A stretch of DNA of 41,802 bases from Bacteroidetes bacterium GWA2_32_17 (GTDB lineage Bacteria > Bacteroidota > Bacteroidia > Bacteroidales > GWA2-32-17), in assembly GCA_001769035.1 (NCBI GenBank), contig MENF01000150.1:74848-116649 (forward strand). Direction: 5' to 3'. Numbering within the stretch: the stretch's first letter is position 1; the number at the start of each line of letters is the position of its first letter. Positions 1-41,802 of this stretch are shown here, in pieces. Under the pieces are notes generated by a model. It did no database searches, had not been told where the DNA came from, and was given only the letters and a program-made list of their open reading frames with translations. A program made the position numbers and the translations under genes.

Positions 1-129
1 GAATGGGATTCGCAACTTGGTAAAGAAAAAGAACCAGTAACTTATAATATTGTTGAATTAACTGCCGAAAAATTGGTTATTCAAAAAGAAGGCGACGCAT
101 CGCCAAACATTTATTTTCCTAAAAAATAA
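1..129 (+). CDS. C-terminal end of a hypothetical protein (partial)
   Basis: An open frame runs from the first base of the window to a TAA at 127-129 and gives 42 residues ending NIYFPKK. The gene starts outside the window. The stretch YNIVELTAEKLVIQKEGD looks like the last strands of a small beta-rich domain (lipocalin-like domains in Bacteroidota often end this way), but this is a weak resemblance and no function is assigned. A strong hairpin follows the stop, which supports this as a real gene end. Confidence 0.6.
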   Translation, partial: EWDSQLGKEKEPVTYNIVELTAEKLVIQKEGDASPNIYFPKK

Positions 130-143
130 AATATGTATTGAAG

Positions 144-185
144 ATAAAAAAAGGAAGATTGATGTTTTATTTTTCCTTTTTTTAT
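144..185 (+). terminator. Rho-independent terminator
   Basis: A perfect 13-bp stem (144-156 with 173-185) contains a GGAA/TTCC core flanked by A and T runs, with a 16-nt loop. It begins 14 nt after the stop of the partial upstream gene, and the T-run of the descending arm fits termination on the plus strand. The symmetric A/T runs could also stop minus-strand transcription, but no minus gene approaches from the right here. Confidence 0.65.
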
Positions 186-211
186 TTACATTTGATTTAA
201 AATTGTAAAAA

Positions 212-745
212 ATGAAATGGGTTAAAGTTTTTTCTATTCTCTTTCTTCTAATCTCAATAAACTCGTTTTCGCAATCAAAAGCCAAAATTGGAATGAACAT
301 GGAAGAAGTACGAGCACTTTACCCAAATACACAATCTTCTAATTACGAGAAAACTACAACACTTTCGTTTAATGATACTATTTATGGCTTACCAGGCGAA
401 TGGGGATACCGTTTTGAAAACGATATGCTTAACTGGATTCATTTTGATAAATATATTAATGAAATTAAGAAACCAAATTTTGATAAGTGTCTGAAGGTTA
501 CTAAAAAGTTAATTAATGACTACACCAAAACTTTTGGGAAGCCCGATACTACAATAATCGGCGATACAACTTTTATTGACCCTATTGTAAAACATCATTG
601 GGGTTATAATGTTATTGAAGCCCGCTGGAATAATTACAAAGGAATGAAAGTTAAAGTTGAATTTACATTTTTTGGTGGCAAAGGCGAATATCATTTTATT
701 GTAATAATAAATTATTTTGATAAAACTTACCCGTATTTCGATTAA
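212..745 (+). CDS. Hypothetical secreted protein
   Basis: This 177-residue protein is not recognised. Its N-terminus (MKWVKVFSILFLLISINSFSQ) is a clear signal peptide, with cleavage likely after SFSQ, so the product is exported to the periplasm or outer surface. No lipobox cysteine is present. The mature part begins KAKIGMNMEEVRALYPNTQ, a pattern seen in small Bacteroidota proteins where a 'G(M)xxxEV' turn precedes a short beta-rich domain, and it is rich in Trp, Tyr and Phe. The ATG at 212 follows an A-rich stretch without a Shine-Dalgarno sequence, as is normal here. The gene is convergent with rpoB and sits where rpoC would be expected. Confidence 0.7.
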   Translation: MKWVKVFSILFLLISINSFSQSKAKIGMNMEEVRALYPNTQSSNYEKTTTLSFNDTIYGLPGEWGYRFENDMLNWIHFDKYINEIKKPNFDKCLKVTKKLINDYTKTFGKPDTTIIGDTTFIDPIVKHHWGYNVIEARWNNYKGMKVKVEFTFFGGKGEYHFIVIINYFDKTYPYFD

Positions 746-768
746 AAAGAAAAGCTTTAATAAAAAAT

Positions 769-1003
769 TAGTGTTTGTCCATAAAGTCAAAGATTTTCAA
801 AAATGAAAGCCCAAAACCTCAAGACCCAAGTCTCAAATCCCAAGCCACAAACTTGGAATTTGGGATTTAGAATTTGGAGCTTTATACTATTATTACGATA
901 TTTTAAACAAGCACTATTTAGTGTTTGTCCATAATGTCCGACTTCTGCGTTATTTCCTAGTATGTTTCGCTACGGGGTAAACTCGTTTTTAAATTGTTTG
1001 GTT
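769..1003. repeat. Two MITE-like left-end copies in the rpoB-downstream gap
   Basis: Two copies of a terminal motif beginning tagtgtttgtccataa start at 769 and 919. The second continues into a longer conserved body with gtccgacttctgcgttat and cgctacggggtaaactcg, which matches the body of the repeat at 39636-39730 (same words, about three quarters identical by eye). No right-hand end of the form ggacaaacacta is visible before rpoB, so this looks like a truncated or degenerate copy. Between the two ends lies a region with inverted pieces (aaatcccaag and its near complement at about 834-880). The remaining gap to 1074 holds only a weak 7-bp hairpin (1044-1068) without a T-run. Confidence 0.6.
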
Positions 1004-1074
1004 TAACCACGAACCACAAAAAGATAGATATCACATACAGGTTCTATTAAATATTCAATTCTTAATAGTCAGTC

Positions 1075-4000
1075 TTACTCTAAATTAATACTTAAACCAA
1101 GTCCACGCAACTCATGGATAAGCACATTAAGCGATTCTGGAATTCCTGGTATAGGCATTGGTTCACCTTTAACAATTGCCTCGTAAGCTTTAGCACGTCC
1201 TACAACATCGTCGGATTTTATAGTTAATATTTCCTGTAAAATATTAGCAGCACCAAATGCTTCGAGTGCCCAAACTTCCATTTCGCCAAAACGCTGACCT
1301 CCAAATTGTGCCTTACCACCAAGAGGTTGCTGTGTAATAAGTGAATATGGTCCGATTGAACGAGCATGCATTTTGTCGTCAACCATGTGGCTTAATTTAA
1401 TCATATAAATAACGCCAACGGTAGCAGGTTGGTCGAATTTTTCGCCACTTCCCCCATCGTACAAATAAACTCTACCATATTTTGGTAAACCGGCTTTATC
1501 GGTATATTCATTAATTTGGTCGAGCGAGGCACCGTCAAAAATCGGAGTTGCAAATGTAACACCTAACTCTTTTCCTGCCCAACCGAGAACTGTTTCGTAA
1601 ATTTGTCCGAGGTTCATACGAGAAGGAACGCCAAGAGGATTTAAAACAATATCAACAGGGGTACCATCTTCGAGAAAAGGCATATCTTCCTGACGAACAA
1701 TTTTTGAAACAATACCTTTGTTGCCGTGTCGCCCTGCCATTTTATCGCCTACACGAACTGTTCTTTTTTGAGCAACATAAACTTTTGCAAGTTTTACAAT
1801 GCCTGCAGGCAACTCGTCGCCTATAGTAAGATTGAATTTTTTACGTTTTACATCAGCTTCAATTTCTTTGAATTTAATGGTGTAATTATTAAGTAATTCT
1901 CTTATTATTTCATTCTTTGCTTTATCTGTAGTCCATCTGTTTGGATTAACATTGATAAAATCAATTGTTTGAAGTAATTTTAAAGTAAATTTTTCGCCTT
2001 TGGCAATTAAACTGGCACTATAGTAATCTTTAACACCCTGCGATGTTTTACCATTTGTAATAGTAAATAATTTTTCGATTATATGTTGCTTTAATTCGAT
2101 ATTTTTTTTATTTGCTTCATCATCAATTTTATCGAGTAATGTTTTTTCAGTGATTTTAACTTTTCGTTCTTTAACCTGACGGGAAAAAAGTTTTTTATAA
2201 ACAATAACACCGTGCATTGAAGGTGGTACTTTTAATGATGCATCTTTTACATCTCCGGCTTTATCGCCAAAAATTGCACGTAAAAGTTTTTCTTCGGGCG
2301 ATGGGTCGGATTCACCTTTTGGAGTAATTTTTCCTATTAAAATATCGCCAGGTTGAACATAAGCCCCTACACGAATTAATCCGTTTTCATCAAGATTTTT
2401 TGTTGCCTCTTCGCTAACATTTGGAATATCAGAAGTTAATTCTTCTACTCCACGTTTTGTATCACGAACTTCTAAAACAAATTCATCAATATGAATTGAA
2501 GTAAAAGCATCTTCTCTAACAAGTTTTTCGTTAATTACAATGGCATCTTCAAAGTTATACCCTTTCCAAGGCATGAATGCGACTTTTAAATTTCGGCCAA
2601 GTGCAAGTTCACCACCTTTTGTTGCATATCCTTCGGTTAATACTTGTCCTTTAAAAACTTTTTGTCCTTTTTTAACAATAGGACGCAAAATTATTGTAGT
2701 ACTTTGATTTGTTTTTCTAAATTTTAAAATATTGTATTTTACAACATCATCGTTAAAGCTAACAAAACGTTCTTCGTCAGTTCTTTTGTACCTGACAATA
2801 ATTTCTCTGCCATCAATATATTCAACAACACCGTCAGCTATGGCTACTAACATTGCCCTTGAATCAATGGCTACTTTTTCTTCGAGACCTGTACCAACAA
2901 TTGGAGCTTCTGGTTGAAGTAATGGAACAGATTGACGCATCATGTTTGAGCCCATAAGTGCTCTGTTTGCATCGTCGTGTTCGAGGAAAGGAATTAAACT
3001 TGCTGCAATTGATGCAATTTGATTTGGAGCAACATCCATTAACTGAATCTTTTCGTTTTCTATTACCGGAAAATCTCCACGGAAACGTGCTTTAACTTTA
3101 GCGTTAATAAAGTTACCATTTTCATCTATTTTAGCATTTGCCTGAGCAATTATTTTTTCTTCTTCTTCTTCGGCGCTTAAGTAAATTGTATCATTATCGT
3201 TCATATCTACTTTGCCGCTTTCAACATTTCTATATGGAGTTTCGATAAAACCTAAATTATTGATTTTTGCATACACACAAAGAGAAGAAATAAGTCCGAT
3301 ATTAGGACCTTCAGGAGTTTCAATTGGGCAAAGCCGGCCGTAATGAGTATAGTGAACGTCACGAACTTCGAAACCTGCACGTTCACGTGTTAAACCACCT
3401 GGTCCTAAAGCCGATAAACGACGTTTGTGAGTCATTTCGGCTAATGGATTTGTTTGGTCCATAAATTGCGAAAGAGCATTTGTTCCAAAGAAAGTATTAA
3501 TTACCGAGGATAAACTTTTTGCATTTATCAAATCAATAGGAGTAAATACTTCATTATCGCGAACATTCATTTTTTCACGAATTGTACGAGCCATACGTGC
3601 TAATCCAACTCCAAATTGTGCCGAAAGCTGTTCGCCTACGGTTCGTACTCTACGGTTACTTAAATGGTCAATATCATCAACATCGGCTTTTGAATTAATT
3701 AACTCAATCAAATATTGAATAATTGAAATTATATCAGCTTTTGTAAGTATTTTAACATCAATTGGAACATTAAGTCCAAGTTTTTTGTTTATACGATAAC
3801 GTCCTACTTCACCCAAATCGTATCTTTTTACCGAAAAGAATAGCTTATTTATTACATCACGAGCGGTTTCTTCGTCGGGTGGTTCAGCGTTTCTTAACTG
3901 TCGGTAAATATACAATACTGCTTCCTTCTCAGAGTTACAAGGGTCTTTCTGTAGAGTGTTATAAATAATTGCAAAGTCAGCTAAATTTTGATCTTCTTTA

Positions 4001-4884
4001 TGCAACAGTATTGTTTTAGAACCGGAGTCAATAATTAAATCAATGTGGTCTTTTTCAATTATTGTTTCACGGTCAATAATAATTTCATTTCTTTCGATTG
4101 AAACAACTTCGCCGGTATCTTCATCAACAAAATCTTCGACCCAAGTTTTTAATACACGGGCGGCTAATTTTCGGCCAATTAGTTTTTTTAAAGCAAGTTT
4201 TGAAACTTTAACTTCTTCTGCTAAATTAAAAATCTCTAAAATATCTTTATCACTTTCGTATCCAATTGCACGCAATAAAGTTGTAACAGGCAATTTTTTC
4301 TTTCTGTCAATATATGCGTACATAACATTATTAATATCGGTAGCAAATTCAATCCATGAACCTCTAAAAGGAATAATTCTGGCAGAATATAATTTTGTTC
4401 CGTTTGTATGAACGCTTTGTCCGAAGAAAACTCCGGGCGACCTATGCAATTGAGATACAATGACGCGTTCTGCACCATTAATAATAAATGTGCCTCTTGG
4501 CGTCATATAAGGTACAGTACCCAAATACACATCCTGAATAACGGTATCAAAATCCTCGTGGTCGGGGTCGGTACAGTACAATTTTAACTTAGCTTTAAGT
4601 GCTACGCTATATGATAATCCTCTTTCGATACATTCATCTAAAGAATATCTTGGTGGGTCAACAAAATAATCAATAAATTCGAGAACAAAATTGTTTCGTG
4701 TATCTGAAATTGGAAAATTATCCTGGAAAACTTTATGTAAGCCTTCCATTTTTCTTTTTTCTGGTGTGGAATTTAACTGAAAAAATTCCTCAAACGACTT
4801 TACCTGAATTTCAAGAAAATCAGGATATTCAAACTGATTTTTTGTTGAAGTAAAGTTAATTCTATTGTTATTTTTAACAGACAT
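1075..4884 (-). CDS. rpoB: DNA-directed RNA polymerase subunit beta
   Basis: The 1269-residue product is the beta subunit of RNA polymerase, at the usual Bacteroidota length. The rifampicin-pocket segment reads [27 protein letters not shown], with the Asp, His and Ser positions that change in resistant mutants all wild type, so a rifampicin-sensitive enzyme is predicted. The switch/fork segment [16 protein letters not shown], the [18 protein letters not shown] active-centre motif and the C-terminal [25 protein letters not shown] clamp contact are intact. It is preceded by rplL (159-nt gap containing gtttcaggtttcggg-type repeats). Downstream, rpoC is absent, which is very unusual. The start has no Shine-Dalgarno sequence. 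Confidence 0.98.
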
Positions 4885-5043
4885 TTAAAACTAAATTAAT
4901 TGAAATTCAATAATAATAATGACAAAAAGGCTTAAAACTTTAATAAGGTTTCAGGTTTCGGGTTTCAGGTTCTTCAAACCATAAACTAAAAACCTTAAAC
5001 CTCTTAATGCTTCAAACCTGTAAATTTTGATTGAACTTCGTTT

Positions 5044-5415
5044 TTATTTAAGTTCAACTTCTGCGCCGGCTTCTGTTAATTGAGCTTTTAATGTTTCGGC
5101 TTCTTCTTTAGATAAGCCTTCTTTTATTGCTTTTGGTGCAGCATCAACTAAATCTTTTGCTTCTTTAAGCCCAAGACCTGTTAAATCTTTTACCAATTTT
5201 ACTATTTGTAATTTAGCACCTCCAGGTGATTTTAAAATTACATCAAAAGTGTTTTTTTCAACTGGAGCACTTTCGGCACTTGGTGCTGCTGTTACAGCAA
5301 CAGCTGCTGCTGCTGGTTCGATACCATATTCGTCTTTTAAAATTTGTGCCAATTCGTTAACTTCCTTAACTGTAAGGTTTACTAACTTTTCTGCGAAAAC
5401 TTTTAATTCTGCCAT
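5044..5415 (-). CDS. rplL: 50S ribosomal protein L7/L12 (bL12)
   Basis: The 123-residue stalk protein recruits translational GTPases to the ribosome. It has the N-terminal dimerisation helix ([24 protein letters not shown]), an Ala-rich hinge ([17 protein letters not shown]), and the C-terminal factor-binding domain ([71 protein letters not shown] is the full conserved fold, split here by its KxxVIKxVK-like helix). It lies 88 nt after rplJ, the standard partner that anchors L12 dimers to the ribosome, and before rpoB. Confidence 0.98.
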
Positions 5416-5503
5416 TTTATTGTTATTAGAGATTAAAAACTAAATTAAATTATTTATTGATTATTTATTGTTTAAAAAAGTTCTATGTTCATTGTTTTAC
5501 TTT

Positions 5504-6031
5504 TTACTGATTACTATTTTTTTCCTGAATTGTTTTTACGACACCAGACAATATACGCTTGCCCGATTCGAGCGAAGAAATAACATTTTTAATTGGCGAC
5601 TGTAATAAAGCAATAATGTCTCCAATAAGTTCTTCTTTACTCTTAATTACAACAAGTGTATCAACCTGATTATCGCCAATATAAACTGATTCTTCAACAT
5701 AAGCACCTTTTAACAAAGGTTTTTTATTTTTTTTACGAAATTCTTTAATCAGTTTTGCGGGTTCATTTGCCGAGTTCGCAAACATAATGGAGGTTCCACC
5801 TTCTAATACATTATACAACTCGTTATATTTCCCTTCAAATTTCTCCATTGCTTTACGAAGTAAAGTGTTTTTAACAACAACTAATTCGATATTTTTGTCA
5901 AAACATTTTCTTCGTAAATTACTTGTATCTGAAGCATTTAAATCGGAAATATCTGTAAGATAGAAATGACTGAAATTTTGTAAATGTATAGTCAATTCAT
6001 CTATTATTTTAATTTTATCTTCTTTTAACAT
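5504..6031 (-). CDS. rplJ: 50S ribosomal protein L10 (uL10)
   Basis: The 175-residue protein forms the base of the ribosomal stalk, binding 23S rRNA through its N-terminal domain and L12 dimers through the C-terminal helix. Visible hallmarks are the early LRRKCFDKNIELVVVKNTLLRKAMEKF segment (the family's RxxLR...VVKNTL motif) and the later LLKGAYVEESVYIG. L10 normally represses its own operon by binding a leader in front of rplJ. Here that position is filled by a long repeat-rich spacer (6032-6292), so a normal L10 leader could not be recognised. Confidence 0.97.
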   Translation of the reverse strand: MLKEDKIKIIDELTIHLQNFSHFYLTDISDLNASDTSNLRRKCFDKNIELVVVKNTLLRKAMEKFEGKYNELYNVLEGGTSIMFANSANEPAKLIKEFRKKNKKPLLKGAYVEESVYIGDNQVDTLVVIKSKEELIGDIIALLQSPIKNVISSLESGKRILSGVVKTIQEKNSNQ

Positions 6032-6069
6032 ATTAATTTCGAAATTTATTGTTTATCGTTTTATATACA

Positions 6070-6276
6070 TTGTTCACTGTTCAAAAAAGTTCATTGTTTC
6101 ATTGCTTCATTGTTTCATTGTTATGCAATAGCAACAATAGAACAATTTAACAATCTTTTAAATCTTTCTTCTCAATCTTACTCAATCTTGCTTCCTCAAC
6201 CTTAACCTCAAATATAATCAATCCTATCAATCTTGTTTTCCCAATCTTGTCCTATCAATCTATTACTTATTTCTAT
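6070..6276. repeat. Repeat-rich spacer before rplJ (copy 1 of a duplicated spacer)
   Basis: This spacer between rplA and rplJ is a near copy of the one at 7472-7740. Shared words in the same order include tcattgtttcattgcttc, atgcaatagcaacaatag, caatcttttaaatctt, caatcttgcttcctcaacc, aaatataatcaatcctatca and ctattacttatttct. This copy has fewer internal units: one rather than several cctcaac steps, and fewer caatctt steps. In transcript sense it is purine-rich, with repeated aagattg words. It lies directly in front of rplJ, where an L10 leader would be expected. Confidence 0.85.
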
Positions 6277-6292
6277 TTATTTCACTTTTAGA

Positions 6293-6985
6293 TTAATCAA
6301 CTGATTTTGAATCAATTTGAATACCAGGGCTCATGGTACTCGAAAGATAAATACTTCTCATATAAGTACCTTTAGCCGAAGACGGTTTTAATTTAACAAT
6401 TGCATGAATAAATTCTTTAGCATTGTCAATTATTTGTTCTTCGTTAAACGATACTTTACCAATAGTAGAGTGAATAATGCCATATTTATCAACTTTAAAG
6501 TCGATTTTACCCATTTTAACTTCCTTAACTGCTTTACCAATTTCCATTGTAACAGTACCACTTTTGGGGTTTGGCATTAATCCGCGTGGACCAAGGATTT
6601 TACCAAGAGCACCTATTTTAGCCATTACCGAAGGCATTGTAATAATGACATCAATATCTGTCCAACCACCCTTAATCTTTTCGATATATTCTTCAAGACC
6701 AGCATAATCAGCACCAGCTTCGGTAGCTTCGCTCACTTTATCCGGAGAACAAAGAGCTAATACTCTTGTTTTTTTACCAGTTCCATGAGGCAGTGTAACA
6801 ATACCACGAACCATTTGATTTGCTTTTCGTGGGTCAACACCAAGTCTGATATCTAAATCAATTGAAGCATCGAATTTGGTAAAAGTCATTGTTTTTACAA
6901 GCTTGGCAGCATCATCAATAGAATATGCAGCATTTGAATCAAACTTTGAAAGGGCAACTTTACGATTTTTTGAAATTTTTTCCAT
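6293..6985 (-). CDS. rplA: 50S ribosomal protein L1 (uL1)
   Basis: The 230-residue L1 forms the mobile stalk by the ribosomal E site and in many bacteria represses the L11-L1 operon. The signature [22 protein letters not shown] is seen as [20 protein letters not shown], together with the N-terminal [13 protein letters not shown] and [15 protein letters not shown]. The frame stays open for 34 codons upstream, inside rplK, but the family N-terminus is [13 protein letters not shown], so the ATG at 6985 is chosen. It starts 8 nt after the rplK stop, so the two are surely co-translated. Confidence 0.97.
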
Positions 6986-6993
6986 TGCTTTTT

Positions 6994-7437
6994 TTATTTT
7001 TGTAAAGGTGATTTGCCTTGGATAGTAACACCTAAACTTCTTGCTGTACCAGCTACCATAGACAAGGCAGAATCTAAAGTAAAGCAATTTAAATCTGGCA
7101 TTTTATCCTGAGCAATAGTTTTAACCTGCTCCCAGGTAATTGAACCAACTTTATTTCTGTTAGATTCTGCAGAACCCGACTGAAGTTTAGCTGCTTCAAG
7201 AATTTGAACAGATGCAGGAGGAGTTTTAACTATAAAGTCGAATGATTTATCAACATATACAGTGATTAGCACTGGTAATACTTTACCAGCTCTGTCTTTA
7301 GTTTTGGCATTAAATTGCTTGCAAAACTCCATAATATTTACTCCCTTTGAACCTAATGCTGGTCCAACAGGAGGAGATGGATTTGCAGCACCACCTTTAA
7401 TTTGCAACTTAATATAAGTTTCTACTTGTTTTGCCAT
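6994..7437 (-). CDS. rplK: 50S ribosomal protein L11 (uL11)
   Basis: The 147-residue L11 binds the GTPase-associated centre of 23S rRNA and is needed for Rel-type stringent signalling. The N-terminal proline-rich [27 protein letters not shown] segment (thiostrepton and factor site) and C-terminal [20 protein letters not shown] plus [13 protein letters not shown]-binding region are complete. It forms a pair with rplA and is separated from nusG by a 372-nt spacer that holds the second copy of the duplicated repeat. Confidence 0.98.
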
Positions 7438-7471
7438 ATTTTATTTATTATTTATCGTTCAAAAATGTTCA

Positions 7472-7740
7472 CTGTTCATTGTTCAAAAAAGTTCATTGTT
7501 TCATTGCTTCATTGTTATGCAATAGCAACAATAGAACAATTTAGCAATTTAACAATCTTTTAAATCTTCTTCTCAATCTTTTAAATCTTGTTTTATCAAT
7601 CTTACTCAATCTTGCTTCCTCAACCTCAACTTCAACCTCAACCTCAACCTCAAATATAATCAATCCTATCAATCTTGTCTTCCCAATCTATTCAATCTTG
7701 TTTTCCCAATCTTGTCCTCTCAATCTATTACTTATTTCTG
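7472..7740. repeat. Repeat-rich spacer before rplK (copy 2 of a duplicated spacer)
   Basis: This is the longer partner of the spacer at 6070-6276. It has the same order of words, with extra cctcaac steps (four in succession around 7620-7650) and extra caatctt steps. The rest of the nusG-rplK gap (7741-7805) holds actgccgactacc/tactgcttactg-type words that recur at 23240-23290, 26000 and 27780. I see no gene, clear hairpin terminator or promoter in the gap, so nusG, rplK and rplA may still share a transcript. Confidence 0.85.
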
Positions 7741-7809
7741 TTTTTATTGTTCTATGTTCATTGTTCACTGCCGACTACCTACTACCCACTGCTTACTGCT
7801 TACTGTTTT

Positions 7810-8355
7810 TTACTCTTTTTCAACTTGCATAAAACTTAGTTCAAGTGGGGTTTTTCTTCCGAAAATTTTAACCATTACTTTAAGTTTCTTTTTTTCTTCG
7901 TTAACTTCTTCAATAATTCCAGTAAATCCATTAAAAGGTCCGTCAATTACTTTAACGGCTTCTGTAACTAAAAAAGGGCTGTTAATTTCCTCATCGCTTT
8001 CAGCTAATTCATCAACTTTACCAAGTATCCTATTAACCTCTGATAATTTTAAAGGGATAGGATTACCTTCTTTAGTTCTAAGAAATCCTAACACACCTGT
8101 AACATTTTTTATTCTAATTGCGATTTCTTCTGTTAATGAAGCTTCAATTAAAATATATCCTGGGAAAAAACTACGTTCTTTACTAATTTTTTTTCCATTT
8201 CTTATTTGGTAAACTTTTTCGGTTGGCACAAGAATTTGGGAAACAAATTCCTGAAAATTAAGGCGGTTTACTTCAGCTTCAATGTATTCCTTAATTTTCT
8301 TTTCTTTGCCGCTAATAGCTTTAACTACGTACCAATGTCTCTCAATTTCTGCCAT
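7810..8355 (-). CDS. nusG: Transcription termination/antitermination factor NusG
   Basis: The 181-residue protein binds the RNA polymerase clamp and links it to Rho or the leading ribosome. The NGN domain starts with RHWYVVKAISGKEKKIKEYIE and contains KKISKERSFFPGYILIEA (the family's PGYxxV motif) and the VTGVLGFLRTKEG strand. The C-terminal KOW domain is VKVIDGPFNGFTGIIEEVNEEKKKLKVMVKIFGRKTPLEL. It follows secE by 24 nt, the near-universal secE-nusG pairing. Confidence 0.98.
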   Translation of the reverse strand: MAEIERHWYVVKAISGKEKKIKEYIEAEVNRLNFQEFVSQILVPTEKVYQIRNGKKISKERSFFPGYILIEASLTEEIAIRIKNVTGVLGFLRTKEGNPIPLKLSEVNRILGKVDELAESDEEINSPFLVTEAVKVIDGPFNGFTGIIEEVNEEKKKLKVMVKIFGRKTPLELSFMQVEKE

Positions 8356-8379
8356 GCTTTTCTCTATAACTTAATATTA

Positions 8380-8571
8380 TTAGAACATACTATAAATTAA
8401 CTTCATTATGTTACTGAAACCGAAGTCCATTAATGAAACGATGAGTGCTATAATAAAGGAAGCAATCATTACAACTATTGCACTTGATTGAAGGTCTTTC
8501 CAGGTAGGCCATGTAACCTTTTGGGTAAGCTCCAAATAAGTATCTTGCAAATATAACTTTATTTTATTCAT
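8380..8571 (-). CDS. secE: Preprotein translocase subunit SecE
   Basis: The 63-residue single-span protein clamps SecY in the membrane. It has the amphipathic lead YLQDTYLELTQKVTWPTWKDLQSSAIVV (family motif KVTWPT) and one membrane helix, VVMIASFIIALIVSLMDFGF. The open frame extends 21 codons upstream into the tRNA-Trp gene, but the family begins MNKIKLYLQDTY, so the ATG at 8571 is chosen. It lies 13 nt after the tRNA-Trp gene in transcription order. Confidence 0.96.
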   Translation of the reverse strand: MNKIKLYLQDTYLELTQKVTWPTWKDLQSSAIVVMIASFIIALIVSLMDFGFSNIMKLIYSMF

Positions 8572-8584
8572 TTTAATACAATTG

Positions 8585-8657
8585 CACGGGTGGAGAGACT
8601 CGAACTCCCAGCCTATAGTTTTGGAGACTACCACTCTACCAATTGAGCTACACCCGT
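8585..8657 (-). tRNA. tRNA-Trp (CCA)
   Basis: This is a 73-nt cloverleaf. The acceptor stem is ACGGGTG/CACCCGT with discriminator G. The anticodon stem GTAGT/ACTAT encloses the loop CTCCAAA, giving anticodon CCA. The T arm is GGGAG-TTCGAGT-CTCTC. The 3' CCA is not encoded. It lies between tuf and secE, a position common in Bacteroidota and many other bacteria. Confidence 0.97.
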
Positions 8658-8699
8658 GTTTTGGGTTTCAGGTTTGAACCTCAAACCTCAAACCAAATA

Positions 8700-9887
8700 T
8701 TATTCAACAATATCAATTACCTGACCAGCGCCTACTGTTCTACCACCTTCACGGATAGCAAAACGCAAACCTTTATTAATTGCAACTGGATAAATTAAAT
8801 CAACTTGAATGGTGATGTTATCACCAGGCATAATCATCTCAACACCTTCTGGAAGAATAACTTCACCTGTTATATCCATAGTACGGATATAAAATTGTGG
8901 GCGATAATGATTATGGAATGGGGTATGACGACCACCTTCTTCTTTTTTAAGAATATAAACTTCTGCTTTAAATTTAGTATGAGGAGTAATAGAACCTGGT
9001 TTAGATATAACCATTCCTCTTTTTATTTCGTTTTTATCAACTCCGCGTAATAATAGACCAACATTATCACCAGATTCACCTCTATCAAGAATTTTGCGGA
9101 ACATTTCAACACCGGTAACTACAGTTTTTCTTTTCTCTAATGTAATTCCAACTATTTCCATTTCGTCGCCGGTATTAACAACGCCAGTTTCTACTCTACC
9201 AGTTGCAACTGTACCACGACCAGTAATTGAGAATACATCTTCAACAGGTAGTAAGAATGGTTTTTCGTTTTCACGTGGAGGAATTGGGATATAAGCGTCA
9301 ACTGCATCCATTAACTCCATTATTTTACCAACCCATTTTGGATCACCATTTAAGCCTCCAAGTGCAGAGCCACGAATAACAGGACATTTATCGCCATCAT
9401 ATTTATAAAAATTCAATAATTCGCGTACTTCCATTTCAACAAGGTCAAGCATTTCTTCATCTTCAACCAAATCAACTTTACTAATAAAAACTAATATTTT
9501 GGGAACATTAACCTGACGAGCTAAAAGCACGTGTTCTCTTGTTTGTGGCATAGGACCATCGGTAGCAGCAACTACTAATATTGCACCATCCATTTGGGCT
9601 GCACCTGTAACCATATTTTTAATATAGTCGGCATGTCCAGGACAATCAATATGTGCATAATGACGCGTAGCGGTTTGATACTCGATATGGGCGGTATTAA
9701 TTGTTATACCTCTTGCTTTTTCTTCGGGAGCATTATCAATTGATTCGAATGAACGAAACTCAGAAAGTCCTTTTTCGTGAAGAACTTTTGTAATTGCAGC
9801 AGTTAATGTAGTTTTTCCATGATCGATATGACCAATTGTACCAACATTAACGTGGGCTTTACTTCTATCAAATTTTTCTTTTGCCAT
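8700..9887 (-). CDS. tuf: Elongation factor Tu
   Basis: The 395-residue GTPase delivers aminoacyl-tRNA to the ribosome. Motifs: G1 GHIDHGKTT (residues 19-27), G2 RGITINTAH (59-67), G3 DCPGH (81-85), and G5 near [10 protein letters not shown]. The G4 motif, almost always NKxD, reads SKVD at residues 136-139; the codons att-agt-aaa-gtt-gat are unambiguous. Domains 2 and 3 ([27 protein letters not shown]... and ...[16 protein letters not shown]) are complete. It is transcribed with the four upstream tRNAs and the tRNA-Trp/secE/nusG block downstream, as in the E. coli tufB operon. Confidence 0.98.
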
Positions 9888-9945
9888 AAATTGAAATTTT
9901 TGTTGAATATACTATTTTTAATTAAACGATTTTTAAACTATATAG

Positions 9946-10017
<72 letters not shown>

Positions 10018-10024
10018 AAACCAG

Positions 10025-10097
10025 AGCGGGAAACGAGACTCGGACTCGCGACCCTCAGCGTGGAAGGCTGATGCTCTACCAACTGAGCTATTCCCGC
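10025..10097 (-). tRNA. tRNA-Gly (TCC)
   Basis: This is a 73-nt cloverleaf with acceptor GCGGGAA/TTCCCGC and anticodon stem TCAGC/GCTGA around the loop CTTCCAC, giving anticodon TCC. It is third in the Thr-Tyr-Gly-Thr cluster, with a 7-nt gap to the next tRNA. Confidence 0.97.
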
Positions 10098-10104
10098 TGG
10101 TTAG

Positions 10105-10187
10105 TGGAGAGAGCAGGATTCGAACCTACGAAGACGTACGTCAGCAGATTTACAGTCTGCCCCAGTTGGCCACTTTGGTATCTCTCC
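10105..10187 (-). tRNA. tRNA-Tyr (GTA)
   Basis: This is an 83-nt cloverleaf with acceptor GGAGAGA/TCTCTCC, discriminator A, anticodon stem CAGAC/(A)TCTG around TGTAAAT (anticodon GTA), and the long variable arm expected for bacterial tRNA-Tyr. Confidence 0.96.
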
Positions 10188-10206
10188 AGTAAACCACGAT
10201 GTACAG

Positions 10207-10280
10207 AGCCGATGGAGGGATTCGAACCCCCGACCCGCTGATTACAAATCAGCTGCTCTGGCCAACTGAGCTACATCGGC
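10207..10280 (-). tRNA. tRNA-Thr (TGT)
   Basis: This is a 74-nt cloverleaf with a perfect acceptor GCCGATG/CATCGGC and anticodon stem GCTGA/TCAGC around TTTGTAA, giving anticodon TGT. It is the first gene of the tRNA-tuf operon, about 36 nt after the predicted transcription start. Confidence 0.97.
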
Positions 10281-10323
10281 AACTCAAAGAACGTTTTTTT
10301 CTTTTTTTTAAAAAATCAGACCG

Positions 10324-10354
10324 CAAATGTACTAACAATTTTTTAATACACAAA
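10324..10354 (-). promoter_or_regulatory. Promoter of the tRNA-tuf operon
   Basis: On the minus strand a TTTG (-33 type box, 10351-10354) is followed after 19 nt by TACATTTG (10324-10331), matching the known Bacteroidota consensus TTTG-N(19 or so)-TAnnTTTG. Transcription would begin near 10316, just ahead of tRNA-Thr(TGT). Confidence 0.7.
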
Positions 10355-10401
10355 ATTTTTTTTATTTTTTTGTATAGTTTTTGTAGTAAATATGAAAATA
10401 A

Positions 10402-10437
10402 AAAATGCTGACGAAAAATATTTTTCGTCAGCATTTT
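10402..10437 (-). terminator. Terminator of hpf
   Basis: A perfect 36-nt palindrome (18-nt arms; core TGCTGACG/CGTCAGCA) begins 21 nt after the hpf stop in transcription order. On the minus strand it runs into a T-rich tail (10392-10405). It isolates hpf from the tRNA-tuf promoter just downstream. Confidence 0.8.
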
Positions 10438-10458
10438 AATTATAAGACAGTTACAAGA

Positions 10459-10758
10459 TTACTTACTGCTTCTTTTGTCTTTATATTTTTTTAATTGACG
10501 TTGTAAAGCTTCTACTGCTGTATCGGCAGCTTCTTCAAAAGTTTTTGATTGTTTTTTTGCAAACAAGTTATTTCCAGGCACTTCGAGTTTTATTTCGGCT
10601 ATTTTATTTTCATTTGTCTGTGCTTTATCAAGCCTGAGTGTTACTTCTGCTAAAACAATGTTTTGATGACGTGTAATTAGTTTATCCATTCTTTCGTGAA
10701 TAAATGATTCTAAATTTTTGTCAGCATTAAAATGTAAAGTTTGAATTTTTACTTTCAT
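10459..10758 (-). CDS. hpf: Ribosome hibernation promoting factor (short form, HPF/RaiA family)
   Basis: The 99-residue protein fits the short HPF/RaiA family, which binds the decoding region of idle 30S subunits in starvation. The start MKVKIQTLHFNADKNLESFIHERMDKL and the central AEIKLEVPGNNLFAKKQSKTFEEAADTAVEALQRQLKKYK follow the beta-alpha-beta-beta-beta-alpha fold. The C-terminal dimerisation domain of long HPF is absent, and the basic tail KKYKDKRSSK ends the protein. It lies between xerC and the tuf operon, with its own strong terminator. Its start carries a perfect Shine-Dalgarno sequence, unlike its neighbours. Confidence 0.93.
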   Translation of the reverse strand: MKVKIQTLHFNADKNLESFIHERMDKLITRHQNIVLAEVTLRLDKAQTNENKIAEIKLEVPGNNLFAKKQSKTFEEAADTAVEALQRQLKKYKDKRSSK

Positions 10759-10763
10759 AATTT

Positions 10764-10774
10764 TCCTCCTTTTT
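10764..10774 (-). promoter_or_regulatory. Strong Shine-Dalgarno sequence of hpf
   Basis: The minus strand reads AAAAAGGAGGA, with GGAGG ending 6 nt before the hpf ATG. This is a full-strength match to the 16S rRNA 3' end. The starts of rpoB, rplL, rplJ, rplA, nusG, tuf, rpsU, htpG, gltX and both kinases have only A/T-rich leaders, as expected where the ribosome hides its anti-Shine-Dalgarno. Confidence 0.85.
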
Positions 10775-10870
10775 AATTAAAATTGTTTATTATTTATTGT
10801 CATTCAGTTTTTTACAATGAGTTACTATTGTTTGATTATAGTTTTTTTGATTTTTTTATTTTATAATTGT

Positions 10871-11752
10871 TTATGCTCTTGGATGTGTTTTTTTATAAAT
10901 ATTTCTAAGTTTTTCAAACGAATTATGTGTATATACCTGAGTAGCAGCTAAATTTGCATGACCAAGCAGTTCTTTTATTGCATTCAAATCGGCTCCATTA
11001 TTTAACAGGTGTGTAGCAAAAGTGTGTCTTAAAACGTGTGGACTCTTTTTTTCGACTGTAGCAACCATGCCGATATAATGGGTTACAATTCTATACACAA
11101 GTTTTGGATAAAAAGAAAGTCCTTTTTCGGTAACAAACACATTATTAGTTTTTGAATTTACTTTTGCTCTTTCAATAATATATTGTTTTAATTCAATTTT
11201 TAATTGATTACCGAATGGAATTATTCTTTCTTTATTTCTTTTTCCTAATACTTTAATAGAGTTTTCGTAAAAATCGATATCTTCAATTTTTAATGAAATT
11301 AATTCAGATAATCTAATTCCAGTACCATAAAGCAAAGTTATTACTAATTTATTTCGCAATCCAATAAAACCATTACCAAAGTCAATATTTGTTGTTAAAT
11401 TTAACATTTGTTTTTCTTCAATAAATATTGGTAATCTTTTTTTGTTTTTGGGAGGAATTATCTTTTCGGTAGGATTAAACTTTACAATTTTTTCACGAAT
11501 TAAAAATTTATAAAATGTATTTAACGATGAAAGCTTACGGTTTACCGAGCGGGCTTCTATTGAGTTTTCCATTAAACTAACTATCCAGCTTCTTACGTGT
11601 CGGAAGCTTGCGTTTTTTAATTCTATGCGAGCAAAATTTTTAATTAAAAACTCCGAAAATTGACTAATATCATTAAAATAAGCCAAAACAGTATTTGATG
11701 AATACCGTTTTTCATTTTTTATGTAACCAACAAAGTGAGTGATTAAATCCAT
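10871..11752 (-). CDS. xerC: Tyrosine recombinase XerC-like (chromosome dimer resolution)
   Basis: The 293-residue integrase-family recombinase has an N-terminal SAM-like DNA-binding domain (about 1-90) and a catalytic domain with the complete active site: R147 (GTGIRLSEL), K171, H239 and R242 (SPHVLRHTFATH), H265 (LGHANLAATQ) and nucleophile Y274 (VYTH). Length and motifs match housekeeping XerC/XerD, which resolve chromosome dimers at dif with FtsK, rather than a phage integrase; C versus D cannot be decided with certainty. The rpsU-xerC-hpf-tRNA-tuf order supports a core gene. Confidence 0.92.
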   Translation of the reverse strand: MDLITHFVGYIKNEKRYSSNTVLAYFNDISQFSEFLIKNFARIELKNASFRHVRSWIVSLMENSIEARSVNRKLSSLNTFYKFLIREKIVKFNPTEKIIPPKNKKRLPIFIEEKQMLNLTTNIDFGNGFIGLRNKLVITLLYGTGIRLSELISLKIEDIDFYENSIKVLGKRNKERIIPFGNQLKIELKQYIIERAKVNSKTNNVFVTEKGLSFYPKLVYRIVTHYIGMVATVEKKSPHVLRHTFATHLLNNGADLNAIKELLGHANLAATQVYTHNSFEKLRNIYKKTHPRA

Positions 11753-11836
11753 TTATAACGAAGGAGTTTATATACTTATTTAAACGAAAAATAAAATTAA
11801 TAGTTTCGTAAAAATAATAAATCTCCGAAATAAATT

Positions 11837-12031
11837 TTATTTTTCTTCTGTTTGATGAAGTTTCTGAACGTAAATAGCATTTAAAACTTCTTTTCTACGA
11901 CGAATAGACGGTTTTTGAAAAGCTTTTCGTGCACGAAGTTCTTTCATAATACCTGTTTTTTCAAATTTGCGTTTGAATTTTTTTAAAGCCCTGTCAATGT
12001 GTTCGCCTTCTTTTACTGGAATAATAATCAT
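11837..12031 (-). CDS. rpsU: 30S ribosomal protein S21 (bS21)
   Basis: The 64-residue basic protein binds the 30S platform near the 3' end of 16S rRNA. It starts MIIIPVKEGEHIDRALKKFKRKFEKTGIMKELRARKAF, the family N-terminus; an upstream in-frame ATG at 12064 adds 11 residues but overlaps the promoter, so 12031 is chosen. In Bacteroidota bS21 (with bS18 and bS6) is known to occlude the anti-Shine-Dalgarno. In several of them rpsU itself has a strong Shine-Dalgarno for feedback, but here its leader (cttaattaataaaagatat) has none. Confidence 0.95.
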   Translation of the reverse strand: MIIIPVKEGEHIDRALKKFKRKFEKTGIMKELRARKAFQKPSIRRRKEVLNAIYVQKLHQTEEK

Positions 12032-12053
12032 ATATCTTTTATTAATTAAGGTG

Positions 12054-12083
12054 CAAATGTACAAAATATTTTAATTCAGCAAA
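12054..12083 (-). promoter_or_regulatory. Promoter of rpsU
   Basis: On the minus strand TTTG (12080-12083) is followed after 18 nt by TACATTTG (12054-12061), the same -7 box as the tRNA-tuf promoter. A start near 12047 would give a leader of about 16 nt before the chosen rpsU ATG, and it argues against the longer reading frame. Confidence 0.65.
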
Positions 12084-12127
12084 TACAATTTCAAATATTA
12101 TTAATAATATTTTCAGTTATTAATTCA

Positions 12128-12160
12128 AATTAATAAAAAAAGCTCCAAAGGAGCTTTTAA
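12128..12160 (-). terminator. Terminator downstream of the SprB-like gene
   Basis: A 9-10 bp stem (AAAAGCTCC / GGAGCTTTT with loop AAA; centre at 12148) reads on the minus strand into a run of seven T's. It follows the 12179-12375 repeat element and would end the transcript of the large surface-protein gene before rpsU begins. Confidence 0.75.
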
Positions 12161-12178
12161 TATTTTTTGTTATTTATG

Positions 12179-12375
12179 CGAATCAAGGGTTGAATTTTTT
12201 TCGTTCCGTTAGGAACGGCATATTGGTAGAAAAGATAATCATATATAAATCAATAGTTCCGTAGGAACGAAATATTTCAAATATATCATACCTACGCCAT
12301 TTATGTTGGTATGTGTTTTTTATTTCTACCAATATATTGTCCCTACGGGACTTTTAGATTTTAACCCTTAATTCG
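12179..12375. repeat. Nested-palindrome element downstream of the SprB-like gene
   Basis: Outer arms of 16 nt (12179-12194 and 12360-12375, two mismatches; core aatcaagggtt/aaccctta) enclose a second perfect 13-bp inverted repeat (atattggtagaaa at 12220-12232, tttctaccaatat at 12323-12335). They also enclose three small hairpins: 12202-12217 (cgttcc/ggaacg), 12256-12268 (gttcc/ggaac) and 12339-12351 (gtccc/gggac). No open reading frame is present. This layout resembles a MITE or a structured dispersed repeat; related gttccgtaggaac hairpins are, as I recall, common in Bacteroidota intergenic DNA. Confidence 0.75.
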
Positions 12376-12381
12376 TATTAT

Positions 12382-15300
12382 TTACCTTATTATAGATACA
12401 ACACCTGTAATCGGGTCTTTTTCGGGTCCAAGTTTAATAATATAGACATAAGAACCCATTGGCAAATCTTTACCTTTATATATACCGTTCCAGCGTCGGG
12501 TTGCATCGGTGTATTCCATTCCGGTTCCTTTAAATACATATAAAATGTCACCCCAGCGGTTATATATTTCTATCGAAACATCATTATAGCCGGCTATGCC
12601 CAATATTTCGAAATCATCATTTGTACCATCTTTGTTAGGAGTAATAACCGATGGAATTTTTAATTGTATGTCAATTGTAAATGTGTCAGTAATCTGGCAG
12701 GTATTTGCATCTGTAATAGTAATTACATATTCACCAGCTGGCAAATTAGTAACAACAAATGTGCTTGAAGTAGTTATGCTATCATTAAGCCAATGATAAG
12801 TAAAAGGGGAAATTCCACCACTTAAAACTGTAATATTTATATAACCCATATTAGTTGCATCTATTCCTGCAGTATCGGAAATATTCATTGAAGGAGGATT
12901 ATATAAAGTTGCAATTGCAGTAGTATCACAATAAAGTGAGTCGGTAATTGTAACTACATAACTTCCTGATGATAAACCTGTCGCAATTGAGTTAGTCTGA
13001 CCTCCATCCCATAAATAAGTATAAGGAGGATTACCACCATTTACATTTGTTATTTCAGCAGTACCATCAGAACCGTTTCCGCAAATTGGATTTGTTGACG
13101 ATAACGAGAATTGAATTGCAGTTGGCTGGTTTACAGTTGTTTGATTTGTTGCAGTACAATTATTCGCATCGGTAACGGTAACTGTGTAATTTCCTGCAGT
13201 TAAATTTGAAATTGTTGATGTAACTTGTCCACCAGTCCACAAATATGAATATGGACTTGTTCCATACGAAGCATTTACAACCGCCATACCATCATTTGAA
13301 CCAACACAGGAGATATTTTGTGAAGTTATGCTTGATGACAAAGCAGATGAAGGTCCGATAATAGTAATAGTTGTATCATCCCAACAATTATTATTGTCGT
13401 AGATTGTAACACTATAATTACCTGAAGATAAATTATTTACCGTTCCTGTAATTTGACCGCTACTCCAAACATAAGTGAAAGGAGCAGTTCCACCTTGCAT
13501 AAATACTGTAATAGAGCCATTAGAATCACCATAACATAATACATTTGTTAATTGAGTTACCTGAATTGTACCGGCAACAAGGTTATTTACTACGGCAGAA
13601 TAAACTGAACTACAGAAATTTGCATCTGTAACCGTAACTGTATATGTACCTGATGCTAAATTTATAATTGTGTCATTTGTTGAACTTGTTGACCAATTAA
13701 TTGCATAAGGTTGTGTTCCACCATTAATATTTATACTAACAGAACCATTACTTGCATTGCAATTTGCGCTAGTAACATTTCCAATAATTTGCAATTGAGT
13801 AGGAGCATTAATGTGAACTGTATCAACAGTAGAACATCCTTGGAAATCGGTAACTGTAACACTATATGTTCCAGCGCTAAGTCCAGTTGCAGTTTGAGTT
13901 ATTTGTCCGCTAGGAAACCAAGTATAACTATAAGGAGGAGTTCCACCATTAGGATTGGCAATTGCTTCACCGTTTGTACTATTATAACAACTTGCAGAAA
14001 TTGATTCAACAGCATTTAAGACAAGTTGAGTAGGTTGTGTAAAAAACCCATTAAATGTGCTAACACAGTTATTAACATCAGTAACAGTTAAAAATAATGC
14101 TCCCATTGATAAATTATTAAGAGTATTGGAATTTCCTAATGAATTTCCTAACGAATCTTGCCACAAATATAAATAAGGTGATGTTCCACCTAAAACCTGA
14201 ATTGTTAAACTTCCATCATTTCCACCATAACATGATATTTGAGTATTTGATGTCATTGATATTTGCATATTATCTGGTTCGGTTAGTGTAACAGACTGAA
14301 TTGATTCACATCCGTTTGCATCAGTTACCGTAACATTATATGCACCAGCAGCAACATTATAAATTGAATCAGTTACACTTCCATTTGACCAAACAAAGCT
14401 AAAAGGTGCAGTTCCACCTGTTGTTATATAAGCATGTGCAAAACCAGTAGAATCGCTATTGCAAAGGTTATTATTTACAACATCAAAAGCAATTGTTGCT
14501 GCATTAGTATTTGATATATCTCCGGAGAAAACTGATGTGCAACTATTTGAATCGGTAACAGTTACAAAGTAAGTGCCAGAAGGTAATGTGTTAACTGATG
14601 TTGTAGTATTATTTCCTGCTGCTGAATCCCACAAATAAGAGTAAGAAGGTGAACCACCACTTACACTAATTGAAATACTGCCATCGCTCATGCCACAGTT
14701 TGCAGGACTCGAGGTAAATGTTGAAGCAATAGGTGTTGGTTCATAAACAGTTACAGATTGAATTGTAGTACAGGAATTATTATCGGTAACAGTAACAGAA
14801 TAACTGCCTGCACCAACATTAGTTAAATCTTCAAAAGTACTGTTGTTGGTCCAAATATATATAAATGGGAAAGTACCACCGTTTGTAATAAGATTTACAT
14901 TACCTGTTGTACCACCATTACAAAGTACAGAGTCAACAACAAAACTAGTAGATAACAATTGTGGTTCTGTAATGTCAACAGAAGCTACAGAAGTACAACC
15001 ATTAACATCTGTTATTGTAACATAGTGAGTTCCTGCATTTAAACCAGATGCAGTAGGTTGAGAACCACCGGTTGACCAAGTATATTGATAAGGTGAAGTT
15101 CCTCCGATTGCAGAAACAGTTGCGGAACCATTACTTCCACCATTGCAACTAACATTCTGATTAACAGTCATTGTTGGATTTATAGCATCAATTTGTGTAA
15201 TAGTTGCAGAATTTGTTGAAGTACATCCGTGATTATCTGTAACAGTAATTGTATATGTTCCGGCTGATAATCCTGAATTTGTAGGAGTTAAAATTCCATT

Positions 15301-17736
15301 GGACCATAAGTATGTATAAGGTGAAGTTCCACCTGAAACTTGTGCAGTTGCCTGACCGGTAGAAGCACCAAAACAATATACATTTGTAATCGAAGGAATT
15401 GTTAACAAAATTGCAGATGGTTGAATTATTGTTGTATTTGTTACAGCAGTACAACCATTTGCATCTGTAACAGTAACATAGTATGTTCCTGATGGAATGT
15501 TTGTTATAGTAGGAGTAGAGCCACCACCAGTCCATAAATAAGTATAATTTACAGTACCACCTGAAGCAGAAACCGTAATTGAACCGTCGCTTCCGCTATT
15601 ACAACTAACATTTGTAGATGCTGTTATAACAGCAGATAAAGCAGATGGTTGACTTATTACTGTTGACGCAGTTGTTGTACAATTATGAGTATCAGTAACT
15701 GTTACTGAATAAGAACCTGCAGTTAAGCCCGAAGCTGTGGGAGTATTAGCACCATTAGTCCAGTAATAAGTATAACCTGGCGAACCACCTGTAGTGGATA
15801 CTGTTGCAGTTCCATTATTACCTCCGAAGCACGATGGGGTAGTAGTTCCTGTAATTGTTGCAGATAATATAGGGGGTTGTGAAATAATAACAGATGTGTT
15901 TGCCTGGCAGCCCATAGCATCGGTAACAGTAACGCTATATGTATTTGCAGTTACATTTGAAATACTTGTACCATTATTACCATTTGACCACAAATAAGTA
16001 TAGCCAGGCGTTCCACCAGAAGCAGAAATTGTAGCACTACCATTAGAACCGCCAAAACAATTTATATTTGTAGAAGATGTTACTGAAACTGAAGGAGCAC
16101 CAGTATTATTTACAGAAACTGTTGCAATGCTTGAGCAGTTATTTACATCGCGAACTGTTACAGTATAAGAACCAGCAGCAATATTTATAATTGTACTTGT
16201 GCTTCCTCCATTTGACCATGCATAAGTATAACCGGGTGTACCACCGGAAGCCGAAACAGTTGCAGAACCATTAGAATTACCACAAGTTGCATCAACTTTA
16301 CTCGTTGTTAAAGCAATAGCTGCAGGTTGGTTTACAGTTGCAGTTCGAACAATTGTACAACCTTTACTATCAGTAATTGTAACACTGTAAGTTCCAATAC
16401 TTAACCCTGTAGCAGGATTTGAAGTTTGTCCGCTCGGGAACCAGTAATAAGTATAACCAGGCGTACCACCAGAAGGACTCGCAGTAGCGGTTCCATTGCT
16501 ACCACCATTACAGCTTGTGTTTGTGGCAGATGCAGTACCTGCTAAAGCTGCTGAAGGTTGAGTAATTGTAGCAGTTTGAACACTTGAACAGTTATTTGCA
16601 TCACGAACTGTAACGGTATATGTTCCGGCAGATAAGTTAGTAGCTGTTGAGCCAGAGCCACCGCTTGGTGCCCATGTATAAGTATAACCGGGTGTTCCGC
16701 CAGAAGCTGAAACGGTTGCAGAACCAGTTGCTCCGCCGTAACAAGAAACATTTGTTTGACTTGAAATTGATGCAGACAAAGCGGAAGGAGCAGTAATAGT
16801 AATTGAGCCTGTAGTACTACAACTATGCGAGTCGTAAACAGTCACATAATAAGTTATTGCTGCTAAATTAGTTGCAGTTTGAGTATTTTGTCCATTTGAC
16901 CATGAATAAGAATAACCAGGAGTGCCTCCCGAAGGATTAGCAGTAGCCGTTCCGTTATTTGCACCTGCACAAGTAATATTTGTTTTAGAAATACTTACAG
17001 CCGGATTTGGATAAGAATTTACACTAATAGAAGCCGAACCAGTTGTACAACCAGTTGTACTTGTAACAGATACTGTATATGTTCCTGTTGTACTTGCAGT
17101 TATGGTTTGAGAAGTTGCACCTGTTGACCAATGATATGCAGAATAGCCGGTACCAGCATTCAAATTTACACTTCCCCCCTGACAAAAAGATGTTGGACCA
17201 CTTGGGGTTATACTTGGAAAAATAACATCGGGATTAACATAAGTAAAAACTAATTCTACTCTATTTATACAAACACTTGTACCTGTACATAATTGTAAAG
17301 AATTTGTTCCTCCATAAACATAGCCGGGCATACCGCAAGGATAATTATTTGAAGATACAGCAGCCACAGCACAAGGATCAGCATCACACCAACAACCAGT
17401 ATTCGCGTCGTTTACAGTTGGTACAGCATAACCGTTTATTGAACCAGCCATATAACTTCCAGCACAACCTCCTGAATAATAATTTACAGTAACATTTGTT
17501 ACTGTTTTTCCGGCAGGAACTGGGTCAAAAAATGTTTTAGTTAAACAACCAGCAGTTGCTCCACAATAACTAGGATTAGTATTAATGCACCAATAATCGC
17601 CACCACATAATAAACAACCGCCACATGCCATAAAACCTGTATAACTAACAGTTGCAGTAGCAGTTTGGGCAATACTTTGGCAAGAAAAAAACAATGAAAT
17701 TAAAACTGTAACAATTGTAAAATTTAACTTTTTCAT
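12382..17736 (-). CDS. Giant SprB-repeat surface protein with T9SS type-B sorting domain
   Basis: The 1784-residue protein has a signal peptide (about 1-24), then a Cys-rich module (13 cysteines within about residues 25-145). An Ig/PKD-like segment follows (FCQGGSVNLNAG...YHWSTG...GTYTVSVTS, about 180-240), then about 18 SprB-type repeats plus a last degenerate one. Each repeat is about 70-80 residues, running from a Cys (SCxGGxxGSATVSASGGTPGYTYxWS) to a second Cys (AGTYxVTVTDxNGCT). The end (IPSVITPNKDGTNDDFEILGI...IEIYNRWGDILYVF...GSYVYIIKL) is the gliding-motility-associated type-B sorting domain, so T9SS exports it. SprB of Flavobacterium johnsoniae is a motile gliding adhesin, but many SprB-repeat proteins occur in non-gliders, so adhesin is the safer reading. 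It stands alone, with a terminator downstream. Confidence 0.9.
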   Translation of the reverse strand: MKKLNFTIVTVLISLFFSCQSIAQTATATVSYTGFMACGGCLLCGGDYWCINTNPSYCGATAGCLTKTFFDPVPAGKTVTNVTVNYYSGGCAGSYMAGSINGYAVPTVNDANTGCWCDADPCAVAAVSSNNYPCGMPGYVYGGTNSLQLCTGTSVCINRVELVFTYVNPDVIFPSITPSGPTSFCQGGSVNLNAGTGYSAYHWSTGATSQTITASTTGTYTVSVTSTTGCTTGSASISVNSYPNPAVSISKTNITCAGANNGTATANPSGGTPGYSYSWSNGQNTQTATNLAAITYYVTVYDSHSCSTTGSITITAPSALSASISSQTNVSCYGGATGSATVSASGGTPGYTYTWAPSGGSGSTATNLSAGTYTVTVRDANNCSSVQTATITQPSAALAGTASATNTSCNGGSNGTATASPSGGTPGYTYYWFPSGQTSNPATGLSIGTYSVTITDSKGCTIVRTATVNQPAAIALTTSKVDATCGNSNGSATVSASGGTPGYTYAWSNGGSTSTIINIAAGSYTVTVRDVNNCSSIATVSVNNTGAPSVSVTSSTNINCFGGSNGSATISASGGTPGYTYLWSNGNNGTSISNVTANTYSVTVTDAMGCQANTSVIISQPPILSATITGTTTPSCFGGNNGTATVSTTGGSPGYTYYWTNGANTPTASGLTAGSYSVTVTDTHNCTTTASTVISQPSALSAVITASTNVSCNSGSDGSITVSASGGTVNYTYLWTGGGSTPTITNIPSGTYYVTVTDANGCTAVTNTTIIQPSAILLTIPSITNVYCFGASTGQATAQVSGGTSPYTYLWSNGILTPTNSGLSAGTYTITVTDNHGCTSTNSATITQIDAINPTMTVNQNVSCNGGSNGSATVSAIGGTSPYQYTWSTGGSQPTASGLNAGTHYVTITDVNGCTSVASVDITEPQLLSTSFVVDSVLCNGGTTGNVNLITNGGTFPFIYIWTNNSTFEDLTNVGAGSYSVTVTDNNSCTTIQSVTVYEPTPIASTFTSSPANCGMSDGSISISVSGGSPSYSYLWDSAAGNNTTTSVNTLPSGTYFVTVTDSNSCTSVFSGDISNTNAATIAFDVVNNNLCNSDSTGFAHAYITTGGTAPFSFVWSNGSVTDSIYNVAAGAYNVTVTDANGCESIQSVTLTEPDNMQISMTSNTQISCYGGNDGSLTIQVLGGTSPYLYLWQDSLGNSLGNSNTLNNLSMGALFLTVTDVNNCVSTFNGFFTQPTQLVLNAVESISASCYNSTNGEAIANPNGGTPPYSYTWFPSGQITQTATGLSAGTYSVTVTDFQGCSTVDTVHINAPTQLQIIGNVTSANCNASNGSVSININGGTQPYAINWSTSSTNDTIINLASGTYTVTVTDANFCSSVYSAVVNNLVAGTIQVTQLTNVLCYGDSNGSITVFMQGGTAPFTYVWSSGQITGTVNNLSSGNYSVTIYDNNNCWDDTTITIIGPSSALSSSITSQNISCVGSNDGMAVVNASYGTSPYSYLWTGGQVTSTISNLTAGNYTVTVTDANNCTATNQTTVNQPTAIQFSLSSTNPICGNGSDGTAEITNVNGGNPPYTYLWDGGQTNSIATGLSSGSYVVTITDSLYCDTTAIATLYNPPSMNISDTAGIDATNMGYINITVLSGGISPFTYHWLNDSITTSSTFVVTNLPAGEYVITITDANTCQITDTFTIDIQLKIPSVITPNKDGTNDDFEILGIAGYNDVSIEIYNRWGDILYVFKGTGMEYTDATRRWNGIYKGKDLPMGSYVYIIKLGPEKDPITGVVSIIR

Positions 17737-17898
17737 ATTTTTTAATTGTTTAATTATAGTTTATATAAGACAGTTAATTATTTATTTTGGTTGCCTAAAA
17801 TTTATACAAAAATAAAAAAAAATACAAATTAAAAATAATATTTAATAATTTACTTATACGCTATTCAAATAAAAATGTTTCATAAATTTAATAACAGC

Positions 17899-19119
17899 TT
17901 ATAACTCAAGAATTTCTAAAGAATCTTTTATTCTTCTAACTGCTTCAATTAAATTGTTTTCTGGTGTGGCATACGAGAATCTTAAATAATCGGGTGAGCC
18001 AAAAGATGAGCCACCAACAACTGCAACATGAGCATTATTTAATAAAAATAAACAAAGGTCAACGTCATTTTTAATAATGTTATTCTCAAATGTTTTTCCA
18101 AAATAATTTTTTACATCTGCAAAGAAATAAAATGCACCTTTAGGGATATTGGTTTTAAAATCAGGTATTTCTTTAAATAATTCAACCATCAAATTACGAC
18201 GTTTTTTTAAAATATCCCGCATTTTATAAGTTTCTGTTTTATCGCCTGATATGGCTTTAAATGCAGCTTTTTGTGAAACAGCTGATGCTCCTGATGTAAA
18301 CTGGCTTTGAAGTTTTGTGCATGCCTTTGCAAGCCATTCTGGTGCAGCTATATAGCCAATTCGCCAACCTGTCATTGCATAACCTTTTGACACACCATTA
18401 ACAACGATTAACTGATTTTTTATTTCGTTAAACTGCCCTATACTTTCATGTTTACCTTCGTATAATATTTGCTCATATATTTCATCGGACATAATCATTA
18501 CATGTTTATGTTTGGCAAAAACTTCTGCAAATTGGTTAAGCTCATTTTTATTATAAACTGTTCCTGTAGGATTTGATGGTGAGCTAAAAAGAAATAATTT
18601 TGTTTTATTAGTAATTGCCTTTTCAATTTGTTGAGGTGTAACCTTAAAATCATTTTCAATTGTTGAATTAATTAATACAGGTTTGCCTCCTGCAAGTTTT
18701 ACCATTTCGATATAGCTTAACCAATAAGGAACCGGCAAAATAACTTCGTCGTTTGGATTAATTAAACTTAAAATAACATTCATTATAGAATGTTTTGCAC
18801 CATTAGAAACAACAATTTGATTAGGAGTAAAGATTAAATTATTATCGTATTTAAACTTTTGAACAATAGCTTCACGTAACTCATCGTATCCTGCTACTGG
18901 TGGGTAATGCGAGAAATTATCGTCAATTGCTTTTTTACCAGCTTCTTTAATATGTTCAGGGGTGTTAAAATCAAGTTCACCCAAACTCAAATTTATTATA
19001 TCAATACCTTTTGCTTTTAACTCACGAGATTTTACAGTCATTGCAATTGTTTGCGATTCTGTAATTCTGTTAATACGAACAGAAATTAATTCCGAATAAT
19101 TTATATCATTGTTCATCAT
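17899..19119 (-). CDS. Class I aminotransferase (aspartate aminotransferase, Ib type)
   Basis: The 406-residue PLP enzyme belongs to the class I/II fold and most resembles aspartate aminotransferase of subgroup Ib, which moves the amino group between aspartate and 2-oxoglutarate. Visible elements are the glycine-rich VSNGAKHSIMN phosphate loop, YWLSY, SPSNPTGTVY, SDEIYEQI (Asp that binds the pyridine nitrogen), the Schiff-base lysine K245 in NGVSKGYAMTGWRIGY, and the substrate-carboxylate arginine in DYLRFSYA. Two ATGs begin the frame (19119 and 19116). Substrate choice among aspartate, prephenate or other amino acids cannot be settled from sequence. A repeat-rich leader of about 270 nt precedes it. 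Confidence 0.88.
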   Translation of the reverse strand: MMNNDINYSELISVRINRITESQTIAMTVKSRELKAKGIDIINLSLGELDFNTPEHIKEAGKKAIDDNFSHYPPVAGYDELREAIVQKFKYDNNLIFTPNQIVVSNGAKHSIMNVILSLINPNDEVILPVPYWLSYIEMVKLAGGKPVLINSTIENDFKVTPQQIEKAITNKTKLFLFSSPSNPTGTVYNKNELNQFAEVFAKHKHVMIMSDEIYEQILYEGKHESIGQFNEIKNQLIVVNGVSKGYAMTGWRIGYIAAPEWLAKACTKLQSQFTSGASAVSQKAAFKAISGDKTETYKMRDILKKRRNLMVELFKEIPDFKTNIPKGAFYFFADVKNYFGKTFENNIIKNDVDLCLFLLNNAHVAVVGGSSFGSPDYLRFSYATPENNLIEAVRRIKDSLEILEL

Positions 19120-19129
19120 TTATAGTTTA

Positions 19130-19392
19130 AAAAGTTTCGAGTTTATAGTTTCGAGTTTCGAGTTAATGGTTTTAAGTTTGAGGTTTTTTAAAAACTCCAA
19201 ACCTGAAACTTGAAACTTTATTTAAAAATGTTTATTGTTTGCGTTATTTATATTAGAAAAATTTATCAAAGATATTTTAATTTTTTATCGAATAAAAATT
19301 ATTAATATTGTAAAATTTTAAATTGCAAAGCTATTTGTTTATAGTTTAAAAAAGTTTTAGGTTTGAGGTTTAAAGTTTGAGGTTTAAAGTTT
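19130..19392. repeat. gtttcgagttt / gtttgaggttt phrase repeats in the leader gap
   Basis: The gap between two divergent genes holds blocks of short words: gtttcgagtttatagtttcg (from 19134), gtttgaggttt, aaactccaaacctgaaactt, and, directly in front of the plus-strand gene, ggtttgaggtttaaagtttg repeated (19350-19390). Related words occur at 4945-5035 and 8660-8695. The AT-rich middle (19225-19330) holds a possible -7 box. Confidence 0.7.
19267..19274 (-). promoter_or_regulatory. Possible -7 box for the aminotransferase gene
   Basis: The minus strand reads TATCTTTG, matching TAnnTTTG. No good TTTG lies 17-21 nt upstream, and the box is about 148 nt ahead of the start codon, so this is tentative. 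The same octamer occurs upstream of the Rel gene and the first M16 gene. Confidence 0.35.
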
Positions 19393-19917
19393 ATGGAAAT
19401 GTTATATCAAATTATATTAGTAATAGTTACAGGTGTAATTGTTTTTGCAACAGCATTTTATGTTTTAAAAACTTTTATCGAAAATGAAAACAAAAAACGT
19501 TTATTAGAGTTTAAATCTCAAAACATGAAACTTGTAACTCCAATAAAATTACAAGCTTATGAACGAATTATTTTGTTTCTTGAGAGAATTTCACCTAATT
19601 CGTTAATAGTTCGACTTCAGGTTTCGGGAATGAAAAGCCATCAACTTCATGTTGAAATGCTTAGTTTAATTCGTGCTGAATTTGAACACAATTTATCCCA
19701 ACAAATTTATATGTCGGATAGTGCGTGGGAAGTGGCTATAAGTGCAAAAGAAAATGTAATAAGGTTAATAAATATGACATCTGAAAGTGTTGATAATAAT
19801 GCTGATGCTATTGAATTGAGCAAAGCAATTATGGAACAATGGATAAAATTAAATCCAACACCTATTAAAACGGCTATTATTTTTATAAAAAATGAAGTTA
19901 ATACTTTTTTAAGTTAG
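19393..19917 (+). CDS. Small membrane-anchored protein, unknown function
   Basis: The 174-residue product has one N-terminal membrane helix (about residues 4-26, YQIILVIVTGVIVFATAFYVLKTF) followed by a charged, mostly helical soluble part. That part includes TPIKLQAYERIILFLERISPNSLIVRL and ends in a long helix with QWIKLNPTPIKTAIIFIKNEV. Proteins of this layout are, as I recall, conserved across Bacteroidota, but I know no assigned role. The gene is divergent from the aminotransferase and convergent with htpG, separated from htpG by three purine-loop hairpins. The start could also be the ATG at 19399. Confidence 0.75.
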   Translation: MEMLYQIILVIVTGVIVFATAFYVLKTFIENENKKRLLEFKSQNMKLVTPIKLQAYERIILFLERISPNSLIVRLQVSGMKSHQLHVEMLSLIRAEFEHNLSQQIYMSDSAWEVAISAKENVIRLINMTSESVDNNADAIELSKAIMEQWIKLNPTPIKTAIIFIKNEVNTFLS

Positions 19918-19930
19918 AAATAAAAATATT

Positions 19931-20034
19931 GATTCGTGGGGACACGAACCAGGACAACAATATTGTTTTGTGAGACACAAACCAAGGCAGAAACGTCAAG
20001 GGAAATAAAAAAGGTTCGTGGGGACACGAACCTT
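19931..20034. repeat. Cluster of three GTTYGTG-RRGA-CACRAAC hairpins
   Basis: Three related stem-loops lie between convergent genes: 19931-19950 (gattcgtg-ggga-cacgaacc, one mismatch), 19965-19983 (gttttgtg-aga-cacaaacc, loose), and 20011-20034 (a perfect 10-bp stem with loop ggga). A 12-nt palindrome aacaatattgtt (19956-19967) sits between the first two. The second is followed by aaggcag, a word that also follows the copy at 39791. The last copy may work as a bidirectional terminator for htpG and the small membrane-protein gene. Confidence 0.8.
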
Positions 20035-20060
20035 ATCAATTTTTGAACCTTAGTAAAAAA

Positions 20061-22109
20061 TTATTTTATTAGCTCAACACTACGTTTTACAAATTTATTA
20101 AGAGCTTCACCCTTTAATAAATTGTGCGACAAAAGAGCTAAATCAATTAACTGATTTACAATTTTATTATTTTTGCCAAATTCTTCTAAAACAGTTTTTT
20201 TCTCGCTTTCTATTTCATTTACTTTCTTAGTAAGTTCTTCTTTTTTAGCTTTATCGGCTGATAATATTTCTTCTTCTTTTTTTCCTTTTAATTTATCATC
20301 AAGTTTGGACTTATTTTGTTTTATTGGATCTAATTTCTCCGAAATTTCTTGTAATTGCTGGCTTAATTCTTTGTTTTTTTGTTTTGTTAATTTTTTTACC
20401 AAAGAATGATTTGCATTAACAATTAAATTGTAACTATCGGGTAAATCGCCATACATACCGTTTCCACCGCCCATTGCAGACATGTCTTTCATTCTCCGCA
20501 TATATTCGTTACGTGTTATAATAATAGGTGTGTCGTTATCGGATAGTGCTTCGAAAGAAATAAAAAACCTGTCTTTTTGAGGTAAAGCACCAAAGAAAAT
20601 ATTGCGAACTTCCATTTGCTCATCTTCGGTTAGCTCAACTTTTTTAACTTCTTCTTTCTCAATTAACTTGTCAATTATATCGGCATCAACACGTTTAAAA
20701 ATTGTATTTTTTAGCTTACTTTCTAAGCTATTAATAAAATGAGCATCAAGTTGTCCATTCATAAATAAAACATCGTAGCCCTTATTTTTTGCAGCATCAA
20801 TGTATGTATATTGTTCTTCTTTATTAGTTGAGTATAAATAAACCTTATTTTTATTTTTGTCGGTTTGATTTTCTTTAACAAGCTTTTCGTATTCCTCTAA
20901 TGTATAGCATTTTTCATCAACATTTTTTAACAGAACGAACTTTTCGGCTCTTTCATAGAATTTTTCATCTGTAATCATTCCGTATTGAATAAAAACTTTT
21001 AAGTCGTCCCACTTCTTTTCAAAATCGTTACGTTGATTTTTAAAAATATCCTGAAGTTTATCGGCAACTTTTTTTGTTATGTGCGACGATATTTTTTTAA
21101 CATTCGGGTCGCCCTGCAAATAACTTCTCGATACATTTAAGGGAATATCAGGAGAATCAATAACACCATGTAATAATGTTAAAAATTCCGGCACAATTCC
21201 TTCAACCTGGTCGGTTACAAAAACCTGATTGCAATATAATTGTATTTTGTTTTTCTGAATTTCTAAATTACTTTTAATTTTAGGGAAGTATAAAATTCCG
21301 GTAAGGTTGAACGGGTAATCAATATTCATGTGAATATTAAAAAGTGGTTCTTCGAATGTAGCAGGATAAAGTTCGTGATAAAAGGAATTGTAATCTTCGT
21401 CTTTTAATTCGGCAGGTTTTCGAATCCATAATGGTTTTGTGTTATTAATAACATGAACTTTACCAGTTTCGATATATTTACCATCTTTCCATTCTTTTTC
21501 TTTTCCAAAAGCAATTTCTACAGGCAAGAACTTACAATATTTATTTAACAGTTCGTTTATTTTCGACTCTTCTGAAAATTCTTTATTGTCGTCATCGAGA
21601 TATATTATAACATCAGTTCCAACATCAGACTTATCAATATCTTCTAATGTAAACTCGGGTGAACCATCGCAAGCCCATTTAACAGCTTTTGAATCTTCTT
21701 TATACGATAGCGTTATTAGCTCTACTTTTTTTGCTACCATAAACAGCGAATAAAAACCTAAGCCAAAATGACCAATAATTGATGCTGAGTCTTTAAATTT
21801 TTCTAAAAATTCGCCAGCTCCCGAAAAGGCAATTTGATTAATGTATTTATCAACTTCTTCGGCTGTCATTCCAACACCATGGTCGGATATTGTAAGAGTA
21901 TTTTTTTTACTATCAGCCGAAATGTTAATTTGAAGATTTTCTACATTGCCTTTATATTCGCCATGACTAGCAAGGGTTTTAAGTTTATTTACAGCATCTA
22001 TAGCATTAGAAACAGCTTCGCGTAAAAATATTTCATGTTCGGAATAAAGGAATTTTTTAATAATAGGAAAAATATTCTCGGTGGATACACCAATTGTACC
22101 TTTTTGCAT
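20061..22109 (-). CDS. htpG: Molecular chaperone HtpG (Hsp90)
   Basis: The 682-residue cytosolic ATP-dependent chaperone is somewhat longer than E. coli HtpG (624). The N-terminal GHKL ATPase is complete: FLREAVSNAIDAVNKL (catalytic Glu and Mg-binding Asn), SDHGVGM, and the lid GHFGLGFYSLFMVAKKV. The middle domain shows DIPLNVSRSYLQGDPNVKKI (with the conserved Arg contacting ATP), followed by the C-terminal dimerisation part. An extra charged coiled-coil-like stretch (about 590-650, rich in Lys and Glu: LQEISEKLDPIKQNKSKLDDKLKGKKEEE) accounts for the length. It is a single gene, with an inverted repeat in its leader. Confidence 0.97.
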   Translation of the reverse strand: MQKGTIGVSTENIFPIIKKFLYSEHEIFLREAVSNAIDAVNKLKTLASHGEYKGNVENLQINISADSKKNTLTISDHGVGMTAEEVDKYINQIAFSGAGEFLEKFKDSASIIGHFGLGFYSLFMVAKKVELITLSYKEDSKAVKWACDGSPEFTLEDIDKSDVGTDVIIYLDDDNKEFSEESKINELLNKYCKFLPVEIAFGKEKEWKDGKYIETGKVHVINNTKPLWIRKPAELKDEDYNSFYHELYPATFEEPLFNIHMNIDYPFNLTGILYFPKIKSNLEIQKNKIQLYCNQVFVTDQVEGIVPEFLTLLHGVIDSPDIPLNVSRSYLQGDPNVKKISSHITKKVADKLQDIFKNQRNDFEKKWDDLKVFIQYGMITDEKFYERAEKFVLLKNVDEKCYTLEEYEKLVKENQTDKNKNKVYLYSTNKEEQYTYIDAAKNKGYDVLFMNGQLDAHFINSLESKLKNTIFKRVDADIIDKLIEKEEVKKVELTEDEQMEVRNIFFGALPQKDRFFISFEALSDNDTPIIITRNEYMRRMKDMSAMGGGNGMYGDLPDSYNLIVNANHSLVKKLTKQKNKELSQQLQEISEKLDPIKQNKSKLDDKLKGKKEEEILSADKAKKEELTKKVNEIESEKKTVLEEFGKNNKIVNQLIDLALLSHNLLKGEALNKFVKRSVELIK

Positions 22110-22136
22110 AATTTTAATTTTTTAAAGTTAAACGTT

Positions 22137-22157
22137 GCACATTTTCAAACAATGTGC
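22137..22157. promoter_or_regulatory. Inverted repeat in the htpG leader
   Basis: A perfect 7-7-7 inverted repeat (gcacatt-N7-aatgtgc) lies 28-48 nt upstream of the htpG start. It could be a repressor site or an RNA hairpin. It is not the CIRCE sequence (TTAGCACTC-N9-GAGTGCTAA), so HrcA control is not suggested. Confidence 0.35.
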
Positions 22158-22200
22158 CATTGAAAAAAATATGACAATAAGGCAGAGCATAATAAATTTA

Positions 22201-22224
22201 ATGGTTCGTGAAGACACGAACCAT
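22201..22224. repeat. Single GTTCGTG-aaga-CACGAAC hairpin
   Basis: A perfect 10-bp stem (atggttcgtg / cacgaaccat) has the purine loop aaga. It is followed by ggcg, resembling the aaggcag that follows other copies. It lies between htpG and the receiver-protein gene and may end transcription of the latter. Confidence 0.8.
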
Positions 22225-22251
22225 GGCGTAAGGTTTATGGGTTGGGAAGAA

Positions 22252-22776
22252 TTAGTCAGTAAAAAAATATAAAATGCTAAATAAAATAACACAAGCAACA
22301 AGGGTAAAAAATATTATTTGTGTAATGTAGCTCTGGTTTTTGGTTATTTTTAATCGTTTTTCGCTAATAATAAATTTCACATTGTTATGAATTCTTAAAA
22401 ATGAATTTTCGTTTTTTCTAACAAAAGATACAGCACCACATTTAATAGCATTAGCTGCAACATCAACATCGTCAATACCTGAAAGCATAATAACTTCTAC
22501 ATCGGGGTTTATTTCACGAACTGTTTTTAAAATATCAATGCCATTTTTGGCTTGTGGGTTTTCAGAAGATTTTAACAAATAATCTAAAATAACAACATGA
22601 ATTTGTTTTTTATTAAATTTTCGTTTTACAAAATGCTCTAAAAACGATTCACCATTATTAAAGGAGTATATTTTATAACCGCCTGCTTGCTCAAACTTCG
22701 TTCTAAGTATTTTGTTAAGCAACTCATCATCATCTACAAGATAAATGTTAATATCTGATTCTTTGATTGTTACCAT
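22252..22776 (-). CDS. Lone response-regulator receiver with a C-terminal membrane anchor
   Basis: The 174-residue protein has a CheY-like receiver domain (about 8-135) with acidic pocket D15-D17 (YLVDDDELL), phosphoacceptor D65 (VVILDYLL), S99 in IMLSG and K121 (SFVRKNE). A short linker leads to a single hydrophobic helix, IIFFTLVACVILFSILYFF (about 153-172), at the very C-terminus. There is no output domain. The frame extends upstream to a TTG at 22809 inside a repeat, but the ATG at 22776 fits the receiver fold. Tail-anchored lone receivers are unusual; it may be a phosphate sink or a membrane-docked signalling subunit. No kinase is adjacent. Confidence 0.85.
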   Translation of the reverse strand: MVTIKESDINIYLVDDDELLNKILRTKFEQAGGYKIYSFNNGESFLEHFVKRKFNKKQIHVVILDYLLKSSENPQAKNGIDILKTVREINPDVEVIMLSGIDDVDVAANAIKCGAVSFVRKNENSFLRIHNNVKFIISEKRLKITKNQSYITQIIFFTLVACVILFSILYFFTD

Positions 22777-22799
22777 TGTGTTAATAAAAGAATTATGTT

Positions 22800-23376
22800 T
22801 ATTGTTCAAAAAAGTTCAAAAAGTTTATTGTTCTTTACGAAATACGAATTTTACGAATTTACGAATAAAATATTGTTTACTGTTCAAAAAAGTTTTCAGT
22901 TTCGAGTTTTTAGTTCATCGTTCATTATACTTAATACTTTGTACTTAATACCTTTGTTCGTTGTTCAAAAAAGTTCAAAAAGTTTATTGTTCTATGTTCA
23001 AAAATGTTCATTGTTCTACGTTCATTGTTTTTAGTTCGATGTTCGTTAATCAATATTCGATATTCTTTTTTATTCATTGTTCACTGTTCATTGTCATACA
23101 CTTGTCATACATAGTCATACTTTGTCAAACATTGTAACACAGTAGGAAAACAATTGTGTGACTATTGAATTAACTATTGTATGACCATTGTTTTTATTGT
23201 TCACTGTTCAAAAAAGTTCAAAAATGTTCATTGTTCTACGTTTATTGTTTACTGCCTACTGATTACTGCCTACTGCTTACTGTTTACCGTGTTTTTTTAC
23301 TTTGTACTTTATACTTTTTACTTTGTACTTTGTACTTTAGTACTTTGTACTTTGTACTTTATACTTTGTATTTTAT
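22800..23376. repeat. Long array of degenerate phrase repeats
   Basis: This gap of about 600 nt has no supportable gene and is almost wholly short repeated words. Examples are gttcaaaaaagttcaaaaag and attgttctatgttcaaaaatg (22800-23035, 23200-23240), a tgtcatacacttgtcatac stretch (23090-23160), actgcctactgattactgcc (23245-23290) and ttgtactttatacttt (23300-23370). Open frames across it merely translate the repeats (VQKSSKSLLF, YCLLITAYCLL). No hairpin terminator is clear. It lies in the leader of the receiver gene and after the Rel gene. Confidence 0.85.
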
Positions 23377-25635
23377 TTATTCAATATCTTCGGTTTGCTC
23401 TACTCTTTTAACAGAATTTATTCCTTTTATCTTTTTCAAATCTCGCATAAGTGCATCTAAATCAAATGTATCGTGAATGTATAAATCAATAAATCCTTCA
23501 AATACCCCATCATTTGCATTAAAATATACAGTTCGCATATTTACATCAAGTTCTTTTGAAATTAAATTAGTTAAATTATTTACAATACCTATATTATCTA
23601 TTCCATTAATTTCAATTCGAACTAAAAACGATAAAACTTTGTGTGTAGTCCATTTTACAGCAACAATTTTATCTCCAAAATTTGACATAATTTTTTGAGC
23701 ATTTGGGCACAATTTTTTGTGTATAATGACGCCATCATTTTCAGACAAATATCCGACAACGTCATCTCCGGGAATAGGGGCACAACATTTTGCAATTGTA
23801 TAATTATTTTGTTCAGCTTCATCGTTAATTACAAAAGGTTGTTTACGATTAATTTTTGCTTCTGTATGTTGTTGTGGAGTTTCGGATGAACGTTTTAAAA
23901 GAGGTAATTTTGATGTAGTTTTAGTAATTTGTAATCGCCAATATCTAATAAATTTATTTTTCGATTTTCTGTTTATTACTTTTCGAACATCATTTAAATC
24001 AATTTCTTGTGAACCAATTTTACAATAAATATCTTCTTTAGAAAAAACTTCGTATCCGAGCATTAACTTTTTAAACAAAACGCTGGTAATTGGAATTTCG
24101 AGTTCGGTAAATTTAGCTTCGAGCATTGTTTTACCTTTTTCGATATTATCTCTTCGTTCGCTTTTAAACTTTTCTTTAATACGTGATTTAGCTTTTGCAG
24201 TGGTAACAAAATTTAACCAATCTTTTTGTGGCTGACTTGTTTCGCTGGTTAATATTTCAACCTGGTCGCCACTTCTTAAAGTATGACTTAATGGCACAAG
24301 TTTGTGATTAACTTTTGCACCAATTGCCCTATCACCAATCTGGCTATGAATTTCATAAGCAAAGTCGAGAGCAGTACTATCTTTTGGCAATCGTTTTAAA
24401 GTACCTTTAGGAGTGAAAACAAAAATCTCTGACGAAAAAAGATTCATTTTAAACTCATCAATAAATTCTATTGCATTAGCATCGGGGTTTTCGAGAAGTT
24501 CTCTAATCTTTTTTATCCATTTATCAAGTTCGCTTTCGTCGTTACCTTCGCCTTTATATTTCCAATGTGCTGCATAGCCACGTTCAGCAATTTCGTCCAT
24601 TCTTTTTGAACGGATTTGTACTTCAACCCATTTACCATCGGGACCCATTACAGTTGTGTGTAAAGCTTCGTAGCCGTTTGCTTTTGGTGTACTAACCCAG
24701 TCGCGTAAGCGGTCAGGTTTTGGTTGATAAATATCTGTAACCTGCGAATAAATATTCCAGCATTGCGTTTTTTCGGATTGTTGCGAGTCGGGTTCAAAAA
24801 TAATTCTGATAGCAAAAATGTCATAAATTTCTTCGAATGGAACGCTTTTAACATGCATTTTGTTCCAGATTGAAAATATAGATTTTGGGCGACCTGTGAT
24901 GTTGTATTTAGCATCAATTTCGTTAAGTCTTTCAAGAATTGGTTCGCTAAATCTATTAATATAAATCTGGCGTTCTTTTTCGCTTTCGGTAAGTTTTTTC
25001 TTAATTTCGTCGAATACAGCTGGATGTTGATGTTTTAAACTTAAATCTTCGAGTTCGGTTTTAATAGAGTATAAACCTAAACGATGTGCAAGAGGTGCAT
25101 ATAAATATAATGTTTCGGCAGCAATTTTCATTTGCTTATATTCGGGCATTGAGTCGAGTGTTCGCATATTGTGTAACCTGTCGGCAAGCTTTATTAAAAT
25201 TACTCTAACATCATCGGAAAGTGTTAGCAGCATTTTTCTAAAATTTTCGGCTTGAAGTGAAGTGCTTCCCTGTTCAAAAACATTTGAAATTTTTGTTAAT
25301 CCATCAATTATTTGTGCAACTTTTTCGCCAAAAAGCAATTTAATGTCTTCAAGTGTATAATCAGTATCTTCTACAACATCGTGCAGTAATGCACAGATTA
25401 CTGATGTAGTTCCTAAACCAATTTCTTTAGCCGAAATTATTGCAACGCTAATAGGATGGTAAAAATATGGTTCACCTGAACGGCGTCGTGTTCCCTGATG
25501 AGCTTCGTTTGCCAAATCGAAAGCTTTGCGAACAAGTGCTTTATCTTCTTTAGATTTACAACGCGGACAACTTTTTAAAATAACGTTAAACTGCAATTCT
25601 AATGCTGCCTTTTCTTCATCGGTAAGTAACTTCAT
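23377..25635 (-). CDS. rel: Bifunctional (p)ppGpp synthetase/hydrolase (Rel/SpoT)
   Basis: The 752-residue enzyme makes and degrades the alarmone (p)ppGpp. The HD hydrolase domain is intact (YFYHPISVA, ALLHDVVEDT, LIKLADRLHNMRT), and so is the synthetase (GRPKSIFSIWNKM, YDIFAIRIIF, DWVSTPKANGYEALHTTVMGPDGKWVEVQIRS, ERGYAAHWKYKG). Then follow the TGS domain (IFVFTPKGTLKRLPKDSTALDFAYEIHSQIG), the Zn-finger-type segment (CCAPIPGDDVVGYLSENDGVIIHKKLCPN) and a C-terminal ACT domain. Both activities should be present. The frame extends to a TTG at 25650, but the ATG at 25635 is preferred, giving a leader of about 22 nt after a TATCTTTG box. Confidence 0.96.
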   Translation of the reverse strand: MKLLTDEEKAALELQFNVILKSCPRCKSKEDKALVRKAFDLANEAHQGTRRRSGEPYFYHPISVAIISAKEIGLGTTSVICALLHDVVEDTDYTLEDIKLLFGEKVAQIIDGLTKISNVFEQGSTSLQAENFRKMLLTLSDDVRVILIKLADRLHNMRTLDSMPEYKQMKIAAETLYLYAPLAHRLGLYSIKTELEDLSLKHQHPAVFDEIKKKLTESEKERQIYINRFSEPILERLNEIDAKYNITGRPKSIFSIWNKMHVKSVPFEEIYDIFAIRIIFEPDSQQSEKTQCWNIYSQVTDIYQPKPDRLRDWVSTPKANGYEALHTTVMGPDGKWVEVQIRSKRMDEIAERGYAAHWKYKGEGNDESELDKWIKKIRELLENPDANAIEFIDEFKMNLFSSEIFVFTPKGTLKRLPKDSTALDFAYEIHSQIGDRAIGAKVNHKLVPLSHTLRSGDQVEILTSETSQPQKDWLNFVTTAKAKSRIKEKFKSERRDNIEKGKTMLEAKFTELEIPITSVLFKKLMLGYEVFSKEDIYCKIGSQEIDLNDVRKVINRKSKNKFIRYWRLQITKTTSKLPLLKRSSETPQQHTEAKINRKQPFVINDEAEQNNYTIAKCCAPIPGDDVVGYLSENDGVIIHKKLCPNAQKIMSNFGDKIVAVKWTTHKVLSFLVRIEINGIDNIGIVNNLTNLISKELDVNMRTVYFNANDGVFEGFIDLYIHDTFDLDALMRDLKKIKGINSVKRVEQTEDIE

Positions 25636-25664
25636 TTTTTGCACAAACAATTTTTTCTATTTTG

Positions 25665-25672
25665 CAAAGATA
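25665..25672 (-). promoter_or_regulatory. Likely -7 box of the Rel gene
   Basis: The minus strand reads TATCTTTG, placing transcription start near 25658, about 22 nt before the ATG. A matching -33 TTTG is not evident. Similar octamers lie close to the starts of the M16 pair and further from the aminotransferase gene. Confidence 0.45.
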
Positions 25673-25689
25673 AGGAAAGTTAAATTAAA

Positions 25690-26119
25690 AAAAGTTTACG
25701 TTTCGGGTTTATAGTTTCGGGTTAAAAAAGTTCAAAAAGTTTAAAAATGTTCATTGTTCTATGTTCAAAAAAGTTCAAAAAGTTTAAAAATGTTCTACGT
25801 TCATTGTTCTATGTTCAAAAAAACTCACTGTCATTCAATAGTCAAACATAGTCATTCAATTGTTTCTACTAATTTCAATTTATTTCTGTTTTTTATTTCA
25901 ATTTACTGTTCGTTGTTTCCTAAATACAACTGTCTGTTTCCTAAATACAACTGCCTGTTTCCTAAAAATTGTTCACTGTTCACTGTTTACTGTTCACTGT
26001 ATACTGCTTACTGCCAACTGCATTGTTCATTGTTCAAAAAAAGTATATAGTTTCGAGTTTTAAGTTTCGGGTTAAAAAAGTTCAAAAAGTTCAAAAATGT
26101 TCATTGTTTAATGTTAATA
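25690..26119. repeat. Phrase-repeat gap between the Rel gene and the T9SS gene
   Basis: The gap has no supportable gene. It holds gtttcgggtttatagtttcg words (25700), several gttcaaaaaagttcaaaaag and gttcattgttctatgttc units (25725-25830, 26025-26105), cactgtcattcaatagtc words (25828-25860), a 21-bp tandem repeat (25914-25971), and actgttcactg/tactgcttactg words (25972-26020). Plus-strand frames here (for example 25754-26050) translate only the repeats. Confidence 0.85.
25914..25971 (+). repeat. 21-bp tandem repeat, 2.8 copies
   Basis: The unit tgtttcctaaatacaactg plus two bases occurs at 25914-25934 and 25935-25955 with one difference. A partial third copy (tgtttcctaaa) runs from 25956. It is not in a supported gene. 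Confidence 0.85.
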
Positions 26120-27643
26120 TTATGGATAAAACAAATATACCAAGCCGGTTTTTTCTTTTATTTCATTGTTGGCTTCCAAGTATGATAGCTTGTAAACATA
26201 AGTTCCGGCAGGGACTTTACGTCCATTAATTTTTCCATTCCAACCTTTTAGCGGATTATTTGTTTCGAATATTTTAAATCCCCAGCGGTCAAATATTTTA
26301 AATTGATATTTTTCAGAACTAACAAAAGATACAATAGGCAAAAATTCTGAGTTAATCGCATCGCCGTTTGGTGTAAATGAGTTAGGAATATACACTATTG
26401 GCGGTTGAGCTAAACAAACAACATTTGAATTGCTTTTACCTTTAATTCCATAAGGGTTAGAATCTGTTTCAATAGCTTCGATATAATAGCAAAATTTACC
26501 GGAAACTCCGGTTCTGTTTACAGCATAATCCGAAACATCATCAGTAAAAAATGTATCAATTACAGTACTGCTGATAAGCATAGGTGAACTGTCATCAACA
26601 ATTCTGTACATATTATAAGTTTCGACACCACCAAGCCAGTTAAAGTATGCGTCCCATTTAATAAATTCAGTTAAATCATCGTTTGAAGTAGCATTAACAG
26701 TAATATTCCTTGCAATATTCGACTCTAAAACTGTATTTCCACATTGGTCAATTGCGGCTAATTTATAATACCAGTTTTTTGTTATATCAACGTTATCGGT
26801 ATAAATTAAATTTAAAGCAGTATAATTATTATACGAAGCAATTTGTAAATACGAACCAAATTCGCTATCGGACCGATACAATATATAATTTTTTTTGACA
26901 ATTGCAGAAGTGTCAAGTGTAAAAGAGATTTCTATTCTTTGAGCGGTTGTTACAGAAGCATAATCGGCATTTATAAAGCTCGGGAAATCGGGCAAATTGG
27001 TATAAAAGCATGTTTGATTAGAAGTTGATGTTCGTCCGGAATTACTTACAGCTCTTATGAAGTAACAGTAGTAAGTATTGTCGGTAATAGATTGATGATA
27101 AAATTCGGAACTGTTTCCATCAACCGAAGAAAGCGAGTCCCAAGTTGTACTATTTATGTTAACGTAAATAGTATAATGATTAACATTTTCGCTCCAATAA
27201 ACATATTTATTCCATTTTAATTTAATAGCCATCTTACAATTAACGCTATCAAGATATGGAAAAACGTATATAGTGTTATGATGCATATCTATAGGAGATG
27301 TCAAGGTCATTGGGCTTCTAAATCCAGCAGAATCAATTGCTAATATTCTATATAATTCGGGGTGATAATTTGATGCTGCAAGCGGTACATATATGTTATC
27401 AATATAAAAAGTTGAAGGTATCATTACAGTAGCTATTGAATCCCAATTCCCATTGGACATTTTGCGAAAAATTACATACTTGGCAACATCAGTTGAATCA
27501 CATGGGAACCAACTAATATAAACCGAACCTGTTAATGGATCCGCAACACTTACAGAATCTAATAAAGGAATATCGGGTTCTTGAGTATATGCTTTGTTTA
27601 AAAGCACAACAAGTAAAAATAATATGTAAAAACACTTTAGCAT
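26120..27643 (-). CDS. Secreted fibronectin-like protein with T9SS type-B sorting domain
   Basis: The 507-residue protein has a signal peptide (MLKCFYILFLLVVLLNKAYTQ) and several beta-sandwich segments of fibronectin III type, recognisable by repeats such as TGSVYISWFPCDSTDVAKYVIFRKMSNGNWDSIATV, KLKWNKYVYWSENVNHYTIYVN and YYKLAAIDQCGNTV. The C-terminal type-B sorting domain reads VYIPNSFTPNGDAINSEFLPI...FKIFDRWGFKIFET...GWNGKINGRKVPAGTYVYKLSY. It should be exported by T9SS and held at, or released from, the cell surface. No enzymatic domain is seen. It is flanked on both sides by repeat-rich gaps. Confidence 0.88.
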   Translation of the reverse strand: MLKCFYILFLLVVLLNKAYTQEPDIPLLDSVSVADPLTGSVYISWFPCDSTDVAKYVIFRKMSNGNWDSIATVMIPSTFYIDNIYVPLAASNYHPELYRILAIDSAGFRSPMTLTSPIDMHHNTIYVFPYLDSVNCKMAIKLKWNKYVYWSENVNHYTIYVNINSTTWDSLSSVDGNSSEFYHQSITDNTYYCYFIRAVSNSGRTSTSNQTCFYTNLPDFPSFINADYASVTTAQRIEISFTLDTSAIVKKNYILYRSDSEFGSYLQIASYNNYTALNLIYTDNVDITKNWYYKLAAIDQCGNTVLESNIARNITVNATSNDDLTEFIKWDAYFNWLGGVETYNMYRIVDDSSPMLISSTVIDTFFTDDVSDYAVNRTGVSGKFCYYIEAIETDSNPYGIKGKSNSNVVCLAQPPIVYIPNSFTPNGDAINSEFLPIVSFVSSEKYQFKIFDRWGFKIFETNNPLKGWNGKINGRKVPAGTYVYKLSYLEANNEIKEKTGLVYLFYP

Positions 27644-27654
27644 TGAAAAATGTT

Positions 27655-27800
27655 TAAAAATTGTTTATCGTTTTATGTTCAAAAAAGTTCAAAAAGTTCA
27701 AAAATGTTCATTGTTCTATGTTCAAAAATGTTCATTGTTCTATGTTCAAAAATGTTCAAAAAGTTCATTGTTCTACGTTCACTGCCTACTGCTTACTCAT
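27655..27800. repeat. Phrase repeats upstream of the T9SS gene
   Basis: Successive gttcaaaaaagttcaaaaag, gttcattgttctatgttc and tgttcaaaaatgttc units fill the gap and end in actgcctactgcttactc (27780-27797). The words and orientation (on the plus strand) match those at 22800-23240 and 25725-25830. Confidence 0.85.
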
Positions 27801-27819
27801 TTTGTAGTTAATTAAGTAA

Positions 27820-29103
27820 TTAATATTTGCCTGCAACAATTTCGTACATCGAATGGGGTTGTAAATACTTTACTGCAAGTTGCTGAATTTTATTTGGTGT
27901 GATTGTTTTAACGATTTCTAAAAATTTTTCAAAATATTTTTCATCTAAATTAAAATCGTTAACCGACCTAAATGCTTCGGCTTGTGCAAAAGGACCATCG
28001 AATGAACGTAAAAAATCGCCTAACATATAATTTTTAACCCTTTCTAATTCATCTAAACCAACTGGCTCGTCAATTAAACGTTGAATTTCTTTATAAATTT
28101 CAGTAATCGCCGATTTTGTATAATCTGAACCAACTTCGCAAACTGTAGTAAAAAATCCATAATCAACCAACGAAGCCACAACTGAACCAACGCCATAAGT
28201 ATAACCCTTATCTTCGCGTAAATTCGACATTAACCGTGAGCCAAAATATCCACCTAAAATTGTATTTAAAATTTGTAAACCAATAAAATCATCGTGATTT
28301 TTATTTACCATTGGTTTACCTATTCTAATTGACGATTGTACAGCATCAGCTTTTTCTACAAAATGTTTTTTTTGCGTTGATGGTGAAATGTTTTGTAAAA
28401 CATAAGAATTACTAACGTTTTCAAAATCGTTAATCATAAAATTGTTTTGCAATTCTTTAAGTATATTGTCAGTAATTTTTCCAGAAATTATCACTTTGCA
28501 ATTATTTTTGTTATATAGACGAGTATGAAAGTCATTTAGTTGCTGCGAATTAATTAAACCGAAATGAGGCAATTGAATATTTCGTCCATAATAATGCTTT
28601 TTTCCAAAAACAACCTCGTTAAACTTTTTTGCCGATAGGGTTTTAACTTTTTGTTCATCAATTTTATATTTCTGTACTTTGTTTTCAAGTAAAATATTTA
28701 ATTCGTGCTCGGCGAATGATGGGTTGTTGATTAAATCGGTAAAAAGTTCGAGTGTTTTTGCAAAATGTTTACCAAGCGAATAAAGTGTTGCCTGTGCATA
28801 ATCGCGGTCAGCATTTAACATAACATAAGCTCCAAAAAAGTCAATTTTTTCGGAAAGTTCTTTAGAGGAAAGTGTTTTTGTACCTTCGTACAGCATTGCA
28901 TTAGTAACCGACGAGATTAATGGACTTTCGGAATATTTCGAACCTGCATTAAAAACAATTTCTAATCTTACAACATCTTCGGTTCCACTATTTAACACAA
29001 ATAGCGGTATATTGTTATTGATTTTTAAAATTTCTGGTTTTGAAATATTTATTTTATCAATAAGTTTATAATCAGGGGCTTTGCTTCTATTTATTGTTTC
29101 CAC
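27820..29103 (-). CDS. M16 family peptidase-like protein, non-catalytic partner
   Basis: The 427-residue protein has the two-domain M16 (insulinase/processing peptidase) fold but lacks the HxxEH zinc motif. The equivalent stretch reads SPLISSVTNAMLYEGTKT. It keeps the conserved substrate-handling segment NLREDKGYTYGVGSVVASLVDYGFF (the Arg-Tyr pair of the C-terminal domain). In MPP-type dimers one subunit carries the zinc site and the other the Arg/Tyr site, so it probably forms a heterodimer with the neighbouring gene. The start is GTG at 29103, only 3 nt after the upstream stop, suggesting coupled translation. No signal peptide is seen. Confidence 0.88.
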   Translation of the reverse strand: METINRSKAPDYKLIDKINISKPEILKINNNIPLFVLNSGTEDVVRLEIVFNAGSKYSESPLISSVTNAMLYEGTKTLSSKELSEKIDFFGAYVMLNADRDYAQATLYSLGKHFAKTLELFTDLINNPSFAEHELNILLENKVQKYKIDEQKVKTLSAKKFNEVVFGKKHYYGRNIQLPHFGLINSQQLNDFHTRLYNKNNCKVIISGKITDNILKELQNNFMINDFENVSNSYVLQNISPSTQKKHFVEKADAVQSSIRIGKPMVNKNHDDFIGLQILNTILGGYFGSRLMSNLREDKGYTYGVGSVVASLVDYGFFTTVCEVGSDYTKSAITEIYKEIQRLIDEPVGLDELERVKNYMLGDFLRSFDGPFAQAEAFRSVNDFNLDEKYFEKFLEIVKTITPNKIQQLAVKYLQPHSMYEIVAGKY

Positions 29104-29106
29104 TTT

Positions 29107-30345
29107 TTAATTTTTAATTGATTTATATTGTAAAATGCTGGCATGTTCGATTTTTAAATATTTTGTAATTGAACTTTTTATTTCGGCAACTGTTACTTTT
29201 TGATATTCAATGATTTCTGTATTAATAAGATTTGCATCGCCAAGCATTTCGTAAAAAGCTAAACTTGTAGCTTTATTTAAAACATCTATGTAGCTGTATG
29301 TGAGTGTTGCTTCCGCCTTATTTATAACTCTTTGCAACTCAGTTTCGGAAACATTTAACAAAAAATCATTTATGACCTCAAATATAGCATTTTCGGCAAC
29401 CTCAAAACTAACACCTTCGTTAATTCTTCCTTCAATAATTAGCAAACCAACATCAACACTTCCGGTTATATAACATTCTACATCGCCAAATAGTTTAGAT
29501 TCCATAACAAGCTTCTGAAAAAATCTTGAAGATTTACCATTTCCTAACAAATCAGAAATAATATCGAGTAATTTATAATCATTGTGAAGTTTTTCGGGCA
29601 TTTTAAAAGCAATGTAAATTGCATCCATTGGAACATCACGTTCGAGTAATAATCTTCTGGTTTCATTTTGCTCTGGCTCTTGCGGAATAACATTGTTCAG
29701 AATATTACGATTTGGAATATTGCCAAACCATTTATCTGCAAGTAGTTTTACATTTTCAGTTTCTACATTACCAGCAACAACCATAATTGCATTATTTGGG
29801 GCATAATACGAAAAAAAGAAATCTTTTACTTCTTGCATCGTTGCTCCAGTAATATGTTCAATACTTTTGCCTATTGTTGCCCATTGGTATGGATGAACCT
29901 TATATGCTAATGGTCGCAACTCGAGCCAAACATCGCCATAAGGTTGGTTCAAATATCGCTGACGAAATTCTTCGGTAACAACATTTCGCTGAACCTCTAA
30001 ACTTTTTTCGGTAAATGCAAGACTTAACATACGGTCGCTTTCGAGCCAAAATGCAGTTTCAATATTATTTGCTGGAAGTGTTAAATGGTAATTTGTTAAA
30101 TCGTTTGTAGTAAACGCATTATTTTCGCCACCAACTAATTGCAATGGTTCATCGTAACTTGGAATATTTACAGAACCCCCAAACATTAAATGTTCAAACA
30201 AATGTGCAAAACCTGTTCTATCAAGACTTTCGTTTCTTGCACCAACTTTATATAAAATATTTACAGCGACTAAAGGAGTTGTAATATCTTTATGAACAAT
30301 TACTTGCAAGCCATTATCAAGGGTAAATTTATCAAATTCAATCAT
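29107..30345 (-). CDS. M16 family zinc metallopeptidase, catalytic subunit
   Basis: The 412-residue protein carries the inverted zinc motif H48-L-F-E51-H52 (GFAHLFEHLMFGG) and the downstream glutamate in NVVTEEFRQR, so it should be an active metallopeptidase. The segment NAFTTNDLTNYHLTLP is typical of the family. No signal peptide is seen, so it may be cytosolic, although periplasmic relatives exist. It is followed with almost no gap by the non-catalytic partner. A TATCTTTG box lies about 19 nt upstream. Confidence 0.92.
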   Translation of the reverse strand: MIEFDKFTLDNGLQVIVHKDITTPLVAVNILYKVGARNESLDRTGFAHLFEHLMFGGSVNIPSYDEPLQLVGGENNAFTTNDLTNYHLTLPANNIETAFWLESDRMLSLAFTEKSLEVQRNVVTEEFRQRYLNQPYGDVWLELRPLAYKVHPYQWATIGKSIEHITGATMQEVKDFFFSYYAPNNAIMVVAGNVETENVKLLADKWFGNIPNRNILNNVIPQEPEQNETRRLLLERDVPMDAIYIAFKMPEKLHNDYKLLDIISDLLGNGKSSRFFQKLVMESKLFGDVECYITGSVDVGLLIIEGRINEGVSFEVAENAIFEVINDFLLNVSETELQRVINKAEATLTYSYIDVLNKATSLAFYEMLGDANLINTEIIEYQKVTVAEIKSSITKYLKIEHASILQYKSIKN

Positions 30346-30363
30346 AAATATTAAAAAATTTTA

Positions 30364-30371
30364 CAAAGATA
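30364..30371 (-). promoter_or_regulatory. Likely -7 box of the M16 pair
   Basis: The minus strand reads TATCTTTG, with a predicted start near 30357 and a leader of about 12 nt. No clear TTTG lies at -33. Further upstream (30385-30445) there are ttgtcatactttg-type words as at 23090-23160. Confidence 0.4.
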
Positions 30372-30450
30372 GTTTGATATTTTATAATTGTTCATCGTTT
30401 ATTGTCATACTTTGATAACAGATTGTCATACCGTTGTTTAATGTATGTTG

Positions 30451-31299
30451 TTATAAAGTTGATAAATTTTCTAGTGCTGCGGATAAGCGTTTTGCAATCT
30501 TACAAAAATAACGTCTGTTTTTAAATGCAACAACCCAACGAATACCATTAATTGCATTTGTTAGAAATACTTCATCGGCGTTTAAAATATCATTTTCGTT
30601 AATACAGGCATCATCGTAAACTGTAATTTTTTCTTTTAAAGCAAGTTGAATTATTATTTGCCTCATAACACCATTTAAACAACCATCGGTTAAGGATGGG
30701 GTAAGCAAATTGTTATTTGTAAATACAAATAAATTTGATGAGCTTGATTCTATAATGTTACCAAATTGATTTAACAACAAACAATCATCAATTTTTAAGG
30801 ATTGTGCATAACTTGCAGCTTTTACATATAATAATGAGTTTGAAGTTTTTAAACCACTTAATTCGTTAACAGGTTTTTTCCATTCGTTAAAAATATCAAT
30901 AATTAAACCTTTTGCGTTAAGCGAAAAATTATTAGTTTCGAGGGGAGTTGCTTCAATGTAATAATCAATTTTATTTGAATGAGGCAAGTAATTTCCACCG
31001 TCTTTTCTAAACACACTTAACCGTATTTTTGAACCATTAAAATATTTATTGGCATTAAGCAATCGTGTAATTTGTTTTTGAAAAAATAGCACCGTATAGT
31101 TTTCGGGAATTTCAAACTGTAAAATACTTGCACTATTTTTAAGTCTCTCAATATGTTGGTTTAAAAAAGGGGTTGAAGTCCCCATAGCCCGCATTGTTTC
31201 GAATAGCCCATCGCCATATCGAAAAGCTCTGTTAGTACCATAAAATATTGGTTTGTCAGCAGGAATAAATTCGCCATTATAACATACAAATAGAGACAT
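30451..31299 (-). CDS. Class IV aminotransferase (4-amino-4-deoxychorismate lyase or branched-chain aminotransferase-like)
   Basis: The 282-residue PLP enzyme belongs to fold type IV. Hallmarks are FRYGDGLFETMRAM (residues 26-39), the Schiff-base lysine K151 in LSGLKTSNSLLYVKA, and IIESSSSNLFVF (Glu binding the PLP ring nitrogen) followed by LTDGCLNGVMRQII. Length and motifs match PabC-like lyases, which make 4-aminobenzoate for folate. Branched-chain and D-amino acid aminotransferases share the fold and cannot be excluded. No other folate gene is next to it. Confidence 0.85.
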   Translation of the reverse strand: MSLFVCYNGEFIPADKPIFYGTNRAFRYGDGLFETMRAMGTSTPFLNQHIERLKNSASILQFEIPENYTVLFFQKQITRLLNANKYFNGSKIRLSVFRKDGGNYLPHSNKIDYYIEATPLETNNFSLNAKGLIIDIFNEWKKPVNELSGLKTSNSLLYVKAASYAQSLKIDDCLLLNQFGNIIESSSSNLFVFTNNNLLTPSLTDGCLNGVMRQIIIQLALKEKITVYDDACINENDILNADEVFLTNAINGIRWVVAFKNRRYFCKIAKRLSAALENLSTL

Positions 31300-31324
31300 T
31301 TGTTATTTAGGATTAAGAAATTAA

Positions 31325-31520
31325 AAAATTCTTCATTTGTTCATTGTTCTACGTTCATTGTTATACATGGTCAAACAGTTGTTATACAATTGTCATACAG
31401 TAGTCATACAATTGTCATTCATTGTTAGTTAACCATTTAGTAACTTAACGGTTTAACAATTTAGCATCCGATATCGGATTTAACAATTTCATTTTTTTAT
31501 TGTTCAATGTTTATTGTTTA
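31325..31520. repeat. Phrase repeats with a perfect 14-bp palindrome
   Basis: This spacer holds ttcattgttctacgttcattg, several tgtcatacaattgtcatac words (31360-31425), and a taacttaacggtttaac run. It also holds the palindrome atccgatatcggat (31466-31479), about 170 nt upstream of the class IV aminotransferase start. The same palindrome recurs at 41751, upstream of gltX. No gene or terminator is clear. Confidence 0.8.
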
Positions 31521-31521
31521 T

Positions 31522-32013
31522 TTAACTTTCAAATTTTATTTTACCGATAATTGTTTTTAAATTAGAATTTGGCTCAATTAAAACAGGTGTAATTCCATAA
31601 TTTACCGCAGTTTCCAAATCAGTTTGTTTATCGCCTACAAAATACGATTGCGAGACATCAATATTAAACCGTGCAACAGCTTTTTCAATAAGAAGGGTTT
31701 GTGGTTTACGACAAAGGCAATTCTCAACTTCGGGATGATGTGTGCAATAATAAAACTCCAAAATATTTATACTATGTTTATTAAATTCCTGTTTCATAAA
31801 ATTGTGAACTTTTTCTACATCATGTTTCGAATAAATGCCTTTTGATATTCCACTCTGGTTTGAAATAACAATGTACTCAAAACCTTTTTGTTGTATAATG
31901 TTTAAAGTTTCAAAAACGCCATCGTTAAACACAACATCTTGGGGTTTGTAAACATAATACAAACTATTATTGTTTATTACTCCATCCCTATCTAAAAAAA
32001 TAACATTTCTCAC
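31522..32013 (-). CDS. gmhB: HAD phosphatase, D-glycero-D-manno-heptose 1,7-bisphosphate phosphatase-like
   Basis: The 163-residue HAD enzyme of the HisB-N/GmhB group removes a phosphate in making ADP-heptose for lipopolysaccharide core. Catalytic aspartates D8 and D10 sit in FLDRDGVIN. Motif II is VISNQSG. The zinc-binding loop CTHHPEVENCLCRKP gives the Cys-x-His...Cys-x-Cys set, then K in RKP, and motif IV is FVGDKQTDLETA. The start is GTG at 32013, 2 nt after the rhomboid stop. Other sugar-bisphosphate substrates are possible because no heptose genes are adjacent. Confidence 0.85.
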   Translation of the reverse strand: MRNVIFLDRDGVINNNSLYYVYKPQDVVFNDGVFETLNIIQQKGFEYIVISNQSGISKGIYSKHDVEKVHNFMKQEFNKHSINILEFYYCTHHPEVENCLCRKPQTLLIEKAVARFNIDVSQSYFVGDKQTDLETAVNYGITPVLIEPNSNLKTIIGKIKFES

Positions 32014-32015
32014 AA

Positions 32016-32630
32016 TTAAAAATATTCTTTTACAATGTTAATAAAATTTTCTAACAGGTTTGGTTTAAATATTAATGGAAAAGCAAAACCAAAAACAGCT
32101 CCCCAAAAATGAGCATCGTGCCCAATGTTATCAGCATTTCGTTTCGACATATAAGCCGAGTACGCCAAATAAATTATTCCAAAAACAAATGCAGGAATAC
32201 CAATTGGAATAAAAAACAAATAAATTTTGTTTAACGGTTCAAATAAAATTGAAGTATATAATATTGCCGAAACAGCTCCCGAGGCGCCAACTGCATTATA
32301 AGCATAATTATCTTTATGTTTTAAAAATGAAGGAATTGACGAAACTATTGATGCCAAAAGAAATTCTGTAATATACATCGGAATAGCTTTACTTCCGAAA
32401 TGAAGTGCAAATGCACTTTCAACAAAAACTCCAAAAAAATAAAGGGTTAACATATTAAAAATAAGATGCTCCCAGTTTGCATGAATAAATGCGTGTGATA
32501 TAAACCTGTACCATTGATTGGAATGTTTAATCTGATAGGGGTTAAACATTAGCTTATTATAAACTTCGCGATTACTGAATGCCGATATTGTAACTAACGA
32601 AACTGCTGCAATTATTAGATATGTAACCAT
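32016..32630 (-). CDS. Rhomboid family intramembrane serine protease
   Basis: The 204-residue multi-span membrane protein has the rhomboid core: HANWEHLIFNMLTLYFFG (the family's HxxxN region on TM2), VGASGAVSAIL with nucleophile S117, and GHDAHFWGAVFGF with catalytic H174 (H171 is nearby). About six membrane helices are seen. It cleaves membrane-spanning substrates, which cannot be named. It is likely co-transcribed with the GmhB-like gene, being 2 nt apart. Confidence 0.93.
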   Translation of the reverse strand: MVTYLIIAAVSLVTISAFSNREVYNKLMFNPYQIKHSNQWYRFISHAFIHANWEHLIFNMLTLYFFGVFVESAFALHFGSKAIPMYITEFLLASIVSSIPSFLKHKDNYAYNAVGASGAVSAILYTSILFEPLNKIYLFFIPIGIPAFVFGIIYLAYSAYMSKRNADNIGHDAHFWGAVFGFAFPLIFKPNLLENFINIVKEYF

Positions 32631-32680
32631 TAATTAATAAAAAATAAAATATAAAGGTAGCATTAAATATAAAAACAAAA

Positions 32681-32707
32681 AAACCGTTCCAAATATTGAA
32701 ACGGTTT
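32681..32707 (-). terminator. Terminator of the outer-membrane barrel gene
   Basis: A stem aaaccgtt(cc)/(ga)aacggttt around an A/T loop is followed on the minus strand by TTTTGTTTTT. It starts 21 nt after the stop at 32728 and separates this gene from the rhomboid gene. Confidence 0.75.
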
Positions 32708-32727
32708 CTTTTATAATAAAGTTATTT

Positions 32728-33612
32728 TTAAAAATGCAACATAAAATATAATGTACCACTGAAATTATTATCGAAACCAAACAGTCCTGATTTATTTCCT
32801 TCGATGATTTGTTGTCCTACTGTTGGAGTTGTGCCACCAATTGATTCAGTTGTAGTAGTGGTTTTACCATTTGTAACTAATCCAAGACCCCACCCAAATT
32901 CACCGCCAAAAGAAACTTTAGGAAGAATAAAATATTCTGCACCAACAAATGCTCCTAAATTAAGGGCTAACGAAGAACCATTTTTTCTTTCAGTAATACG
33001 GGCATCATTTCCATAAGTATCAGTTTTGGTATTAGAAGCACCTGCAAAAGCATCATCAACTAAATCAACATCAACTACTACTCCAGTTGGAACTAATGCG
33101 TTGCCATAAGTAAATTTATCTTTTGAATTGGAATAATAAATACCTAAACCTGCACCATAATAACCTTGAAGTAGTCCTTTTCCTCTGTGTTTTTCAAGTC
33201 CTACGCCTAATCCGATATTTGTAGCAGAACTTTTCCACGAATTTTCTACTTTTTGTCCCATTGCAGGATAATTATAAGTAGTTGTATCACTTCTGTTACT
33301 TACCATATTCTTGTTAGTGTTTGAACCTAATACCCCAAGCCTGATTTCAGCACGATAAGCGGTAGTTTCATCTACATAATACTTTCCCCTGATAGTTTGG
33401 TTGGCTGTTATAAAGTTCCAAGTTGGTGAAGTTGCACCTGCATTTGAAAGGAACTTTCCAAAATAATTAAAGAAAGGAGTAGCATCAATTCCGATAGCAT
33501 AATCGCCTGCTTCGGGTAATATTGGAACTCCTTGCTTGGATTTCAAATCCTGCGCATTTGTTACAGTTATAACTGCAAATGCTACTAAAACTGTTAAAGC
33601 TAATTTTTTCAT
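32728..33612 (-). CDS. Outer-membrane beta-barrel protein
   Basis: The 294-residue protein has a signal peptide (MKKLALTVLVAFAVITVTNA, cleavage before QDLKSK). Its repeated amphipathic strands end in FDNNFSGTLYFMLHF, with a terminal Phe as in barrel proteins. Segments such as ETTAYRAEIRLGVLG, NIGLGVGLEKHRGKGLLQGYYGAGLGIYYS and LALNLGAFVGAEYFILPKVSFGGEFGWGLGLV are transmembrane-strand-like. It is probably a small outer-membrane porin-like or structural barrel; no specific family is named. A possible TATTTTTG box is at 33639-33646. Confidence 0.85.
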   Translation of the reverse strand: MKKLALTVLVAFAVITVTNAQDLKSKQGVPILPEAGDYAIGIDATPFFNYFGKFLSNAGATSPTWNFITANQTIRGKYYVDETTAYRAEIRLGVLGSNTNKNMVSNRSDTTTYNYPAMGQKVENSWKSSATNIGLGVGLEKHRGKGLLQGYYGAGLGIYYSNSKDKFTYGNALVPTGVVVDVDLVDDAFAGASNTKTDTYGNDARITERKNGSSLALNLGAFVGAEYFILPKVSFGGEFGWGLGLVTNGKTTTTTESIGGTTPTVGQQIIEGNKSGLFGFDNNFSGTLYFMLHF

Positions 33613-34052
33613 AAAATTTTAATTTTGGTTTTACGCAGCAAAAATAATCATATTTTTAAACCTATATTATTTATTTTTAAAAGGATATGAAAGTTGCAAG
33701 TATAATTTTTTGTATTTTACTGAATTATAGCATTATATGTTAATAAGATGTTAACAACTCTGTTAATAAAATTGTATGTGCTTAATTATTAGGGCAGAAA
33801 AGTTATTAACAACAAGTTTAATTTTATTTGTCAATAAACTCTTTAATTTTGTTTTAAATTAACTCACGTTACGCAAAAAGATTTGACAACTTTTTAAAAG
33901 TTGTCAAATCTAATAACTGTTTGAAATGTTAAAATGACTATTTTTTGATATTTTATGCGTAACATCAGTTAAATTAAAACAAAAATTCAGGTAAAAACAC
34001 CTGTTAACTAAAATGTTTTATTAACGTAAAACCAAACTAAAGTTTATACATT
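33613..34052. other. Intergenic gap between divergent genes
   Basis: This 440-nt AT-rich gap holds no open frame that I can support. Its main content is the nested palindrome at 33851-33980. A TATTTTTG box (minus, 33639-33646) may serve the barrel gene. No plus-strand TAnnTTTG box was found for the kinase gene. Confidence 0.6.
33851..33980. repeat. 130-bp nested palindrome
   Basis: Outer 25-nt arms (33851-33875 and 33956-33980; 22 of 25 match; core gttacgca/tgcgtaac) enclose a perfect 16-nt-arm palindrome (33879-33894 with 33896-33911, one centre base; core tttgacaac/gttgtcaaa). No reading frame is present. It could be a MITE-like repeat, a large transcript hairpin, or a double operator for the divergent genes. 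Confidence 0.8.
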
Positions 34053-36386
34053 ATGGAAAAAGAATTAAAAATATTATTTATAGAAGATATGCCAGCCGAC
34101 CACGAACTAACCGTTTTTGAGTTAAAAAATGCTGGATTAATTTTTTTGGCAATTAGAGTTGAAACTGAGTTTGAATTTAAAAATGCGATTGAAAATTTTA
34201 AACCCGATATTATTATTTCGGATTATACAATGCCCGAATTTGATGGCATGAAAGCATTGGAAATTGCAAAAATAATTTGCCCCGATACTCCTTTTATTTT
34301 GCTTACTGGCTCGGTAAACGAAACTACTGCTGTTAGTTGCATGAAAGCAGGTGCTACCGATTATATTTTAAAAGGACACTCCGAACGTTTGCCTTTTGCA
34401 ATAAAAGAAGCCATTGAAAATTATCAATTGCGAAAAGAAAATGAAGAAGCGTATATAGCTTTGCAAACATCAGAAGAAAAATATAAAATTATTGCTGAAA
34501 AAACTACCGATGTAATTTGGCTAATGGACTTAAACGGTAAAGGTCTTTTTGTTTCACCTTCTATAAAAAATTTTACAGGTTATTCGGTTGAAGAATATTT
34601 AAACCAAAATTTTGATGCTCGCTTTACTCACGAATCTGCTAATATTGCAAAATTAACAATGTTCAAAGAATTGGGAAGATACGCCGAACGAAAAGAAGTG
34701 TTAAAAAATTATCACTTAAAGTTAGAACTTGAATATAATTGCAAAAATGGAAACACAAAATGGGGCGAAATAATAATTACACCATGGCTTAACAGCAATA
34801 ACGAACTAACAAGAATGCATGGAGTTACCCGTGATATAACAGAACGCAAAATATCTGACGAACTTATTATAAAACTTTCAGTTGCTGTTGAGCAAAGTCC
34901 GGCAATAATTATAATTACAGACTTAAACGCAAATATTGAATATGTAAATAAAAAAGTAACTGAAATTACAGGTTATAGTAAAGAAGAATTAATTGGCAAA
35001 AATCCAAGAATTTTTCAATCAGGTAAAACTCCAATAGAAACTTACGAAAAACTTTGGAAAACGATTTTAGCAGGAAATGAGTATCGTGGCGAATTTATAA
35101 ATAAAAAGAAAAATGGCGAGTTATATTGGGAATATGCAACAATTTCATCTATTAAAGATAAAGAAGGAGAAATAACTCATTTTATTGCAGTAAAAGAAGA
35201 TATTACTTCACGCAAACGCATGGAAAATGCACTTGTTAAAGCAAAAGAAAAAGCCGAAGAAAGCGATAAATTAAAAACAGCTTTTTTAAATAACATATCA
35301 CACGAAATTCGTACTCCTTTAAATGGTATAGTTGGTTTTGGCGAATTAATAGCACGTCCTGATTTAGAACAAAGCAAAAAAGATGAGTATTTAGATATTT
35401 TAAATGCAAGCTGCAATCGTTTAGTTAACACAATAACAAATTACATGGATATGTCGCAGTTATCATCGGGCATAATGAGGGTGCATAATAAAATGTTTGA
35501 TGTTAATTTTATAGTTTACGAAATGTCGTTTAAATACAAAGAGTTATGCAAGCGAAAAAATATCGAATTCGAAACAATTCTTCCGGATGATTTAAAAAGT
35601 TTTAAAACATACTCTGACCCCGATTTATTGCAAAAAGTTTTTATGCATTTGATTGATAATGCAATTAAATTTACGAAAAAAGGAAAAATTTCTATTGGTT
35701 ATAAGATTAAAAATGAATTCATCGAATTTTACATAACTGATACCGGATATGGAATTGGCGAAAAATATTATGAAATTATTTTTGAAAAATTCAGGCAAAT
35801 TACTACCGAAAACCGTAGAGTAATTGCAGGTAGTGGTTTGGGTTTAACAATATCAAAAGAAATTGCAAAATTGCTTGAAGGCAATATTTGGGTTGAATCG
35901 GAATTGAATGTTGGCTCTACTTTTTTTATTACAGTACCATTAAGAACTATAGAAGATTTTGAAATGAAATCGAAAAATATTTTATCTAAAAATATTAAAA
36001 AACCAAATATCCTTTTAGTTGAAGACGATTACACAAATATGCTTTATATGAACAATGTTATAAAGGAAAACTTTTTAGCAACAATTTATGAAGCAACAAA
36101 TGGCAAAGAAGCAATTGAAGTTGTTAAATTGCATCCCGAATTAGATATTATTTTAATGGATTTAAAAATGCCTGTAATGGATGGTTATGAAGCAACACAT
36201 ATTATTAAAACAATTAGAAATAAAATGCCGGTTATTGCCGTTTCGGCTTATTCGTTTCCCGACGATAAAGAAATGGCTCTTAAAGTAGGTTGCGACTATT
36301 ATGTAACTAAACCTGTAGATATAAATATTCTGTTAAAAATAATAAAGGATTTTGGAATAATTAAAAAAGATAGCAATGAAGAATAA
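34053..36386 (+). CDS. Hybrid sensor histidine kinase (REC-PAS-PAS-HisKA-HATPase-REC)
   Basis: The 777-residue soluble kinase has no membrane helix. Domains: an N-terminal receiver (1-120; E11, D12, phosphoacceptor D57, T85, K107), two PAS domains (about 141-266 and 275-390, each ending in ITERK or ITSRK), HisKA with H417 (NISHEIRTPLNG), and HATPase (HLIDNAIKFTKKG, DTGYGIG, GSGLGLTISKEIA; about 520-630). A C-terminal receiver follows (649-765; D703 in ILMDLKMPVMDG). The N-terminal receiver suggests input from another kinase and the C-terminal one a phosphorelay output. The second kinase gene follows at once. Signal and target are unknown. Confidence 0.95.
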   Translation: MEKELKILFIEDMPADHELTVFELKNAGLIFLAIRVETEFEFKNAIENFKPDIIISDYTMPEFDGMKALEIAKIICPDTPFILLTGSVNETTAVSCMKAGATDYILKGHSERLPFAIKEAIENYQLRKENEEAYIALQTSEEKYKIIAEKTTDVIWLMDLNGKGLFVSPSIKNFTGYSVEEYLNQNFDARFTHESANIAKLTMFKELGRYAERKEVLKNYHLKLELEYNCKNGNTKWGEIIITPWLNSNNELTRMHGVTRDITERKISDELIIKLSVAVEQSPAIIIITDLNANIEYVNKKVTEITGYSKEELIGKNPRIFQSGKTPIETYEKLWKTILAGNEYRGEFINKKKNGELYWEYATISSIKDKEGEITHFIAVKEDITSRKRMENALVKAKEKAEESDKLKTAFLNNISHEIRTPLNGIVGFGELIARPDLEQSKKDEYLDILNASCNRLVNTITNYMDMSQLSSGIMRVHNKMFDVNFIVYEMSFKYKELCKRKNIEFETILPDDLKSFKTYSDPDLLQKVFMHLIDNAIKFTKKGKISIGYKIKNEFIEFYITDTGYGIGEKYYEIIFEKFRQITTENRRVIAGSGLGLTISKEIAKLLEGNIWVESELNVGSTFFITVPLRTIEDFEMKSKNILSKNIKKPNILLVEDDYTNMLYMNNVIKENFLATIYEATNGKEAIEVVKLHPELDIILMDLKMPVMDGYEATHIIKTIRNKMPVIAVSAYSFPDDKEMALKVGCDYYVTKPVDINILLKIIKDFGIIKKDSNEE

Positions 36387-36429
36387 ATATAAGAGGTTAG
36401 AGGTTAGAAGTTTAGTAAAAATATTAAAT

Positions 36430-39400
36430 ATGAAAAATAACAAATTAAATAAATTCTCTTTTCAGGTTTTTATTATTTTAATAGTAATAGCAATTGCTAC
36501 CGTTACATATTCTGTATATTATTTTAATGGTTACAGCAAAAACTATAAATCCGAAATTAACAAACAATTAACAGCCATTTCGGAGCTTAAAATTAATAAC
36601 ATAACGCAATGGCGAAACGAAAGATTAAATGATGCCGAAATATTTCATAACAACAAACAGATTCAATCTATTGTTCAAAGTATATTAACCGATACAAATA
36701 ATGCAGAAGCCAAAAATTTATTAAAAAACATGTTTAATTATATAATGTCTGATGATGAATATAGGAACATTATGTTAATTGATACATCTGGCAAAGTGTT
36801 ATATAGTTACGTGTACAATAAAACTCATTTAGCAACCAATTATCGCAACGACATAACTAAATTAAAATACTCGAACGATATTCATTTTAATGATTTCGAA
36901 AAAGAAATGCTATCCGATTCTATTTGCATAACTTTATTAGTTCCTGTATTAAATAACAATGAGCAATTAATAGCAGAGATAAAACTTTGCATTAATCCAA
37001 ACCATTATTTGTTTCCAATAGTTAAATTTTTTCCATATAAAAGCAAAACTGCCGAAACATTAATTGTTCGGAGCGATGGTAACTATGTTACATATTTGAA
37101 TAACTTGCGATTTATAAAAAATTCTGCATTTAATTTACACATTCCCATTAAAAACAAAACCATACCATCGGTAATGACAGTTTTAGGTAAAGAAGGAATT
37201 GTAGAAGGAACCGATTATTTTAATAATAAAGTAGTTGCTTATGTTAATTCTATAAAAGGAACTCCATGGTACCTTGTTTCGAAAATTAATATTGACGAAG
37301 CTTATGCTCCAATTAACAATAGACTTTGGGAAATTATTGTGGTTATTACAATAATAATATTTTGTTTTTGTCTTTTGTCTTTTTATTTATGGAAACGCCA
37401 GCAATATCAATTTTACAAAATAAATCATCAGAGCGTAATGGCATTGTTAGACAGCGAAAAACGCTATAAAGCAATTTTCGAAGGGGCTGGCGAGGGTATT
37501 GTGTATCATTTGTTAAATGGTAAAATTATTGAATGTAACAAAAATTTTGCTAAAATCCATGGTTATACAATCAAGGAAATTGTTGATATTAATATACATG
37601 ATTTGAACAGTCCCGAATCGGAAAAGTTAGTAAAACAACGTATCGAAAATATCTTAAAAAATAAAACGTTTGTTTTCGAATCAGAGCATAAACATAAAAA
37701 TGGAAGAATTATTCCCTTAGAAGTTGTTTCTGCAACAATTAATTTGAATGGCGAAAAAATAATTGTTTCGTTTCAGCATGATATAACAGAACGTAAAATT
37801 GCCGAAAACAATATTAAAAAACTCAATCGTATTTATGCTTTTATAAGCAACATTAACAAAACTATAGTAAGGGTTAAAAATAAAAACGAATTATATAGCA
37901 ATATTTGTAAAGTTGCAGTAGATGTTGGCAAATTTAAAATGGCATGGATAGGAGAAATAAACAAAAATAAAGTTGAAGTAATAAGTTATGCAGGGGATAC
38001 TGGTAATTATTTGGAAAGAATTAATATTGATTTGAATGACAAAACCCTTTCTAAAGGACCAACTGCAAGAGCTATTAAAACCGGCTTTTATGCATTTTCT
38101 AACAATATCCAAAACGATAATGCAATGTTGCCATGGGTTGAAGAAGCAGTTAAACTAGGGTTTAATTCTTCAATTGCATTACCTATAATTGTGTTTGAAA
38201 AAACAATAGGTACATTAAATTTATATTCAAGCGAAATAAATTTTTTCGTTCAGGAAGAAATTAATTTACTGATAGAAGTTTCAAATGATATTTCGTTTGC
38301 AGTTGAATATATTGAAAATGAAAAACTATACAAAAACACTGAATTAAATTTAATTAAATCGGAAAAAAAGTATCGGCTTCTTGCCGAAAATTCAACTGAT
38401 ATTATCTGGTCAATAGATTTGCAGTCGTTAAAGTTTATTTACATAAGTCCTTCGGTAACAAGAATATTGGGATATACCACAGAAGAAGCAATAAACATGA
38501 CAATTGAGCAATATTTAACTCCCGAGTCGTTTCAATTTATTATGAAAGAATTAAAAGAAGCAATTAAACTCGACAGTTTGAAAAAATTACCGCCTGACGA
38601 AATAAGAACTTATGAAGTGAAAGAATTTTGCAAAAATGGTTCAATTATAGATGTAGAAATAAAAGTTAAATTTGTACGAGGTACAAATGGCAACCCTTAT
38701 GCAATTCAGGGAACAACAAGTGATATAACAGAACGTAAAAAATTTGAAGCGGAAATTGAAAAACTCAACCAGACTCTCGAATTAAAAGTAATTGAACGCA
38801 CCAAACAATTGCAGGCAGCTAACAAAGAACTCGATGCATTTAGTTATTCTGTTTCGCATAACTTACATACCCCATTGCGTTTAATAAAAGGGTTTTCAGG
38901 AATTTTAAATCAGAAATATGATAAAATTATTGATGATGATGGAAAACATATTTTAGACACAATTAGTAACAATGCTCAAAATATGGAAAAATTAATTGAT
39001 TCGTTGCTAAATCTTTCCAAAACCACCCGCAGCGATTTGCGAAAAATAGAAGTAGATATGAATAAAATAATGAACATTGTTATAAATGAAACATTATTGC
39101 CCGGGCAGCAAAACGGATATAAAATAACAATATGCAATTTGCCTGTAATTACTGCCGATGCTGAACTTATAAAGCAAGTATGGATTAATTTAGTTTCTAA
39201 TGCAATAAAATATACCCGACCTAAAAAGGAAAGGATTATTGAAATTGGAGCGTACGAAAAAATTAATGAGAATGTATATTATGTAAAAGATAATGGTGTG
39301 GGCTTTAATCCCGAATATTCAGATAAATTATTTGGAGTATTTCAACGACTTCATAAAAGTGAAGATTTTGAAGGAATAGGTGTTGGACTTGCAATTGTAC

Positions 39401-39489
39401 AACGTATTATAAATAAACACGGTGGAAAAGTATGGGCAGAGGGCAAACTAAATGAGGGTGCTGCATTTTGGTTTTCGTTGCCTAAATAG
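36430..39489 (+). CDS. Membrane sensor histidine kinase (PAS-GAF-PAS-HisKA-HATPase)
   Basis: The 1019-residue kinase has a membrane helix at about 8-30, a periplasmic sensor region of about 265 residues (Cache-like, with NIMLIDTSGKVLYSY and NSIKGTPWYLVSKINIDEAYAPI), and a second helix at about 299-321. Then come PAS (344-457), GAF (about 485-630, FKMAWIGEINKNKVEVISYAGD), PAS (646-768), a coiled stretch, HisKA with H810 (FSYSVSHNLHTPLR) and HATPase (NLVSNAIKYTRP, KDNGVGFNP, GIGVGLAIVQRII). There is no receiver. The frame also opens at an ATG at 36376 that overlaps the previous stop by 11 nt, but the 18 added codons cover a gaggttagaggttag repeat, so 36430 is chosen. Confidence 0.93.
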   Translation: MKNNKLNKFSFQVFIILIVIAIATVTYSVYYFNGYSKNYKSEINKQLTAISELKINNITQWRNERLNDAEIFHNNKQIQSIVQSILTDTNNAEAKNLLKNMFNYIMSDDEYRNIMLIDTSGKVLYSYVYNKTHLATNYRNDITKLKYSNDIHFNDFEKEMLSDSICITLLVPVLNNNEQLIAEIKLCINPNHYLFPIVKFFPYKSKTAETLIVRSDGNYVTYLNNLRFIKNSAFNLHIPIKNKTIPSVMTVLGKEGIVEGTDYFNNKVVAYVNSIKGTPWYLVSKINIDEAYAPINNRLWEIIVVITIIIFCFCLLSFYLWKRQQYQFYKINHQSVMALLDSEKRYKAIFEGAGEGIVYHLLNGKIIECNKNFAKIHGYTIKEIVDINIHDLNSPESEKLVKQRIENILKNKTFVFESEHKHKNGRIIPLEVVSATINLNGEKIIVSFQHDITERKIAENNIKKLNRIYAFISNINKTIVRVKNKNELYSNICKVAVDVGKFKMAWIGEINKNKVEVISYAGDTGNYLERINIDLNDKTLSKGPTARAIKTGFYAFSNNIQNDNAMLPWVEEAVKLGFNSSIALPIIVFEKTIGTLNLYSSEINFFVQEEINLLIEVSNDISFAVEYIENEKLYKNTELNLIKSEKKYRLLAENSTDIIWSIDLQSLKFIYISPSVTRILGYTTEEAINMTIEQYLTPESFQFIMKELKEAIKLDSLKKLPPDEIRTYEVKEFCKNGSIIDVEIKVKFVRGTNGNPYAIQGTTSDITERKKFEAEIEKLNQTLELKVIERTKQLQAANKELDAFSYSVSHNLHTPLRLIKGFSGILNQKYDKIIDDDGKHILDTISNNAQNMEKLIDSLLNLSKTTRSDLRKIEVDMNKIMNIVINETLLPGQQNGYKITICNLPVITADAELIKQVWINLVSNAIKYTRPKKERIIEIGAYEKINENVYYVKDNGVGFNPEYSDKLFGVFQRLHKSEDFEGIGVGLAIVQRIINKHGGKVWAEGKLNEGAAFWFSLPK

Positions 39490-39633
39490 AGTCTGTCTAT
39501 AAAGTCCGCTGACTGCGTTATGCTCGTTTTGAAAACAGTCATTTACATAAGTAAACTCCTTGATTTTCAAAACTTCGCAAGCCTTGTCATCGAACTTTAT
39601 ACTCCAGACTCTTGACTTTATGGACAGACACTA
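39487..39633. repeat. MITE-like repeat A
   Basis: A 147-bp unit starts at the stop codon of the kinase gene. Its terminal inverted repeats are tagagtctgtctataaagtc (39487-39506) and gactttatggacagacacta (39614-39633), 18 of 20 matching after reversal. The body contains cgttttgaaaacagtcattt, shared with repeat B. It has no coding capacity. Confidence 0.8.
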
Positions 39634-39635
39634 AA

Positions 39636-39934
39636 TAGTGTCTGTCTATAATGTCCGATTTTTTTCGTTATACCCCAGTACGCTTCACTACGGGGTAAAC
39701 TTGTTTTGAAAACAGTCATTTACATTCCACCATTGTTTGTGTCCTCACAAACAAAGCGTGCATATTATATGCTCAAAAAGAGATTGCAAATCGTTTGTGA
39801 AGACACAAACGAAGGCAGTGAGGTTTTAAAAACTTAGCATGTTTACCCTGTAGAATTTCGATTTATCGGAATATTCAACAGGGCCTCAAACTCGAACATT
39901 ATGAATCAGACACAGAGTTTATGGACAGACACTA
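39636..39934. repeat. MITE-like repeat B
   Basis: A 299-bp unit lies 2 nt after repeat A. Its ends are tagtgtctgtctataatgtc (39636-39655) and gagtttatggacagacacta (39915-39934), 17 of 20 matching. The left body (cgcttcactacggggtaaac, then ttgaaaacagtcatttac) matches the copy at 919-1003 near rpoB. Two purine-loop hairpins (39733-39754 and 39791-39812) lie inside it. Confidence 0.8.
39733..39812. repeat. Two GTTTGTG hairpins inside repeat B
   Basis: 39733-39754 is a perfect 9-bp stem with loop tcct (agga on the other strand). 39791-39812 is a perfect 9-bp stem with loop aaga, followed by aggcag. They face opposite ways and belong to the same family as those at 19931-20034 and 22201-22224, with T/A in place of the C/G pair of the GTTCGTG copies. 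Confidence 0.75.
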
Positions 39935-39945
39935 ATTACGTTTTT

Positions 39946-40018
39946 GACGTTGATTTTCGCTAGTTTATTTTAATTATTTTTATCATAATTATCTTAATAA
40001 ATCAACGTCTTGTTTTTT
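39946..40018 (+). terminator. Possible terminator after the kinase pair
   Basis: A perfect 11-bp inverted repeat (gacgttgattt at 39946-39956, aaatcaacgtc at 39999-40009) with a 42-nt spacer is followed by ttgtttttt on the plus strand. The long loop makes it uncertain as an intrinsic terminator. Confidence 0.35.
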
Positions 40019-41540
40019 AAAAATTTATTTTCTCAACACCTATTTCAATGCGTTTTATAATCTCATTTTTGCCAAGTAATTCGGCAATTTTCATCATAGA
40101 CGGACCAGAAGTTGTACCGACAACCACAATTCTAAATGGAGTCATAACTTGTCCCAACCCAATGTTTTTTGATTCGAAATGTTGTTTAATGTTATTTTCT
40201 AAAATATTTGATTCAAAAACTTCTGTAGCAGCCAACACTTCTTTTAATTCTATTAATATTGAAGCAGAATCGGGTTTCCATCTTTTTTTAATTGCCTCTG
40301 CATCATAGCTTTCGGGAATCTGAAAAAAGAATTTACCTTCTTTTACAATATCTTTAACAAAATTTGCACGTTCTTTTAACATTTCGCAGATTTTCTCTAC
40401 AAATTTAATATCTGTAATTATTCCATTTTTTTTAAGTTCAGCTTCAACCAATATTGCTAATTCATTATTCGATTTAGCTTGTAAATACTGATGATTAAAC
40501 CATTTTGTTTTGTCGGGATCGAAACGTGAACCTGATTTTCCAACTCTTTCCAACGTAAATATTTTTGTTAATTCTTTTAATGAAAATATTTCTTGTTCTG
40601 TTCCGGGATTCCAACCTAAAAGAGCTAGCATGTTTACAAATGCTTCAGAAAAATATCCCCACTCTTTATAACCCGAATAAACTTCTCCCTCCGGTGTTTT
40701 CCAATCAGTTGGAAAAACCGGAAAACCTAATTTATCGCCATCGCGTTTGCTTAACTTTCCTTTGCCATCGGGTTTTAAAATTAATGGTAAATGTGCAAAT
40801 TGTGGTATTGTACTTTCCCAACCAAAAGCACGATACAATAAAACATGTAAAGGAAGCGATGGTAGCCATTCTTCTCCTCTTATTACATGCGAAATTTCCA
40901 TTAAATAGTCGTCAACAATATTTGCCAAATGATAAGTTGGCATTCCGTCTGACTTAAATAAAACTTTATCGTCTAATGTATTAGTGTTTACTTCGATATT
41001 TCCACGAATTAAATCGCTCATGCGAACAACCTCATTTTCGGGCATTTTAAATCTTATTACATAATGTTTTTCGGACGATAAAAATTCATCTACTTCAGTT
41101 TTTGTCAATGTTAAACTATTACGTAAATTTTTACGTGTTTTTACATCATACTGAAATTGTATTTTTTGCGATTCAAATTCTTTTCTTATTAAATCTAATT
41201 TATCAGGAGTATCAAAAGCGTAATATGCATTACCATTTTCAATTAATATATCTGCATATTGTTTGTAAATCTGCTTTCTATCAGATTGCCTGTATGGTCC
41301 ATAATTTCCACCTTTTATAACATCTTCGTCAAAATTAATTCCACACCACTTTAACGACTCAATTATATATTCTTCGGCACCTGCAACAAAACGTGTTTGG
41401 TCGGTATCTTCAATACGGAGTATCATTGTTCCGTTATTTTTTTTTGCAAACAAATAATTGAACAAAGCAGTGCGAACACCGCCTAAATGTAAGGGTCCGG
41501 TTGGACTGGGTGCAAAACGAACTCTAACTTTATTATCCAT
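40017..41540 (-). CDS. gltX: Glutamyl-tRNA synthetase
   Basis: The 507-residue class I synthetase charges tRNA-Glu. It has the HIGH-type motif at P16-L-H-L-G20 (APSPTGPLHLGGVRTALFNYLFAKK) and the KMSKS equivalent KLSKR near residue 260 (GKGKLSKRDGDKLGFPVFP). The anticodon-binding helical domain fills the C-terminal third. The frame opens 18 codons further upstream, but MDNKVRVRFAPSPTG is the normal N-terminus, so the ATG at 41540 is chosen. Whether it also charges tRNA-Gln cannot be told from this window. A TATTTTTG box lies at 41555-41562. Confidence 0.97.
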   Translation of the reverse strand: MDNKVRVRFAPSPTGPLHLGGVRTALFNYLFAKKNNGTMILRIEDTDQTRFVAGAEEYIIESLKWCGINFDEDVIKGGNYGPYRQSDRKQIYKQYADILIENGNAYYAFDTPDKLDLIRKEFESQKIQFQYDVKTRKNLRNSLTLTKTEVDEFLSSEKHYVIRFKMPENEVVRMSDLIRGNIEVNTNTLDDKVLFKSDGMPTYHLANIVDDYLMEISHVIRGEEWLPSLPLHVLLYRAFGWESTIPQFAHLPLILKPDGKGKLSKRDGDKLGFPVFPTDWKTPEGEVYSGYKEWGYFSEAFVNMLALLGWNPGTEQEIFSLKELTKIFTLERVGKSGSRFDPDKTKWFNHQYLQAKSNNELAILVEAELKKNGIITDIKFVEKICEMLKERANFVKDIVKEGKFFFQIPESYDAEAIKKRWKPDSASILIELKEVLAATEVFESNILENNIKQHFESKNIGLGQVMTPFRIVVVGTTSGPSMMKIAELLGKNEIIKRIEIGVEKINF

Positions 41541-41750
41541 AAATATCTTTTTTGCAAAAATAATAATGTTTAGCCAATAAAAATCATAAAGCAAAATTTA
41601 TGTTTAATAAAAAAAATTGCATGTGTTTAATATACTGTAGCTTGTGATATCTTGAATGATTTTTGAAAATAAAAAAATATCTCCTTATCTTGATGCGTCT
41701 AGTCGGGATTTAAATAAAAGCGAAGTTAGTTGTTTTAGAGGGGTTCTAAA

Positions 41751-41764
41751 ATCCGATATCGGAT
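41751..41764. promoter_or_regulatory. Perfect 14-bp palindrome atccgatatcggat
   Basis: This is identical to 31466-31479. It lies about 210 nt upstream of the gltX start. The rest of 41541-41802 is AT-rich, with a possible -7 box at 41555-41562 and no supported gene. Confidence 0.5.
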
Positions 41765-41802
41765 TAGATTTTTTGAGCCAGACAAAATTTTAAAAAGGTA
41801 TA

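Follow-up and report, generated by a model that had tools for sequence, protein, structure and literature searches.

A conserved Shine-Dalgarno sequence precedes hpf in Bacteroidales and may serve ribosomes with an exposed anti-Shine-Dalgarno

The window, by which we mean the whole 41,802-nucleotide stretch of contig MENF01000150.1 from Bacteroidetes bacterium GWA2_32_17 that was analysed, carries, in the direction of transcription, rpsU, a xerC-like recombinase gene and hpf (Table 1). The hpf product is the short form of the hibernation factor without the C-terminal extension, its PF02482 domain spanning residues 3-96 of the 99. The leader reads ...TTAATTAAAAAGGAGGAAAATT-ATG, with the ATG at 10758-10756, and an A-rich extension of the Shine-Dalgarno (SD) core reaches 10774. 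In most of the relatives examined xerC is likewise the upstream neighbour of hpf. TAnnTTTG, which we take to be the promoter consensus, had no match in the 242 nt that precede hpf, and a search of window positions 8000-12500 against Rfam placed five tRNAs alone above the gathering score. The window bS21 has a tyrosine where that of Flavobacterium johnsoniae has Tyr54. We note that a 1784-aa ORF lies beside rpsU on the same strand (12382-17736), and that an intergenic element at 12200-12355 contains the inverted repeats CGTTCCGTTAGGAACG and ATATTGGTAGAA; four of the eight matches to its motif in 803 kb fall here.

Table 1. Features of the hpf locus (window coordinates).
Feature	Position	Strand	Details
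hpf, short ribosome hibernation promoting factor	10459..10758	-	99 aa; PF02482, 67.7 bits (cut-off 23.7)
SD core AAAGGAGG of hpf	10765..10772	-	6-nt spacer to ATG
Gap from xerC stop to hpf start	10759..10870	-	112 nt
xerC-like tyrosine recombinase	10871..11752	-	PF00589, 138 bits; PF02899
rpsU (bS21)	11837..12031	-	64 aa; PF01165, 63.8 bits; SD absent (-1.5)

A search for 16S in the window's genome found none, and the hpf leader was paired with the tail AACACCUCCUUUCU of relatives in the order, giving a predicted duplex of -12.2 kcal/mol (duplexfold; the strengths below are in the same unit). This tail, adopted after GGAACACCTCCTTTCT had been seen, underlies the hpf and rpsU values, the tree, the xerC-proximity counts, the 946-gene set and the greA counts, and an older tail, AUCACCUCCUUUCU, underlies the control-gene, window-ORF, 803-kb, own-genome distance-class and rpsR counts. 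Among the 26 window ORFs of at least 90 aa, hpf was the sole one below -7; the second best (19393-19917) reached -6.8 and the remaining 24 were at -3.3 or weaker. The first-pass annotation had described a well-spaced SD on hpf and none on rpsU, two genes away, and on both points it was right. Concealment of the SD by secondary structure was considered and rejected, as its mean unpaired probability of 0.62 in the window was unremarkable beside a median of 0.66 over 130 loci.

The further statement that the genome otherwise lacks SDs was too strong. In 803 kb of the 4.77-Mb genome, window included, 20 of 563 ORFs had an SD at or below -9 compared with 2 in a mock region 27-47 nt upstream; the counts were 11 and 0 at -11, and 8 (hpf included) and 0 at -12. 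The first ATG was taken as the start in such genome-wide counts, so some true starts are missed; starts of hpf, rpsU and the control genes were set by homology. The strength of the hpf SD is tied for third to sixth place among the 563. The genome of the window thus has a small class of SD-bearing genes with hpf near its top, and the hpf SD is well above chance in its own genome. Over the whole genome the pattern AAAGGAGGN{3,9}ATG had 21 matches against 16 for the reversed control, and AGGAGGN{3,10}ATG had 126 against 102; 11 of the 21 AAAGGAGG matches stand at gene starts judged plausible by eye, including those of hpf and rplT. In Bacteroides fragilis the first pattern had 72 matches against 37 for the control, and 16 of the 70 chromosomal matches passed a gene-start filter, among them hpf, rpsR and greA. 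Two other sets of leaders in the window's genome were observed in passing: rplT has a strong SD of -12.2 (L375-L376, G000:C165, about 20665-21015), and four successive genes (L368-L369, G000:C66, about 21617-27710) share a near-identical leader ending TGGAGGTAATAAA-ATG.

The hpf gene is present in 135 of 149 Bacteroidales genomes, of which 111 were covered: that of the window, the 30 best by HMM score, and then 20 and 60 further down the list, the other 24 coming mostly from its low-scoring end. An SD at or below -9 precedes hpf in 95 of the 111 (window included; median -12.0) and is absent in 16; by batch it was found in 1/1, 28/30, 15/20 and 51/60 respectively. In a set of 80 named loci that partly overlaps this census (L090, for example, is L027), 76 carry it, with a median of -13.4 and 54 at -13 or below, and in B. 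fragilis it reaches -13.6. Conservation of the motif in relatives, which the first-pass annotation had put forward for checking, is therefore borne out. The four named loci without it are three Muribaculaceae and one Porphyromonadaceae (L130, L160, L168 and L169); L130 and L169 also have 155-161 nt between xerC and hpf. Elsewhere in the class, 25 of the 68 hpf leaders from other orders have the SD. When its presence or absence is mapped on a tree of 178 loci, 18 changes are required, compared with a mean of 40.8 and a minimum of 35 after shuffling, and the trait follows the tree. A GGAG core is absent in 11 of 122 unique hpf leaders of the order, and in 109 of the 111 that have one the GGAGG register is found 4-8 nt ahead of the ATG. 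Base-shuffled leaders of the same composition reached -9 in 266 of 2440 cases, as against 111 of the 122 real ones, so that for leaders this rich in purines a cut-off of -9 is by itself not a stringent one.

The arrangement with xerC varies a good deal beneath this conserved signal. In SD-bearing loci of the order the xerC stop may fall as far as 17 nt beyond the hpf ATG or as much as 112 nt short of it, and the SD is retained whether the two genes are apart, overlap or form an in-frame fusion. In the fused loci (L027, identical with L090; L091; and L093) xerC runs without a stop into hpf and the SD motif encodes part of KKED; its reading frame differs in other species. Retention across the separate, overlapping and fused arrangements indicates that selection acts on the nucleotides. 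The fusions keep an internal SD and ATG (L090:9098-10294; also L027, L091 and L093), and chain 14 of PDB 9i5v, named RaiA and 401 residues long, has a XerC-HPF architecture like theirs; the long annotated XerC-HPF protein may therefore be a start-site artefact. Conservation, spacing and nucleotide-level retention together establish the hpf motif as a real, selected SD, and from its complementarity it probably pairs with the 16S 3' tail.

Neighbouring genes for the most part have no such signal. Twelve control families were low in the named loci and nine had practically no SD at or below -9, as for rpsU (0/67), tuf (0/47), secE (0/43), gltX (0/16) and rplK, rplA, rplL and rpoB (each 0/42); xerC had 2/78, and the exceptions were rplJ (4/42) and nusG, the highest (11/41). 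Among 946 other genes of these loci 35 reached -9 compared with 27 mock leaders, and 7 reached -12. SDs were found at rpsR in 20 of 30 Bacteroidales genomes and, taking the more favourable start, at greA in 9 of 29 loci, a thirtieth having yielded no start; across 22 matched genomes hpf had one in 21 and rpsR in 14. In the census rpsU reached -9 in 28 of 100 genomes, and it reached -13 in 3 of the 55 of the last batch and in none of 114 other starts of the order, named set included. The rpsU state requires 19 changes on the tree (shuffled mean 22.6, minimum 20), and in some loci of other orders rpsU reaches -17 to -21.7. In the account of McNutt et al. (2023; PMC9976891), no Bacteroidales meet the rpsU criteria used there, and rpsR and some other ribosomal genes are described as carrying SDs. 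We note that the Bacteroidales rpsU leaders L478, L484 and L505 reach -13.2, -16.5 and -14.6, and that five others (L483, L486, L489, L208 and L523) contain AGAAAGAGGTA, which complements the 16S tail imperfectly and scores -10.6.

The exact 16S end GGCTGGAACACCTCCTTTCT was found at 19 places in 15 of the 149 order genomes and had no match in the other 134, that of the window included, so that only some of the Bacteroidales have a documented anti-SD; a pattern search of this kind cannot reveal altered tails. A candidate 16S end, GGATCACCTCCTTT, occurs in seven genomes (G023, G046, G077, G095, G110, G131 and G137), none of them among the 15 with GGAACACC. Of 169 rpsU products (bS21) of the order, 168 have a tyrosine within residues 52-57, and the anti-SD pocket and its occlusion are therefore likely to be kept in Bacteroidales.

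We propose, tentatively, that hpf may well be favoured by 30S subunits whose anti-SD lies outside the pocket formed by bS21, bS18 and bS6, so that HPF output would track incomplete subunits. Prevotella bryantii, a member of the Bacteroidales, provides part of the case. Its reporters are described as giving no appreciable change in yield on addition or omission of an SD (PMC3155529). Together with the conserved bS21 tyrosine, this makes service to open-pocket subunits the most plausible role for the hpf SD. In F. johnsoniae the 16S tail is reported to be held by bS21, bS18 and bS6, and mutating or depleting bS21 increased the output of a tuf reporter carrying AGGAGGU by 40% to more than 2-fold (PMC9976891); by our measure an AGGAGGT leader (L448) scores about -11.6, near the hpf leader of the window. 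If replete Bacteroidia subunits hold the anti-SD in the pocket, SD pairing should help mainly those whose pocket is incomplete. Such subunits could be newly made, aged, or without bS21, bS18 or bS6; more of them would mean more hpf translation, and HPF would then park and protect them. The SD circuits that have been proposed for rpsU and rpsR would thereby gain a feed-forward branch whose output is a hibernation factor. Given the SDs on 20 of 563 genes in the window's genome, hpf would not respond alone.

A broader possibility, which we hold with more reserve, is an order-wide circuit in which anti-SD exposure on incomplete or ageing 30S subunits switches on HPF synthesis directly. If so, a specialised ribosome state, beyond a transcription factor alone, would trigger hibernation and protect the same subunits, and through the hpf SD dormancy and tolerance would be tied to how complete the ribosomes are. 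Bacteroidia keep an anti-SD and yet hide it; rpsU explains this in part, and in Bacteroidales rpsU is mostly without an SD. The hpf SD makes it possible to ask directly, in gut species that are tractable, whether specialised ribosomes serve beyond self-correction.

Coupling to xerC is the main rival. Here the SD would let ribosomes finishing xerC re-engage at the nearby hpf start on a shared transcript, giving high output. In 105 of the 111 order genomes xerC ends no more than 60 nt ahead of the hpf ATG or beyond it, and the SD is present in 92 of these 105 compared with 3 of the other 6 (p 0.038); with the named set added, for which proximity means the nearest upstream ORF of any kind or an in-frame fusion, the counts are 115/122 and 5/9 (p 0.003). 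The window's genome has SDs at or below -9 on 14 of 161 genes that start within 30 nt behind a same-strand gene, and on 0/63 at 31-100 nt, 5/213 beyond 100 nt, 0/108 divergent genes and 1/18 at sequence edges; this greater frequency close behind another gene fits coupling, and the SD is reported to affect coupling efficiency in prokaryotes (PMC12548453). However, the 946 other genes of the named loci show no such preference (11 of 225 in the class up to 30 nt, 7 mock), and of the 53 hpf genes of other orders that lie near an upstream gene, 32 lack the SD. Within Bacteroidales it persists across the 112 nt of the window and the 90-91 nt of L149, L157 and L212, as well as in the fusions that have no xerC stop. 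Coupling as the explanation of the motif is conceivable, but we are doubtful of it.

Another possibility, and a special case of translation by open-pocket subunits, is the one raised by the first-pass annotation: that loss of bS21 in particular turns on hpf and so ties S21 shortage to hibernation. Loss of bS21 frees the anti-SD in F. johnsoniae according to PMC9976891, and in the window the two genes are close neighbours, the SD being on hpf alone. A weak tendency is seen for rpsU to reach -6 more often where hpf lacks its SD (9/14 genomes) than where it has one (31/86; p 0.075), and a similar one at -5 (p 0.079). Against this, no link appears at rpsU cut-offs of -7 to -9, the survey of both genes that had been suggested found no correlation of strength between the two SDs (rho -0.04, p 0.69; 100 order genomes), and L085, L087, L249 and L250 carry one on each gene; a tree-based test of the pair, with 9 supported pairs and a median p of 1, had little power. 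Mutual exclusion of the two SDs is accordingly unsupported. The SD frequency at rpsR, which encodes bS18, also tells against a role peculiar to bS21, and would point to bS18 as the missing pocket protein at least as much as to bS21; a search for rpsR in the window's genome found none. What stands of the original proposal is that a freed anti-SD could plausibly favour hpf, as the tuf reporter suggests, and nothing in the data is specific to bS21. We consider the bS21-specific form unlikely.

It is distinctly unlikely that ordinary Bacteroidales ribosomes use the SD for strong constitutive translation of hpf. SDs on other transcription and translation genes (rpsR, greA and the rplT of the window's genome) would suit this explanation, as would the 2% of B. 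fragilis genes tabulated with an SD in PMC10783764, but the P. bryantii yields argue against it and tuf, rplL and rpoB have no SD. The data can hardly be explained by chance, by a relic of gene transfer or by a DNA motif with no role in translation, for although the whole-genome pattern counts were close to those of their reversed controls, the motif is conserved across the order and its spacing is fixed to the hpf ATG while its distance and frame relative to xerC vary.

Among the titles and openings of abstracts listed by literature searches none reports an SD at hpf, although Jha et al. (2021) may mention one; the main text of PMC9976891 does not mention hpf, raiA or yfiA, that of PMC7366714, on the B. 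thetaiotaomicron transcriptome, has no match to hibernation, raiA or rpsU, and no mention of an hpf SD was found in passages of PMC8710568 and PMC10783764. The window hpf is of the same family (PF02482) and length as the short, YhbH-type HPF. The gammaproteobacterial short HPF works with RMF, and we know of no comparable SD-gated control for it. A nearer likeness is the rpsR SD, which citing papers credit to Jha et al. (2021) and which occurs in Bacteroidales as well as in orders beyond them; it shares with that of hpf the order, the type of signal and a similar strength; rpsR, however, encodes a component of the pocket and hpf does not. The closest known circuit may be the rpsU autoregulation of F. 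johnsoniae (McNutt et al., 2023), in which a strong SD likewise stands out in an SD-poor genome, and both systems predict a response to subunits with a freed anti-SD. As the hpf product is a hibernation factor and not a pocket protein, this would not be autoregulation of the rpsU type. The hpf pairing is also weaker, at -12.2 in the window and a median of -13.4 in the named loci, than that of the strongest rpsU leaders of other orders; PMC9976891 gives a value below -13 for rpsU autoregulation, obtained with free_scan and a ranking of ribosomal protein genes only, whereas the window hpf value comes from a different program, duplexfold, and is not first among the 563 genes. The two systems appear to differ in distribution as well, the hpf SD being most frequent in Bacteroidales, the order in which rpsU is mostly without one.
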